This document shows positions 1 through 64,000 of a stretch of DNA of 64,000 bases, piece after piece. The notes beneath the pieces are model-generated. The model had not been told where the DNA came from. It did no database searches and worked only from the letters and a program-made list of their open reading frames with translations. The position numbers were made by a program, and so were the translations under genes. The stretch is taken from positions 1 through 64,000 of the forward strand of contig JAKSYS010000090.1 in the NCBI GenBank assembly GCA_022925895.1. The letters are read 5' to 3'. Every line of letters begins with the position of its first letter. Within the stretch, counting starts at the first letter, position 1. This DNA comes from Fragilaria crotonensis. Lineage: Eukaryota > Bacillariophyta > Fragilariophyceae > Fragilariales > Fragilariaceae.

Positions 1-6
1 CAATAA

Positions 7-405
7 TCCTGGAACAAGGCCTTTCGCCAATCCATTGCCAACAACCTCGAAAATACAGTTCTTCGAGCGACAAGCGGGACAAATCAGCCAGTTGTAACAG
101 CAATCGCAAACAAATTCTACTTCAACGAAGACGAGCCCTGCAGATTCATCCGATTTTGCAATTCACGGAAACTCTGGTATGAACTCTCCTACGACCAAGT
201 GCGTCAAAAGTTGGGGCAGACAATACGCGACACTTTGGTCCAGCAGGACTCCAAGAGGTTGTCAAAGAAGAAACACTACCGCACACTTCGTGAGTCTACC
301 AGACAATGCATCTCAGCAAAGGCACATGCTGTATTTCAAAGAGTGTCACAACCACTTCCCCGCAACCTGATGAGCATGTTTAGCATTCTCAACTTGACGA
401 CCTAA
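7..405 (+). pseudogene. DUF6824-like fragment
   Basis: An open frame follows the TAA at 4-6 and runs to TAA at 403-405. Residues near its start read NKAFRQ, followed about 60 residues later by LWYELSYDQVRQKLGQTIRDTL. This resembles the pattern of the diatom-expanded DUF6824 domain (an N-terminal GNxxFR block, then WYEV...REKVGQALRD). There is no convincing ATG upstream, because the frame is closed at base 4. It is therefore a broken copy, or an exon of a gene extending left of the window. DUF6824 proteins in diatoms are numerous and have no established function. The family call is by eye and moderate only. Confidence 0.4.
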
Positions 406-1316
406 CAATCTCAGCACTTCCTGTTACACACGTCCGCTCTCTACCGTCGATTGGTCCGAAAGGGCATCCTTTTTGTTGTGTCGCAGTCACTCCTTTATCC
501 CAAGGTACTTCAATTGTTGAACATGCATGGCAAAATGTGAACTAAAGTGGGCAACCCCTTTGCCATGATTTGTCACCAGAAAATCTGGAATGGGTGTCAT
601 CTGTGCCTGAGGCTCTCAAGGAGGCAAACCAAACAAACTCATTTTCAGATAATGGCCAGTATACATTAGATTCTGACACAGCAAGCATATCAAGCTTTCA
701 TTGGTTCGAGGACTGTGATAAAATGAGTCTCTCAAATTGTGATTGGTTGGAGAGCGATCACGGAAACGTCTGGAAGTGATGTAACTGACACTGTTTAACA
801 CTAAGGACTAGTGGAAGGTTCGCATTCAGAGGATGCGTGTTGACTAGGAGAACGCCAAAACCACTCACCACTCCCCGCTCATTGATTCATAAAGACTAAT
901 TGATTTAACCCAAACAGATGAATGATGATGCAACCGTATGGTCATACATCGAACACCACTTTAGCGCCTTCTTTCATATTCCTATCTAATCGAGGTGAGT
1001 TCCGATTGGAATCAGTGCACGATTACGGTCTAACTGTGGGAAACAAACAGGACTCCAGAGGAGATCCTTCCTTTGCAATGCTCACCAGCAGGCAATCAGT
1101 GCAGAATGCTTGCACTCCTTGCACTGATCACAAAACGCGAAGTCACCAAAAATCAAAATTGCTACTCGATCGTCATTAATGCTGTATGACAAGTATATGC
1201 AGGAGTGCGTCAATATTATGAGATCTTCTTTTTACAACACAGAAATTGTCATCCTCCGTAGCTTTTTTGTATATTTGATAAGAAAGAAACTTACGTTCCA
1301 AAAAGGTGTCCTCATT
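406..1316. other. No gene recognised
   Basis: Only short ORFs under 90 codons are present (for example 570-779 and 922-1179). They have no recognisable motif and a composition like the flanking relic DNA. I see no RNA gene or clear repeat. Confidence 0.5.
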
Positions 1317-1571
1317 TTAAACAGAGGAGATTCTTATAGCGCCGAATAGCATGTGGACCTGTACAATAACATCAACTGGAGCAAGGGACATGAATCGTTC
1401 ATGAGAGTCAACATTTGTTCGGGTTGCAGTCAACACAGCTGCAAGAAACTGGGTTCCTTTGTATCTGCCTTTTAGATGTTTTGCATCCAATGAGATATTG
1501 ACATCCCAAATTCGAAACACTAGTTCAGAAATTAAGTCATCATTTTGCGTAAAAGGCATGAACCAACACAC
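1317..1571 (-). pseudogene. MULE-type transposase fragment
   Basis: An 84-codon minus-strand ORF contains ISLDAKHLKGRYKGTQFL. This resembles the core block around the first catalytic Asp of Mutator-like transposases (typically LDACHLKGxYxGxLLxA). Nothing else of the transposase, such as the second Asp, the Glu or a SWIM finger, could be joined to it. It is most likely a short relic, unrelated in position to the complete MULE at 51.9-60.8 kb. Confidence 0.35.
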
Positions 1572-2340
1572 ATCTTGAGTATCAACATCTCAGGGATTAA
1601 GGACCATACAAATACAAATCAGAAAAATGGTGATCAGTGGTGTCAAAGGACTTCTGAAGCAGAGGCCATGATTGCCTTGCATGCTCATGTTGAGTCTCTC
1701 CTTTCCAGTCAGAAGATGTCTGATACTAATGGCAAATCTGCTGCTGGAGGTAGAAAGGTTCAGAAGAAGGCAACAAAGAGATGCAAGAGCAAGGGAAATA
1801 ACAGACCTGAGCAGGATAAGCCTGCCTGCATGAAGACTCCACCCAATGATGATGAGAAAGAGTTTGAGCTTGTTGAAGGCAAGGAATATCATCGGTGTCC
1901 AGTCCAAGAGAGTTGGACAAGGCACAAGCCATAAGAGGCAAAGGCATTCTTGGCTTCATCAGCCAGGGCTCAAGCCAAGGATTTGGACAAGTTTTTGGAT
2001 TCCAAGCCCATGATGAAGCTCTCCTCCAAGTCCCTTGATGCCAACATTACATCTGATGATGAATGGCGGACATGCCCAATGGACTGTGAGTTCATTCGCT
2101 GACAGTACCGAATGGTGGCGGAGGACTCTGGCAGCGTACTGCCTGTCACGGTTTTGGAGTGTGTCAAGTCATGGATGCGCAACATCTCCAAACTTCTGGG
2201 GTGTAAACCAGCAAAGACCTGCTGGTTATCAAGGCAATATGGGATCCACACAACCATCCAAACGCGTACGTTGCAACAGTACTGGAAGGAATATTGACCT
2301 TGTGCACAAATGGATCAAATCAGAAGCAAGATGATCCATA
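1572..2340 (+). pseudogene. Retrotransposon gag-like relic
   Basis: The plus-strand frame from about 1545 encodes a Lys-rich stretch followed by EGKEYHRCPVQESWTRHKP, then an in-frame TAA at 1932, then more coding-like sequence in the same frame. The GKxYHxC...W..HKP pattern resembles the region near the zinc knuckle of gag in diatom Ty1/copia (CoDi) elements. No protease, integrase or reverse transcriptase follows. The identification is tentative; an unrelated basic protein relic is the alternative. Confidence 0.25.
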
Positions 2341-5008
2341 CTGCAGCACCATTCTGCATGATTTGAATGCGTGACAGCAGTTGTTTCATGAAAGCCAAAC
2401 AAACCCAGTATAATGAAGTGGTAAGGTCTGATAAGCAATCTATACGGACAACTGTGCTTCCTGTTGCATTTTCAATTTTTAATGACAAGAGAGATTTCAT
2501 CACCTGTGTCAAGATGGGCAATACTAAGAGGTTGAATTGTGAATGACAGAGTCAACACCTCCTCATCACAGTTGACACCTGCGCAGATTGGGAAGGCCTT
2601 CAGGCCACACAAGTGCCATCCAAATGACAGGATAGTACTCCTTACGTAGGTGGACTAGTAGCCAACTGCTGGATGTACCTGAGATAGAGGATGGCCCTGA
2701 AGTCCTACCTGGCTGAATGTAGATGGTCTGCTGCTAGCCTGGTTGCACTAAGGATGACTTTTGGCCGCTCGCCGAACTCTTCCCAGTGCAGGAGCAACGT
2801 CACCAATGAGCGAGGTGGTGATGTGGTGACAGACCTCGCAAACAATCTGGTCAGGTGAACCGACTGGACATCTAGTATTCCTGTGGCACTGCTCCTGAGT
2901 GGGCCACTGCGCAACCAGGACGAGAAATAATTGCGCACGCGGGAATGGTGCTGTCTGCTGCCAAGTACTGTGTGGCGCCTTCATCTTCTGCAGACAACAA
3001 CTCTGATGCGGTGCCTTGGGTTAAGGAGAAAAGAACAGCAGACATGAGTGAAGCGGACGATGACAGTAAGTTGGTGCCATCAATGCTGCAGAGCCAAAGA
3101 TGGGCGTTGAGGGCAGTGACAACATGACAGCAGAGTTGGTTGTTGACTTGTCATTTGTCCTCTGTGATCATCGTGTGATGAAAGAGAACAATATTCATTT
3201 GACAACAGATCGGCTACCGCGTGCGAAAAAAGCGTTCAACCTGACAATGATGAAGAAAATGCAGAGCTGAGAAGAATGCAAATTGCAGATTCTCCAGGTG
3301 CAAGCAGGAGACTTGGATGTCAGCCAGAGGTACAAGTTACCAAAGAAGATAATGAGATGTGCCAGTGGGGACAAGTAAGGACTTACATGGTATGCTTATG
3401 TAACTACTACTAGTCCTACTTTGTTGATACGATTGCACTCTTTACTTCTTCCTGTTTTCTTGCTACCTGTCATCACCGGTGGTTTCAAGAGCAGCAGCAG
3501 CACTGAACAGTAGTGCCAGTAGCAACCTGTTCAGCAGGAGAGTTTGTGTCATTATCTATGGTGACAACATTCTCATATTCTTTTTCCAAGGATATGTCAT
3601 CAGCATTGTAAGTGCCATTGATAAAGGAATGAATCCCACACCTGGGGCCATGCAACGTTGCGACGGATCCGTGGAACAGATAGCGCCGCTCGTGCGTGGT
3701 ATGTTTTCTAAGTCACATCCAACATCTGGAATGCCAACTGTTGGTGACCTGCTGCGTGACTCAACATCCACCAGGTGAAGATTTTGCTTTTCAACCTGGG
3801 ACTGGTGATGTATAGTATCACGCGCTATCAGAGTGATCTCGTTGCTCATTTCCTCTTCATCAACGGCATCAAACTAGGAATGAGCAAGTGCATATAACAC
3901 AGCTTTTACTTCCTTGTTCCCCATTGAAAGCATGATGAATATTGAAATTCCTTTTGGAAGTCCATGCAGATCAACAGAGGTATGGATGAATGCAGGAAGA
4001 CCCACCGTCTGCCCTTGTAACAGGGATGCATGGGCGTGGAACACATCATTGTTCACGGAGACAAACTCAGTGAAGCATGGAAGCTGGCCATTGAACAGCA
4101 TGTCCTTGGACAGTCAGGTATTAGCCAGCAGGAACTCTTGTATAGCGAGCGATGGAAAATGAAATACTTTCTCATGTGTACCCCCTGCCTCTGTCTCCTG
4201 TTTGTTGAAAAATTGTGCTTTTGTTGAGCAGCACCTGCTTTCTGAGCAATGTCAATGATGGTGACTGGTACAGACTATGCTTCAATGGTGCAATGATATT
4301 GAGAGAAGATCAACATTTGGAATGCAGTGCTGCATCAGCATAATAGATACAATGTTGTAGTGCAACCTGAAGATCACACTCCTTGACATTTATTATGATT
4401 GGGTCAGTCATATGCTGTGCTAGCTACACCTCTGTCACTTTCCTGCTGGGCCATAAACCCCATCCTTGTTATTGATTTTAGACGTTAATATAAAATTGCT
4501 TTTCCCTCCATCATTGGACGGTACCCGTACAGAGTACTGTTCAATCGTGTGAGTCGAGTTTTCTAGTCAGCGAGAACAGCGGCAGCACGGCCGTTAAATG
4601 ATTTTAGGTTTTTTGCTTTCCTCCATCACAAAAGCAGCCAGCATGTTTGCTCTCTCTTGCTCCTATTCTTGTGAGCTACCAATTTGCGATACTTTCTTGA
4701 AGTGGTTAGCAGCCACCATTAATTTTCAGTATTATGTCCATTAATTTTTGTGAGGTTAGACCTCCTTTCTCAGCCTGTGGTGCTTCTAATACTGATATTT
4801 GCGTAAGCTGTCTGAATTTGCACGTCTATCAGTCCATCATGAGTATCATTGTTTCCTGAAATCAATTGGGACAATCATCTTGGGGGAAGTAACTGTGGTG
4901 AAGTGAAAACGTAAAACGTGAGCTAATTATAGGGTTGGCATCATGGTACGGGCAGGCTGTTCCTGTGCACCGCTTCCGTGGAGTCCCGCGAAAATTATTG
5001 TAGCTGTC
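2341..5008. other. No gene recognised; degenerate intergenic DNA
   Basis: All ORFs here are below 100 codons, overlap on both strands and carry no motif I recognise. The texture resembles old transposon debris but I can assign no family. No tRNA-like fold was noticed. Confidence 0.45.
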
Positions 5009-6181
5009 TCATGTAGGGCGATACAAATTTGTAATCAGCGTCTGTCTCGTGCAGTCTTTAGTATTAATATCCGCCGATGACTGTTTGACCTTTCTTCTTA
5101 ACCAGCGCCGCCGTGTTGCAGGTGCTGAGCTAGCCAGTAACTTTGGTAAAGGTCCGTGACAGTAGTGTTGATCGTCTATTCTCAGTAGATGTGGTCGACT
5201 GTGATAACATGACATTTCCGCTGCTTCTGCAGATCGGAGCTTGGCCTGATTGTTTTCGTTTGTAGAATGAAGTGTGGCATTCCGCGATAGCCATAGCCTG
5301 CAAGTGTGGGCACCAAGGGCGTTAATTATCTGTTTCATTTGTTGCTCGCCCTTCCGCTGGTCCTGAGCTTGACTGTGCATCTCGAGTTGTGCCATTTCGC
5401 CCCACTGTTTAGCCAGAAAGCCTTTTAACGAATTCAGCCAACCGATTGACGATTGACTTTCTATGGCCTTGCCTATTGCTCGGTGGAAGTGACCTGGAAA
5501 TTGTGTCATTTGTGGAGAGAACAGTATATTGAACACAGTAGCATGGCAGAAACCAGCCATCTGCCAAGAGGTATCGAACCGGATGTGTGTCGCTGTTGAG
5601 GATATCGGATCTCAGTGTGTCGAGACTAGATTCGAGCGCTTTGTTGCTTTGGCACCGAGGAAAATGTTGAGGAGTTTCGTCTGTCGCCCGGCAACATGGA
5701 CACAGTTTTAGTGACTTGTCTTTAACTGTGGCCTCGCGAAACCTGCGTGCGCCGAGTGGAAGGTAGTGGTGAACAAATTTGAAGTGCTGGCTCGTCCGGT
5801 GCGGTTGATGCAACCGTTTAAAGTGGAGCCCAAATCCATGTATGAAAGTCGATGGCTTCCCATGTCCTATTGTCCCAACCATTGTGCTGCTGGACGTAGT
5901 TTCGGTAGTGATACCCATTCACGTGGAAACGAGTGCATTCGTCGTATTGGTCCGTGATAGGGGTGCTGTTGATATATAGATGGATACCTGTTGATTGAAG
6001 TGATGGTCAATTGAGGCAATGGCTTGTCGGAGACGACCATGCTGTCGATAACAAGTTGCAAGAAAGTCAGCATCAATATTGAGACGTGCTGCCAGTGACT
6101 GAGGTGAAGTGCATTCAGATCTGGACTTGTCTTGGCTGACTGTGTCAAGAGTCTAATGTTCCAAACTGCTTCTTTGGTCAC
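5009..6181 (-). pseudogene. LINE-like reverse-transcriptase C-terminal relic (zf-RVT)
   Basis: Three overlapping minus-strand frames (5867-6181, 5409-5918, 5009-5560) read as successive pieces of one protein once frameshifts are allowed. The middle piece has HHYLPLGARRFREA followed by CPCCRATDETPQHFPRC. This Cys/His cluster is typical of the zinc-binding module (zf-RVT) after reverse transcriptase in LINE-like elements. The last piece has a conserved-looking tail with SRNATLHS and ATRRRWLRR. No reverse-transcriptase core with its YxDD box is found upstream. It is a 5'-truncated, frameshifted copy, probably of a repeat common in this genome. Confidence 0.5.
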
Positions 6182-7286
6182 ACGTTGGTGGACTTCAAAG
6201 TCTGATCACCTACTGTAGCTGTTTGATTACCGCCACAGCATGCATGGTTACACATGAAATGTCAATTGCAATCTCTAGTGCAACTTACTTTTGTGACAAT
6301 AAATGTCCCACTGGCTTCTTAGGTTGAGCTTGCTCTACGGGCACAAGTACAGCCAGCACTGCGAAAATGGCTACATTTCCATCTTTCCATGAGCAATACA
6401 ACAATCAGCATTGCTATCAAACTTTGGCCTTACCACTGGAGAAAGCAACATCACACGTTATCCACCATATGCATGTTTCTATATAAGTCATGCTTGTAGT
6501 CATGATTGTACTTGCGGTCCCCATATGCAACATTTGCATGACAAAAAGATTTGCTGCATTTTATGCTCTTCTGTCAGCACGAGTTTGGTTGGATTATTCA
6601 CTGACATAGTGACTGCATGATTACCCTGATTTTGTATATGTCTTAAGTGTACCAGACTTCAAACTTCACGACCACCTCTTCACTTATTGTCTTTTGCATG
6701 AGGTGACAAATGAAACTGTTTTATGGTGGGTCCTAACAAATCTGGAGGGCATGTTCTCAAACTTGTTGTCTATGTTTTAAGTGAGTCACATGGAATTCTT
6801 CAGCAAGAATGGCCATAAAAACCTGTTCTGGGAATCTTGCCTTTGGACATTGCTGTACAGCTGCTCCTTTCCCTGCAACAATTGGGGAATAGGTCCTTGC
6901 TGGAGGTAAGGAGCAGGGGGTCCATCTCTTGGTATTGTTTGATGAAATAACAGATCACAGTTGATTTCGGGGCCTTTTTACTCGATGAAAATTCGAAGTC
7001 CATCTCCTATGAAGTGTTGTACAACCAATAATTTGTTTCATTTTCAATCAGGGGATCCAAATCCGATATACATTTGTGATGTGCCAGAATTTTCTCTGTT
7101 CATACTTGTTTTTTTAAGCAACATGAAACATGAATATCAGACAACAATTATTATGCTGCGAGGTATTCGGATTGCGGGGTAAGTTAAATGGTACGATATT
7201 TTCACTAGTATCATAAAGGAAACTAGTGTAAAAGTAATGCAGCGAATGTGACACCACAGTAGCTCTATCTTACTAGAGAGATAGGA
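6182..7286. other. No gene recognised
   Basis: AT-rich intergenic DNA with ORFs of 60-75 codons only. No repeat or RNA gene was noticed. The right end is the 3' flank of the IBA57-like gene. Confidence 0.5.
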
Positions 7287-8578
7287 TTACGATTCTTCAT
7301 CCGTTTCCTTAGCTTTTCCTGTCGCGCAGTCCACCGCAGGCCACCAGAGGGGTGTGTAGGGAAGGTAGCGATATTCCTTTTCCACATCTCCTATTAGAAT
7401 CTTGTTGGTTCGGCTCCAGGGCGCTCCGCCTTCGCCAAATCCAACGCGATCTAATCTCATTTGAGCCAGAATGAGAGATGTTCCCGGCGCAGGTGTGGAG
7501 ACAACTTGACCAATTGTCTTGCCGTCAGCAGTATCGATGATTTTTACTCCAGGAGTGACTGCAACTTCGATCTCCTTGACAAAGTCTTCCGCCTTCTTAA
7601 TGAGAGCTTCCACGTCCTCTTCCTTCTTTTCCTCTTCTTCGTGACCAAAGGATCCCATCGTCATCATTGTCAACATGGCACCAACAGAAGGTGACGATAG
7701 ACTTGGCAGTGGAGGTTGACCTTTCAATTCCTCAAGTAAGGCTTGGCGTCCCTCTTGTATTTGATGGGCCAAGATCCACGGTCTAGGTATCTCCTGTAAT
7801 TTATCCACAAGAATCACTGGCATAATGCGCTTTCGAATAACTCCAGTGTGATGTGTCCGAGCTGTCAACTCCTGACCCAAATAGCAGCCCTTGTGGAAGC
7901 TAACAGCACCCAGCCACTCCTGGTTCGCCTCCAGGGCAGTTTTCCCTGTAAGTTCCTCTCCTTCCGCGATGCCTGAGAACTTTCTCAGCACGTTGTAAGT
8001 CCCTGGGCCGTGGGGAATGATTTCGAGATGAGATCAGGAAGATGTGCCGGAGGATGTTCCGTCGACAAGACACGCAAACCCATGTTGGGATGGCGAGGAT
8101 CAAGGCCAGCCACATAGCCTGAAGGCGGACTACCCCCGTTGAGTGTTCCATAAATCACGTGAGAAGAAACCTTCTCCGAGACATCTGAAATATCTACCTT
8201 GGTCCGTCGCAATTTGTACTGATTGAGATGGGATAGCAGCAAGGCGGAAGAGGTTGAGGTGACGTCTATCAGGTAATGGTCTTCTGATTGCTTCCAGACG
8301 AAGGCGTCAGTTAAAATTCTGCCTTTGTTGTCCAGGAAGCATGTGGACCATAGCTTTGGGTTGAACTCAACCACAGGATCATCTTCAGGGAGATCACTAG
8401 ATCCTTCGATTCTTTGGGCGACTGGGGCTGGCGCAAATTTGTTCAAGTCACTAGTTACCAAGCCTTGTAGATAGGTTGTAGCAGCTGGTCCCTTAACAGA
8501 AATGATTTTTCGCAACGACGGGTTGAATGTTTCATGCCCCTTTCCCCACAATCGTCCAAACCGAGAAGCAGTCGTCAT
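7287..8578 (-). CDS. IBA57: IBA57/CAF17-like Fe-S cluster assembly factor (YgfZ/GcvT family)
   Basis: The family are folate-binding GcvT-like proteins that act with ISCA1/2 in late mitochondrial [4Fe-4S] assembly. The N-terminal part (8578-7985) starts at an ATG and has [22 protein letters not shown], the usual first block. The C-terminal part (from about 8015 to 7287) carries the diagnostic [17 protein letters not shown], containing the KGCYxGQE signature Cys loop, followed by RKRIMP. The two parts lie in different frames. Reading one extra C in the CCCC run at 8012-8015 (minus strand) joins them smoothly into [16 protein letters not shown], as expected. An acidic insert (EEEEKKEED) interrupts the C-terminal domain. 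I see no strong mitochondrial presequence. The break is probably a sequencing error rather than a pseudogene. Confidence 0.85.
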
Positions 8579-10351
8579 GAGCTATCTGATCGACAAAATG
8601 AATCGCTAGTGATCAATTCGTAAAAACGTTCCTGTCCTGTGGCCTGACGTGGATCTGAAATCGATCGTTCCCACCTTTCCCAGAGTTCACAGAATCCGGA
8701 ATCGGGTAATACCGTTATCCGGTATTGGATTCGTAGTGTAGTATTACACGGTATGCCATTGTACAGTACACGTACAAATACCCAGTACCCAGTACTGGAG
8801 TACTAGCAACGCCAGAAACAAGTATTCATATGGATCGGTTTTCACATGCAAAGCGCCAATTATGCCATTGATATTGAGGTGGTCCCATTGTCTACCAAGG
8901 AGCAAGACATGTTTCTCATCAAGGTCAAGTTTGTCCTTGTTGGTAACTGTTTGAAGACACCAGCTACCTTGAAAGTCGCTAAGGTCAACGCATACTGGTC
9001 CCAAGAAGTATCCAAGGAACAATGAACAAAATCAATTCAAACACGTGACTCCACTCATGAGATTGGTCAAGGGTGGACTTGTAGTTTGTAGAGGAAGGTG
9101 TCTCGAACTCGAGCAACAATAAGATTCTTGGGGCTGGAATAGGCTCTCAAATCTCACCACTTCCAATTGCTGCCACAAGTGTCGGTGTCTTTGCCACTGA
9201 AGGCAGCGAGCCGGATCGAATGCATTTATCATGATTGAACTTCAAAGATAGAGGCATTTTTATCAGCTCCTGCCTATCCTTAGTGCATCAGCAGACCATC
9301 GTCACTGCTAAGATGTAGACCTGAAGGACATGATGTTGCCTTCTTGTCCATTGGTGCCACTGTTAACGGTGTGTTGCAATCAGGAATGAGCATCAAGTGA
9401 TACCACATTATTAAATATTCACATCCCTGCCAAATCTGGAGTGACTGTTATTTGGTTGCTGATGCTTTGTAGTAGATGAACCACTGGCTGGCAGCACTGT
9501 TGCAAATGATGTAAACACCCACCAGCACCTCTAAAGTTTTATCAATGTGTTTCATCTGAAGAACCTGAAAAATGTGGTGACAGGTGGTTAGCATAAAGAC
9601 CAATCTCTGGATTAAAACCACCATTAATTAGGTGACATTCTTTGAGATTGTGATCCAAGAATGAAGCTTGAGTGTACCAGGCAGTGGTGGCCTGGCTGGT
9701 GATCAGAATTTGGTTCATCGCACTTCGGACTTGTGTGTGGGCAACCAAGTGCAATTTTGACACCCTTTCCAATGCTTGACATGTAGCCTTCATCATTGGC
9801 TTCCTTCAATGTTGGCTACCAAGGAATTGTATTGCAACAATGACCTCTGTTTGTTGGAGTGGTGACAATGGTAACGCCCTGCAGGCATTGAAACAAGCCC
9901 ATGTCCAGGACTCTATTTAAGCACCATAAACTTCTGTGAAGTCGATTTTGAAGATAATGATGTGCCAACCATGTTAGCTTGGAAGTCAAAATGTTGATGG
10001 AATGATGAAAACAGCGTGGGAACGAGTTGGCCATTCTTGGTGCAGAAATGTACGGTACAGTGGACGACCGGTAATAATGCTATGCACACTCGAGGTTTCG
10101 GAACCCGGAATGTCCAGTGCTCACCGAGCCTTGCACAAAACCAATCAGTCATGTGTCATGTGTCATGTGTCACGTGTCACGTGTCATTTGTCGTGTCTCA
10201 TGTCCAACTATAATGACATTCTCTTATGCTGCAATGACCATGACCGCACTGACAGACCGTAATCCGACATCCGTGACTGGCGTCGTTGGGTGGATTGCGA
10301 CTGAGACTGTATCGCGTTATTGCGTTTCCTTCGTTCTGATTACGCAAAAGC
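8579..10351. other. Intergenic; no gene recognised
   Basis: A GTAC-rich stretch lies at about 8700-8810. A minus-strand 92-codon ORF (8744-9022, with TVTNKDKLDLDEKHVLLLG) looks protein-like but I cannot place it. The rest has only short ORFs with no motif, and a short tandem repeat near 10146-10200 that is listed separately. Confidence 0.45.
10146..10200. repeat. 7-bp tandem repeat (GTGTCAT-like)
   Basis: About eight imperfect copies of the heptamer GTGTCAT/GTGTCAC in a row. The repeat creates spurious Cys/Val/Ser-rich ORFs in all frames. It lies about 150 bp upstream of the surface-protein gene. Confidence 0.8.
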
Positions 10352-12919
10352 ATGAGTCTACTAGAATCATCAGCAACTATGATAGAGGTGACCGCGGATC
10401 GGCGTGTTTTGCAAGCTTCTGGCGAGGTAGTAGTGGAAGATCGAACGCTGGCAGAAGAAGCGAAATGCAAACAATCATCTTCCTTGGACGACTTTCGTCT
10501 CCGATACTCAGGGCTACGGTGTTATGTTTACTGTGACGGGCAAACAAGAGATGCTTCTTGTCGACACCTTGGAGATTAGTGCCGTCATTTTGGCCGACAA
10601 ACGAGGCGTTCATGTCATCGTCTATACGAAGGAGGGTAGCTACGAAAATTTTCAGGGTAACCCTGGGGATTGGGTCCAAGTCGCTGATACAGTCATTGTG
10701 CCGGCACAAGACGGCAGGGGAACCTTAATTCCACCCAGAGACTTCCATCCTGTACAACTTGCCCCCCACAGTCAACGAGCTTTCTATGTGACTTTAGATA
10801 CGACGGATCTTCGTTATTCAAACTCACCAGGGCGACCAGTTGGGAGTGTCTACGTCGAGGACAATTTCTTGCAAATTCATGTTGGAGCCGGTTTATTGGA
10901 GTATCCGTTTTCCAACAAATTATTCGCTCCTCGAGTGTTTTGTGGAGTAGTGCATTACCGGAGGATGGTGGATTGCAACGAAGTTGGGGTGGTGGATACC
11001 AAGGTATCCTACCACTTTGTTGTTCAGCATGATTCCTTGAGCGATGCCGCAATCCAATCCACTTTCAACCCCATCGTTGGTGGAACAATTACAGGGTTAT
11101 TAGGATCCGAACGGGAGCTCGTTGCGTTCAAGGAATCCGCAGGCCTGAAGCTCGACTCAGTCGACACTAAGATAACATCGTCGCCGTTTAATGCGGAAGC
11201 GTATGCAGAATGTACAACGAACACAGTGCGGACGTGCTCAGCAGTGGTATCAAACATGCACTTTACGCACACTGACAAACTGGATCCTGGTGACCTCACG
11301 TATCATATTCTCCAGCAACGTGCAAAAGTCTCTTCCAGCTTAGATACTGGTCATTCCATGGACGTCGTCTACGTTGGCATCATTCCTATCACATCAGATA
11401 CCGTCGTGCGTCTTGAAGGTCTGCCACCCGGCCAAAACATGAACGCGAACCAAGTATCGTTTTTTGAGAAGGCAACGCAAAGGTTCCTGGAGGACAAGCT
11501 TTCCAGACTTTCTTCGCTTAACCTTCTGAACGTTCGTGTGGGTGATCAGGAAATGCACGATCCGCGACGCTTGATTGAACGGAGTCAAATGCAAGCATCT
11601 CAGGCAACATCCTCGGTTGATGTGTTTACCATGATCATGGGATCTGTGAAACCTCCGTCTCTAATTGATTTCGATATTCTTACTGAAGAAGCAATTCAAG
11701 CAAATGCTGTCGCCTACATTCATGAGCTAAAGAGCCGATGCGATTTGACGTTGGAATCCATGGACTGCAATTTCTTTGCGGATATTACCAGGGTGTCGAC
11801 CACCGTGATAAACGGAACCAGCAGTAATATAGATACATCGGCGTCAGATGGGGACGAGCGATTTTTGACGTTGGGAGTCTGTTTTCTTGTCCTGGTTATT
11901 CTTAAAGTGGCGGCGATTGTTTTTTACCTTCGTCGCCGAAGACGTCAAAGGAAACATTACGAGAAAGAAGACAAGCCTACGCAACAAAAAACATTGTCGG
12001 AGGATACAGACTTATTCGAAGCTCAGAATGATGACGATACTTTCGATGATTTCATGGATGAGAACGAAGCAGAACTCTTGAACAGGCCCGCCCGTGGCCG
12101 AAATTGGAGTGGTGTTGGGACGAAGACAGAGCATGCAACGCCCCTCGCTGCGAGTGCAAGCTGGTCGGGTCAGGCCTTAGGCATTCGAAGTATGGGTGCT
12201 GCTCATTCTGGAAATACGCTTAGCCAGCGTAGTTTGATGTCCCAGTATTCAGCGCCAGCCCTAGAAGTTGCTTCTACGACCACGCAGAACAAAGGCACCT
12301 TGATCCCGCGAGGTTTCAGTCCAGATATCAACCATTTTCCTGGATACTAACGAAGTTTGACAGGGCAAAGCTCAGCTGCTGGTCTCAAATCTACCTACAA
12401 GCCTAGTCAAGGTGGCTTTGCTAAGCGAGGTTCAAGCGCAGACGTCGACAGACTTCTTGATCTCTCGTCGAGTCAACGCAGTTTGTCAGTGCACGACTCA
12501 TATGCAATCTCAACCAGCCAACAGACTTGGCGTCGAGAGGTAGCATGAACCAGTCATCCGGATATACATCAAGCCAGCACAGTTTCATGTCATGGATTAT
12601 TCCATCCAGCGAACAAGTTGATGTATCAGAAATGCGTCATCCAGGAAAGCTTGCTCTGGTGCGAGATGACACGAGCTTTGGGACAGTGAGAGGGGATGCT
12701 TCGAGCTCGAACATACCCGAATACATGTCAGGATTCGCCAACGTTTCCGCAGGTCATAGTATCCCCTCACAAGGAAGCCACGTTGGCGACAGTGACAGTA
12801 TGATAGATGTTTCGTTGTTCATGCGATCTGCGGCGACCGTGGACTCAAATCTGACCCACTCGGGCCATTCAGCGAAGCGACAAAACCGAGTTAGCTTTGC
12901 TGATTCCCTTCTTTTCTAA
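10352..12919 (+). CDS. Diatom-type single-pass surface protein, frame broken
   Basis: The main open part (10524-12350) has one extracellular module. Its pattern is GYGVMFTVTG, then VIVYTKEGSYENF, then RAFYVTLDTTDLRYS, then APRVFCGVVHY. It is followed by a stalk, a transmembrane helix (FLTLGVCFLVLVILKVAAIV), a basic stop-transfer RRRRRQRKH and an acidic, then Ser/Gln-rich cytoplasmic tail. The same architecture recurs at 47663-51718. Upstream, the frame from ATG 10352 joins if one G near 10486 is dropped. Downstream, an in-frame TAA at 12348 is followed by further tail sequence to 12548, and a shift near 12530 continues it to 12919. The TAA sits inside TACTAAC, 12 nt before a phase-compatible CAG, so a 51-nt intron (12313-12363, donor GTTTCA) is possible. 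No signal peptide was found. Function is unknown; cell-surface adhesion or wall association is a guess. Confidence 0.6.
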
Positions 12920-13146
12920 TCGAAGTCTTATAGGCGTCGAAACAGGTCCAACAGTATTGACGACGGGTGAGAGGTCGGCGAATGAGTCACGACTGGTCAT
13001 TAATTTTGCGTTCTATGACATGTGTATTGGGCTCATATTTGATCCAGTGGGTACGCAACGATTCGTGGCTTTCGAACATGGCGAGATCGGTCGTTTGCAG
13101 TAGCATAGCATGGTCAATTAATTGTTAACCTGATAATCGGAACACT

Positions 13147-13781
13147 TTACTTGGAACGTTCCAACTTGACGTCGAATAGAATGGTAGCATCACGCCTTGG
13201 ATTCTTGACAACCGAATCAAGAGCTCGTTGATCGAGATCAGTCATTGGCTTGGGTTCTAGATTCGGAAACTTTGAGTAGGCTAAATCAGCGGGGACGATG
13301 ATCCGTCGAACGCCGTTTTCCTCATCCCCAAAATCCCCATCTCCAGTCCAGGGAGAGCTTCGCCCTTGCCGATGGTGAAACTGAGCGGATAGCCCGAAAC
13401 CATCGGGATTATTATTCTTGGTATTGTAAAGACAACTCCATTTAAATTCAGGAGCCTCCCGCTGCATTGAATCGACACTCGAGCTCCAGGTGCCACAGGA
13501 TCACCCGATCCGGGGTTGATATCCTTAATTTTGACTCCACTTTCTAGAGTAACAAACGGAATCTCTCCTTCTTGTACAACAGGAGCTTGAGTCCCGATAT
13601 TTTGGAACTCGGCTGGCTGGGCATCGGTGCGGTCTGGAATAAGTGCGATGACGAAAGCGGAGCCTGTGACACCAGCGAGAAAACCGCGACGACTGTTCCA
13701 AGATGTCGGACTCCACGCAAGTGATGGTTGGAGAACCAAAACGAGAACGACCAAAGCGTACCAGTTGCTGGAGATTGACAT
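13147..13781 (-). CDS. Thylakoid-lumen FKBP-type peptidyl-prolyl isomerase (three 1-nt frame breaks)
   Basis: The start is set at 13781 because the protein then begins MSISSNWYALVVLVLVLQ, a signal peptide. It ends at SLA|WSP, a diatom-like ASAFAP site with an aromatic +1 residue. A twin-arginine lumen signal, SRRGFLAG plus a hydrophobic stretch, follows up to the AQPA cleavage region. The mature part contains VTLESGVKIKDINPGSG and VAPGARVSIQCSGRL, and then alternates between two frames: YNTKNNNPDGFG, YPLSFTIGKGEALPGLEMGILGMR and NGVRRIIVPADLAYSKFP. All three jumps are healed by single-base changes in TTT, GGG and AAAA runs, giving a continuous FKBP domain. The active-site Val-Ile...Trp is replaced by LPGLEMG, as often in lumenal FKBPs, so isomerase activity may be weak. 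The role is presumably assembly or maintenance of photosynthetic complexes. Confidence 0.75.
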
Positions 13782-14172
13782 TTGCAACTCTTCCTGCTCT
13801 GTATATGACTGTAATGTCGAGATGCCAAAGCATTTATGAGGATTTGTTGATGTCTTCCATACATCTCTAAATTCCACATCGAGGCTCCATCAATTCACAT
13901 CACTTTGAGTGTATATATTCATTGATGTATATATGTATTGAAAATAAGTACGTACGTCGAACCGGTATACCCACCGAGTGGACATTACTCAGAGTACCTG
14001 GACTTGTATGCATAGTGGAGCACAACTATGGAAACTTGTCCCAGTAGCCAGTACTCGTACGTGGTACGTGTACAAGGCCGACACCAAAGAAGCGATATCA
14101 CAGAACATCCGAACTCGTCACAAAATCCACTTCAGTCTTCGTTGTTCATCCTTTTCTCGTCGATTGCATTTC

Positions 14173-15132
14173 ATGCCGAAGAACACCTTTAAATACGTGT
14201 TTATTCCTGCCGATTCCTCGGTCCCTGTTGAATCCAAGACAGCCAGTGCCTCCGGTGGCTTGTCCAATGATGAATTGGTAAAGACTGCGAAACAATACTT
14301 TTTTGAACAGTCCGGAGGTGGTATCCAGGCACGGATGCTCCGTGAGGCCTCTCCGGAAGAGCGACAAGCCGTGGCTCAACAATTTCGCGAATCTCAAGGC
14401 AACAATCCTCAACTTCAACAGTTGGAAGATGCTCAAATATTGAGTTTCATAGAATCGCAACATGCCAATCCCAACTGCGAAATCATGGCCTTGACAGTGC
14501 CGACGCAGGGCAATGGTTATTATGCTGTCAGTATGTACGTTTCGGAATCTTCCGACCAGAGAAATGATCGAGCATCCAATCTGTTGGAAGCTTGTGGACA
14601 TCGCCTTCCCGAGGCTGCAGGCCAAAAGACGCCAGGTATCTATGGTGACGTATTTGTGGGGCGGTGCTACGACAACGAAGGCGAAGACGAGTGGCGTCGC
14701 GCCGATTTCGGACCGGAAGATCTGGAAGAGAGATCCGATTGGATTCAAATTGCACGCGCGCAAGGTGGTGGAGGTGGTTCCGGGGCTTCCAATGTCGCGT
14801 CCCTGACGGGTACCATGGGGCAACTCAAACAGCAGCAGGAGCAGCAGAAAGATTTGGGGTACACTTGGAGCCAGACATCGGATGAAATTGAATTGAAGTT
14901 TTCTGTCGCAGCGAGCATCACGAGCAAGACTGTTAGTGTCAAGTTCTCGCGATCATCCTTGACCGTTAAGGTGGGCGGTGAGACGCTCTTGGAAGGGCCC
15001 ACTGGGGGTAACGTTGCCGTTGACGATTCCACGTATACACTCCAAGACGACGACCAGGGCGGTCGAGAGCTATGCATTGTGCTGGGAAAGATCGATGAAG
15101 GACGTAATTGGGCCTATGCAGTTAAGCAATAA
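14173..15132 (+). CDS. CS-domain (p23/NudC-like) protein
   Basis: A 319-residue reading from ATG 14173 (MPKNTFKYVFIPAD). The same frame is open further upstream, but only through low-quality sequence. An N-terminal half of unknown fold (KTAKQYFFEQ, and a Cys-containing block around ACGHRLPEAAG) is followed by a Gly-rich linker and a Gln-rich helix. The C-terminal ~90 residues form a CS domain: LGYTWSQTSDEIELKFSV, VSVKFSRSSLTVKVGG and LCIVLGKIDEGRNWAYAV. CS domains typically bind Hsp90 or act as co-chaperone scaffolds. The gene is tail-to-tail with the SRP receptor beta gene, with only 3 bp between the two stop codons, so the 3' UTRs must overlap. Confidence 0.75.
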   Translation: MPKNTFKYVFIPADSSVPVESKTASASGGLSNDELVKTAKQYFFEQSGGGIQARMLREASPEERQAVAQQFRESQGNNPQLQQLEDAQILSFIESQHANPNCEIMALTVPTQGNGYYAVSMYVSESSDQRNDRASNLLEACGHRLPEAAGQKTPGIYGDVFVGRCYDNEGEDEWRRADFGPEDLEERSDWIQIARAQGGGGGSGASNVASLTGTMGQLKQQQEQQKDLGYTWSQTSDEIELKFSVAASITSKTVSVKFSRSSLTVKVGGETLLEGPTGGNVAVDDSTYTLQDDDQGGRELCIVLGKIDEGRNWAYAVKQ

Positions 15133-15135
15133 CTA

Positions 15136-15984
15136 TCATTTTGTCGGATCTACAGCGTCAGATAGAATGCCATCCTCCACATATCTTTGAACGACATCCA
15201 TCCCGGTTTCGGTGACGACCGATGTAGACACGAATCCTAGATGGGCCACTTGTTCTAATTCCAGAGGACCTGTGGGATTCCAACCCTTCAGTTTCGCGTC
15301 TGCATGAGTAGTCTTGAGCAGCCGTTCCATCTCTGTTCTGAGCTGTTGCCTCATTCGTTTCGAATTCAAGGCTCCCGGCTTGTCGGATTGATGGCAAAGC
15401 ACCAGCACAGTTGGCTCATGCGGAATTGCTAAAAGTAGCTGGAGAAATATTTCTGCCGAGGATGCAGCCGGGTGAGTGGCATCCAGTAGTAGCAAGATCC
15501 GACTTGAAGTCAAGAGATCCAACAGCAATGAGGAGATGGGCGCATGTCCTGGATAGTCCACGAAACCAGTCTCTCCTTTGAAACCAACATTGGGTCGGAG
15601 TGAGATAGCAGTTCTAATTCCGATTTCATTGTGGCAAAGTTGGTAGAACAGCCGTGTCTTTCCAGCTCTCGGGGGCCCCACCAAGAGGACACTTTGTTAA
15701 GATGATTTCTGCTGTAGCGATTTCGCGAATGAATCGTCTTCCTCGTCATCAACGGCTTTACCACTGAACGAGGCCGATTTGAGAAAGTAGAACAATATGT
15801 AGGCAATTAGAAGAGATCCCATAATCGTCACGGAGGGTTCGTCACCCATATGCGGCCCTAATATTTGGTCCGCATGATGGATGGTGCGAACCAACGGTGG
15901 TGGAAGATATGGTAACACCGCACGACGGATTGTTGTTCGGATTGGCTCATCACTTGCTACTTTCTTGATGACCGCCTTTTTCAT
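15136..15984 (-). CDS. SRPRB: Signal recognition particle receptor beta subunit, with in-frame TAA
   Basis: SRPRB is the ER-membrane GTPase that anchors the SRP receptor. The upstream part has a single transmembrane helix (VTIMGSLLIAYILFYFL) and an acidic linker. The downstream part is the G domain: QSVLLVGPPRAGKTRLFYQL (P-loop), FVDYPGH (DxPG), LLLLDATH, VLVLCHQSDKPGA at the NKxD position, and a Ser-Thr-Ser G5 near the end. Both parts are in the same frame, separated by one TAA at 15697-15699. Options are a nonsense mutation, a base error, or a short intron (donor GTTCAG in the last TM codons, acceptor CAAAG after the TAA, phase-compatible). The start is uncertain: ATG 15984 or 16149. The G4 motif lacks the canonical Asn-Lys. 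Confidence 0.7.
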
Positions 15985-16149
15985 GGAAGGTCGAGTTGTA
16001 GTGGCGAAAGATGGAGGTACTGCGGACGTCGACGACTCTCCGCTCTCTGGCCATGGGAAAGATCGTATTCCGATGTCGGTAAAAATTGACTTGTTTTGTA
16101 CATGTGTATCATAATGATGTTGAAATCCGATGTGGAATCTGGAATCCAT

Positions 16150-16445
16150 ACATCGATAGGATCACAAACGTTCAAGACCCTCTGCTGAAAATGAAATCAT
16201 GCCATCCTCTAATAAAACGCGGACCCGTAGCATGCGTACCGGTAACACATTACTCGTAGTACCGTGTACGGTAGTACTGGAGTACTGTTTATTGTACTCG
16301 GAGCGCTTCGAACACTACTACCGGTAGTACTGGACTACAGGCACCGGCAGAACCTACAGTACTCCAGTACCCGATAGCCGATAGCTGATAGTAGCCTCGT
16401 GGCATCCCATGGCCATACAAAATACATCAGTTGCGGTGTCTGACA
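16150..16445. promoter_or_regulatory. Divergent intergenic spacer, GTAC-rich
   Basis: This spacer between two divergent genes (SRPRB and the tRNA methylthiotransferase) is packed with GTAC words and palindromes such as ACTACCGGTAGT near 16317. No TATA box is obvious. A shared bidirectional promoter is an inference from gene orientation only. Confidence 0.4.
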
Positions 16446-18179
16446 ATGAAGACCATGCAGCGATGCCTTTCGCAGTCTCATCGCCTGGTACGACACTTGT
16501 CAACCAGTTCTTCTCGTCGAATCCCTCAAGATGGTTTAAGCCTTTCTGATTTCACTCGATCCAACAGTGCTCAAGTTTTGACAGATGTCGCTGCGTGCAC
16601 TACAACTCCTCAAATTGTGGTTGGATCGCCATCGATCACGTTTCATATCAAAACCTATGGCTGCCAGATGAATGTATCCGACAGTGACATTGTCCGTGCA
16701 TTGTTATTGGAGAGCGGCATGACTGAAGTCTTTACCGAACCGGAAGCAGCGGTCCTCCTCACCAACACCTGTGCCATTCGAGAAGGTGCGGAGCAGAAAG
16801 TGTGGCATCGACTTCGGGACATCAAGGCTCACCAGCAGCAAAACCTGAAACAAGCTCCTCCGAGACGGCGTGTCGTCGGTGTTCTTGGGTGCATGGCTGA
16901 ACGACTGAAACACGATTTGCTGCAAGATGGTTTGGCAGACTTGGTAGTGGGGCCCGATGCCTACCGAGATTTACCAAGGCTCATTGACATTTTGCTACAG
17001 GACGATGAAGAGACGGCAGTGAATGTTCAATTGTCATTGGAAGAAACCTATGCAGATGTGAGGCCAGTAAGAACGAATTCACAAGCTGTGTCGGCATTTG
17101 TTTCAGTGATGCGTGGCTGCAACAACATGTGTTCATATTGTGTGGTGCCGTTTACGAGAGGTCGAGAACGTAGTCGACCGTTTGATTCTATTGTCTCGGA
17201 AGTCAAACAACTACTTGAGGAAGGCAATGTTAAGGAAGTGGTTCTATTGGGTCAGAATGTCAATTCCTACCACGATCGATCGGAAGCGGCCATCCAATCG
17301 AAACCTCAAGCAGACTACATCACATCGAATGACGGCTTTTCCAACCTTTATCGACTGCGTGGTGGAGCAGGGTACTACTTTGCGGATTTGGTCGACGCTG
17401 TCTCCAGATTATCGCCCGAACTGAGGGTGCGATTCACCTCACCACACCCCAAAGACTATCCTCCCGAGTTGCTCCAACTCATGGCCGAGCGAAGCAATGT
17501 CTGCTCTCAACTTCACATGCCTGCTCAGTCCGGAAATACCGCGGTGCTGGAGCGTATGAGGCGTGGGTACAGCAGAGATGCGTACCTACAGCTCATTGAG
17601 GACGTTCGTAGTACAATACCCGACGTCGCAATCAGCTCGGACTTTATATCTGGCTTTTGCGGGGAAACAGAGGAAGAGCATCAGGATACGTTGAGCTTGA
17701 TGGAAGCCATTGAGTACGACCAAGCCTTTATGTTTGCTTATTCGATGCGAGGAAAGACACATGCTCACCGAAGTATGGAGGACGATGTGCCAGAAGACAT
17801 TAAGAGTAGAAGGTTGCAAGAAGTTATTGACGTCTTTCGGAATAAGGTTCAACTACGCAACGACCGAGTCGAAGTTGGGCAATTGCGACTTGTGCTGGTG
17901 GAGGGTGAGTCGAAAAAGAGTACGATTGAGAATCCGAGGTGGAGCGGTCGCACCGATCAGAACAAACGGGTCGTCTTTTCTAAAGAGCCTTGCTTTGAAT
18001 CCATCGCTAATGACGTCCGAGTTGACCTGGAACCGGGGGACTACGCAGTGGTGAAGATTAGCGAGGCACGAGGACACACACTTCGTGGACGAGCCTTGTG
18101 GCGCACTACTCTCCAAGAATTCTCGCAATTGTCATGGGACGACGAGGCTGGACTTGCTTCGCGCATCCAATTCATCTAG
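16446..18179 (+). CDS. CDK5RAP1: CDK5RAP1/MiaB-type tRNA methylthiotransferase, mitochondrial
   Basis: The protein converts i6A37 to ms2i6A37 in tRNA using two [4Fe-4S] clusters and SAM. It has 577 residues from ATG 16446. A basic, Ser-rich N-terminus (HRLVRHLSTSSSRRIP) looks like a mitochondrial presequence. The UPF0004 domain holds the three auxiliary-cluster cysteines in YGCQMN, TNTCAIRE and LGCMAE. The radical-SAM motif CxxxCxxC is in RGCNNMCSYC (about residues 225-232). The insert YRLRGGAGYYFADLVDAV distinguishes eukaryotic CDK5RAP1 from bacterial MiaB. Further blocks are LGQNVNSYHD, QLHMPAQSGN, SDFISGFCGET, and a C-terminal TRAM-like region ending at VVKISEARGHTLRG. The gene is intronless and undamaged over its full length. 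Confidence 0.93.
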   Translation: MKTMQRCLSQSHRLVRHLSTSSSRRIPQDGLSLSDFTRSNSAQVLTDVAACTTTPQIVVGSPSITFHIKTYGCQMNVSDSDIVRALLLESGMTEVFTEPEAAVLLTNTCAIREGAEQKVWHRLRDIKAHQQQNLKQAPPRRRVVGVLGCMAERLKHDLLQDGLADLVVGPDAYRDLPRLIDILLQDDEETAVNVQLSLEETYADVRPVRTNSQAVSAFVSVMRGCNNMCSYCVVPFTRGRERSRPFDSIVSEVKQLLEEGNVKEVVLLGQNVNSYHDRSEAAIQSKPQADYITSNDGFSNLYRLRGGAGYYFADLVDAVSRLSPELRVRFTSPHPKDYPPELLQLMAERSNVCSQLHMPAQSGNTAVLERMRRGYSRDAYLQLIEDVRSTIPDVAISSDFISGFCGETEEEHQDTLSLMEAIEYDQAFMFAYSMRGKTHAHRSMEDDVPEDIKSRRLQEVIDVFRNKVQLRNDRVEVGQLRLVLVEGESKKSTIENPRWSGRTDQNKRVVFSKEPCFESIANDVRVDLEPGDYAVVKISEARGHTLRGRALWRTTLQEFSQLSWDDEAGLASRIQFI

Positions 18180-19082
18180 ATTTGTGCAAACACATGTAGA
18201 AAGACTCGGATCGCGTCACTATGGAACGATTGATCGTCGATACATGCTAGGATGCCAGGTTGCTGTACTCCGTACAGTACAAGTATGTAATACGTTATTT
18301 TGCTCCACATCTGTATCCCTGCAATTCATATCAACTCTGGTAGCTTTACTCAATCTGTATGCCTTGTGTAGCATAGCTGGACCGATGTGACATCTTGGAA
18401 TCTTGCGAATTTTATCATCGCCGACAGCCGACGGTTCTCACTATGATGTTGCGCATTTTCGACGCTGAACGACCTACTTTGACTCGTTGACTTGATTCAA
18501 TTACCAAAAATGTTATATCATACGTACGACGTACTGCACATCTTGTGAGACTTCCGCTCGGTCAGGTCCCGCTTTGTTACCAGCGTCACCCCTGGATTAC
18601 AGTTTCGCAGTCCAGTACCCGTATCGGTAGTATGAATAGTATGTGCATGGAGGACATAGGACCATCAGACCAAATCTTGAGTAGTCTATATTCCGAGGAC
18701 GCCCCGTCGGCTTCATCATTCGTGTAAAAACCGGAGAGCGTGTGATACAGTATTTGTTCCGCGCAGATACCTTGATAAATCCGACAGTGGATTACGCGGG
18801 CGGGTTTATCCCTGTATGATTGTACCAGGTACATACTTGTACCAGTGTACACATCTGCATATGCATACATACACACTCTATATTCATAAAAGAGCCTTCT
18901 ACGACGAATTGTACCCAAGCATACTCGAACTCTGAGTATGGATTTTTCTTGTTTCGAATCTGAAATCCGAACATCACATCCTGAGAGTCAAGAGTCAAGA
19001 GTCTCACAACACTTAGAGCCCACACGCCACACCCTGAACACTCCAATTGTGCGTGAACCGCCGATCTCTTTGGAACCATACG
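18180..19082. other. Intergenic, no gene recognised
   Basis: Downstream of the methylthiotransferase the sequence is rich in GTAC/GTACC words (18270-18290, 18520-18860) and has only shadow ORFs. The last ~100 bp are the 5' flank of the first cysteine-rich gene. Confidence 0.5.
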
Positions 19083-20166
19083 ATGAGGCTTATCGTGTTG
19101 TGTCTTGCCTTTCTCGCCGTCCGAGGCAATGATGGAAACGCGACCAGTGGCGTGCAGGATCTCGCCCCAATGTGCGGAGATTGCTTTTGGTAAGTCTTGG
19201 TTTGTACAGTAGTGCTGCAGAACGCTGATCTGACGGTTTGGTATTTCCCCTGGATTTATTACAGTATTCCTGATCCGGATTGCTTAGCGGACCAACCCGG
19301 TCTGTCGGACAGTATCCCTGAGTATGTTTCAAATCTTTATGCATCGTTCGTGGCGACCAACTCCGTTCCTTTGCAGGCGGAAGGCGGAAGTGCCTGCTAT
19401 CCTTTTGCTGACATCCTACAAGGCACTCTCCCTTCAAACCCCTACGCCGAGACATCCTTGCCTCAGTGTCAGATGCCAAATAGTACAGACGGATACTGTG
19501 CCTTCGTCTTTGAGGATGCCAATGCAAACTTTTCCAGCTATTCGCAGTGTGAGGGACGACGCTACGCCATGCAAACCTTTGAGACGGAGGACGCTGTACC
19601 ATCCACGGCCTCTATTACCCACAAGGGACCGTGTGGCGTGTGCAGCTCCGCTCAAGACTGGTCGCGCCGCATTGCGTTGCGCGATCGAATGGCAAACATT
19701 GGAATAGTTTGCGGAACCGACTATTTCCTTGGCGGAACGTTTGAAGGACTCATCAAATGCTACCAGGAGGAAGGATATACGGCAGAGTGCTCCACTCTGT
19801 GGGCTCACTTTACGGCCACAAATGGGATGTTATGTGCTTCGGTGTGCATCACAACTAAGCCTCCATTCAATGGCGACCCTCCGCAGTGTCCTCTTAATGA
19901 GTGCTTGACGTGTGGGGAGCCATTCCTGGCAACATTTGACCTAATATCGGGTCGCACGTCCAAGAACTCGGGCTTCACGGAGCCGATTGCCCGTAACTGT
20001 TCTGAATTTTATCCCGTGGTGCACGATCCTTGTCCTGGTCAAACGGGTCCACCCCCCGACTCCAGCCCCTACAACTACTACCGGTAGTGATGCAGCACCG
20101 CTCTTGGCAACTTCAGCTGCTTTTACGATGTTGTGGTTTCTCATGGGTTGGGTGGATATCAGTTGA
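19083..20166 (+). CDS. Secreted cysteine-rich protein, tandem copy A (2 exons)
   Basis: Exon 1 is 19083-19189, starting with the signal peptide MRLIVLCLAFLAVRG. The intron is 19190-19264 (75 nt, GTAAGT...TTACAG). Exon 2 starts at 19265, and joining gives CGDCFCIPDPDC. The mature protein has about 20 cysteines and landmarks LYASFVATNS, CYPFADILQG, FVFEDANANFS, HKGPCGVCSSAQD, LWAHFTATNG and FYPVVHDPC. In the open frame it ends at TAG 20085-20087. Dropping one C from the run near 20052 instead gives a PTPAPTTTT linker and a hydrophobic tail (AAFTMLWFLMGWV) to TGA 20164-20166, like the GPI-signal-like tails of copies B-D. Copy A lacks the Ser/Thr/Pro-rich spacer that B-D have in exon 1. The family is unknown to me. 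Confidence 0.75.
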
Positions 20167-20239
20167 AACTCAGGCTGTTTTCTTTACGTGGACTTGCAGC
20201 CTTAAGTTAGAACGTTTGACACCGTAAAGAAGCCGATTA

Positions 20240-20325
20240 GCTGGGAGGTCCGGTAAAATGACGTTTCTTCTCGTAGCTTCTACATGCAATTAATACCAAG
20301 CAGAGGTGCGTGGCCGGACCTTCCT
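20240..20325 (-). repeat. Dispersed ~85-bp repeat, copy 1
   Basis: Its reverse complement begins AGGAAGGTCCGGCCACGCAC and ends in CGGACCTCCCAGC, matching 43392-43482 on the plus strand with scattered mismatches. No coding content and no obvious target duplication. Confidence 0.65.
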
Positions 20326-21814
20326 GGGGTGTCCGGCCATACCTATTTAGGGAATCCTGAAGAAGGCACCAGATATAGTACCCTGGAGGCCTGGAAGTGA
20401 AATGGGTCAACGGTAGATAGTAATGACGCACAGACCGGCGCGATTATCATGCGGATGACGGTCAGTAAAACATTGCAACAAGGTACTGTACACCTTCCTG
20501 TAGATATTAGTACTGTCGTACTGTCAGATGCAAGTACTTTACTATCATACATGATTTGACAGAAAATGTTCAACACTCACAAGTAGCATTAATCTGAGTA
20601 CTGGAGTCAACTACTGTATGATACAATAAAAAAATGTCTCAAGCATGAACACAATTCAGACACACACATTTGTTGGTCAATCTTGCCATTGTTGACTTGA
20701 AGTCAACAACAACAAATCTTTCATTCCAATTACTGTCGTTGTCAATAGAAAATGCGTGGTCTTCACTTTGCACACTTGTCCTCACAGCGTGGTTGTTGTC
20801 ATAGTACTACTTGATAACACCCGTATGCAATGGAGTCTAAAAGCAATCTTGCAGAAATATTATTGCATTCTTTTCAGAATTGGTGGAGAAAGGCTATCCT
20901 TGTTCTTAGTTGGGGGCCAACAAGATAATTCTCTACTAATAAGAATTGTGCATGCGCTTTCGTCAAGAATAAGCAGGGTGAGAAATGACAATAGGGGGAA
21001 ATGCAGCGTTCACAAACAACTAAAACAATCAAAACAAACGTAACTTTAAGAATGATGCATATTTTGTGCTTCAATGCAAATTCAGAGGCCCACGCAGTGC
21101 TTCCTCTGCATGTGTTGAGAGTATTTTTGTAGCCATGATAAACCCTATTCTGCATTAGAATTCAATTCTATCGTCGTCTTTTTTGTAGAAACGCATTGCT
21201 TGGCATCTGGACAGAAGATCATGTGTTCTTGCCTGAAAGACCAACTTGATCTGACAAGAATGTTTGAATGCTGCACAAGTCCCCTTTCTGTTGAAAGTAG
21301 CAAGGTTCAGCAGGGAACTTAGACATGTCCCTAAACTGAATGCGTGGATACTTGGCTAGTAGTACTCCGCCCTTGACATAATACTAGCTGATAGGATCAA
21401 GAGGCAGCATTCCATGATCATGCCACAGCTGAAGAATTTGGCTTCCTAGTACTTAACTGTGGTCAGGGGAACTGATGGACTGATCATGGCTGCTGGAATG
21501 ACATCCACACATAATTAGTTCAGAAACCTGAAAAATGCTCCAACCATAAGACGACCTACCTCCAATCGCCAAGCAACCCATACATGACAACATATCAAAA
21601 GATGTCATCATTGTACTATCATTCATCAAACAATTCACCATATCAGCAAAAACAATGAAAGAATTGTAGTGATCTTTTCATTGCCCCACATAGCAATTGC
21701 AAGAGACATTATTCTTGGCTTTCATGTCCTTTTGGCTGGACTTTCTCAGTCCTTCTCAGCAGCGCCCTAATTAGACTTGCGCAACCCTGAATTCTTCAAG
21801 CATGTTAGTAGTAG

Positions 21815-22050
21815 AGGTGCTGAAATGAGTGAACAGTGATGTGCTTAGTAGAGGCACCATGGAGTGAATGAGGACATACTAACATATTAGTTCTACTAGA
21901 GTTGCCAAAGTGGAGTGAACGAGGACACAAAACAGAATATTTAGTTTGAAATGAGGGATTGAGAACATGAGGCCACACCAGAATATTTGGTTCTACTACT
22001 CTACCGGTAGAGTTCTAGCTCAAGTAGAGGTGCCAAAATGGAGTGACCAC
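21815..22050. repeat. Degenerate tandem repeat, about 3 units
   Basis: The unit has the form GTAGAGGTGCCAAAATGGAG then TGAACGAGGACAC, with AGAATATTTGGTTCTACTA, recurring at roughly 75-90 bp spacing with small indels. Confidence 0.5.
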
Positions 22051-22566
22051 AGTCGACAGGCAATAGAAAAATTAACGAGATGGAGGACCATAGTCCGTAA
22101 TACGATTATCACTTTATGCTTTATGTATACTGGGAAGGAAGAGTTGTCGTTGATTACTACCGGTAGAGTAGAGATTTCTTTACGGACACTTCACGTAAAA
22201 AAGGACGGCTAAATGGCAAAAATGATAGACGGAAATCTGGGTGTTTTAGAACGATCGAAGGAAGCGATGTACATTCTGACTGTCGTCTGTATCTGAGTAG
22301 CGTACAAACTACAAACACACTCGACGGACTATAAATATGCGTACGGGAAATTGCTATTGTACTGTTAACTTTGCAAACACCTTTTATCTTTGTTACAATA
22401 CGACTGTTTTCTACATGGAAAACAGGTGTTTTAAAGTTGTTGCAAAAACGGAAGGTGGAATAACAATTTCCCCATGTTTACCAGTGCATACTATCGGCCG
22501 AACGCGGCGAAGGTCATCAGACGAAATCAAAAGTTGACTGGTGACCGAACGACAAGAATATGTTCG

Positions 22567-23779
22567 ATGAGACTGTTGAGACTCCTCACTCTGTGTCTTG
22601 CCTTTGTCGCCGTTCATGGCGACAATAGAAGTTCAAGCATAGTTCAGAAGGCACCATCGGTTTCATTTCTCGCAGCCTCGAATTCGCCCGCATCAATAGA
22701 GCAAAACATCCCAACAATCCCAACGACGTTTCCGATCACCTCATTTTCCCCAATTACAACTACTAGTGGCTTTCAAGATCTGAAACCCAATTGCGGAGAT
22801 TGTTTTTGGTAAGCCTTGTTTGGTGTGTCTCGTGAAGCCGCGCTCCTGTGAAGTCTTACCCTGCTTTGGTGTTTTCCCCTCTCAATCCTATTGCAGTATT
22901 CCCGATCCAGATTGCCTAGCGTCTCAGCCCGGTTTGTCGGACAGCTTTCCTGACTATGTTTCAAGTCTATATGCTTCGTTCGTGGCAACCAACTCCATTC
23001 CATTGCAGACGGACGACGGAGGTGACTGTTATCCGTTTGCAGACGTCCTGCAGGGCCTTCTCCCAGCAACTGCCTACGACGAGACATCCTTGCCTCAGTG
23101 TCAGAAACCAACTAGTACAGACGGGTACTGTGCCTTTGTCTTCGAGGATTCTAATGCAAACTTTTCGAACTATTCACAGTGTGTAGGACGACGCTACGCT
23201 ATGAAAACCTTTGATACAGAGGATGCTGTACCATCCACAGCCTCCATAACCCACAAGGGACCGTGTGGCGTATGCAGTACCGCACAAGACTGGGCTACTA
23301 CCATTTTGATGCGCGATGAAATTTTCAAACTAGCGTTTTCGTGTGGAACAATATACTATACAGGCCAGCGGTCGTTTTCTACTCTCGTTAGCTGCTACCG
23401 GTATGCTGGTTTCACGGAAGAATGTGCAAAACTATGGAGTCATTTGACCGCGACGAGTGCGGAGTTGTGTGTTAAGGATTGTCTCGGAGCGGATTCTCAA
23501 CTCAACGGCGACCCTCCGGAATGCGCTCTCCGAGAGTGTGGCGCATGTGGACAACAATTTCGCCCTGTTTTTGATGAAATTGAGGGTCGCACCACATGGA
23601 AGTCAGGGTTTACAGAGCCACTCGCGCAGTCTTGCAGCGACTTCTACCCCGTTGTGCATGATCCTTGTCCTCTTCGACAGGACCCTACCCCCGCGCCTAC
23701 CCCAAAAACTAGTGGCGCAGCATCCAGCTGGGTATTGTCAGGTGCTTTCACAATTATGTGTCTCCTCATGCAACGGTGA
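22567..23779 (+). CDS. Secreted cysteine-rich protein, tandem copy B (2 exons)
   Basis: Exon 1 is 22567-22808, the intron 22809-22896 (88 nt, GTAAGC...TTGCAG), exon 2 is 22897-23779. Spliced length is 1,125 nt, 374 residues. It starts with a signal peptide (MRLLRLLTLCLAFVAVHG). A Ser/Thr/Pro-rich spacer follows (TTFPITSFSP), then CGDCFC and the conserved Cys-rich body. The C-terminus has PTPAPTPKTSG then SWVLSGAFTIMCLLMQR, a small-residue plus hydrophobic tail typical of a GPI-anchor signal. No frame break. The exon/intron boundary and phase are identical to copies A, C and D. Confidence 0.85.
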
Positions 23780-24890
23780 AATCATTTTGACCTTTCCCGA
23801 AATCTGGAGTTAACGGTATCTAGCTATGAAGGCGTACAAAGTGCTAGGGTATGCCTGGACCAAGTCCTGCGCGTCCATTATGGTAAATGATAACAACCAT
23901 TATTGCTCTACTAAAAATCAGCACACTATCATTGTAATTGGGGGGGGGGGTATATTGTATACTATAGCTGACAACAGCTATTTTTTATTTTCTGCATATA
24001 GCTAATAGGTGCAATAGCAATTTCCCTTTTTAGTGTATGTATGGTACGCCTGATGTTTATGTTTCATCGGACACCTGGCTACTAGTACCCATTGGTTGAT
24101 TGCGACGTAGATACGGTTGTAGTGCGTTACTCGTACAATCGTACTCCGATTATACTCACTTTCGATACCACTTAAAATTTAAAATACCACCCCGTGTAAA
24201 GTGTCGTGAGTTTTAAAATTAAGACCTCATGCGTAACGGAGTACATGTGCAACAATGTACTGGTAATCGTGTCTAAGCAAAAAATATTAATTCAGCCCCT
24301 GAAGTGATTTCAAATTTCAATGTTATTTGTGCAGGATCAAATGAGCCCTTGATCTGCCCTGGAAGATGTGTCAGGTTAATCAAGGCGAACGGAAGTCACT
24401 CAATTAGATGGAGTGAAACAATCTTCAATAGTCTCTTGTCATTCTTGGGAAATACTACGCAGTACTCGTACTTGTACTCCGAGTACAGATCAACGTACTA
24501 GGGTATCAGGTCCTGGAGTTGATATGACGGGCGACAGTACCAGTTCTGTGTACCTGTGTGGTGGAAGTAGTCTGTACACAAGTAAGTAAGGTACTTGTAC
24601 TTGTACTACAGTATGAACATAGCTTTCTTACCATTCCCTCCGTACTCGAATCTCGGAAATCATTCTCGCAGTATACGGACGGTACATACACCAATAGATA
24701 ACACAAAAGTCATGATGACTCTACAGCGATGTTCGGTAATCGGACCCTTCTCTTCGAACACAAAACCCGTTCTCTGTGCCTTCCTCTCTCGTCACCGTTC
24801 GATTTTTGTATTTCATACATGCAGTACTACAAGTTGGGAGGTCACCGCAGTCACAAAGTTGTCGTAGACGAATCAAGGCTAAGAATATGC
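23780..24890. other. Intergenic between copies B and C
   Basis: A G10 run at 23941-23950 is followed by AT-rich sequence and GTAC-rich stretches at 24060-24270 and 24460-24620. No gene recognised. Confidence 0.5.
24828..24890 (+). repeat. 5' flank shared by cysteine-rich copies C and D
   Basis: The block CAAGTTGGGAGGTCACCGCA onwards, through GACGAATCAAGGCTAAGAAT just before the ATG, is nearly identical to 30382-30451 upstream of copy D. It shows that the promoter/5' UTR was duplicated along with the gene. Copies A and B lack it. Confidence 0.8.
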
Positions 24891-26113
24891 ATGATGAGAC
24901 TCCTCACTCTATGTCTTGCATTTGTCGCCGTCCATGGCAATGATGGAACTTTATCTGGAGCGCCTTCGAGCACAGTTCAGAACACACCCTCGGTTTCCTT
25001 TCTCCCAGCCTCGGATTCGCCCGCATCTCCAGAACAAGACATCCCAACAACACCAACGACATCGCCAATTACCTCGTTTTCTCCAAGCACGACAAGTGGC
25101 TTTCAAGATCTGAAACCCAATTGCGGAGATTGTTTTTGGTAAGCCTTGTTTGGTGTGTCATATGAACTCACTCGTGCGATGGACCATTCTTACGCTTCGA
25201 TGTTTTTCTCTCACCATCCGATTACAGTATTCCCGATCCGGATTGCCTAGCGCCACAGCTGGGCTTGTCGGACAGCTTCTCAGACTATGTTTCAAGTCTA
25301 TATGCTTCGTTCGTGGCAACCAACTCCATTCCATTGCAGGCGGACGACGGAGGTGATTGTTATCCGTTTGCAGACGTCCTGCAAGGCCTTCTCTCAGCAA
25401 CTGCCTACAACGAGTCATCCTTGCCTCAGTGTACGATGCCAAGTAGTACAGAAGGGTACTGTGCCTTCGTCTTTGAAGATGCCAATGCAAACTTTTCGAA
25501 CTATTCACAGTGTGAGGGACGACGCTACGCCTTGGAAACCTTTGATACGGAGGATGCTGTACCATCCACGGCCTCTATTACGCACAAGGGACAGTGTGGC
25601 GCGTGCAGTTCCGCTCAAGACTTCGCTGCTCGCATCTCGTTGCATGATGAATTTACGAAACTTGCGTTTTCATGTGGAACGATGTACTATACTGGCCGGA
25701 GGTCGTTTACTACTCTCGTCACATGCTTCCGATATGCAGGTTTCACGGAATCTTGTGCAACGCTATGGAGTCACTTGACAGCGACGAGTGGGGAGTTGTG
25801 TGCTGGTGAGTGTCTCGGAGCAAATCCTCAATTCAATGGCGACCCGCCGGAGTGTGCTCTCGAAGAATGCGGTGCATGTGGTATAGAATTTAAGAACGTT
25901 TCTGATGTCCTTGCCGGTCGCGCGCCGTGGAACTCGGGGTTTACAGAGTTCCTCGCTCATCCTTGCAGTAGCTTCTACCCCGTTGTGAATGATCCTTGTC
26001 CTCTTCGACAGGAGGACCGGACCCCAGCGCCTACACCAAAAACCAGTGACGCAACGTCCGGCGGGGCAATGACGGCTGCTTTCTCCATGATATGGCTTCT
26101 AATTCAACTGTAA
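24891..26113 (+). CDS. Secreted cysteine-rich protein, tandem copy C (2 exons)
   Basis: Exon 1 is 24891-25138 (ATG at 24891, alternative at 24894), the intron 25139-25227 (89 nt, GTAAGC...TTACAG), exon 2 is 25228-26113. Spliced length is 1,134 nt, 377 residues, with no break. It has a signal peptide MMRLLTLCLAFVAVHG, a Ser/Pro/Thr spacer and the Cys-rich body with HKGQCGACSSAQD (Gln where other copies have Pro). A PTPAPTPKTSD linker and a hydrophobic tail, AMTAAFSMIWLLIQL, follow. The product is predicted to be on the cell surface or in the wall, by inference from the signal and GPI-like tail. It is closest to copy D, with which it shares its 5' flank. Confidence 0.85.
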
Positions 26114-28673
26114 AATCATCTTGAAGTGTCGCGTAGGCCGAGTAAACGGTACTGTACAGCTCTAGAAAGGTAGTACGCTGTGACCAGGTCCTGAGCGTCC
26201 ACAGAACCTGATTTTTACGTTTTTGCAGATGCCCTCATTCCAATCAATACTCTACGAACACGACGTAGGAAATCATACGTTGTGCCAATTGCCAAGCTTT
26301 GGCAACGGGCAATGCCTTGTGTAAGGCGATGAAAGGACTGAAGTTTAAATTAATTCTATATACTCTTACTCTCTAGTAGGTAGCCTGGAGTCTCGAGCCT
26401 GAACTCGGAGTACTACCTAGTACTTCATCCATCTTGACGCCACATGACAGGACTCCAATTCTTGCTTTGCCATCCCTTCACAAAACTGCCTCCAGCACTG
26501 GCTTGTCCTCCACTGCGGACCACACCGCTTCTTCTGGATTCAATTAAGTAGTACAGATGATGACTGTTCAGCAGGTTTCTCCTTGTAAATGTGGAGAAGC
26601 CGCCGGTCACATCCCCTGAAATCCGTGCTAAGCACACGCCACTCTCATAGTGACTGAGTCCACATCTGAATACAGCTGTTCTTTTCCTCATCAAACTTAA
26701 CTGGTTTTCTCACATATGACAAGTTGAAATGGATTGGAAGGCATATCATGATACTGTGACGAGGCTTTACCATACCCTTGCAAATTAAGTCAACCCCCAG
26801 CCTCCTCTTGATGTCCCGCAGAGACTGCTGATCATTCCAATTTTAATTCACCGGATAGGTTGGCCACTTCTTTATGGCCTTGTTTGAAATTTCTGCGAGG
26901 ATTCCAGACTGCTTTGTTGACATTTCCTCTCCAACGCTTATTCACAAATCCGGTACTACGGCGGCCATTGTTGAAACAGTCACTTTTCTTCACATTGATT
27001 CTCCATGAGCAAAAATTTTGCATGTGTGTAAAAGACAGATGCAAATGTGATTCGATGTGTTCAATACAAAGACTGCCCCTCACAGGAACATGGTTTTGAC
27101 TCTGAATATTTTGCTGTGGCAATTGTTTTGCATCATGCTGAACAGATTGAGTTGAACCTGGAAACATTTTCACAAGCTAAGAATGCTATTACTTTCATAT
27201 AAACAAACTAATTATTAGGGTTGGCTCCGTCCAGTGACCGGTAGGTCATTGGTGAGTACCCCATAATGCTATTACTTTCAGAAGATCATGATTGGAAGAC
27301 AAGACATTCTGTTCCAAATCTGATGTCATGAGAAGCAACATCATAAGGAACTGGTTTCCCTTGCTTTTTGGTCAAGGTATATTGGAGTCAAAAGTGTGGA
27401 GGTCATCACTTGTGATGTGCACAAGATCTTGTCCATCTAGAATTGAGAAGGATATGGCACAACATGGAAAACTGCAATAATGTCCACAAGTCCCAAGAAA
27501 TCTGCTTGCAAAAAATTCATTAAATAAAAGCAACCAAACCTTAAGTAGTGAATGCTGCACAGAAGAAAAAAGACCATAATGAAATCACTCCTTCTATGGC
27601 AATGATGAGGATGATGGCGGCTTCTTTGAAGAACAAGGATGATGAGCATCGATTGCTTGTTCCAAGGCAACACTGCATGGAAGCAAGGAGGACAAGGAGG
27701 TATCACAACCACAACAAATGCATTGCTTGTGGTAGGAAAAGATGAACGCAAGACAAAGGGATGGCTTGATGCGACCACGATGACATCGACAATTTAGACC
27801 ACAACACCCGGCGCCGTCAAGCAGGATTCTTACGACAACAAACAGTTTCTGACAGCAACAAGCACAGTGACTTTGATGGTTTCAACAGCAATCACAACTC
27901 AGGCACTAGCGGTGAAACTGCATTTATATCGAATTATGAAAGAGAAGCAGTTTGAGTGGTTTAAGGACGTGGATGAATAAGTCAATGTTATCAGTGATGC
28001 CTATTAAGCTGCTCCGCCAGGAAATTGTCTCCTAATCCCAAAGTCACTGAAAGACACAGAGTTGGGTCTATCACTGCTGTCAGCATGTGGATTGCTGTTT
28101 GTAGTCAATTTCTCTTGTCAAAGATTGCTGGATGGATTGTTTGTTCTTTCCAGAATTAAGACAAAGCGCATGGCACTGATGGGAGACAGCTAGACAACTG
28201 GTGATGAAATGAAACTGCAGGCACCAACAACAACTAGTCTGTGCTGTATATAGTTGATAACTTACCACCACAAAAGAAGGCCAGGAGTGTCAAGAACTTT
28301 TGGCTGCTGATTCCTCCTTGTTCTGTCCTTAGAGGAGATGAAAAGTTCAACCGGTTGCCAGTGATCAGGTACATAAGAGGTGACAGAAATGATACCATTC
28401 TTGGAACAATGATGGGAACCGTAATTCAGGAAATGGCTCCAACATGCACAGCCATCAGTAATTGTAACAACGCCGGGGAATGTCGTGAATTGACTATGCA
28501 AAAGAACACGAGTCGTAACTGGTGGAAATAGGAACTCCTGAATTATGTTGACAATTTCAGAATGATGGTGTTGAGAAATTGCAACCAATTTGAGGTGAAG
28601 TACTCCATGCAAGTGGATGATTCCAATACATCCAGAGACCGGGAAACAGGCCTTTGGTAATCCAGTTTTTTAG
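26114..28673. other. No gene recognised; relic-like DNA
   Basis: Minus-strand ORFs at 26425-26694 and 26832-27173 (113 codons) and a plus-strand ORF at 28241-28531 look faintly protein-like but match no family I know. A 16-bp direct repeat AATGCTATTACTTTCA occurs at about 27183 and 27264, flanking ~66 bp. Confidence 0.4.
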
Positions 28674-28996
28674 TTACTCTTGGAATGGTGTAATGCTGCA
28701 CATAAGGGTTGTAAATAAAGCAACCCAACTCAATGACAACTATTCCCCAGTTGCTTGTAGGACACATCAAGCTGTCTGCTTCTTTTGGTAAGAAGACGAA
28801 GAGTAGGTCTTGATGCGCATCGGTTAAGGGCGTCACTCTTGGAATGGTGTAGTAATGATGCTCATAAGTGTTGTACTACTAACTAAAGCAACCCAACTCA
28901 ATGACAACTATTCCACAGTTGTAGGATACATCAAGCTGTCTGCTTCTTTTGGTAAGAAAATGAAGAGTAGGTCTTGATGCGCATCGGTTAAGGGCG
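28674..28996. repeat. Tandem direct duplication of ~160 bp
   Basis: Two adjacent units (28674-28832 and 28833-28996) share CTCTTGGAATGGTGTA, AAAGCAACCCAACTCAATGA and GAGTAGGTCTTGATGCGCAT, ending GGTTAAGGGCG, with small indels. Non-coding as far as I can see. Confidence 0.85.
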
Positions 28997-29685
28997 CTAC
29001 GGTTGATGGTGGAAACCAGATTCCTGCTGGTGGTGGGTGGTACATCTTTTACTGGTGCCGGTGACGAGCAGACAGGCAACATCAGCAAAGACAGAGATCT
29101 GCAACGTGAATGTAATTGTTTGCAGAAGTACCATCATGTGTTTATGAAGCGCAGTGTTTGACTCATTGTGGAAGAGTCCGCGATTCAAGTTCTCCGGCGT
29201 GTAACCAAACTTGCTGAGTTCATCCTTCTATCGGAAGCCGATTCTTCCCTGCAAATACTCATTTCTGACACTGCAAATGATAAGCATTGTTGACCTTGGT
29301 CTGGCGAGCTATTAAGCAAACTGGAGTTGAGGTCATGATGACAGGTGCGTTTGCTATTCGTAATGTTGGTGAGTGTTTCTGTTGAGTCCGCGGTAGCGAC
29401 GCTCGTTTGTGAGGATGGCACGTCTTAGTACGTCCACGAAGCTTTGCTTGATTCCAACCCGGCGCAGGTGGAGTCTCTTCTATCGGTACATCAGGCGATT
29501 TCATTAATCGTCAGCATGCACTTGTATCACAAGTAATTACATTGTTGTGTTGGCTACCTTAGGTTCATCTCATGTGGTCGACGTGACACGACGGAGTGGT
29601 GGACAGTGGACAGACGGCACTATCCTTCTTGAATCTTGAATCCTGAATCCTGACCCTTGCCTGTTAATCATCCCGCTTGTAACCT
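28997..29685. other. No gene recognised
   Basis: Short overlapping ORFs only, none with a motif. Confidence 0.45.
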
Positions 29686-30352
29686 TAGAGCATTCTCTAT
29701 GGTGAGGGGGGGTACGACAAAATCTGACCCCCCCCCGGGTATATAATGTACCCTTTGTCAACAAAATAAAAAAGTAGGCATTCTCTATCGTGTACCTATC
29801 TACTAATGGCATACTGGCTAGTTTTATACTGTTATAACTGTCGTAACGTCATCATCTTCGAGTTGTTGAAATGTCGACAAACCAACCAACATTTACCGTC
29901 ATTCTCAACTCCTTGTTTGCCATGGAGATTGAGGACATGGCAAGGAGAAGAAAGGTGATGAGAATGGTGAAAAATGCACAAAATGACAAAGAAAGGTGAA
30001 GAGAAGGGCACTAGCAAGGAGGACAGGAGGGCAAAGAAGTGCAAGGATATGTGTGTTGTTGTACTTGAGTGCGAACACTGTTGTACTGTATGGCAGGTAT
30101 GCATCTTGTTTGTACGAGAAATATATACGATGACCCCGTGGAAAGTGCAATGATCAAATGTACCCCCCCAAATGTACATAGGGTCAGATTTCGAAAATCT
30201 GGCCAGATTTTCGAAATCTGACCCTATGTACATTTGGGGGGTACATTTGTGACCCCCCCAAATGTCAAATATACCCCCCCCATAGAGAATGCTTTTTCCC
30301 AAAAACTCCGAAAAAAAATCAAATGTACCCCATGATAGAGAATGCTCTTAAA
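29686..30352. mobile_element. MITE-like element with terminal inverted repeats
   Basis: The left end reads TTAGAGCATTCTCTATGGTG followed by a G run and TAC. The right end, reverse-complemented, reads TTAAGAGCATTCTCTATCAT then GGGGTAC. Further inverted copies of GCATTCTCTAT occur inside at about 29780 and 30283, so the ends are nested. The interior carries several C7-C9/G7 runs and a large perfect hairpin (listed separately). No transposase; a 156-codon minus ORF inside is a by-product of the repeats. The size (~670 bp) and structure fit a non-autonomous DNA element. A terminal TTA duplication is possible but not certain. Confidence 0.65.
30155..30249. repeat. 95-bp near-perfect palindrome
   Basis: Arms of 48 and 47 nt (30155-30202 and 30203-30249) meet with no loop at GG|CC. 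The only difference I find is a C7 versus G6 run. The arms contain ACATAGGGTCAGATTTCGAA. Transcribed, this would be an almost perfect hairpin. Confidence 0.95.
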
Positions 30353-30451
30353 GGTTGAGCATGTGCCTTCTGGTCATAAATGCAGCACTGCAAGTTGGGA
30401 GGTCACCGCAGTCACAAAGTTGCCATAGACGAATCAAGGCTAAGAATATGA

Positions 30452-31673
30452 ATGATGAGACTCCTCACTCTATATCTTGCCTTTGTCGCCGTCCGTGGCA
30501 ATGGTGGAACTTTATCTGGAGGGCCTCGAGCTTGCTTGAGATTGCACCAACGGTTTCGTTTCTCGCAGTCTCGGATTCGCCCGCATCACCAGACCAAGAA
30601 ATCCAAACGACCCCAACGACATTTCCAATCACCTCGTTTTCCCCAGGCACAACAGGTGGCTTTCAAAATCTTGAACCTAACTGCGGAGATTGTTTTTGGT
30701 AAGCCATGCTTGGTGTGTCACATGAACGCGGCGCTCCTGTGAAAGTCTTACTTAGCGCTTTGGTGTTCTTTCCAATCACTCCGAATACAGTATTCCCGAT
30801 CCGGATTGCCTAGCGCCACAGCCGGGCTTGTCGGACAGCTTCCCAGACTATGTTTCAAGTCTATATGCTTCGTTCGTGGCAACCAACTCCATTCCATTGC
30901 AGACGGACGACGGAGGTGATTGTTATCCGTTTGCGGACTCCCTGCAGGGCCTTATCCCTTCAACCGCCTACAACGAGACATCCTTGCCTCAGTGTCAGAA
31001 ACCAACTAGTACAGACGGGTACTGTGCCTTTGTCTTTGAGGATTCTAATGCAAACTTTTCGAACTATTCACAGTGTGAGGGACGACGCTACGCCATGAAA
31101 ACCTTTGAGACGGAGGATGCTGTTCCCTCCACGGCCTCGATTACCCATAAGGGACCGTGTGGCGTGTGCAGTTCCGCTCAAGACTTAGCGGTTCGCATCT
31201 CATCGCGTGATAGAATGCTCAAACTTGCGTTTTCATGTGGAACAATGTACTATGCTGGCCGGAGGTCGTTTTCTACTCTCGTTAGCTGTTACCGGTACGC
31301 AGGTTTTACGGAACCTTGTGCATCGCTTTGGAGTCACTTGACCGCGACGAGTGGGGAGTTGTGTGCAAACGAGTGTATCGGAGCAAATTCTGAACTCAAT
31401 GGCGACCCGCCGGAATGTGCTCTTGAAGAATGCGGTGCATGTGGTCAACCGTTTCAACAAGATTTTGATGACATTTCTGGTCGTGCTCCATGGAAGTCTG
31501 GATTTACAGAGCCACGAGCTCATTATTGCAGCAGCTTCTACCCGCTTGTGCATGATCCTTGTCCTCTTCGACAGGACCCAACCCCCGCGCCTGTCACTAA
31601 AACTAGCGATACAGCACGCAGCTGGGGAATGTCGGCTGCTTTCACGATGGTATGGCTCCTGTTTCTAGGGTAA
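30452..31673 (+). CDS. Secreted cysteine-rich protein, tandem copy D (2 exons, exon 1 frameshift)
   Basis: Exon 1 is 30452-30698, the intron 30699-30790 (92 nt, GTAAGC...ATACAG), exon 2 is 30791-31673. Exon 1 is 247 nt, one base short of copy C. The loss is in CCTCGAGC (copy C: CCTTCGAGC) near 30524, which shifts the frame between the signal peptide (MMRLLTLYLAFVAVRG) and the Ser/Thr spacer. Exon 2 is intact and ends in a linker and hydrophobic tail (GMSAAFTMVWLLFLG). The gene is therefore either a very recent pseudogene or carries a sequence error. Its upstream flank duplicates that of copy C. Confidence 0.75.
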
Positions 31674-31881
31674 AGGTGCTCTAGAACTGCCCCGCCATCT
31701 GCAGTACCACAACAATTGCTTTTCGTGTCTACTAATGGTAGCCATTAGGTCATACAATTCGATTAGTCTTGACGAAGACCTGCGCATCCACCGCGGCACT
31801 TAAATTTGTGTTATTGGCCGATGCGACTTTCCCCCCTGCGACCTGTGGAATCGATGCCCTTTTTTTCGAGACGCTTTCATT

Positions 31882-33343
31882 TCATGACAGTGCACTCATG
31901 GGCAGAAGTGTACTTATGGGCTTGGGCTGTTGCTGTCGCTTCACTTTGTAATGAGTGAATGCCAAAAATCCCGACACCGAAACGAGGATGCCCAAGGCGC
32001 CAAGGAATGTGATGGGTATGCTGAAAGCTATGGAAGTCACGATAATGGCAAATATCCGGCGAATGCAATTCAGTGCAGCATGATGGACGACGGATATTCT
32101 CGTCAAGACAAAAGTTGAGGCGAGGCTATACAGCGAAGAATGTGAGACATACTTCTAGTGGAGATGCGAGAATTCCACATGCCACTTACTTATAACTCGT
32201 AAAGGCGAAGCCATTCAACAACGATAGACCAAGGAACTCGAGCGACGGTATCGAAAATTGCGACAGCAACCTCCTTGAATCCCAAAAAATGACGGGCGCA
32301 ATCAGCAGAACAATCCCGACCTGCTGCATCCGAAACTGAAGATTCAAATCGTCAACCAATACTTTGCTCCCATGTGGAGTGGCTCGAAACAGCTTCTGAT
32401 GTAACCCACGAAAGGAAAAACACAGATTTGCAATCATGACCGTCACACAACTCCGTATCGAATCGGACAGACTTGCCCCATCCGCCCCTCCAGTACTGGA
32501 ATTGCCCAAAGTCGACAACAGGACACCGGCAACAATCGCCATAAGGGAGGTTCCTTCTTCTACGGACAAAACTTCAATGCCCCACAAAACTGCAGTTGCG
32601 GCACTAGTAATGGGTTCCGCTGCCTTGACCGTTTCGACAAAGGCTGCGGACGCACCCGAAAATGACAAATTGGTACAGGCAAAACCCATGGCGAAGTATA
32701 TGCCCGATAAGACCAAATCGCGAAGGTGCCAACCCCATAAACTTCCGAGTTCAACATGCATATGAGAGACATGACGTGTGAATCAGAAATGCGACTCGTC
32801 ATTGTGAATAGGAACTTACGAATTCAACTTGCTCGGTTGCTGAGTCCGTCGTACCGGGCTGAGCAAGAGTTGCTCAGGCCACGGAGCCAGGCCGGCAGAA
32901 CCGAGGGCTTTGTACTGTAACAATAAGTGTAAGAAATTGGACCCCAAGAATAATTGCTGAAGCGTTAGGTAGAGAGGGGGGACGCCCTCGTTCAGAAGAA
33001 GTTTCGTGGTTCCGATACTGAGGACTCCGAGAAGGTACCACAGTGATACGGCTGTCATGAGGGCAACATAACTCGAAACCTCTCCATGCACGAGCCGGTT
33101 GTACAACTTAGAGACTGGATCTTCGCTGGTTCTGGTCTGAACAACAGTAGGTCGTCTGCGCTTAAGCTTCTGAATCTTCGTTTGTACATTGTTGGCACTG
33201 TCGGCATCAGAGGACGGAAGGGGACTCGATGGCGACATATACGACGGCACATCTTGACCATCCCAACTGCTAGTGAACGACCCTGAACTCTTGGGAGCGG
33301 CACGCTTACTCATATTTTCGGGATTCCTACTTGGGGAGTGCAT
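31882..33343 (-). CDS. SLC35/TPT-family transporter (3 exons)
   Basis: Exon 1 is 33343-32820 (alternative ATG 33310), intron 1 is 32819-32742 (78 nt), exon 2 is 32741-32190, intron 2 is 32189-32126 (64 nt), exon 3 is 32125-31882. Both donors are GTAAGT and both junctions keep phase (TC|T Ser, AA|C Asn). The N-terminal ~85 residues are Ser/Pro-rich and probably cytosolic. About 8-10 hydrophobic helices follow. Family landmarks are WYLLGVLSIGTTKLLLNEG near TM1 and FVETVKAAEPITSAA, which matches the conserved KxxEP block of triose-phosphate/nucleotide-sugar translocators. Exon 3 supplies the last helix pair and the C-terminus. The substrate cannot be told. I see no clear plastid-targeting leader, so a Golgi/ER or outer plastid envelope location is open. 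Confidence 0.85.
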
Positions 33344-34330
33344 TCAAGCCAACAGATCAGATCAGCAATGCGAGGGTCGTGGACGACATCAGGCCGAGAA
33401 TCTACTCTGAATATCTCTTCGATATATATCATAGGTTGTGCCTTCTTCGAGGAAACTACCGCTAGTATGAATAGTAGAACGGTACTTGTACAATGAAAGG
33501 GTTTGATGAATGACGAATGACGACGGCCGACGGAGGAAAGGAACGAGTAGAGAAGGATGATACTCCGGACGCCAAGTAGATGTAAGAAATGATATGTCAT
33601 ACTGGAGCTAATACCGAAAATCTACTAGGAAGGTCATGCAAACGAGAAATTTAGCTGGTGTCCATTTCTTAGGAACCGTCACGTACTTACAGTAACCCCT
33701 GTAACGTAGTAACAAGGTAACAACACCGCACTCCAAAAATACGGTATGGCAAAATCGCAAAAAAAGTTCTCAACGGAAATCCATTGTTTCTGATGGGACC
33801 TACGCAGTATACGACATAACAGGTCTCTGGTCTCTGGTACTTGTAATATCACATTGGTACCTGGTACTCCATGTCATATGTCGTACTTGTACGCCGGAGC
33901 GTATGATAGGACACATCTCACATCTGACATCTGACATGTGCTTTAGCCGAGTACAAGTACCACAGTCGTCATGCCGGTAGTACCTGCTCAGTACCTCGTA
34001 CCAGTACTCCGGCATGCATGTGTCGATTGTCCACGTGGATAGACTCTATATACGCCTAGTATTGTACATGTAGTATCAGTACTTAGTACGTACCCATACA
34101 GACAACATACAGTCAATATTCGATACACTATGGCGTACGAGTATTTGAAGCATGTACAGTGTACAGCATGTACTGTAGTAACATAAAACACAACCCAAAA
34201 CCGAGATTTTATCGATCTAATGTCTCTATACTTTTCTCTCTATTCTTCCAATGACTATGTATGTAATGCATGTGCTCGTGCGTGAGTGAGCGTCAATAGC
34301 ACGCGTGGTCTAAAAACAAAGAGTTGCACC
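33344..34330. other. GTAC-rich intergenic spacer
   Basis: The stretch 33670-34190 contains about 20 GTAC tetramers by hand count (2 expected in random sequence of this length), in words such as GTACCTGGTACTCC and AGTACTTAGTACGTACCC. No gene recognised. Confidence 0.7.
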
Positions 34331-37308
34331 TCAAACGGGTCCTCCATTCTCTTGCAGCGCTCCGCCCAGCACATCAAGGTAAAGCTTCAAATCGTCGGAC
34401 CCAATCCCAAGGCCAATGCGCACAGCATCGTACACCAAGAATTGAAGACTGACGACTAAGGCATAGAAAACCATTCGTAACCTTAGTCCCTTCAGAAGGC
34501 CCGGAGGACCGTCACGGGCAATCAGTTTGCCGGCGGCTTCAATTGGGCCCATGTTTGACTTGGCCTTTTTCATTTCTGCAATGGTTACGTCGGCAGGATT
34601 GCTCACCACAGCGGCAGCAAAGCCTCCTAATGTACCACCGATCAAGCTCACAAGCAGCGAAAGCTGCAAGTCTTCCGTGGCTGCGGGAAAGGTTTCATAC
34701 ATCCATGCAGTAGATACGTCGAACACTGTGAATTTCGCCATGGCGAACGGGACTTCCTTCAGCCAAAAGGCGGGTACCGCACTGAATAGCGATGCTAGTC
34801 CTTCGTCTTTAACCATACGTTGCACAACACCAGCCATGGATGGAGCGAAGTTGGGCTGCGCCACACTCCGGATTCGTACCGATTCAAATGGGGAGAGAAC
34901 GAAGGAACCGGCGACTGCAGCCATCCCAGCTCCAGCCAAAATGATGGGGACTTCGTAGGAAGAGGCAGCACCGCCCGCCAGCTCTGTCAGGTATCGTCTT
35001 ATGAATTCCGTCAGAACATAGCTGAAACCCCCGTACACAAAGAAACCCACGAAGGTAGGTTGCCAACCAGTGAAGAATGTCTCGAAGCCTTCCTCATCCA
35101 ATACCTTTGTGAAGGAGCTTATGATGCCACTGTATTTCACAGGATCGGTTTGAACCTTCGTCTTTATCACATCAATTGGAGTCACGGCAAGGTGTACCGC
35201 GGAACAACAGATAGCTCCAGAAGCAGAGAATCTGAGGTAGGTGGCGAGCCCCAATTGCATATCTCGTTCTATGGGTGATCGACCGCGGGGCCCATACTCC
35301 GGATCTAGGGGCTTGGTTGAAGCTAAGGCTTGAGTCCAATCTGGAAAATCCGGACCAGACGCTAGTCTGTACCGTTTTGAGGACTTATCATACACCAATC
35401 CTATGCCATCAGGTAACAGCGATAGCAGCTGGGTGGAAGGTGACGGTCCTCCACCAAAGCTTGGAAGGGATGGGAGCGACAAATCGGGACCACTGGTAGT
35501 TCCACTCACAACAGGCTTCTTTGGCTTCCTCGGCCTCTTCACCTTCAACTTCATGGTCTCTGCGCTCCGATTTTCGAGAGCAGCTTCGACAGTTGTTGCT
35601 CTGTTTGCTTCGTCGGTACTGCGAAACATATTGTAGCTATCCATCTCTGCCTTCGGGTACGCAACGGCAACAACACTGCTGTCGTAGCAAGCCCTACCGA
35701 TGCAGCCTCCACCACCTCCCTTGCCATCATTAAGGGCCTGTTTCTCAATTTGAGCATTCAAAGACAACGGGCCATTCGCGTTTTTCATCTTGAGCAACAT
35801 TTCCCTTGAAGGAATGGTTGTTGCTGGCAATGGCTCGTTGGGACTGATTATGCGGGCCATCATAGGATCGTTCATATTCACCCTCGCAGTGATTGGAGGT
35901 GGCTCCACATACACGCTTATAGGTTTTTCAACAGCGTACCCAGTTCCATTGTTCACAAGGCGAATCCCGGACACTTCATACTCCAGAACCGCAGTGGCGG
36001 TGGCGACCAAGCCTCCGTCAGCAACCGGCATTTCAGGGGAGACACCTTAATCCGAATAACATCTTCCTTAGTATAGCCAGCTCCTGGATCAATCAGCTGG
36101 AGGCGTTCGACGCGTCCTTTGTTGACGCCCTGTCGAAACAGAACGGCCTTTGCCGTAGCGACAGCGGCAGTGGAATTGGGCATATTTTTGAGAGCAGCCG
36201 GAGGAGACACAGTTACCGTAGGGCCCTTGTTGTAGCCAAACCCTCTGTTGACCAAGTCTATTCTCAAAATCTTGCCATTAGGTGCTAGTATGGCACGCCC
36301 TGTGGCTCTTTCATATTCGTCACCAGCATCAGGAGGTGGGAATTCCACACGTGGAGAACCATATCCGGGAGCATACCCAGATCCTGGATCCAAAATGTCC
36401 ACGTAAGCAATTGATCCATTGTCAATAGCAGCCAGAAGCTTTGATATTTCATCGACGGGTTGATTCATCTCCATCAATCCAAACAGAAGCGCAATTTGCC
36501 GACGGGCTTCTTTGATCTCTCTTTGTTGTTGCGTCCTCGCAGAATCGCTGAGGGGCGGAAGACCCTGAGCCTCTCGTTCCTTGGCTAGCACTTCGGGATC
36601 TGGACAATATCTCTTCAAAAGGGCATTCATCAACTTTACTGGTCCATCCGGACCACGATATTCTTGCAGTCCGACTTCGACGGATGCCGAAAACGCTCCA
36701 AATTGCTTTAGACGCAAGGCATTGACTTCGTCGGAAGATGCGCGTCGTGGAAGGTCACTCGCACGCAAATACCACCATTTTTGGCAATCGGCATCGAAAC
36801 TCAGCAAGAAGCGAGTAAGGTAGGTCACAAATTTAACATTGTAACCGGATCGTTCAGCGTCAAAGACTGTTACTCCCGAGCGTTTATTCACAGGTGATGT
36901 TTCCCACTGCAAGTTTCCGACAGTTTCAAGGGCCATGGGCCCCGAAGCCAAAGCAGCAGAGTGTTTTTCGTCGATGTAGGAGAGGGCACTACCACCAGCA
37001 AATAGTGCTGAGGCGAAAAAGAGACGGCGTGATGTTTCACCGTCCACCGCACCGAACATGCTCGTCATGATGGCATCGGCCTTGGAGACAAGCTTCGACG
37101 GCGATATGAATGATCCCAGCTTGTCGTCGTTTCCTGCGCGTCTTTGCGTCAGGTTTATTCGCGGCGCTCGCCTGGGTTTCGTCATAAACGTTGTTGGAGC
37201 CGACTGAAAGGCTTCGGTCACAGCGTCGAAATGGCAGGGACAGAGACATAATGCAACGACATTGAATAGGAGTGTAGTCCTTTGTGTCCGTGTCCTTCGT
37301 AATGTCAT
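34331..37308 (-). CDS. Plastid-targeted fusion: GxGY-repeat region plus mitochondrial-carrier (SLC25) domain
   Basis: About 990 residues when one C is added to the CCCC run at 36036-36039, which joins IKVSP to EMPVADGG. The N-terminus has a signal peptide (TTLLFNVVALCLCP) with an ASAFAP-like site TEA|FQSAP. A twin-arginine stretch (SRRLFFASALFAGG) comes later. The middle has four repeats of the form [DN]xGxGYxxx...VxxxPP: DPGSGYAPGY, NRGFGYNKGP, DPGAGYTKED and NNGTGYAVEK. The C-terminal ~300 residues are a carrier domain with three repeats: VTPIDVIKTKVQTDP, LSPFESVRIRS and VSNPADVTIAEMKK, each followed by a second helix. Carriers move metabolites across inner membranes; this one probably acts in a plastid membrane. 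Substrate unknown. Confidence 0.8.
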
Positions 37309-37820
37309 GTTTGGATTCTTGTATGTACTGCTATGTGCTACGCAACAACAAGGACGAGTGAAATGCGATGGTCGCTTTGACCGATCAGGTGAAGCAAGAA
37401 TGGGGCAAAGGCGATGTAATTCCCAGCAAAAATATTACGATCAACGGTCGGCATGATATCGTCGGGGTTGGGGCATGATTCAGTTCACCTTTCTTTGGAC
37501 TGGCCGGTTCCGTCATCTGTTTCCCAATTTTGTTCACAAAGTTCTACTAAAAACCGAGAAAGACACCAATCGGAGTTGCCAACAGATGCCCTTGATGACG
37601 TAGCACAACCAATCAAAGTAGAGTGATTTTGTACTTCCATTGGATCGTGGTTCCGCACTGCTTTGTCACACATCAACTCCGCGCACCTCGTCACTTGAGA
37701 CAGTGGACGGTATTTTATGGTCCAGTTTCCAGTTTGCTCCCGGTTCCCGGTACTGTAGCATGTGACCGTGTGAGCTTTTCCTGTTCCCGTGCCTTACATG
37801 GCAGTACGGTAACGTATCCA
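37309..37820. other. Intergenic, no gene recognised
   Basis: 5' flank of the carrier-fusion gene on one side and the left edge of the DIRS-like element on the other. I see no terminal repeat marking the boundary. Confidence 0.45.
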
Positions 37821-40396
37821 TGAAGGCACGACACGATGCGATGAGGCCATGCAACGGGGACCTCACCACTCAGCGCACGAAGAGTGCTCGTTCGTCTGCG
37901 AAGAGATCCTCGACTTCTGCGCCCAAGGTTATTGGCTGGGCGGTCCTACCATACTCGGTGGTATGACTGTGGAAAGACCTCAGGATATCACCGCTCGGAG
38001 TTGTGCCCCAGCGCGACAGGAGACCAAGATTAATCGTGGACTACAGTTTCTCCAACGTCAACGACGACACCGTTCCCATGGCGCCCAAGGAAGCCATGCA
38101 GTTTGGGAGGGCTCTACAACATGTCCTTGCTAAGATAGTACATGCCAACCCAAGATACGGCCCGGTCCATCTGTCCAAGAAGCTTGACATTGCGGACGGA
38201 TTCTATCGGGTCTGGCTGCAATGGGCCGACATTCCGAAACTCGGCGTCGCCCTGCCCACATCGGCAGGGTGACCAATGCTGGTAGCCTTCCCTTTGGCGC
38301 TTCCTATGGGGTGGGTCAAATCCCCACCATACTTCACTTCGTTGACGGAAACTGCGTGCGATCTTGCCAACATGTCCCTGTGCACCAGCGAACACAATAC
38401 TCTGGAACACAGCACGGTTCATCGGTTGGAGGGGGTGGCCGCCACCCCGCCACCGGAGCGCACCGTTGAGGTTGAGAGTAAGGGCGCAGCCACCCGAGCT
38501 ACCCATCATAGGCAGCGCCAGGGTCGCCCGCCCGCAGCGGCAGTCGATGTGTATGTCGACGACTTTCTTTTGATGGCAGCCACAAACGTGCACTCAGCAG
38601 CAACGGGTTCTACGTGCCTCTCTCCATGCCATCGATCAAGTCTTCCGTCCATTGGAGGCGAGTGACTCGGCCATACGCAAGGAGCCAGCATCTGTGAAAA
38701 AGATGCTACAGGGCGACGCGTGTTCTTGGGTCACCAAGAAACGTATACTCGGTTGGGATGTGGACACCGTAGCTAGTACGTGAAACCTTCCTCCGCCACA
38801 TCGCCTAGACTGCTTATACGCACTCTTGGCCATGATTTGCCCACCAAAGAAGCAAATTTCTGTCAAACTTTGGCACCAGCTCCTCGGGGAGTTGCGCTCT
38901 ATGGCACCAGCCTTACCGGGAGCGCGCGGCCTCTTCTCCGTGCTCCAGGATTCCTTGAGCAAGGCGGATAGGCATCGGGTGAGACTAACGCAGCGCGTAT
39001 GGGATGCGGTGTCTGACTTCACGGATATTGCAGACTCATTGAGGCAGCGCTCGACTCGTTTGCAAGAACTAATCCCGATGGCGCCCACGTGGGTTGGCGC
39101 CTCCGATGCATGCCGCGATGGTATGGGTGGCGCGTGGTTCCACACCACGGATCGAACACAGCCGCCCATCGTGTGGCGTCAAGCCTACCCAAGTGATGTC
39201 CGCGACAACCTCGTGCCTTCCGATAATCCTAAAGGTGAAGTCTCCATCTCCGACCTGGAGGTTCTTGCCATGATCGCCCACAAGGACGTTGTCGCGCAAC
39301 ATTCCGAGGTCGCGGAGCGTACATTGTGGATGGCCACGGATAACAGGGCGGCTCTGTCGTGGTCAGCAAAAGCTTCCACGACGTCGGTAGCGGCCCGCGC
39401 ATATCTACTCCGGTACAATGCCTTGCATCAGCATCGCCATTGCTATGTTGCCACTCACAACCACATTGCGGGCAAGGCCACCAATGTTATGGCGAATGAC
39501 GCCAGCCGGCGCTGGGACCTCCCCGACACGGAACTTCTCTTTCTTTTTAATACTCTCTACCCCCAGGCATTCTCCTGGCAGATGCTGCCCCTGCACTCCT
39601 CAACCAACTCCGATCTGATTGGTGCACTGTTCAGGCGACGTCGAAAAAGCGTGTCACCCACCAACGCATCCATTCCGCCGCCGCGTCCTGGACCCTCTGG
39701 TCCGCTTTCTGCCACGGCCTTGGGGTGGACACCGACAACCTGCCCTCCGACCCAATCCCCCTCCTTCAAATCTTTGCCCAGCACCTCCGAGCGGGCACCG
39801 TTGCCCCCGGCCATGGGCCTGTCAACGAGTCTCGCTCCGTGGAAGATGCCCTTCGTGGCGTGGGCCAGACGTATGCCGGGCTGGGGGCCACAGACCCTCG
39901 CCTGAATGCGCACGGGCAACCTGACTTCCAAAACACCTCCTTGTAGTATCGGGCGTGGGCCAATGAAGATCCTCCCCCGGCTCGGGTCAAACCGTTGCCC
40001 CCATCACTTCTCGCCCAAGTAGTCACCTTGGCTCAACAGGAACACACACCGGCTTCGCTCGCTGCCGCCGTAGTACTCATCTTAGGCTTCTTCGTTCTCC
40101 TTTACCCGGGTGAATACCTAGGGGTACCAAATGACACTACCGACACCTTATTCCGCCTCAAGGACGTCGCATTTTGGGTCGGTTCACGGGCACTACACCA
40201 CCGCGACTGTCCAGTGGCCGACCTCCAGGCGGCCACTTTTGCCACCCTCGCATTCACCCGGCAGAGAAACGGCGTGAGAAACGAGACCATCGGTCACGGT
40301 CGGTCCGGGCATCCTCAGCTCTGCCCCATCCTCTGTTTGGTTGCCCTTGTGATCTCTCTGCGTGCTTCCGCCTTGACCGACGCTTCCACCCAATGA
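37821..40396 (+). mobile_element. DIRS-like retrotransposon relic (RT-RNase H-tyrosine recombinase, truncated)
   Basis: The order is reverse transcriptase, RNase H, tyrosine recombinase, the arrangement of DIRS elements. RT blocks are GVVPQRDRRPRLIVDYSF, LPMGWVKSPPYF and the catalytic VDVYVDDFLLMA (about 38535-38575). They are broken by an in-frame TGA at 38270 and by frameshifts after 38640. The RNase H-like part (38826-39530) has VGASDACRDGMGGAWF and LWMATDNRAALSWS. The recombinase part (39640-40396) includes FFVLLYPGEYLG, where I would expect LLRPGEY, so a catalytic Arg may be lost. The C-terminal catalytic residues are missing because the reading ends where the next transposon begins. Inactive. 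Confidence 0.7.
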
Positions 40397-40418
40397 AGAT
40401 GGTTGGCGAAACGTCATT

Positions 40419-42857
40419 ATGGGAAGAGATGCAGACAATTACTGCACAAAGGCCGAGATTTTTGAGATACGACAAAGGGCAACATTTTTATGTCACGCTT
40501 ACCAATTGGCACTCGCCAACATGAACAAATGGACATGGCACCGCTGTTGCAATGAAACTTGCAGGCTTTTGAATGGCCTTGCTGGCATGAATCAAGCCTC
40601 TTTCTGCAAGACGGTTGCAATCTGGAATCAGGTGTTTAGAAAGTTTGAGTGCTTTCCACACCCGAATCCATACGTACAATGTGGAAAGCGACCTCTTCCT
40701 CGACTGCTCAAAGTATTTCCTGATGCTAAAGATCAGATTATTGCATTCGGAATCACAAATCTAGCGATGCTAACGATAGAAAAGGTTCATGATCACATCA
40801 TTGTTTGTAAAGTTATTCCGAGATTGACGAAGACTTAGATGCAGGAGAATGATGACACGACGAACGAATCGACTTCCTTCCCCAACGACAACGATACAGC
40901 CGAGGAAAAAAGGGTCCATTCATTTCTAAATAAGCATGGACTTAAGTCCATGAGCTTAAGTACTACTTGGCGGTGGATGCGTCTTCTGGGCTTTCGCTAT
41001 GACACGCGAAGGAAACGTTTCTACGTCGACGGACACGAACGTGACGACGTCGTTGCGAATCGCAAAGAATTTTGTAAGCGCTACTTAACAGAGTATGAAC
41101 CCCGCTGCAAGCATTGGGTTCAACTTTCTGTTGTTGAAGCAAATACCATCAAGGATCTGGATCTAAGATTTGGATATACCTATTTCAATATTATTGCTGA
41201 CGAGCAAATGGTCGAGTTTCATATTGACTATTGGAGTCGAGTTACAAGGAATACTACCAGCAGCGTCAGTAGTGAAGGACTGCAGACGGATTCACAACCG
41301 CAGCAACTCCATCAAAAGCAAGCAACAACCAGTGTTCGTGTTTCCTTAAAAACAAAACCAATAATGATAGTAGGACAGGATGAGAGCGTGTTCGCGCAAT
41401 ATCTCCTTGGGTCCAAGACTTGGGTTGGCCCAAAAGGCCAACGCCCTCTATTGCCAAAGTCTGAGGGCGATGGCTAAATGTTGAGTGCATTTGTTTCCAG
41501 AGAATTTGGCTTCGGAAGACAATTAACCGAGGCTGAGTTGGTGAAAATTAATTGCGAAAGAAGGCGTGGAATCAACAAGACTTACACAGATACCCAAGCT
41601 GCGATGGAAGTTTTAAAGACAACAGAAAAACCTGAGCTGAAGGAATCGCCATTTATAAAATACTTGTTCATCGGAGCGAATAATGAGGGATTTTGGAATT
41701 CCTATCACATGAGCCTGCAGTTTGAAGATGTTGTCGACCGCTTGATGGTCCTATATCCAGAATATGAGTTCGTGTTCTTGTTTGACCATAGCCAGGGACA
41801 CGCTCGTAAACGACATGGTGCACTCAACGCCCAACATATGTCCCAAAACTATGGAGGAGCACAACCAATCATGAGAGATACGACCATCATGAACACAATT
41901 GGGTACCTTGGTACTCACTTACCATGTATGTTGGATGTCGGACAAGTGCAATCATTGGTTTACAAAGCCGAGGACATTGGACCATGGTATCTTTCTCCTG
42001 AGCAGAGAGAATCGCAACGACACAACAAACCCACAGGGCGTAGCAGAACAGTTGAACGATCAAAGAAGCTGCTAATCAAGGCTCTAACCGACGCTGGAGT
42101 TGAATTTCAGCAGAACCGGAGTTTCACAAAAAAAGAACTTCAAGATTTTGCAAGGATGCGAGGTATTGAGCTTTCTGAACAGAAAGAGCAAATCATTACC
42201 GGATGGGAGGGACAAGCTAAAGGGCTTCTACAAGTTCTATGGGAACAGGGGCTTATTTCGGAGGCATTGTTAGATAAATACACACTCGATGGGAGAAAGG
42301 ATCCAATCACAGGAAACATTGACTTACAATTTTCACTCCGACATCTAATTTCAGAGTGCACCGATTCTAAAGAGGAAGAGACAGCTCTTCAATACTTGGT
42401 GACACAGATGGGAGTGACAGTTCAGCTAACTCCAAAGTTTCATGCAGAGCTTGCCGGGGAAGGAGTAGAGTACAGCTGGGCACATGCAAAAGCCTTCTAT
42501 CATTGTGTTCCCGTTTCCAAAAAGAAAGGTAGTGACAACTTCAAGCAGTTGGTAAAAGAATGCACGTGTCCTGTGACGGTCCTTACAAGAGACAGGATTG
42601 AGAAATTTGCTTCTCGTGCAAGAAGGGCATACATTTGCATTTACCATTATCTTGAACAATGTGCCGGTGCTGTGTCCGAGTGCAACGACTCCAGAGTTGC
42701 GGCTGTTGGTCCCACAATCAAACAAGAACTCCTCTACTCTGAGATACTAGAGAGGCTAATGAAAGCCTTCAAAGGGCACAGGTGTGCCCTTGATTTTGAC
42801 CGCGGCTTTGTGATTTCACAGTTGATTGAAGTGATGAAGATGATGAACGATGAATGA
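40419..42857 (+). CDS. IS630/Tc1-mariner-like DDE transposase, split by two in-frame stops
   Basis: One frame over 2.4 kb is interrupted only by TAG at 40836 and TAA at 41475, each immediately followed by ATG. Part 1 (40419-40838) is an N-terminal region. Part 2 contains an HTH-like block (SLSTTWRWMRLLGFRY) and YVDGHERDDVVANRKEF, a signature of eukaryotic IS630-type transposases, then the first catalytic Asp in VGQDESVF. The TAA falls inside the conserved stretch EGDG*MLSAFVSREFG. Part 3 has the second Asp in LFDHSQGHARK and the Glu in TPKFHAELAGEGVEYSWAHAK. There are no frameshifts, so the copy is young. I found no terminal inverted repeats. It directly abuts the truncated DIRS-like element. 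Confidence 0.8.
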
Positions 42858-42936
42858 TGATGAAATATAGTGGAGCTGTTTTATGAAGATCGTGAAGTGA
42901 GTTTTGGATTTCAGAACAATCTCACTCTAGGATTTT

Positions 42937-43150
42937 GTATGGGATCCGATTAACTGTCACCTATTTTTCGTCATCGTACGACACGTTACTTAAGGACCTT
43001 GTAGAAAATTTAGCTACAAGTGGAAGCTGTTCAAGATGGGAATTTTGTTTCCTTTCCTCGACTTATTATCTCAATCAATTCACCACGCCTGCCCTCCCTG
43101 CTCTGAATTTGAATTTGAATTCATGCACATATTCACGTACATAAATCTGA
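42937..43150 (+). repeat. ~210-bp dispersed repeat (copy 1)
   Basis: Shares GGATCCGATTAACTG, CGTCATCxTACGACACG, TAGAAAATTTAGCT and a TTTGAATTCAT-containing tail in the same order with 60928-61140 in direct orientation. It follows the IS630-like transposase by about 80 bp and could be a transposon end. Confidence 0.7.
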
Positions 43151-43391
43151 TTTAAAATAAGAATAACTCAACATTTTTTCACCATACTGCAGCACCATTC
43201 CATTCATTGTTCCCTTGTTGTTGCCATCGTGCTGTCATCACATTCTCCCTCCTCATAGTGCTTGTCTCACTTTTAAGAAGATTACTTTCATCCCACTCCT
43301 ATTGTATTTACTAAATGTTCCTTCAGATAGTCATGAGTGCGAGGCTCGTGTTCTGAGTTACTTGTAAGGAATTCAAATATGTCAACGATAC

Positions 43392-43482
43392 AGGAAGGTC
43401 CGGCCACGCACCTATGCTTCGTATTGCTAAAATTGTATGTGAGAAGAATCGTGATTTTGCCGCACCTCCCAGCTCCCAGCTC
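43392..43482 (+). repeat. Dispersed ~85-bp repeat, copy 2
   Basis: Plus-strand match to the reverse complement of 20240-20325. Begins AGGAAGGTCCGGCCACGCAC and ends CGCACCTCCCAGC. Confidence 0.65.
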
Positions 43483-44229
43483 CCAGGAGAATCTGTGCGC
43501 ACGACTTGAAGTATTGGATTCATTCTGGCGGTATCTGACAGTTATCATTGATTTGAAGATTTATCATATTCCTGTAGAATTGTACAGTATTGTACCTGTT
43601 ACTCGGAGTATCCTATCCCAGATACCCAGATCCCGATAGGGGTTGTCAGTTGTCAGTGATCCCACAGTCAGGGTGTGTTAAGTCACTACGGCACTACGGT
43701 AGCACGTACTCCGAGTACCAGGTAAAACTTTCAACTTTCAATATATGCGAAAATATGATACGACATATGAATACATGGATATCAAAACAACGTTAGTAGA
43801 GTGCTAGTATGGTAGTAACTAAAAAAATAAAGGCCGGTGCCTGCAGCGAACGGAACCGTCCCGCAAAACAGAACGGGGAGGCCGTGTATCGAGCCGATCG
43901 AGCTTTTCTAAAAAAATCGACTCCATAAATTATACTGCAAATTAGGTTACACATCCACTTTACCTACAAATCTCAGACAGCTCCTCTGAGGGTCAGAAAA
44001 ACCGTACAGTGTACCAGTAGTAAGTAGAACTCAGTACTCCCGTACACTACAGCTGGTGATGGCTGGCTCGATTAGGGGACATACGTACACGGGCTCCCCT
44101 GTTTGCAAAAGCGTTAGTCCTTATGTAGACCTTAGACCTACCCTACTGTAGTACTGCCGTCTACGGAGTACATTTACGACGTATGATACCATGCACCGAC
44201 TCGCGGAAATGTTGTGCCCTGCACTTGCG

Positions 44230-44256
44230 CCAATGGTCGGCCTCCTAATATAAAAC
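44230..44256 (+). promoter_or_regulatory. CCAAT and TATA-like elements upstream of lumenal FKBP
   Basis: GCCAATGG at about 44229-44236 and AATATAAAA at about 44247-44255, 40-65 bp before the ATG at 44296. Placement is plausible for a compact promoter but rests on sequence words only. Confidence 0.3.
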
Positions 44257-44295
44257 CTTCAACTGTGGTCCACTTGTCCACGCACCACAACCGCA

Positions 44296-44913
44296 ATGAC
44301 AAAAACTGCAAAGCGCCTCCTCGCGGTCAGCGTCCTCTCCTTCGTTGGAACGACACGTGCATTTAGTTCAATCGACGTTATTGAACCGACCCTTTCCCGA
44401 CGCGATGCATTTCGAGTCACCACTGCGACTGGGTTGGTTTCAGCTATGCTCAGCGTCGTGACTTTGCCGGCATTGGCCGAAACAGATCTCTCTCAGTTCA
44501 AGGATGGTCCTCGTGGACTCAAGTATTTTGTGACTAGTGAAGGCACGGGAACAACCAAGCCGCAACGTGCGCAAAAGGTCAAGACGAGCTATTCATTATT
44601 TCTGGGAGGCTTTCCAGAAGATGGAGGAAAGCCTGTCGATAGCAGTAAGGGTATTTTTGGAGACAAGCCATTCGAATTTCATGTGGGTGTTTCGGAAGTG
44701 ATCAAAGGGTGGGATTTGGCCTTGATGGACATGGTAGAGGGTGAGGCTCGTCGTCTGGTTATTCCTTCGTCCCTCGGATACGGAGACAAAGGGGCGGGCG
44801 GACGAATCCCAGGAGGGGCTACTCTATATTTTGAAGTGCAACTGACTGAGAATGGCATCATGCCAGAGTTGAATGATGGACAAAGAAAATGGTTGGAAGA
44901 GCATCCATTGTAG
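44296..44913 (+). CDS. Thylakoid-lumen FKBP-type peptidyl-prolyl isomerase (intact)
   Basis: 205 residues with no frame break. A signal peptide (RLLAVSVLSFVGTTRA) ends at the ASAFAP-like RA|FSS. A transit region with a twin-arginine motif (LSRRDAFRVTTATG), a hydrophobic stretch and an ALA|ET lumenal cleavage site follow. The FKBP domain has GLKYFVTSEGTG, then KTSYSLFLGGF, then VIKGWDLALMDMVEGEARRL, then SSLGYGDKGAGGRIPGGATL. It keeps the Val-Ile...Trp, Tyr and Ile pocket residues; the Phe before Asp is Val (PVDSS). Active isomerase is likely, more canonical than the one at 13.1 kb. Role: proline isomerisation in the lumen during assembly of photosynthetic complexes (family knowledge). Confidence 0.9.
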   Translation: MTKTAKRLLAVSVLSFVGTTRAFSSIDVIEPTLSRRDAFRVTTATGLVSAMLSVVTLPALAETDLSQFKDGPRGLKYFVTSEGTGTTKPQRAQKVKTSYSLFLGGFPEDGGKPVDSSKGIFGDKPFEFHVGVSEVIKGWDLALMDMVEGEARRLVIPSSLGYGDKGAGGRIPGGATLYFEVQLTENGIMPELNDGQRKWLEEHPL

Positions 44914-45019
44914 TCCGTATGAGAAGCTAGCTACACGACGAAAATGTCGAAGCTTTCTGAATCGTCCCATGCGTGTGCCACTTCATCAACCGTTTGCCGG
45001 GATACTCACTTTCCCGGGT

Positions 45020-47092
45020 CTATTCCCAATAATGAGGAGCCAATTCTCGCAGCCACCTTGCTTGAATTGTGCTGCAATGGCGTACTTCTATTCCTCCTCG
45101 AGATCCGTCGTAGGTTTCCCCAAAAACAATGTATTCGCTTGCGTCTCCGTGTGCATGCAACACACTCGTCTGACTCGGAATTACCAAATGTTTTCCCCGA
45201 AGTGTATAGTACCTTCCATCGTTGGCCAGTTTTGCTGTATTGAAGAAGAAACCAGCTGTGACGCATCTGCGAATAGCCTTGGAACGCTCCTCCTGGTCTA
45301 TTGTTCCAAGGCTCGCCACCTTCCCATAGTTCCGAAGGAATCTCGCGAGCTGATCTCGAACTTCTCCAGCTCGCTTCAATGCAACGTAATTGACGAACTT
45401 TTCCCGACACTCCTCTTGGCTCATGTTGCGGTCGTCCAGCTCTGCCAATACGTTAGCATAAGTCACGTGATCACCACTCCGGTCGGCCGTTTCTATCATG
45501 GCTGCATCGTAGTCCAATCGCTGTCGTTGCGATCGAGGCTGCACAAAGAGCGCCCTGACCTGGAGAGCGCTCGCTACCCCCAAGACTTCCCACGAACAAT
45601 TGGTGTCCAAAGCCTCCAGCAACATACGAGACACACGTGGCTCCGTTGGAAAAGATGACATCTTTGTTCCCAAATCCGTCAGGTTTGTTTTGTCGTCCAA
45701 ACCTCCTAGAGCGTATAGACTCTCTAGGCCGTGCGACAGAGCTTCAACACTTGGCAGATTCATCAAATCGAACGCGAGAATGTTGTGAATGCCCAAAGCT
45801 TTAAGTGTCAGAATGAAGGAAGTTAGATTCGTCCGCATAATTTCTGGCGAAGTCGCTGCCTCCATCTTTTCCATCATGAACTTTTCCGTATAAAGTCGAT
45901 AGCACTTTCCCGGTCTTACTCTTCCAGACCTACCTGCTCTCTGCTGAGCACTGGCGCGGCTAATTGGAGACACAATAAGACGCTCAAAGCCAGTTTTGGG
46001 GTCGAAATATGGGATTTTTGCGTAACCACAATCGATCACGTGTGTAATGTCCGGAACTGTTACCGATGTCTCGGCGATATTCGTCGCAAAGATTATTCGT
46101 CGCGCGTTTCCATCAGTCTTGGGTTGAAATATCCGCGCCTGCATTTGCTGCGGCAGCGATCCGTAGAGCGGCAATAACACTAGCTGCTTCTTACTCGAAG
46201 AGGTATTTTGTTGCAACGTGTCTTCTGCCAGTTTGATCGCTTTGTCAATATCTTCCCCTGACGACAGAAAGGCAAGAATGTCCCCGCCTCCCTCTGAGTA
46301 ATGTATTTGCAATGCAGTTTCAACTGTGCATCGGATATAATCTGATACTGCTTCGGTTAGGTACAATAAATCGACAGGGTGTAGCCTTCCATCAACAGAG
46401 ATAATTGTGCCTCGGTCAGGATCGTCCCATCTTCGTTTCTTCCCGGAGCGATTATTTGGTACAAAGAAATCTAGAAAAGCTTGAGCATCGATGGTAGCAC
46501 TGCAAATAATAACTCGGAGGTCTTTCCGCTTTCGCCGAATCTTCTTGACAATCCCCAACAACGCATCCGAATTGAGACTCCTTTCGTGCGCTTCGTCAAT
46601 CATGACGACCGAGTAATTAGACAGCAAGGGATCTGAAAACGTCGCTTCTCGAAGAAGCATCCCATCTGTCACGTATTTGACCCTGGTAAGTGGTGATGTA
46701 CAGTCATCGAAACGAACGCTGTACCCGACTTCGTCCCCCAGGCGCTTGCCAGCCTCTTGGGCTACGCGTTGAGCCAGGGATTGAGCCGCGATCCGCCGAG
46801 GCTGCGTGCATACAACCTGAAAACCATTATCAGCCCATCCGTTTTCCCACAAAAATGCAGGAGTTTGTGTTGACTTTCCTGATCCAGTCTCTCCCACAAT
46901 CACAACAACATGATATTCTTCCAAAGCGTAGAGAATCTGTTTTTTGTGCTTGTAGATTGGAAGGAGCATACGTTGTTGAGCCAGCGGTGCGACGGAAAAA
47001 TTGAATGGAGTTAGAATCGACTCTCCATTCCCATCTTCAACTAACACCTGGCGATGTGAGACTGGCTGAGGCTTCCAGAAACCAGCAGACAT
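45020..47092 (-). CDS. DHX35: DEAH-box RNA helicase, DHX35 type
   Basis: 690 residues, intronless and intact, from ATG 47092. The N-terminus with FWKP followed by a short region before the helicase core is typical of DHX35. Motif I is GETGSGKST (about 67-75), Ia is TQPRR, Ib is TDGMLLRE, II is DEAH (166-169), III is SAT (198-200), V is TNIAETSVTVPDI and VI is QRAGRSGRVRPGKCYRLY. HA2/winged-helix and OB-fold regions follow to the C-terminus. An insert after SAT (NNRSGKKRRWDDPD) is basic and could be nuclear-localising. DHX35 is found with human spliceosomal C complex (family knowledge). A 261-codon ORF on the opposite strand is its shadow. Confidence 0.92.
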   Translation of the reverse strand: MSAGFWKPQPVSHRQVLVEDGNGESILTPFNFSVAPLAQQRMLLPIYKHKKQILYALEEYHVVVIVGETGSGKSTQTPAFLWENGWADNGFQVVCTQPRRIAAQSLAQRVAQEAGKRLGDEVGYSVRFDDCTSPLTRVKYVTDGMLLREATFSDPLLSNYSVVMIDEAHERSLNSDALLGIVKKIRRKRKDLRVIICSATIDAQAFLDFFVPNNRSGKKRRWDDPDRGTIISVDGRLHPVDLLYLTEAVSDYIRCTVETALQIHYSEGGGDILAFLSSGEDIDKAIKLAEDTLQQNTSSSKKQLVLLPLYGSLPQQMQARIFQPKTDGNARRIIFATNIAETSVTVPDITHVIDCGYAKIPYFDPKTGFERLIVSPISRASAQQRAGRSGRVRPGKCYRLYTEKFMMEKMEAATSPEIMRTNLTSFILTLKALGIHNILAFDLMNLPSVEALSHGLESLYALGGLDDKTNLTDLGTKMSSFPTEPRVSRMLLEALDTNCSWEVLGVASALQVRALFVQPRSQRQRLDYDAAMIETADRSGDHVTYANVLAELDDRNMSQEECREKFVNYVALKRAGEVRDQLARFLRNYGKVASLGTIDQEERSKAIRRCVTAGFFFNTAKLANDGRYYTLRGKHLVIPSQTSVLHAHGDASEYIVFGETYDGSRGGIEVRHCSTIQARWLRELAPHYWE

Positions 47093-47662
47093 GGTTCGAT
47101 TGATCGATTTATGATGGTGTGAAGTGTGAAGTGTGAAGGGACATCACCGGGTTTCATAGCTCATTTGTAGAAACCGTAGTAGGCTACTGTCTACTGTACA
47201 GAAATGTCAATCTTAAAAGCTACGATACTCCGAGAGCTGTGAGCTGTGACATGCGAGTACGGATATGTACTCCAAGAACAACTCCAAAACAACCTCCTTA
47301 ATTATCGGCGATTGTAACGCAAGCTGACGGGTCGATTGTTGCCATTAGAAAAGGGGAGCGCAGCTAGTCGCCATCGGCGCAGGTTGACGGTGCCCCGACT
47401 GGGGCGACTTGGAAGCGCGGCTGTGAACTGCCTTTTGCACGGGAGGACCGGACTCAGATCCTGTCCCAACTCATGCCACTTAGATTGAACTACCGTAGGC
47501 CTCTCCGAGCCCGATGGTGGTAGGCTACATTATTGACTTTATGCACCACCCTGAGCTCCAATCTTCTCTTTAATTCTTTTGAGCTCGAAGAGGAACAGGA
47601 GGGGAAATCCCCGCAACCGCAAGCTTCTTGTTCAGTGCGCCTCAACCTCTGGTCGATCAGAG
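47093..47662. other. Intergenic, no gene recognised
   Basis: 5' flank of the helicase and 3' end of the surface-protein gene. The stretch 47340-47500 is unusually GC-rich for an intergenic region, but I can fold no tRNA or other known RNA in it. Confidence 0.45.
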
Positions 47663-50600
47663 TCAAAATCTGCCGGAGGCACTTCGTCGGTCCAAACGAT
47701 CCCTTGCTATCCCTTGTCCTGCGCTGCGACTCCTTTCAAGCGCCATTGACGGCGCAATCGGGTTCGTTTCATTCTTCATTAGGCTTCTACGATTGATTGG
47801 GGGTACCATTGTGGATTGCATTCTCCCATTGTTATACAAGCTTCCCGTGCTCCTGTCAAAGTTTGTTCTTGGTAATAATTCACCACCTCCATCACTCTCA
47901 ACTTTCGCCATACTATCGCTCGTCTCGAATGCTGCTCTCGGCGGCATTGGGCTTCGTGAACCAATACCAATACTTGTCGTACTTTGGTTTGGTCCAGTAT
48001 CACCCATCACTGGCGCAATTGGGAAATGCATCCTACCTGCGCTGCCGAGATTGCTCATGCTCCTATTGAAGGCTGACCTAGGTGCCCCTGGGCTTCGTCC
48101 ATCACTGCCAAAGCTTGTCATGCTCATCTCTCGCAAGACAGGATCGGTGATCGGAACCGTAGGGAAAGATGCCATCGTTGATCCGGGCTCGACAGCGCCC
48201 ACACTCCTGTTGACTGAAGTACTCCGCGGCATTGAACGTCGTCCTCCATTGCCAATACTCGCCATACTCTTCTCATGATGACCCATGGAGGGAGCGCTGT
48301 TGACACTGCCCATGCTTCTATTAAATGCTGTCATCGATGCCCCGTAACTCATACTCTTCTCCAGCACATTATTGAAATCCAGGCTGTCGTCGTTGCGGCC
48401 GCCAATTCCCATACTGCGTTGGCTTCGTGTCCCTGTGAGCGACATCTCTGGCTGTGGCCTGCGGCTTTCGGCTGACTGGTCATACTCTCCCCGCGACTTC
48501 GGGAAATTCCCCCGAGGGTGCGGGGACAAATCAGAGTCATTTGAAACACCATTGGCTGGTAGGCTTCGAATCGAGGCGTACCTTTGAATGCCATCTTCTG
48601 ACGTTGGGAATGGGCCTTGTGTCCAGTCCGTTCTCAACTCGGCACTATTCTCAAAGGTACTAGCCGTACAATCGCCATACCTTCCCGAAAGATGGTGCTT
48701 GTGCACAAGGTGTTCCTTCATGTATGGGTCATCATCTATAAACGTGCACTCAGCTTCCAGCGCATTTTCGTCAAGCAATTCACTTGGGCTCGTGTGGTTT
48801 AGCTTGCCGAATTTCAAATAGGAACGAATCCCGCCCACGCTGACAACATGTGCAGACTTTTTACCTTCTTTGCGCCGTCGACGATAGTACCACAATGTGA
48901 CGAGGAAGGCAACTACAAGGAAGCCAAGAACCCCTCCAAGTATTGCCGTGCTTGAGTTTCCACTAGTTGTCTCGCGTACAGGTGCAATAGAATTTTGAGT
49001 GACTACCTTGGATTCGACACCGGTGACTGTCTTCAAGGCTCCAGCATTCTTCACTATGTCTTCAGGAATATCTCTACGACCCGAAACAAGGTCGTCTCTG
49101 AACTCTTTCCCACCTTCAGCGCCAAGTGCGTCGTCGACTTCACCTCCAAAGTCTATTTCTGGAGGAGGTCTATACGCGCCATCGACGATTGTTGTGACGT
49201 CTATCGAATTTGAAGATCCTGTACCGTCGTCGTCGCTTCGCTGGAGAAACCTTGCATGTGCTGAATGACGCGCTTGCACGTCAAGAATGTCGACTCCAAT
49301 GTCTGCAAGTTTGGCCTTCAAATACGCGCGAGCAATGGCCTGAAAGTACTTGAGTTCAGAATCGGAAAGACCAGTTGTGAAATTTCCTTGCAGGCTAACG
49401 ATGATCTCAGATTGAACGGGGATGTCACCGTCGTAGGCAGCCTGAATTCCAGCGAGATTCAAATTGCGCTCAATTGTATCCCGATATTTAAGCATTGTGT
49501 CCAAAAGCTTACCGGGGTCCAATGTAGTATTGTGAGAGAATAGAACCTTTGTTTCAAGAGGCATACATATTCCATCTGCACTCAAAGCATTACAGGTAGC
49601 TTCGGCGGACATGTTAGCAATATCAAGGCATCACGAACGCTTAACCCAAGTCCACTTACTCGATTGAGAAGGTAGTGTCGTACTATTCGTGAGCGCTAGT
49701 CCTTCTCAGAGGTGAACGCACGAAGCGTTGAATCCATTGTCATGATGTCTCTTACAGTTCCAAGAACATTCTCGTTAACAGCATCCCCAATCTCACTCTC
49801 GGTCGCCGACCCAAGACGTTGTATGTTGAAGATGAAACCAACAGACGTGAAAAGATTGTCGTTACAATCGTCGTTATGGAGGTAATGCAGCGCTCCATTG
49901 AAACTTCTGGGGGAATGAGCTGAGCCTCCAAAGTCAGGGCAGCAAGCCCAGCCCCGGAGTTGATTGTGATATAATCATCTGCAATCTGGGCTTTTCCCAC
50001 TTGGACACTTGACCGCGAGTATTTCAGGTAGGCAGTCGACGTTGTGACATAGTAAGCGCGGGTTTCATTGGCTGCCATGGTGACATCTTCAAAGTCTGCA
50101 TCTGGAATGGAGGTCAGCTTCCCTTCGCCGGCACCAACAACGTTCACAGCGGCCACAGCTCGCCAACTGGAAGGATCTTCTTCAAATCCTCTATAGTCGC
50201 CAATCTTCGTGTAGACTTCGACATAGACTTCATCAGTTGTAGCCACGTGAATATCGATCGACGTGATGTTGACATGCGCGGATGACGTGACAGTAAACAT
50301 AGTGCCATACGACTCCGTTCCTCCGTCTAAAGCTGTTTCCAAAGTGGCAAGATCAGTACAGTTTCCGAAGTCAGGAAGTACTCCTATCGAAGGCGAGCTT
50401 GTCGGTTCTTGCGATGGTGGAATGCTGGGTGGGAGTGAAGGCATTTGAGACGGCGCCTCTGAGGGGCATTCACGCGACGCATTGTAAAGCAAAGCACCAC
50501 TCCACAACCGAGGCCCGAAGTAGACTGATGTTGCAGGATATGTTCCAACACTCACTCCCACTAAAATGTCCATGTCGTCATTATCATAGTAGGTATCCCA

Positions 50601-51718
50601 ACAATCAAATCTGGCGCAACACGTTCGATATCTTGGTAGCGCAGATCTGGTGTCGTCAAGGTGACATAAAATGCATGCCGAGAAGCGGGCGGAATTGTAA
50701 ATGGAATGAAGTCTCGTATCGGAGTGCCTCGACCAGAACCCCTTCCGATCACACTACCTCGTTGCACCAACGTCCAATTGAGGGATAGCATGTTTTGCAC
50801 ATTCGTTGCATTGCCGACCGACAGAGCACGTTCATCGGCATTCGCTGTACTATTCGATTTGTGAGGGAGGCGCATACCATCTTTGTAGGTCCCCACGCGG
50901 GTATATATTTCATATGTTACCGACGATTTGACATCGGTATAGATGTCGACACCGTGTATCAGAATCGACGAATTGTGAGTTACCACATCAAACATGTTTC
51001 CAAATGATCCTAGGTCGTCGTCATACGACGTTGCAAGGTGTGTTTCGCAGGACGCAGAGGCATCCCGCGGGATTGCTTGGTCATCGTCCGCAACCTGATA
51101 CTTAACCACACCATTCCAAACTCGAGGAGTCTCAAAGGCTTGAGATTCACCTCCGAAGAATCCCCCCACCCCGGTTCCTTCGTGTATGCTGAGAAACGTC
51201 GACGACGAGTAGATTTGTCCGACTGCGTTACCATCAGAGTACCTCAAGCTTGGGGTAGCCATGAGAGTGTAAAATGCGTAGGATTCCCCACTCCGAAGCG
51301 TAGGATTCTTTCGAAACAACGACGATGGAATCACTGTTCGCTCCCCAAATCCTGCACATTTGACAGTGGCGTTTACGAGCAGCGACCAACCCTTGGTTAC
51401 GTTTTCGAATCCAACATGAGTTCCGGGTCTGCCTAAAACCATCACAGGACAATCGTCTTGAACGATACTTGTATGAATGTCAAGCGAGACAATCTTGACC
51501 ACGCGATCTATCACTCGGGTCGATACATCAAACATCGCGCCGTTGCTGGTGTAAGTTCCGTTAAAAGTGGTACCAAGCGAGAGCAATTTATTGCTCGCTG
51601 CTGTCGCATTGTCGGGCGTCATGTCTGGATCTGATGCATTTCCAGGGGTTCCCCAGTTGTCCGGTGAACCCTGTCCTGTTGTCTGGTCAACTGTGCTGTT
51701 GGCACGTCGGCGCTTCAT
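47663..51718 (-). CDS. Large modular surface protein with one TM helix (1 intron, several 1-nt breaks)
   Basis: About 1,300 residues in three frames. Three extracellular modules repeat the pattern MFDV/MFTV...LDIHT...[EV]YT[RK].G.Y...AFYVT...LRY...[PR].[VL]W.G...Y: about 51600-51090, 51030-50550 and 50340-49880. A Pro/Ser/Glu linker (APSQMPSLPPSIPPSQEPTS) lies before module 3. A stalk, a TM helix (TAILGGVLGFLVVAFLVTLWYY), RRRRKEGKK and a long Ser-rich tail with repeated RSM, FNRSM and SMxS motifs follow. An intron of 59 nt lies at 49658-49600 (GTAAGT, TGCTAAC branch site, AAG), so the in-frame ATG at 49612 is intronic. Frame jumps near 50565, 49935 and 49690 are each healed by one base. No signal peptide seen; a 5' exon may be missing. 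Paralogue of 10352-12919. Confidence 0.7.
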
Positions 51719-51903
51719 CTGGAAACTCTCTGGCGACGAACGATTTTTTTGTCTTCAAGAAACGCCGATGTAGCAATCGCAATTTTGCAGATCTGACAGA
51801 ACGCTTGTCAGAGCTGTTGGATTGCTGATAGCTAGTTTCTTTGGCGTAAGATCGATGAATATTGCAGGGTCTCAAGAGTCAACAGGAGCGGGATCCTTTC
51901 CTC

Positions 51904-51912
51904 GATGGAATG
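51904..51912 (+). repeat. Left 9-bp target-site duplication of MULE
   Basis: GATGGAATG, identical to 60790-60798, directly outside the terminal inverted repeat. A 9-bp duplication is the hallmark of Mutator-like insertion. Confidence 0.95.
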
Positions 51913-51988
51913 GGGAATGCTTAATGCACTAACGATTAAGGCGCTAACTAAAGCCCTAACCCAATCAGAATCCGCTGAGACGTCATCG
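51913..51988 (+). repeat. MULE left terminal inverted repeat
   Basis: Aligned by hand with the reverse complement of 60714-60789 there are about 8 mismatches and one gap over 75 positions. Weaker similarity continues inward for roughly another 70-80 bp (for example a TATTCGAA-like word). Confidence 0.93.
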
Positions 51989-52257
51989 AGGGGCGGGGTC
52001 AAAATAGTCATCGAAGGTGATCCAGATCTTACACATGCATTGAAATATGTATTCGAATCGCACGCCGGCATCGCCACACGCACGTGTTCAATGTCCGCGC
52101 CCAACTTTTGAAATGGAATTGGAATAAAAAGTATTACCAGGTACTTGTACCTGTACTGCAGTATCAAGAATACGTAGCTTACGATTTGTTACATTTTACA
52201 ACCCTCACTGCCTATCCTAACCGTATCAACACGTCTCACTAACATCCAGCCACAACC

Positions 52258-55200
52258 ATGGATAACATTACCGCCCCAGACGAGGTGGACAATAACCTCT
52301 TCTACTCTCCTGCAGAGAAGGAGAATTTGCTTGTTATCAAAAAGGAATTTGACGGAGAGTTCCCAATCGGCACTGCGTTTGCAACTCGAAGGCATGCCAT
52401 CGATGCAATGCGTCGTAAGGCAGCCACGTTCGGATTCTTTATCGTCGACCGCGGTATGGCTGCTTGTTGCTCTGAGACAACTTCAAGAGATTCAACTAAC
52501 ACAAGAAGACAGCATGCTCGCGAATTGCTTGCTCAGGAAATGGAAAAATAGATATGCCTCGAAAATGCGCGCGATCAAAGTGTGGGTGTGAGTTCAAGGT
52601 TAACTTTTACTGCAGCAATGAAGGGCAGTCAAGAAGTTACAATCACTAAAGTGCAATTCATGCATGGAAAGGGGTGTAAGCCTTCAGGAGAGCAATTCAA
52701 GGCTGCATGGACCACTGGTGGACATGCATCAAGGCATCTAGCCCGTACACAGAATTTGAAGCTTCACACCATTGTCCAGCTTTTGGCCAGTGAACAGAGA
52801 CCAAGTGCCCGCATGATGAGAAGCTTGCTTTGCGATATGTTGCCAAAAGATTTCAATGTTTCCAGCCAATTCATCCACAATGTGAAGACCAAGGTAAAGT
52901 TGAAGCTCATGAACGGAGACTTTTATCTTCTCCTTTCAGAGGGAACAGTCTCAGAGGGAGATGCTGAGTTCATTTTAAGTCCTAGTGACAATCTACCTCC
53001 CGAGTATCAGTCTATTGCACAGGAAATTGCCAATGATGTCTTAAAGGAAGCTCTTTCTGATCCTGGAAGTATGTGTTTGGTGGTTCAATTCCTCTGTCGA
53101 CTGCACCAAGAGGATCCATCTTTTGTTTTTGACATTCAACGCAATTAAGAATGATGCAATGGTGGGAATTTGCTGGCAGACAGGTACAATGAGGTTTGAC
53201 TGGGACACCTGTGCCACGTCAATTGCATTAGATGGTATGAAACGGCAGCTCAACCGTGTTTGTTACCCATACATTTCTGTAACTGCTGTTGATGGATACG
53301 GCCAAATGGTTGTATGTGCCGAAGCAATTGTGATATCTGAGCGTATTGAGGCATATGCATGGCTGCTTCGGTGCTGCAGTGCATTTTCATGCAAGAGAAA
53401 GCTTGGTGACATTTGCGCTGTCTTTGGTGATGGACTAGTAACTTGCGATACACTGCTCACATCCCTTGGCATTCAAGACTCATGCACTCTCCTTGACGAT
53501 ACCCACCATCTATTGTCTCCAGAGTGTGGTACATGGTATAAACACTTTGGAGTCAGCAGGTGGAACCATTACGGTGGATTGCTGAGAGCCTTGGTGTTTG
53601 AGTCGTACTCATTGGAAGCGTATGAGACGATAAGATTAAAGATTTTGACACTCATGGAATGTCGTGCGGAGCCTCAAAGTCTCCAAAATTACTTTCACCA
53701 GGTCATTCATGCTGCAAGGAAACGATTTGCTCGCTACTCCGTCCTTGCTACACCGTGTAATGAAGGACGTCTTGGGTCATCGATTGCAGAGGCAAATCAC
53801 TCCTCTTACGTCGCTCGAATTGGGGGTGATAGCTGGGATGATCCTGCAACTCAGGTAAAGGACTGCATTCTTCGCATGCAAGAGCTCAGCAATAAGAGGG
53901 CCAGTTTCCGTGACCAGCACAGACGTCAGTCTGCGGCAAGGAGTCACACCACATCCAACAAAACCCTTGCTTGTATGCTTGTTAAGCTGTCGAAGCGCGG
54001 ATTCAAGATCTGCAAAGAAGAATACACAAAGTCTTCAGAGTACTACTGCTGCGAAGTGCTGATTGATGGCCAAGAACATAAAGAAGTGAGACGGACCGGA
54101 GAATCATCCCATAGTGCTCGCCTTACAAATGGCAAGAACTGCTCATGTGATGTGTTTATTGCATACCAGGTTCAATGCCGACACCTCTTTGCATTTCATA
54201 ACAGAGAATTCAGGATTGAGCTTGTCGATTACAAGTTCCATGCCCAGCCACTCTCAGCATCCCCCCAAACCCAGATTACACCGATATTCTTTCGTCATGG
54301 TGTGTCACCAGGGACTCATATGTTGGCAGTCTTGGGGATAAGTTATTTGGTCAGCACCAGTCTATAGTGCCGCTGTCAATTGCACCAAGCATTCTTCCTA
54401 CTAGCCTACACCAGGCAGGTGAGGTCGGTTGTGACGATGATGAACCTTCTCAAGATTTCGACGATCTTGGTGAAGGCGACGATGTTGTGATGTGCATCAA
54501 CACACAGCCTGACCAGGAGGAGAGTTTCCAACAGGAACGCCATACTGTCAATAACACAGACTCGGTGTGCATCAACAACCGGAAGGTGACTTATCGTGAC
54601 TTTACAGATGTTGCGAACAGTGTTGCAAACCTAGCACTAAGTCTTCCAACTGAAGATGCCAGAATGGAATGCCTTGGTATCTTAGTTTGCTTGAGAGATG
54701 CATTGAGTATGTCTGCCAGTGGTCACCAGACATCTTTCCCATTGAGTGGATTCATGTCATCTGCGGAAGAATTCTTGAGCGCTTTGGGCCAAATGCCGAC
54801 TCAAGGAAAGAAGGAATTTTTGCTGATCACTGCAACAACAGCTTTGAGATGCAGCGACACAATAAAGGCAAAGTGCGACACAAGCGACTTACATCACAGA
54901 ATAAGAGAAATGCTTGCAGAGCAAAAAACAGGCCACCAGCACTGAACGAGAGGATTTCTCAAAACCTCCATTTAATTGATGCACGTAACAGGCAAGCACA
55001 ATGTTCATATTGTGGTTCCTGCGAGCATACCATAAAGCGGTGTTCTGTGATGGACAAGGCAGCTTGGGTTGGGAAGAAGAATAGTGATTCTTGGAATCTA
55101 TGGTATCGTACTTTGGGGAATCCAAGTCACCATGAAGTAGTTATGACTAGTGCTGGGGTCACCTTGAACCTGAGTCGAGAGCTCCTGCAAGACATTCCGC

Positions 55201-55526
55201 TTCCCTCCCATACTATTCGCCATCTGTCTATCAAGGCAGTCTTCTATTCCTCTGAGACTGCTCAGTACTTATCACGACCCCCCGGCATATACAGATCGAT
55301 AAATCAGGAGAACATACAGATTCCATCTCCAGATAACAATATTGTGGAACTCCAGCTCATCGAGCGTGGTGGGAACTTTGTTGCAAAGCAATATGATACA
55401 GCTTCCAGGATAGAGAGGGAAGCTAACACCACATTTTATACGCGAGCAAAGACAGTTCAGAAATGGATGGAAAAGGCATCCTGTGATTCCCATCTGTTTG
55501 TGTATGTCAAGAGAAATGGAACGTGA
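52258..55526 (+). CDS. MULE transposase with SWIM and CCHC zinc motifs (frame broken)
   Basis: The gene reads as one protein of about 1,080 residues when single-base changes are allowed near 52548 (A5), 52630 (G3), 53115 (T5), 54312 (G3) and 54920 (A6). The N-terminus has FATRRHAIDAMRRKAATFGF and a Cys cluster (KCGCEFKV), like the FAR1/WRKY-GCM-type DNA-binding domain of MULEs. The catalytic core (53123-54100) has GICWQTGTMR, IALDGMKRQ (first Asp), AVFGDGLVT (second Asp) and LLDDTHHLL. A SWIM finger, CSCDVFIAYQVQCRH, lies at about 54140-54190. A CCHC zinc knuckle (CSYCGSCEHTIKRC) lies at about 55002-55045, followed by an unknown C-terminal domain. It mobilises the element by cut-and-paste, by family knowledge. 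Confidence 0.85.
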
Positions 55527-56159
55527 CCAAGGTGTATCGATTGACTCGTTTTGGTTTCTGGTGCAATATGTGAGCAGTATCCGACCAACAAGAACTCCCG
55601 CAACATGTGCACATGTAGGGATTCTGTTTGCGTGTCCAACCACCACCAAATGTGTCCAAAATGTGAATTTCTGGTGATTCTGTGTACGTGTCCGAATCTG
55701 TCCGAAATGTGATCTTGTGGCGATTCTGTGCGCATGTCTGACCATCGGATCCATCCGACATGCTATGCACTTGAGGCGATTCCGAGTGCTCTTCGTCCAT
55801 GTCCAATCAACAACTGGAATTGCGCTTCCAACCAGGTATACTTCCTCGCATATTCTCCCCATCACGGTCCTATTCGTTCCGTTGCGGCCAATGACTTCGT
55901 CCAATGAGATCCCTCCAGCAGTTTTCATAGTTGTCATTCACGGTGCAGATTCATTATGTTTATGAATTACGGATTAGTGATTATTTTTGTTCCCAAGGAG
56001 TACTTTATTAATACATGACTTGGGCGAGTACCACGCTACATTTTAATGGAAACCATCATAAATGTTTCCTATAGAAAGAATTGTGTCGGTTGTTAGCAAA
56101 AACTATCAATAGCAGCTATGATAAAGTGACAACAAACAACAGCATGACAAACCAAAAAC
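55527..56159. other. Spacer between the two convergent MULE genes
   Basis: About 55600-55760 carries degenerate tandem copies (~50 bp) of the form GATTCTGTGxxCGTGTCC then AAATGTG. The rest is AT-rich and shows no gene. A 221-codon minus ORF here overlaps the transposase 3' end and is judged a shadow. Confidence 0.5.
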
Positions 56160-59100
56160 TCACGTTGTTACATCCATGTCTGTGACCAACGATTCTTCAA
56201 ACAGATGCATTACCTCTTCGAGAGGTTTTCCAACGGCATACAATCCAAACTCCCCGCCAACAGATATACCGTCATCAAGACTTTCCTCATCCGCATTAGC
56301 ATCACCATCCTCTTCGTCTTCTGAATCTGCAACAATAGTTGTACTAGCCAAACTATTGTCATCATCATCGATCGGTACATCAATCAACAAAGTTTTCTCC
56401 TCCTCCTTTCTCTGTAAATCAAGCATACCATGCTTGATAACTTTCGTCTTTGCTGCAAAGAATGAGCCAAAAACATTACCATGACGATTCATCACAGAAG
56501 TACCATGCCGGATCAGCCGACCATCCCAGCTGATGAGCACTCCATGAGTTAACTTAACAGCAATACCATAGTATTCTCTGTCTGAATCAGGAAAGGTACC
56601 AACCATGTTTGGCAAAACAAAATACCAACCACTTGTTGTTCCAGGTTTTTCTTCTGTCCAAATTGTGAACCCTTGGCACGCATCGTTGACATCATAATGA
56701 GAAGAATTGGATAAATTCACACTCAAATCCATGGTGTGTGTCACACGACACATACCACCATCACCATCCATGCCCTCCAGAGCTGTCATGGAAGCATCAT
56801 TTTCCAAATCCTGAGCTACCCTTAGCACACCAGGGATGGTCACCGAAGCCAGTTTTGACACTGCCACCACCGCCTTGGACAGAAGGTGGACAGAGGATGC
56901 ATCTGATGAGGTACGGTACCGAACCTTGTTTCCAGATGTATCGATCCGACTGCCAATTGGATGCATTTTTCCAAGGTCACCCATTCCAGCTCTGGCACCA
57001 GAGCTGCTGAATTTCTTAACCGCATTGCAGTGATTGTTGATGTCTTGCATAAGTGACTTACAACCCTTGCCAACAACAACAGGTAGGTAAGAGATCCGAA
57101 CAACCGATTTGCGGTGCAATGCCACCTTATTGTTGCCATGTCCTGCTCTGATGAGTACATCAACAAGCAAGTCGATCTCCGCACACTTTGTTGGGTCAAT
57201 TACATAAGTTGTTTTAGGATCAATGTTCTTGTGCAGGAAGCCTCTGGCATAGTGACGACAACCACGTCTTGCGGAATTTGATGTGCAATATGCAAAGCGG
57301 TACAATCCTGTCAGTCGATTGCAGTCATACCGAGTAGACAAATCCTCGCCGTCAACAAAATCAGGTGGGAGTGCAGGACCATCCTCGTCAGTTAGCTGAT
57401 GCGTTTTGTGAACAACTCTTCCCTTCAACCGAGGCGGCATTCCCACACTGCCACAATTGGGAGCCAGAAGATTTGTTTCTGATCGTCGCACACCCCATTT
57501 CCAAACACAGCAGTCACCATCAGCAATCCTCGAAATGTAGGATCCTTTGGAAAACCAGTTGTCAATGGTGCTACGAGAATTGCAACGTAACCTTAGCCAG
57601 TTCATGTCGATGGGAATATGAGAGTTCTTCAAACCGGCCATTTGCTTCCTCCTCTCCCGGTGGCAATAGAACACTCCCGCATCAGGAATAAGGACAACAC
57701 AGGCTCGGAAGAAGTCATCCTCCGGCAGTCTCTTCGGAATTAAACCCACACAATTTTGTTCTTCCCGATAATTCTTATGGGTTTGCTCCTCCTCCCCGAT
57801 GGCAGGTATATAATCAGTTGTTCCCTGCCGAGCCAAATGGAGAGAAACATAGGAATACATCTTCACTGGTGTGTCTAGCAGTTTTGCGGCCTTCTTTCTC
57901 TTAACTTTGTGGAGCTTGATGGTCCGCGCAAGAACACAGTCCATCACCACAATTTCAAAATTGGATTCACCATCAGAGGCGTCATAAATTTGAGCCGGAG
58001 AGTTGCACCTTGAAAAAGAGACATGCTGCAAACCAAAAGTATGCTCAAGGGCCGAAGTAATCCAATCAACCGGGGTCTTCATGATCTTCTCCCTGTACGA
58101 CAGGCTGTGAAAGTAAACTTGGTTTCGTTCCTTTTTTGGAGGTGGTGGCACAAATGAATTGAATGTGGTGAGGAATGTGTCAACAGAATGGAGAGGGAGA
58201 CTCTTCGCAATGACATGCGCCACTTGGGCATGAGTAGCAAGGGAACGGGACGGATGATCGCGAAGAATACCAACAATCGATTCCTTGTTTTCCCATGCCG
58301 CTATCCTTTCCGCCTGACGACACTTGCGTGTGGTGGTCACACCATGCATTTCTTCCGTTTGAGGGTCCATAGGAGTATCCACCCCAAACAGGGGAGGTAC
58401 CTTGTGACAAACAACACGCTTGCAATGAAACCCTCCAGCAACAATTATACTCCTAGCCAAGTCGCATGGCAGCGTTCGTCCGAACGGCCCATTCACACCA
58501 ATGCGACAAGGATTAAGCACTTTCTTTCTCCGCGTCAACTTCGCATCATCATCACAAGGAGTGGAGGACTTGCCAACCTCCTTCCCTTTCGACTTCGTCT
58601 TGGTACTCTTGTTGTGGCGACACCCACTCGTTGACTTGAGAGCAACCAACTTCCCCTCATTGGTCTTTCGTTCCTCGCCGCGCACCGCCCTCACGACATT
58701 GTCATCACAAGACGAGTCGTCAAAAGGAGTGGAGGACTTGCCAACCTCCTTCCCTTTCGACTTCATCTTGGTACTCTTGTTGTGGCGACACCCACTCGTT
58801 GACTTGAGAGCAACCACCTTCCCCTCATTAGTCTTTTGTTCCTCGCCGCGCACCGCCCTCACGACATTGTCATCACAAGACGAGTCATCAAAAGGAGTGG
58901 AGGACTTGCCAACCTCCTTCCCTTTCAACTTCGTCTTGGTACTCTTGTTGTGGCGACACCCACTCGTTGACTTGAGAGCAACCACCTTCCCCTCATTAGT
59001 CTTTTGTTCCTCGCCGCGCACCGCCCTCACGACATTATCATCACAAGACGAGTCATCAAAAGGAGTGGAGGACTCGCCAACCTCCTTCCCTTTTGACTTC

Positions 59101-59385
59101 ATCTTGGTACTCTTGTCGCCGCGACATTGACTTGAGAGCAACCACCTTCCCCTCATTAGTTATTCGTTCTTCCTCGCCGCGCACCGCCCTCATGACATTA
59201 TCATCAAAAGAGGAATCGTCAAAAGGAAATGCGGAATTGACAACCACCTTTCCTTTCCTCTTCAGTTCATTGTCACACACTGTAATCATTTCATTGTCAT
59301 CGGAAGAGGAGACGTCAACATGCGAGGAGCAGGATGCCTCCCCCCACTTGGCACAAAGACGAGGCTTTTTTCCAGAGCGAGCCAT
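56160..59385 (-). CDS. MULE cargo gene: putative 2-oxoglutarate/Fe(II) dioxygenase-like protein
   Basis: About 1,070 residues from ATG 59385 (MARSGKKPRLCAKWGE), with one frame jump near 59125; the longest open part is 56160-59156. The N-terminus has four 56-residue repeats (SSTPFDDSSCDDNVVRAVRG, KSKGKEVGK), Lys/Ser/Asp-rich and probably disordered. A large middle region of unknown fold contains NSARRGCRHYARGF. The C-terminal ~200 residues have NLSNSSHYDVNDACQGF (HxD at about 56691-56699), WYFVLPN, and GVLISWDGRLIRHGTS (distal His about 56506), consistent with the HxD...H iron triad of the 2OG-Fe(II) oxygenase superfamily. A very acidic tail follows. The homologue at 62754-64000 conserves these same residues. 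The substrate is unknown. TET/JBP-like DNA oxidation or histone/protein hydroxylation are both possible. Confidence 0.5.
58561..59232. repeat. 168-bp coding tandem repeat, 4 units
   Basis: Unit starts at 58561, 58729, 58897 and 59065, exactly 168 bp apart. The spacing is a multiple of three, so the repeat encodes the 56-residue repeats of the oxygenase-like protein. Units are nearly identical, implying recent expansion or homogenisation. Confidence 0.95.
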
Positions 59386-59409
59386 AACATAAATATAGGA
59401 GGCATTAAG

Positions 59410-60370
59410 ATGGCAGTAGTGCCGTGTCTTTGCAAATGCAGCAAGCAGTTGAAGGAATTTAATGCCGATCGAGAAAGGTACCGAAACAAAATCCGCAATG
59501 GCCCCGGAAGCTCGCAAGGATGGCAACACTTCACAGCAGTCCAAGGGAGATAATTCGGATACGTCTCGAAACCAAAAGGTATCGCCCAACAATAGCAGAA
59601 GCTTGTGGTAGTACCGTTGTGCCTTTGCAAGCACAGCAGGCTGTTGAAGCGATTAAATGCCGATCGCAATAGGTACCAAAACAAAATCCGTAATGGACCA
59701 CCACGGAAGCTTGCAAGGATGGCAACACTTCACAGCAGTCCAAGGGAGATAATTTGGATACGTCTTGAAACCAAAAGGTATCGCCCAACAATAGCAGAAG
59801 CTTGTGGTAGTACCATCGTGCCTTCGCAAGCACAGCAGGCTGTTGAAGCGATTAAATGCCGATCGCAATAGGTACCGAAACAAAATCAACAATGGACCAC
59901 CGAAGCTTGCAAGGATGGCAACACTTCACAGCAGTCCAAGGGAGATAATTCGGATACGTTTCGAAACCGAAAGGTATCGCCCAACAATAGCAGAAGCTTG
60001 TGGTAGTACCATCGTGCCTTTGCAAGCACAGCAGGCTGTCGTAGTGATTAAATGCCGATCGCGAAAGGTACCGAAACAAAATCCGCAATGGACCACCGAA
60101 GCTTGCAAGGATGGCAACACTTCACAGCAGTCCAAGGGAGATAATTCGGATACGTTTCGAAACCGAAAGGTATCGCCCAACAATAGCAGAAGCTTGTGGT
60201 AGTACCATCGTGCCTTTGCAAGCACAGCAGGCTGTCGTAGTGATTAAATGCCGATCGCGAAAGGTACCGAAACAAAATCCGCAATGGACCACCGAAGCTT
60301 GCAAGGATGGCAACACTTCACAGCAGTCCAAGGGAGATAATTCGGATACGTTTCGAAACCGAAAGGTATC
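59410..60370. repeat. ~196-bp tandem array, about 5 units
   Basis: The marker TGCCGATCG recurs at 59463, 59658, 59857, 60053 and 60249 (spacings 195, 199, 196, 196). The array lies immediately upstream of the oxygenase-like gene and inside the right end of the MULE, so it is in promoter position. Overlapping minus ORFs in it are repeat artefacts. Confidence 0.95.
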
Positions 60371-60713
60371 ACCCTACCAAACGATATGCTGTGATTTGTT
60401 AGGTAGCACTGCTGCTGCTGCTGCGTGCCGCAAATTCGAGCAAAAAATGAACACAACGACGAGGAAATGAAAAAGAGTAAAGGAGGACAAACACGGCTGG
60501 CAAAATCTGTACTACCAAGTACTACAAGTACACCCTGGTACTCGGAGCACACGGGCTACATGTACAAAGAATAAATTTTTGGCACGTGACAGTAACACAT
60601 GCACTCGTACATGTGCCTAAGAGTATGTTTCATATCGAATATGTATAATCCAATTTTTCACACCTCGATTGAATTATTTTATATAGAGAGGGGGTGCAAA
60701 GAACCATCTAGGA

Positions 60714-60789
60714 GTGATGACGTCGTAGCGGATTCTGATTCGGTTAGGGATTAGTTAGCGCCTTAAATTTTAGTGCATTAAGCACTCCC
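60714..60789 (-). repeat. MULE right terminal inverted repeat
   Basis: Reverse complement begins GGGAGTGCTTAATGCACTAA. Pairs with 51913-51988. Confidence 0.93.
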
Positions 60790-60798
60790 GATGGAATG
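60790..60798 (+). repeat. Right 9-bp target-site duplication of MULE
   Basis: GATGGAATG, identical to 51904-51912. Confidence 0.95.
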
Positions 60799-60927
60799 AA
60801 ATGATGTATTTTCGCTGTAAAACTGTCACAGGTGTTCGCGGATGCGCCACGCTGAACATGCCAGATGCCAGCATGCACACACTTGGCAGAAATGCCGCTC
60901 GCTTGAACGTAACAACAGATCCGAACT

Positions 60928-61140
60928 GCGGATCCGATTAACTGGCACTCCAATTTCGTCATCATACGACACGCTACTTAGGACCCCCTCTAGAAAATTT
61001 AGCTCCACGTGAAAGCCATTCACAATAGGAATTTCACTTTTGTTTTTTTGGTGTTTTAATCCAACTTAATTTGTCGCAGGCGCTGCCCTCTGACAATTCA
61101 AATTTGAATTCATATTCATAAACAGCTATGTATACTTCCA
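60928..61140 (+). repeat. ~210-bp dispersed repeat (copy 2)
   Basis: Direct-orientation match to 42937-43150, from GGATCCGATTAACTG to a TTTGAATTCAT tail, with many substitutions. It lies about 170 bp beyond the stop of the Ulp1-like gene and may be an end of the second element. Confidence 0.7.
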
Positions 61141-61306
61141 TAGATTCAAGCAACTCAGTCACTAATTGTCACATCTGTTGGCAAGAACATCGGCAATAAC
61201 ACACCTATTCTGATGAATGGTTGAGCGAATTAAATTTCTTCTCTTCACACCATTGTGCACAGGATTGGCCCAGTGAAGGGATTACAACATCACCAGCATG
61301 CAACCA

Positions 61307-62107
61307 TTACAGGCAAGCCAGGTCCTTCCGCAGATTAGTAATAGAACTCTGATCAAAAGTATTCTTTTCTACCCCGATACTGTCAATGAGATGGAGTATT
61401 ACTGCCACAGCAAAGAGGCCGCAGTCAATGTCGTTCTGTTGACTGGGACAGGGATAGTACATCACGTCTTGTGGTGGCAAAAGAGCTCTCTCAAGGTGAA
61501 CCGATTCAAGAACGCCGTCACACACTACAAAGTTCAGTACAAACTGGTGGAAATCTTGAAGGAAGACTGCCAATTCGCTGTGCAGCGCCATCGTTTTTCT
61601 TGTGAGGCGAGTGCATGTCATGTTCAAATCATGGCACTGTATGGAGTTGTAAAATCCAACAGTGCGGCCCCAACATTCCAGAACCACCACAAAGAAATGT
61701 TTTGAAAAGATCAGTGGGATTGCAAGCTTTGAGCCATTGGATATAGTATCGTCACTGTAGCTCTTCATCTTCGCCTTGATGCCATCAATTTTCTTTGTTG
61801 ATTGTTTTGTTTGCACGCCAAGTAGGGCATTCGCTTGCTTAATGAGGAAGGTATTAGTGCCAAGACTACCAACATACATCCGGTCATTGCCCTTTGGCTT
61901 GACCTGAGAAGCAGAAATGGCAGATGGTGATGGAGTAGGATGAGGAGCTCCTCTTTGAATCACGAAGTCCAAGAGGCGAGTACTTAGCATTTTGTTTTCA
62001 CGAAGAGCCCTGACATCGTCTTTTAGCACAGACAGCGAGGCACCAAACCTTGGGTCCCCTGGGAAGTGATAAGGACCAACTCTCGAAGTTTTGTTACTGG
62101 GGTGCAT
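61307..62107 (-). CDS. Ulp1-like (C48) cysteine protease
   Basis: 266 residues from ATG 62107; the frame is also open to a TTG at 62185. The catalytic region shows SKHFFVVVLECWGRTVGFYNSI, giving His and an Asn where the family usually has Asp (yDSL). Downstream CPSQQNDIDCGLFAVAVIL has the oxyanion Gln and nucleophile Cys in the DCG context. Ulp1 proteases cleave SUMO or related modifiers. Plant MULEs of the Kaonashi type carry Ulp1-like genes (established knowledge). Here it sits 650 bp from an oxygenase homologue on the same strand, separated by a tandem array, suggesting one element. The N-terminal half is not recognised. Confidence 0.7.
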   Translation of the reverse strand: MHPSNKTSRVGPYHFPGDPRFGASLSVLKDDVRALRENKMLSTRLLDFVIQRGAPHPTPSPSAISASQVKPKGNDRMYVGSLGTNTFLIKQANALLGVQTKQSTKKIDGIKAKMKSYSDDTISNGSKLAIPLIFSKHFFVVVLECWGRTVGFYNSIQCHDLNMTCTRLTRKTMALHSELAVFLQDFHQFVLNFVVCDGVLESVHLERALLPPQDVMYYPCPSQQNDIDCGLFAVAVILHLIDSIGVEKNTFDQSSITNLRKDLACL

Positions 62108-62282
62108 GATGAGTGCTGATGAACTACAACAGAGAACTTTGGCACTTTGAAACTGGTGGCGTGAAGGGAAAATGGTGTGTGGCAATGCAGTAGCTACAAC
62201 TACTACGGAATGAGTAGAAGAGAGAATTTAGTTGGTAGTGGCAGCGAGTAGAGAAACGACTCAATTGCTAAATACAATGCTG

Positions 62283-62750
62283 CAGAAAGATAACGAGGGT
62301 TTTTGCAAACGACGTGCAAAAAGATAACGAGGGTTTTTGCAACATGGTGAAGAATATAGATGATTTGTCCAATGAGCGTGCAAAAAGAAAACGTGGGTTT
62401 TTGCAAACAGCGCGTGTAACGAGGATATGTCCAACGAGCGTGCAAAAAGAAAACGTGGGTTTTTGCAAACAGCGCGTGTAACGAGGATATGTCCAACGAG
62501 CGTGCAAAAAGATAACGTGGGTTTTTGCAAACAGCGCGTGTAACGAGGATATGTTCAAATAGCGTGCAAAAAGATAACGTGGGTTTTTGCAAACAGCGCG
62601 TGTAACAAGGATATGTCCAAATAGCATGCAAAAAGATAACGAGGGTTTTTGCAACATGTTGAAGGATATAGAGGATTAGTCCAAAGAGCGTGCAAAAAGA
62701 TAATGAGGGTTTTTGCAAACTGCGGGAAAAGTAACAAAAACTTGCTCAAG
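62283..62750. repeat. 62-bp tandem array, about 7 units
   Basis: The unit starts GTGCAAAAAGATAACG and contains GGGTTTTTGCAAACAGCGCG. Starts at about 62378, 62440, 62502, 62564, 62626 and 62690, with an earlier degenerate unit from 62283. Each unit has a small GTGCAAAAA/TTTTTGCAA inverted repeat. It separates the Ulp1-like and oxygenase-like genes. ORFs on the minus strand here are repeat artefacts. Confidence 0.95.
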
Positions 62751-62753
62751 AGT

Positions 62754-64000
62754 TTACTTGAGGGCCTTACCGGCTGCCAAAATTTTCTGCTTTGCCGAAG
62801 TGAAGGTCCCGAAAAGATTGTTTTTGAAGTGCTGTCGGTGTTTCCCCACCCTCTCACCATCCTGACCATCAGGCATGGAGATGGAGGTGCAGTGACGCAA
62901 TGCTCTGCCATCCCAACTGATTGCTGCCCCATGACTAAGGCGAACCGCAAGACCAGAAAATTGTACTCCATCAGGACGCTTCCCATGCACGTTTGGCATC
63001 ACAAAGTACCAATTGGAGCCCATGGACGGAATTTCCTCAGTCCACACAGCAAAGCCCTGTGATGCATCATGGACGTCAAAATGGGATGAATTTCCCAAAT
63101 TAACACTCGTATCAATGGTAAAGCCAACTCGTTTCCCATCAGCTCCATCCATTGGCTCTACCGGTTCCAATCCAGAATCTGCCTCTGTGCTCAGGATCAC
63201 GCTTAGGACATCTGGGAAACATAAATGACCAATTTCATGCATCGCAACAACCATATCGCGAAGTGTTTGGTGTGGAACACAGTCATTGGTGACAAATGGG
63301 ACGGCGACAAGGTCGCCATTCTGCACCCTGGTACCTAGAGCATGCATTGACCCGACATCGCCTGTGTTATTCCGTACGCTTGGAGAGGAAAGTGCCTCAT
63401 GAATTGCAGAATTGCAGCTAGTGATACTCTGCAACCATCCCTGAACTTTCTGACCGCCAGAACTTTTAGTCTTGCCAAGCTTGACAGCGTGCCTGACTTG
63501 GAGAACAGTGTGCATGTTCAGGCAATTTCCTGAGGGTTCCCCATCAATCATCACATCAATAATTGGATTGATTGTGGGGTCGAGGACCCAACACGTGCTG
63601 GGCAAATTGAAATGGTGGCATCCTGTTGCGTAGTTACGACCACCCTCTCTTGCCGAGTTTGAAAACGCCAATTTGTGGTTGTATAACAATTTAAGCTCCT
63701 CTAGTGGCCATGTGCCAGCATCCTCTCCTGAAAACACATCTGGTGGCATTTTCGGGCCATTGCTGTCGAGACAATGGCCTGCCCGGTAGATGAGACTGTG
63801 GTCGTCAGGTTGTAGCCCCAAAAAGCCAAGTTTCCACACAGAAATAAGCTTTTTGTCATCCTGGAACAAACCCTTGACATAACTATCTTCTCCAAACGTA
63901 TAGTAGGGGGTACCGTCCGGATTATGACAACGTTTGAGGCGTAGCCAACTCATCGGAAGTGGGATCAATGATTTGTCAGAACCAACATCGGGATGCACTC
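62754..64000 (-). CDS. Second 2OG-Fe(II) dioxygenase-like homologue, 5' end outside window
   Basis: 414 residues are visible and the gene continues beyond base 64000. It matches the C-terminal half of the MULE cargo protein block by block: IPLPMSWLRLK, MPPDVFSGEDAG, NSAREGGRNYATGCHHFN, VLDPTINPIIDV. It then shows NLGNSSHFDVHDASQGF (HxD at about 63075-63083), WYFVMPN and GAAISWDGRALRHCTS (distal His about 62895). The HxD and His are conserved while overall identity is modest, which supports purifying selection on the putative metal site. It lacks the acidic tail of the first copy and ends near the 62-bp array. It is probably cargo of a second transposon together with the Ulp1-like gene. Confidence 0.5.
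   Translation of the reverse strand, partial: VHPDVGSDKSLIPLPMSWLRLKRCHNPDGTPYYTFGEDSYVKGLFQDDKKLISVWKLGFLGLQPDDHSLIYRAGHCLDSNGPKMPPDVFSGEDAGTWPLEELKLLYNHKLAFSNSAREGGRNYATGCHHFNLPSTCWVLDPTINPIIDVMIDGEPSGNCLNMHTVLQVRHAVKLGKTKSSGGQKVQGWLQSITSCNSAIHEALSSPSVRNNTGDVGSMHALGTRVQNGDLVAVPFVTNDCVPHQTLRDMVVAMHEIGHLCFPDVLSVILSTEADSGLEPVEPMDGADGKRVGFTIDTSVNLGNSSHFDVHDASQGFAVWTEEIPSMGSNWYFVMPNVHGKRPDGVQFSGLAVRLSHGAAISWDGRALRHCTSISMPDGQDGERVGKHRQHFKNNLFGTFTSAKQKILAAGKALK

Follow-up and report, generated by a model that had tools for sequence, protein, structure and literature searches.

Gene A of the diatom Fragilaria crotonensis is almost certainly transposon cargo, and the protein that it encodes, like that of the neighbouring gene B, very probably belongs to the TET/JBP group of Fe(II) dioxygenases. 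It lies within a Mutator-like element (MULE) in the window, the stretch of 64,000 nucleotides from contig JAKSYS010000090.1 that was analysed here, and its family occupies at least 43 loci in the genome. The partner transposases of these genes come from two superfamilies, MULE and Plavaka. On balance, we favour the reading that gene A, together with gene B, serves DNA transposons as a functional accessory gene, encoding a TET/JBP-type enzyme that would oxidise a modified base and relieve silencing.

Gene A and the element that carries it

Gene A is an open reading frame of 998 amino acids on the minus strand. The original prediction had placed it at 56160..59385. The lower end agrees with the ORF (56160-59156), but the upper end, 59385, is the ATG of another frame, which opens MARSGKKPR... 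and belongs to an ORF at 59056-59634. Joining this ATG to the 998-aa frame needs a frame break inside the N-terminal tandem repeat. The three motifs on which the prediction was built, SSHYDVNDA (with H820 and D822), WYFVLPN (residues 844-850) and the distal-His motif SWDGRLIRHGTS (with H884), are all found at their expected places in the ORF. The features of this part of the window are as follows.

51904..51912, no strand: left 9-bp target-site duplication (TSD) GATGGAATG, identical to 60790-60798
51913..51987, plus strand: left terminal inverted repeat (TIR) of MULE-1, starting GGGAATGC, arms 88-89% complementary
51913..60789, no strand: whole MULE-1, 8877 bp, from its TIRs, its TSD and a related copy in C592
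52192..55526, plus strand: transposase gene of MULE-1, split across several frames, with pieces 60-84% identical to the C63 homologue
56160..59156, minus strand: gene A, TET/JBP-like dioxygenase gene, 998-aa open frame, convergent with the MULE-1 transposase gene
56397..57749, minus strand: conserved core of gene A, residues 470-920, holding the double-stranded beta-helix (family alignment and predicted fold)
56475..56477, minus strand: N894 codon, putative equivalent of the Arg that binds the 2-oxoglutarate (2OG) C5-carboxylate, register by eye
56505..56507, minus strand: codon of the distal His H884, within WDGRxIRH[CG]TS, 99/101 rows
56682..56684, minus strand: D825 codon, site of the TET cytosine-N4 contact, 100/102 rows
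56691..56699, minus strand: HxD codons H820-x-D822, presumed Fe ligands, 103/103 and 102/102 rows
58549..59126, minus strand: coding tandem repeats with a 168-bp (56-aa) unit in the N-terminal region of gene A, frame break at the upstream edge
60716..60789, minus strand: right TIR of MULE-1, arms 88-89% complementary
60790..60798, no strand: right 9-bp TSD GATGGAATG, perfect match to the left copy
60929..61322, plus strand: left end of MULE-2, 96% identical to C592:57516-57905
61307..62185, minus strand: Ulp1/C48 peptidase-like ORF, PF02902 E 1.8e-5, above cut-off
62754..64000, minus strand: TET/JBP-like gene B, continuing beyond the window, match extending to C873:64076

Gene A was predicted to lie inside a MULE, and the TIRs and the perfect 9-bp TSD do bound such an element; long TIRs and 9-bp TSDs fit MULEs. 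Related TIRs occur in L009, L011, L012 and L013. Perfect 9-bp TSDs, all different from one another, were found in four of the four related elements of which both ends were seen (GATGGAATG in the window, AGTTGAAGG in C776, CCATTTTCG in C63 and GGTTCATCG in C592). The related copy of MULE-1 at C592:65870-76319 is 97% identical over 7.4 kb and has a different TSD; with the four different TSDs, this copy indicates that the gene moved with the element. The homologue of the MULE-1 transposase in C63 is a single open frame of 1114 codons. Matches to PF10551 stay below the cut-off of 27.6 bits in the MULE-1 transposases of the window (20.6 bits, E 6.3e-4, with SWIM weak) and of C63 (17.8 bits), while the MULE-2 transposase of C592, which lies beside a B-type gene, reaches 46.3 bits (E 6.1e-12). 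The Ulp1/C48-like ORF of the window takes up the place that the transposase holds in the C592 copy of MULE-2. A possible shared origin of the neighbourhood of genes A and B in C873 and C592 was considered; the two contigs have the two elements in a different order and orientation.

Predicted fold and active site

The predicted fold of gene A is a double-stranded beta-helix, and its best matches among solved structures are TET/JBP enzymes, in agreement with the class originally proposed for it. Gene B (62754-64000), for which the same examination had been suggested, was predicted separately and gave the same fold, likewise with TET/JBP enzymes as best matches. Structural Z scores were 15.3-19.4 against TET/JBP enzymes and at most 11.8 against FTO/AlkB for gene A, and 14.6-18.2 and at most 11.9, respectively, for gene B, a gap of about 3 to 8 Z units. 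The best matches, human TET2, NgTET1 and CcTet, have the metal triad in common with gene A, but the identity in the structural alignments of genes A and B is only about 8-12%.

Sequence searches found nothing that significantly links genes A and B to known TET/JBP proteins. Pfam scans of both genes gave no TET/JBP profile match, the PF12851 (Tet_JBP) profile had 0 matches in the F. crotonensis genome, and Pfam, PHROGs and NCBIfam assigned no significant family to either gene, so the TET/JBP identification rests on structure. The sole PHROG signal was to a PHROG of unknown function (E 0.077), and a profile search of PDB sequences returned low-complexity matches only. Any membership in the TET/JBP group would thus be that of a divergent subfamily. 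As far as our searches show, this subfamily is new: it lies outside current Pfam models, its distal His stands in the motif WDGRxIRH[CG]TS, and its co-substrate site is apparently altered. Since no current Pfam model matched, profile-based annotation of TET genes would miss the family.

The family alignment has 106 rows, composed of 104 database matches and the window genes A and B; matching proteins bear F. crotonensis MHU86_ names. Counting filled rows, His is found at the H820 column in 103/103, Asp at D822 in 102/102 and His at H884 in 99/101. The full HxD...H triad is present in all 99 rows in which the three columns are filled, 7 of the 106 rows being dropped for gaps, and the pattern is not chance. 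The conservation in further homologues on which the original prediction had made its assignment depend was thus borne out. Other positions are also well kept in filled rows, namely D825 (100/102), R880 (100/100), R883 (95/101) and K903 (93/99). D825 occupies the position of the cytosine-N4 contacts CMD1 D350, NgTET1 D234 and TET2 N1387 (PMC7854593). A phmmer comparison of gene A with CMD1 superposed the HxD..D residues with E values of 0.55 and then 0.23, which are not significant alone and serve as a lead only.

The site of the co-substrate seems to differ from that of known TET enzymes. In most of the gene A family, the Arg that binds the 2OG C5-carboxylate (TET2 R1896, NgTET1 R289) seems to be replaced by His or Asn: column 894 has H in 59 rows, N in 24, D in 5, F in 4, Y in 3, S in 2, K in 1 and a gap in 6, with 2 rows unlisted (106 rows). 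The register of this column was set by eye, guided by the last strand of the predicted fold and partly by what we take to be the TET2 letters around R1896, which makes the Arg replacement a lead and not a proof. K903 or R880 might stand in for this Arg. The base-contact His/Arg, two residues past the stacking aromatic, also seems to be absent at its presumed position (A902). In CMD1, the Chlamydomonas 5gmC synthase that uses vitamin C as co-substrate, an Arg (R410) is aligned with the 2OG position, where the gene A family has His/Asn, but it points away (PMC7854593); the available text makes no mention of CMD1 being carried by a transposon.

The family across the genome

The assembly that was searched has 62.1 Mb in 881 contigs. 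With 46 of 421 candidates scored, the search gave 50 matching stretches, which merged into 43 loci, a number that is a lower bound given the 46/421 scored; some of these loci are fragmentary (C34 has 139 residues). Partners were sought with five transposase queries, a match within 6 kb being taken as the partner. Such a match was found at 38 of the 43 loci, and in 38 of 38 the two genes stand tail to tail. None was found within 6 kb with these queries at C490, C183, C754, C34 and window gene B. With fewer queries, 23/43 loci had a partner, 22 of them convergent; at the remaining one, C160, a convergent partner lies closer by. By chance, 1.4 of 43 loci would be expected near a transposase, an estimate that treats nearly identical copies as independent.

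The 38 partners comprise 6 MULE-1, 2 MULE-2, 21 PlavakaA-type (C529/C829-like) and 9 PlavakaB-type (C30-like) transposases, the A and B labels being those of the present analysis and not Kojima's. The gene had been described as cargo of a MULE. This holds for 8 of the 43 loci, but the association is not MULE-specific, as 30 of the 43 lie beside Plavaka (CACTA-like) transposases. The C529 partner matches PF18759 (Plavaka) with 31.8 bits (cut-off 26.3, E 1.1e-7), and the C829, C134 and C30 partners are its homologues by blastp, without an above-cut-off PF18759 match of their own (the C829 half has 20.9 bits, C30 no match). The C30 element ends in CATCAGGAAGCCCAT.../...ATGGGCTTCCTGATG, with CATCA...TGATG termini; no matching target-site duplication was found in the single copy checked. 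The termini reported for PlavakaB are 5'-CATCA..TGATG-3', with a TSD of 2-3 bp (Kojima 2025, PMC12730594).

A tree of 30 of the 43 loci, in which window gene B is unlabelled and C177 has a long branch, requires three or more switches from one of the superfamilies MULE and Plavaka to the other; C22 is labelled 'none' in it, its Plavaka partner lying 5.9 kb away. MULE-1 bears two deeply different versions of the oxygenase, five loci being in one clade and C108 in the gene B clade (support 100/99). MULE-2 likewise bears two versions, one of which is the broken, long-branched C177. The gene has thus passed between transposon superfamilies in the diatom, as is described for fungi (Kojima 2025). The arrangement of the MULE-borne genes as a single clade was rejected on the same 30-locus tree (AU p 7.6e-55).

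Most of the pairs that could be measured show purifying selection on the protein: dN/dS is 0.14-0.35 in 6 of 11 pairs, and 3 of 11 are saturated. The recent pair C873/C592 has a dN/dS of 0.69 over 725 codons and of 0.22 over 242 codons. A viral source of gene A was also considered and rejected, two scans of viral contigs having given no relative.

Possible function and known relatives

The genome has 13 stretches that match PF00145 (cytosine-C5 methyltransferase), which correspond to fewer genes and may include contaminant contigs. TpG+CpA is 1.30-1.49 in the sampled elements and 1.12-1.21 in seven 5-kb parts taken from elsewhere in the window, so that the ranges separate; for CpG the ranges overlap, with 0.56-0.93 in the elements and 0.80-1.04 in the other parts. 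The comparison parts came from 10-25 kb and 30-50 kb of the window, where the genes are unannotated, and the window at 1-10 kb and 25-30 kb is CpG-poor too. Judged from base composition, this pattern fits CpG methylation of transposons. In five TET-carrying transposase genes, the CpG observed/expected ratio is 0.58-0.80, not above that of seven Plavaka ones without a detected oxygenase (0.56-0.93). Carriers are therefore not less CpG-depleted than presumed non-carriers, and a footprint of self-protection is unsupported. In another diatom, P. tricornutum, young transposons are repressed by 5mC: where DNMT5a is lost, 5mC is lost too and young transposable elements are overexpressed (PMC9998398), and in F. 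crotonensis at pH 9.2 all 48 of the 48 differentially expressed 'mobilome' genes were up (PMC9732472). The available text of a review on Haslea ostrearia gives 5hmC as absent from this species and from diatoms in general. It refers to a thesis that claims TET homologues for P. tricornutum, but also suggests, as 5hmC had not been observed, that a TET may be missing (PMC9033121).

In the mechanism that we propose, the transposon would make the oxygenase alongside its transposase. The enzyme, presumably acting in the nucleus, would bind DNA and flip out a modified base, to be oxidised at the Fe(II) site that H820, D822 and H884 would form. Methylated copies of the element would then lose or change their silencing mark, the transposase could be expressed and the ends could be used. 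The parts of this mechanism differ in strength. That the enzyme acts on a DNA base is likely, whereas 5-methylcytosine as that base, although the leading candidate, is a choice to which we only incline, and relief of silencing is in our view the somewhat better supported purpose. TET-type cargo of this kind probably alters methylated DNA bases and may help transposons to escape silencing. Counting against the mechanism are the missing TET/JBP profile match, the seeming absence of the 2OG Arg and of the base-contact His/Arg, the lack of a CpG footprint, the broken transposase of the window, the dN/dS of C873/C592 over 725 codons and the statement on 5hmC in diatoms (PMC9033121).

The apparently altered co-substrate site makes the family a candidate for new base chemistry. 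An enzyme of the same fold group might rely on another co-substrate, in the way that CMD1 relies on vitamin C, or build a bulky base by which transposon DNA is marked or protected, without erasing 5mC. This seems unlikely, as the active-site register was set by eye and not by superposition, 2OG-binding residues differ among subfamilies according to the CMD1 paper (PMC7854593), and the 2OG users TET2 and CcTet match the structure as well as or better than CMD1. Doubtful too is the bolder idea of a new diatom branch of TET/JBP without the standard 2OG pocket, which would write onto transposon DNA a modified cytosine or thymine not seen so far and be traded by two superfamilies. The enzyme could also be an RNA or 6mA demethylase, with an FTO/AlkB-like role, which would help the element by way of its transcripts or of 6mA, and not of 5mC. 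We consider this quite improbable in view of the gap in Z between TET/JBP and FTO/AlkB for both genes and of D825, which corresponds to the TET residue that contacts cytosine N4.

Two further alternatives concern the benefit to the element. The constant convergent pairing and the lack of a footprint in CpG would suit an oxygenase that acts in transposition itself, for example by modifying the ends or the target. Yet PlavakaA-type elements on C87, C249, C364 and C869 and PlavakaB-type elements on C518, C137 and C170 are probably free of the oxygenase (46 of 421 candidates being scored), and unrelated transposases are served by the same gene, so that such a role has little probability. Capture of host genes by MULEs is well known, and this, together with the missing sequence profile match, would be expected of a generic 2OG oxygenase, a hydroxylase of proteins or small molecules, that had been captured as a passenger useless to the element. 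This alternative is very improbable, however, as the structural ranking puts TET/JBP first, dN/dS is well below 1 in most measurable pairs, the triad is intact in every scored row and the gene is kept on two superfamilies. We thus retain the relief of silencing by a TET/JBP-type enzyme as the working interpretation.

Fungal transposons that carry TET/JBP genes were reportedly described by Iyer et al. 2014. The original prediction had taken these carriers to be Kyakuja-Dileera-Zisupton (KDZ) elements. KDZ do carry TET/JBP genes, but not alone, as Kojima 2025 (PMC12730594) lists Dileera, Kyakuja, Zisupton, hAT, Harbinger, IS3EU, EnSpm, ESTA, Plavaka and Helitron. In F. crotonensis, the carriers found are MULE and Plavaka instead, and profile searches of the genome with PF18758 (KDZ) and PF02992 gave no match, nor did they in controls. 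The fungal and diatom systems have in common an accessory gene of the TET/JBP fold in many copies, passed between superfamilies and carried by Plavaka; in fungi, too, the most divergent type (PE) was identified from its structure (PMC12730594). This PE type has an HxE hallmark (PMC12730594), whereas F. crotonensis has HxD, with Asp in 102/102 filled rows. TET/JBP-carrying transposons are thus known already in fungi, Plavaka included. New, as far as our searches show, are the diatom host and the MULE carriers, neither of which was found in print in the open-access literature for a TET-bearing transposon; MULE is absent from the list in the available text of Kojima 2025 (PMC12730594). A large diatom family on Plavaka and MULE suggests that recruiting a demethylation-type enzyme against silencing is a recurrent eukaryotic solution, and the gene A family supplies named genes for the TET question in diatoms. 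MuDR is named twice in the available text of Kojima 2025 (PMC12730594), both times for other accessory genes.

MULE-2 and tandem arrays in the window

The second type of Mutator-like element, MULE-2, which carries the TET/JBP-like gene B, starts about 140 bp beyond MULE-1, so that two unlike TET-carrying MULEs are adjacent. In MULE-2, an Ulp1/C48 peptidase-like ORF is followed by gene B, and this ORF occupies the position of the transposase in the relative on contig C592. The element and the tandem arrays of the window are as follows.

60929-64000: MULE-2, as far as it lies in the window, with gene B (minus strand)
58549-59126: tandem array of 168-bp units, coding, inside gene A, the TET/JBP-like gene of MULE-1
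59501-60390: tandem array of units of about 196 bp
62297-62724: tandem array of 62-bp units

The 168-bp array has the frame break of gene A at its upstream edge.

Other transposon-like segments

The segment 42942-43045 matches the left end of MULE-2 (C592:57517-57621) at 80% and may be one terminus of a further element that is non-autonomous. The composition of 1-10000 and 25001-30000 is transposon-like, CpG-poor (0.51-0.70) and TpG/CpA-rich, and there is a short Ulp1-like match at 27059-27178.

Relatives of the TET-like core

In P0105, P0104, P0097, P0098 and P0100, a relative of the TET-like core shares its protein with an HMG box, a Tc5 transposase HTH, a RING finger or DUF6824, which suggests fusions that target DNA or chromatin. 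The TET-like copies borne by PlavakaA-type elements (our label) have a long C-terminal extension, in frames of 1151-1494 codons.

L021:4265-8137: extended copy
L024:3852-8333: extended copy
L022:4111-7563: extended copy

This extension has no Pfam match, and the motif HLxxASxxLVxCPHLQF recurs in it. On contig C30 (L015, C30:100000-109999), a second, inverted copy of the PlavakaB-type transposase (487 bp at 74% identity) lies beyond the Plavaka element, at a distance of about 3 kb.
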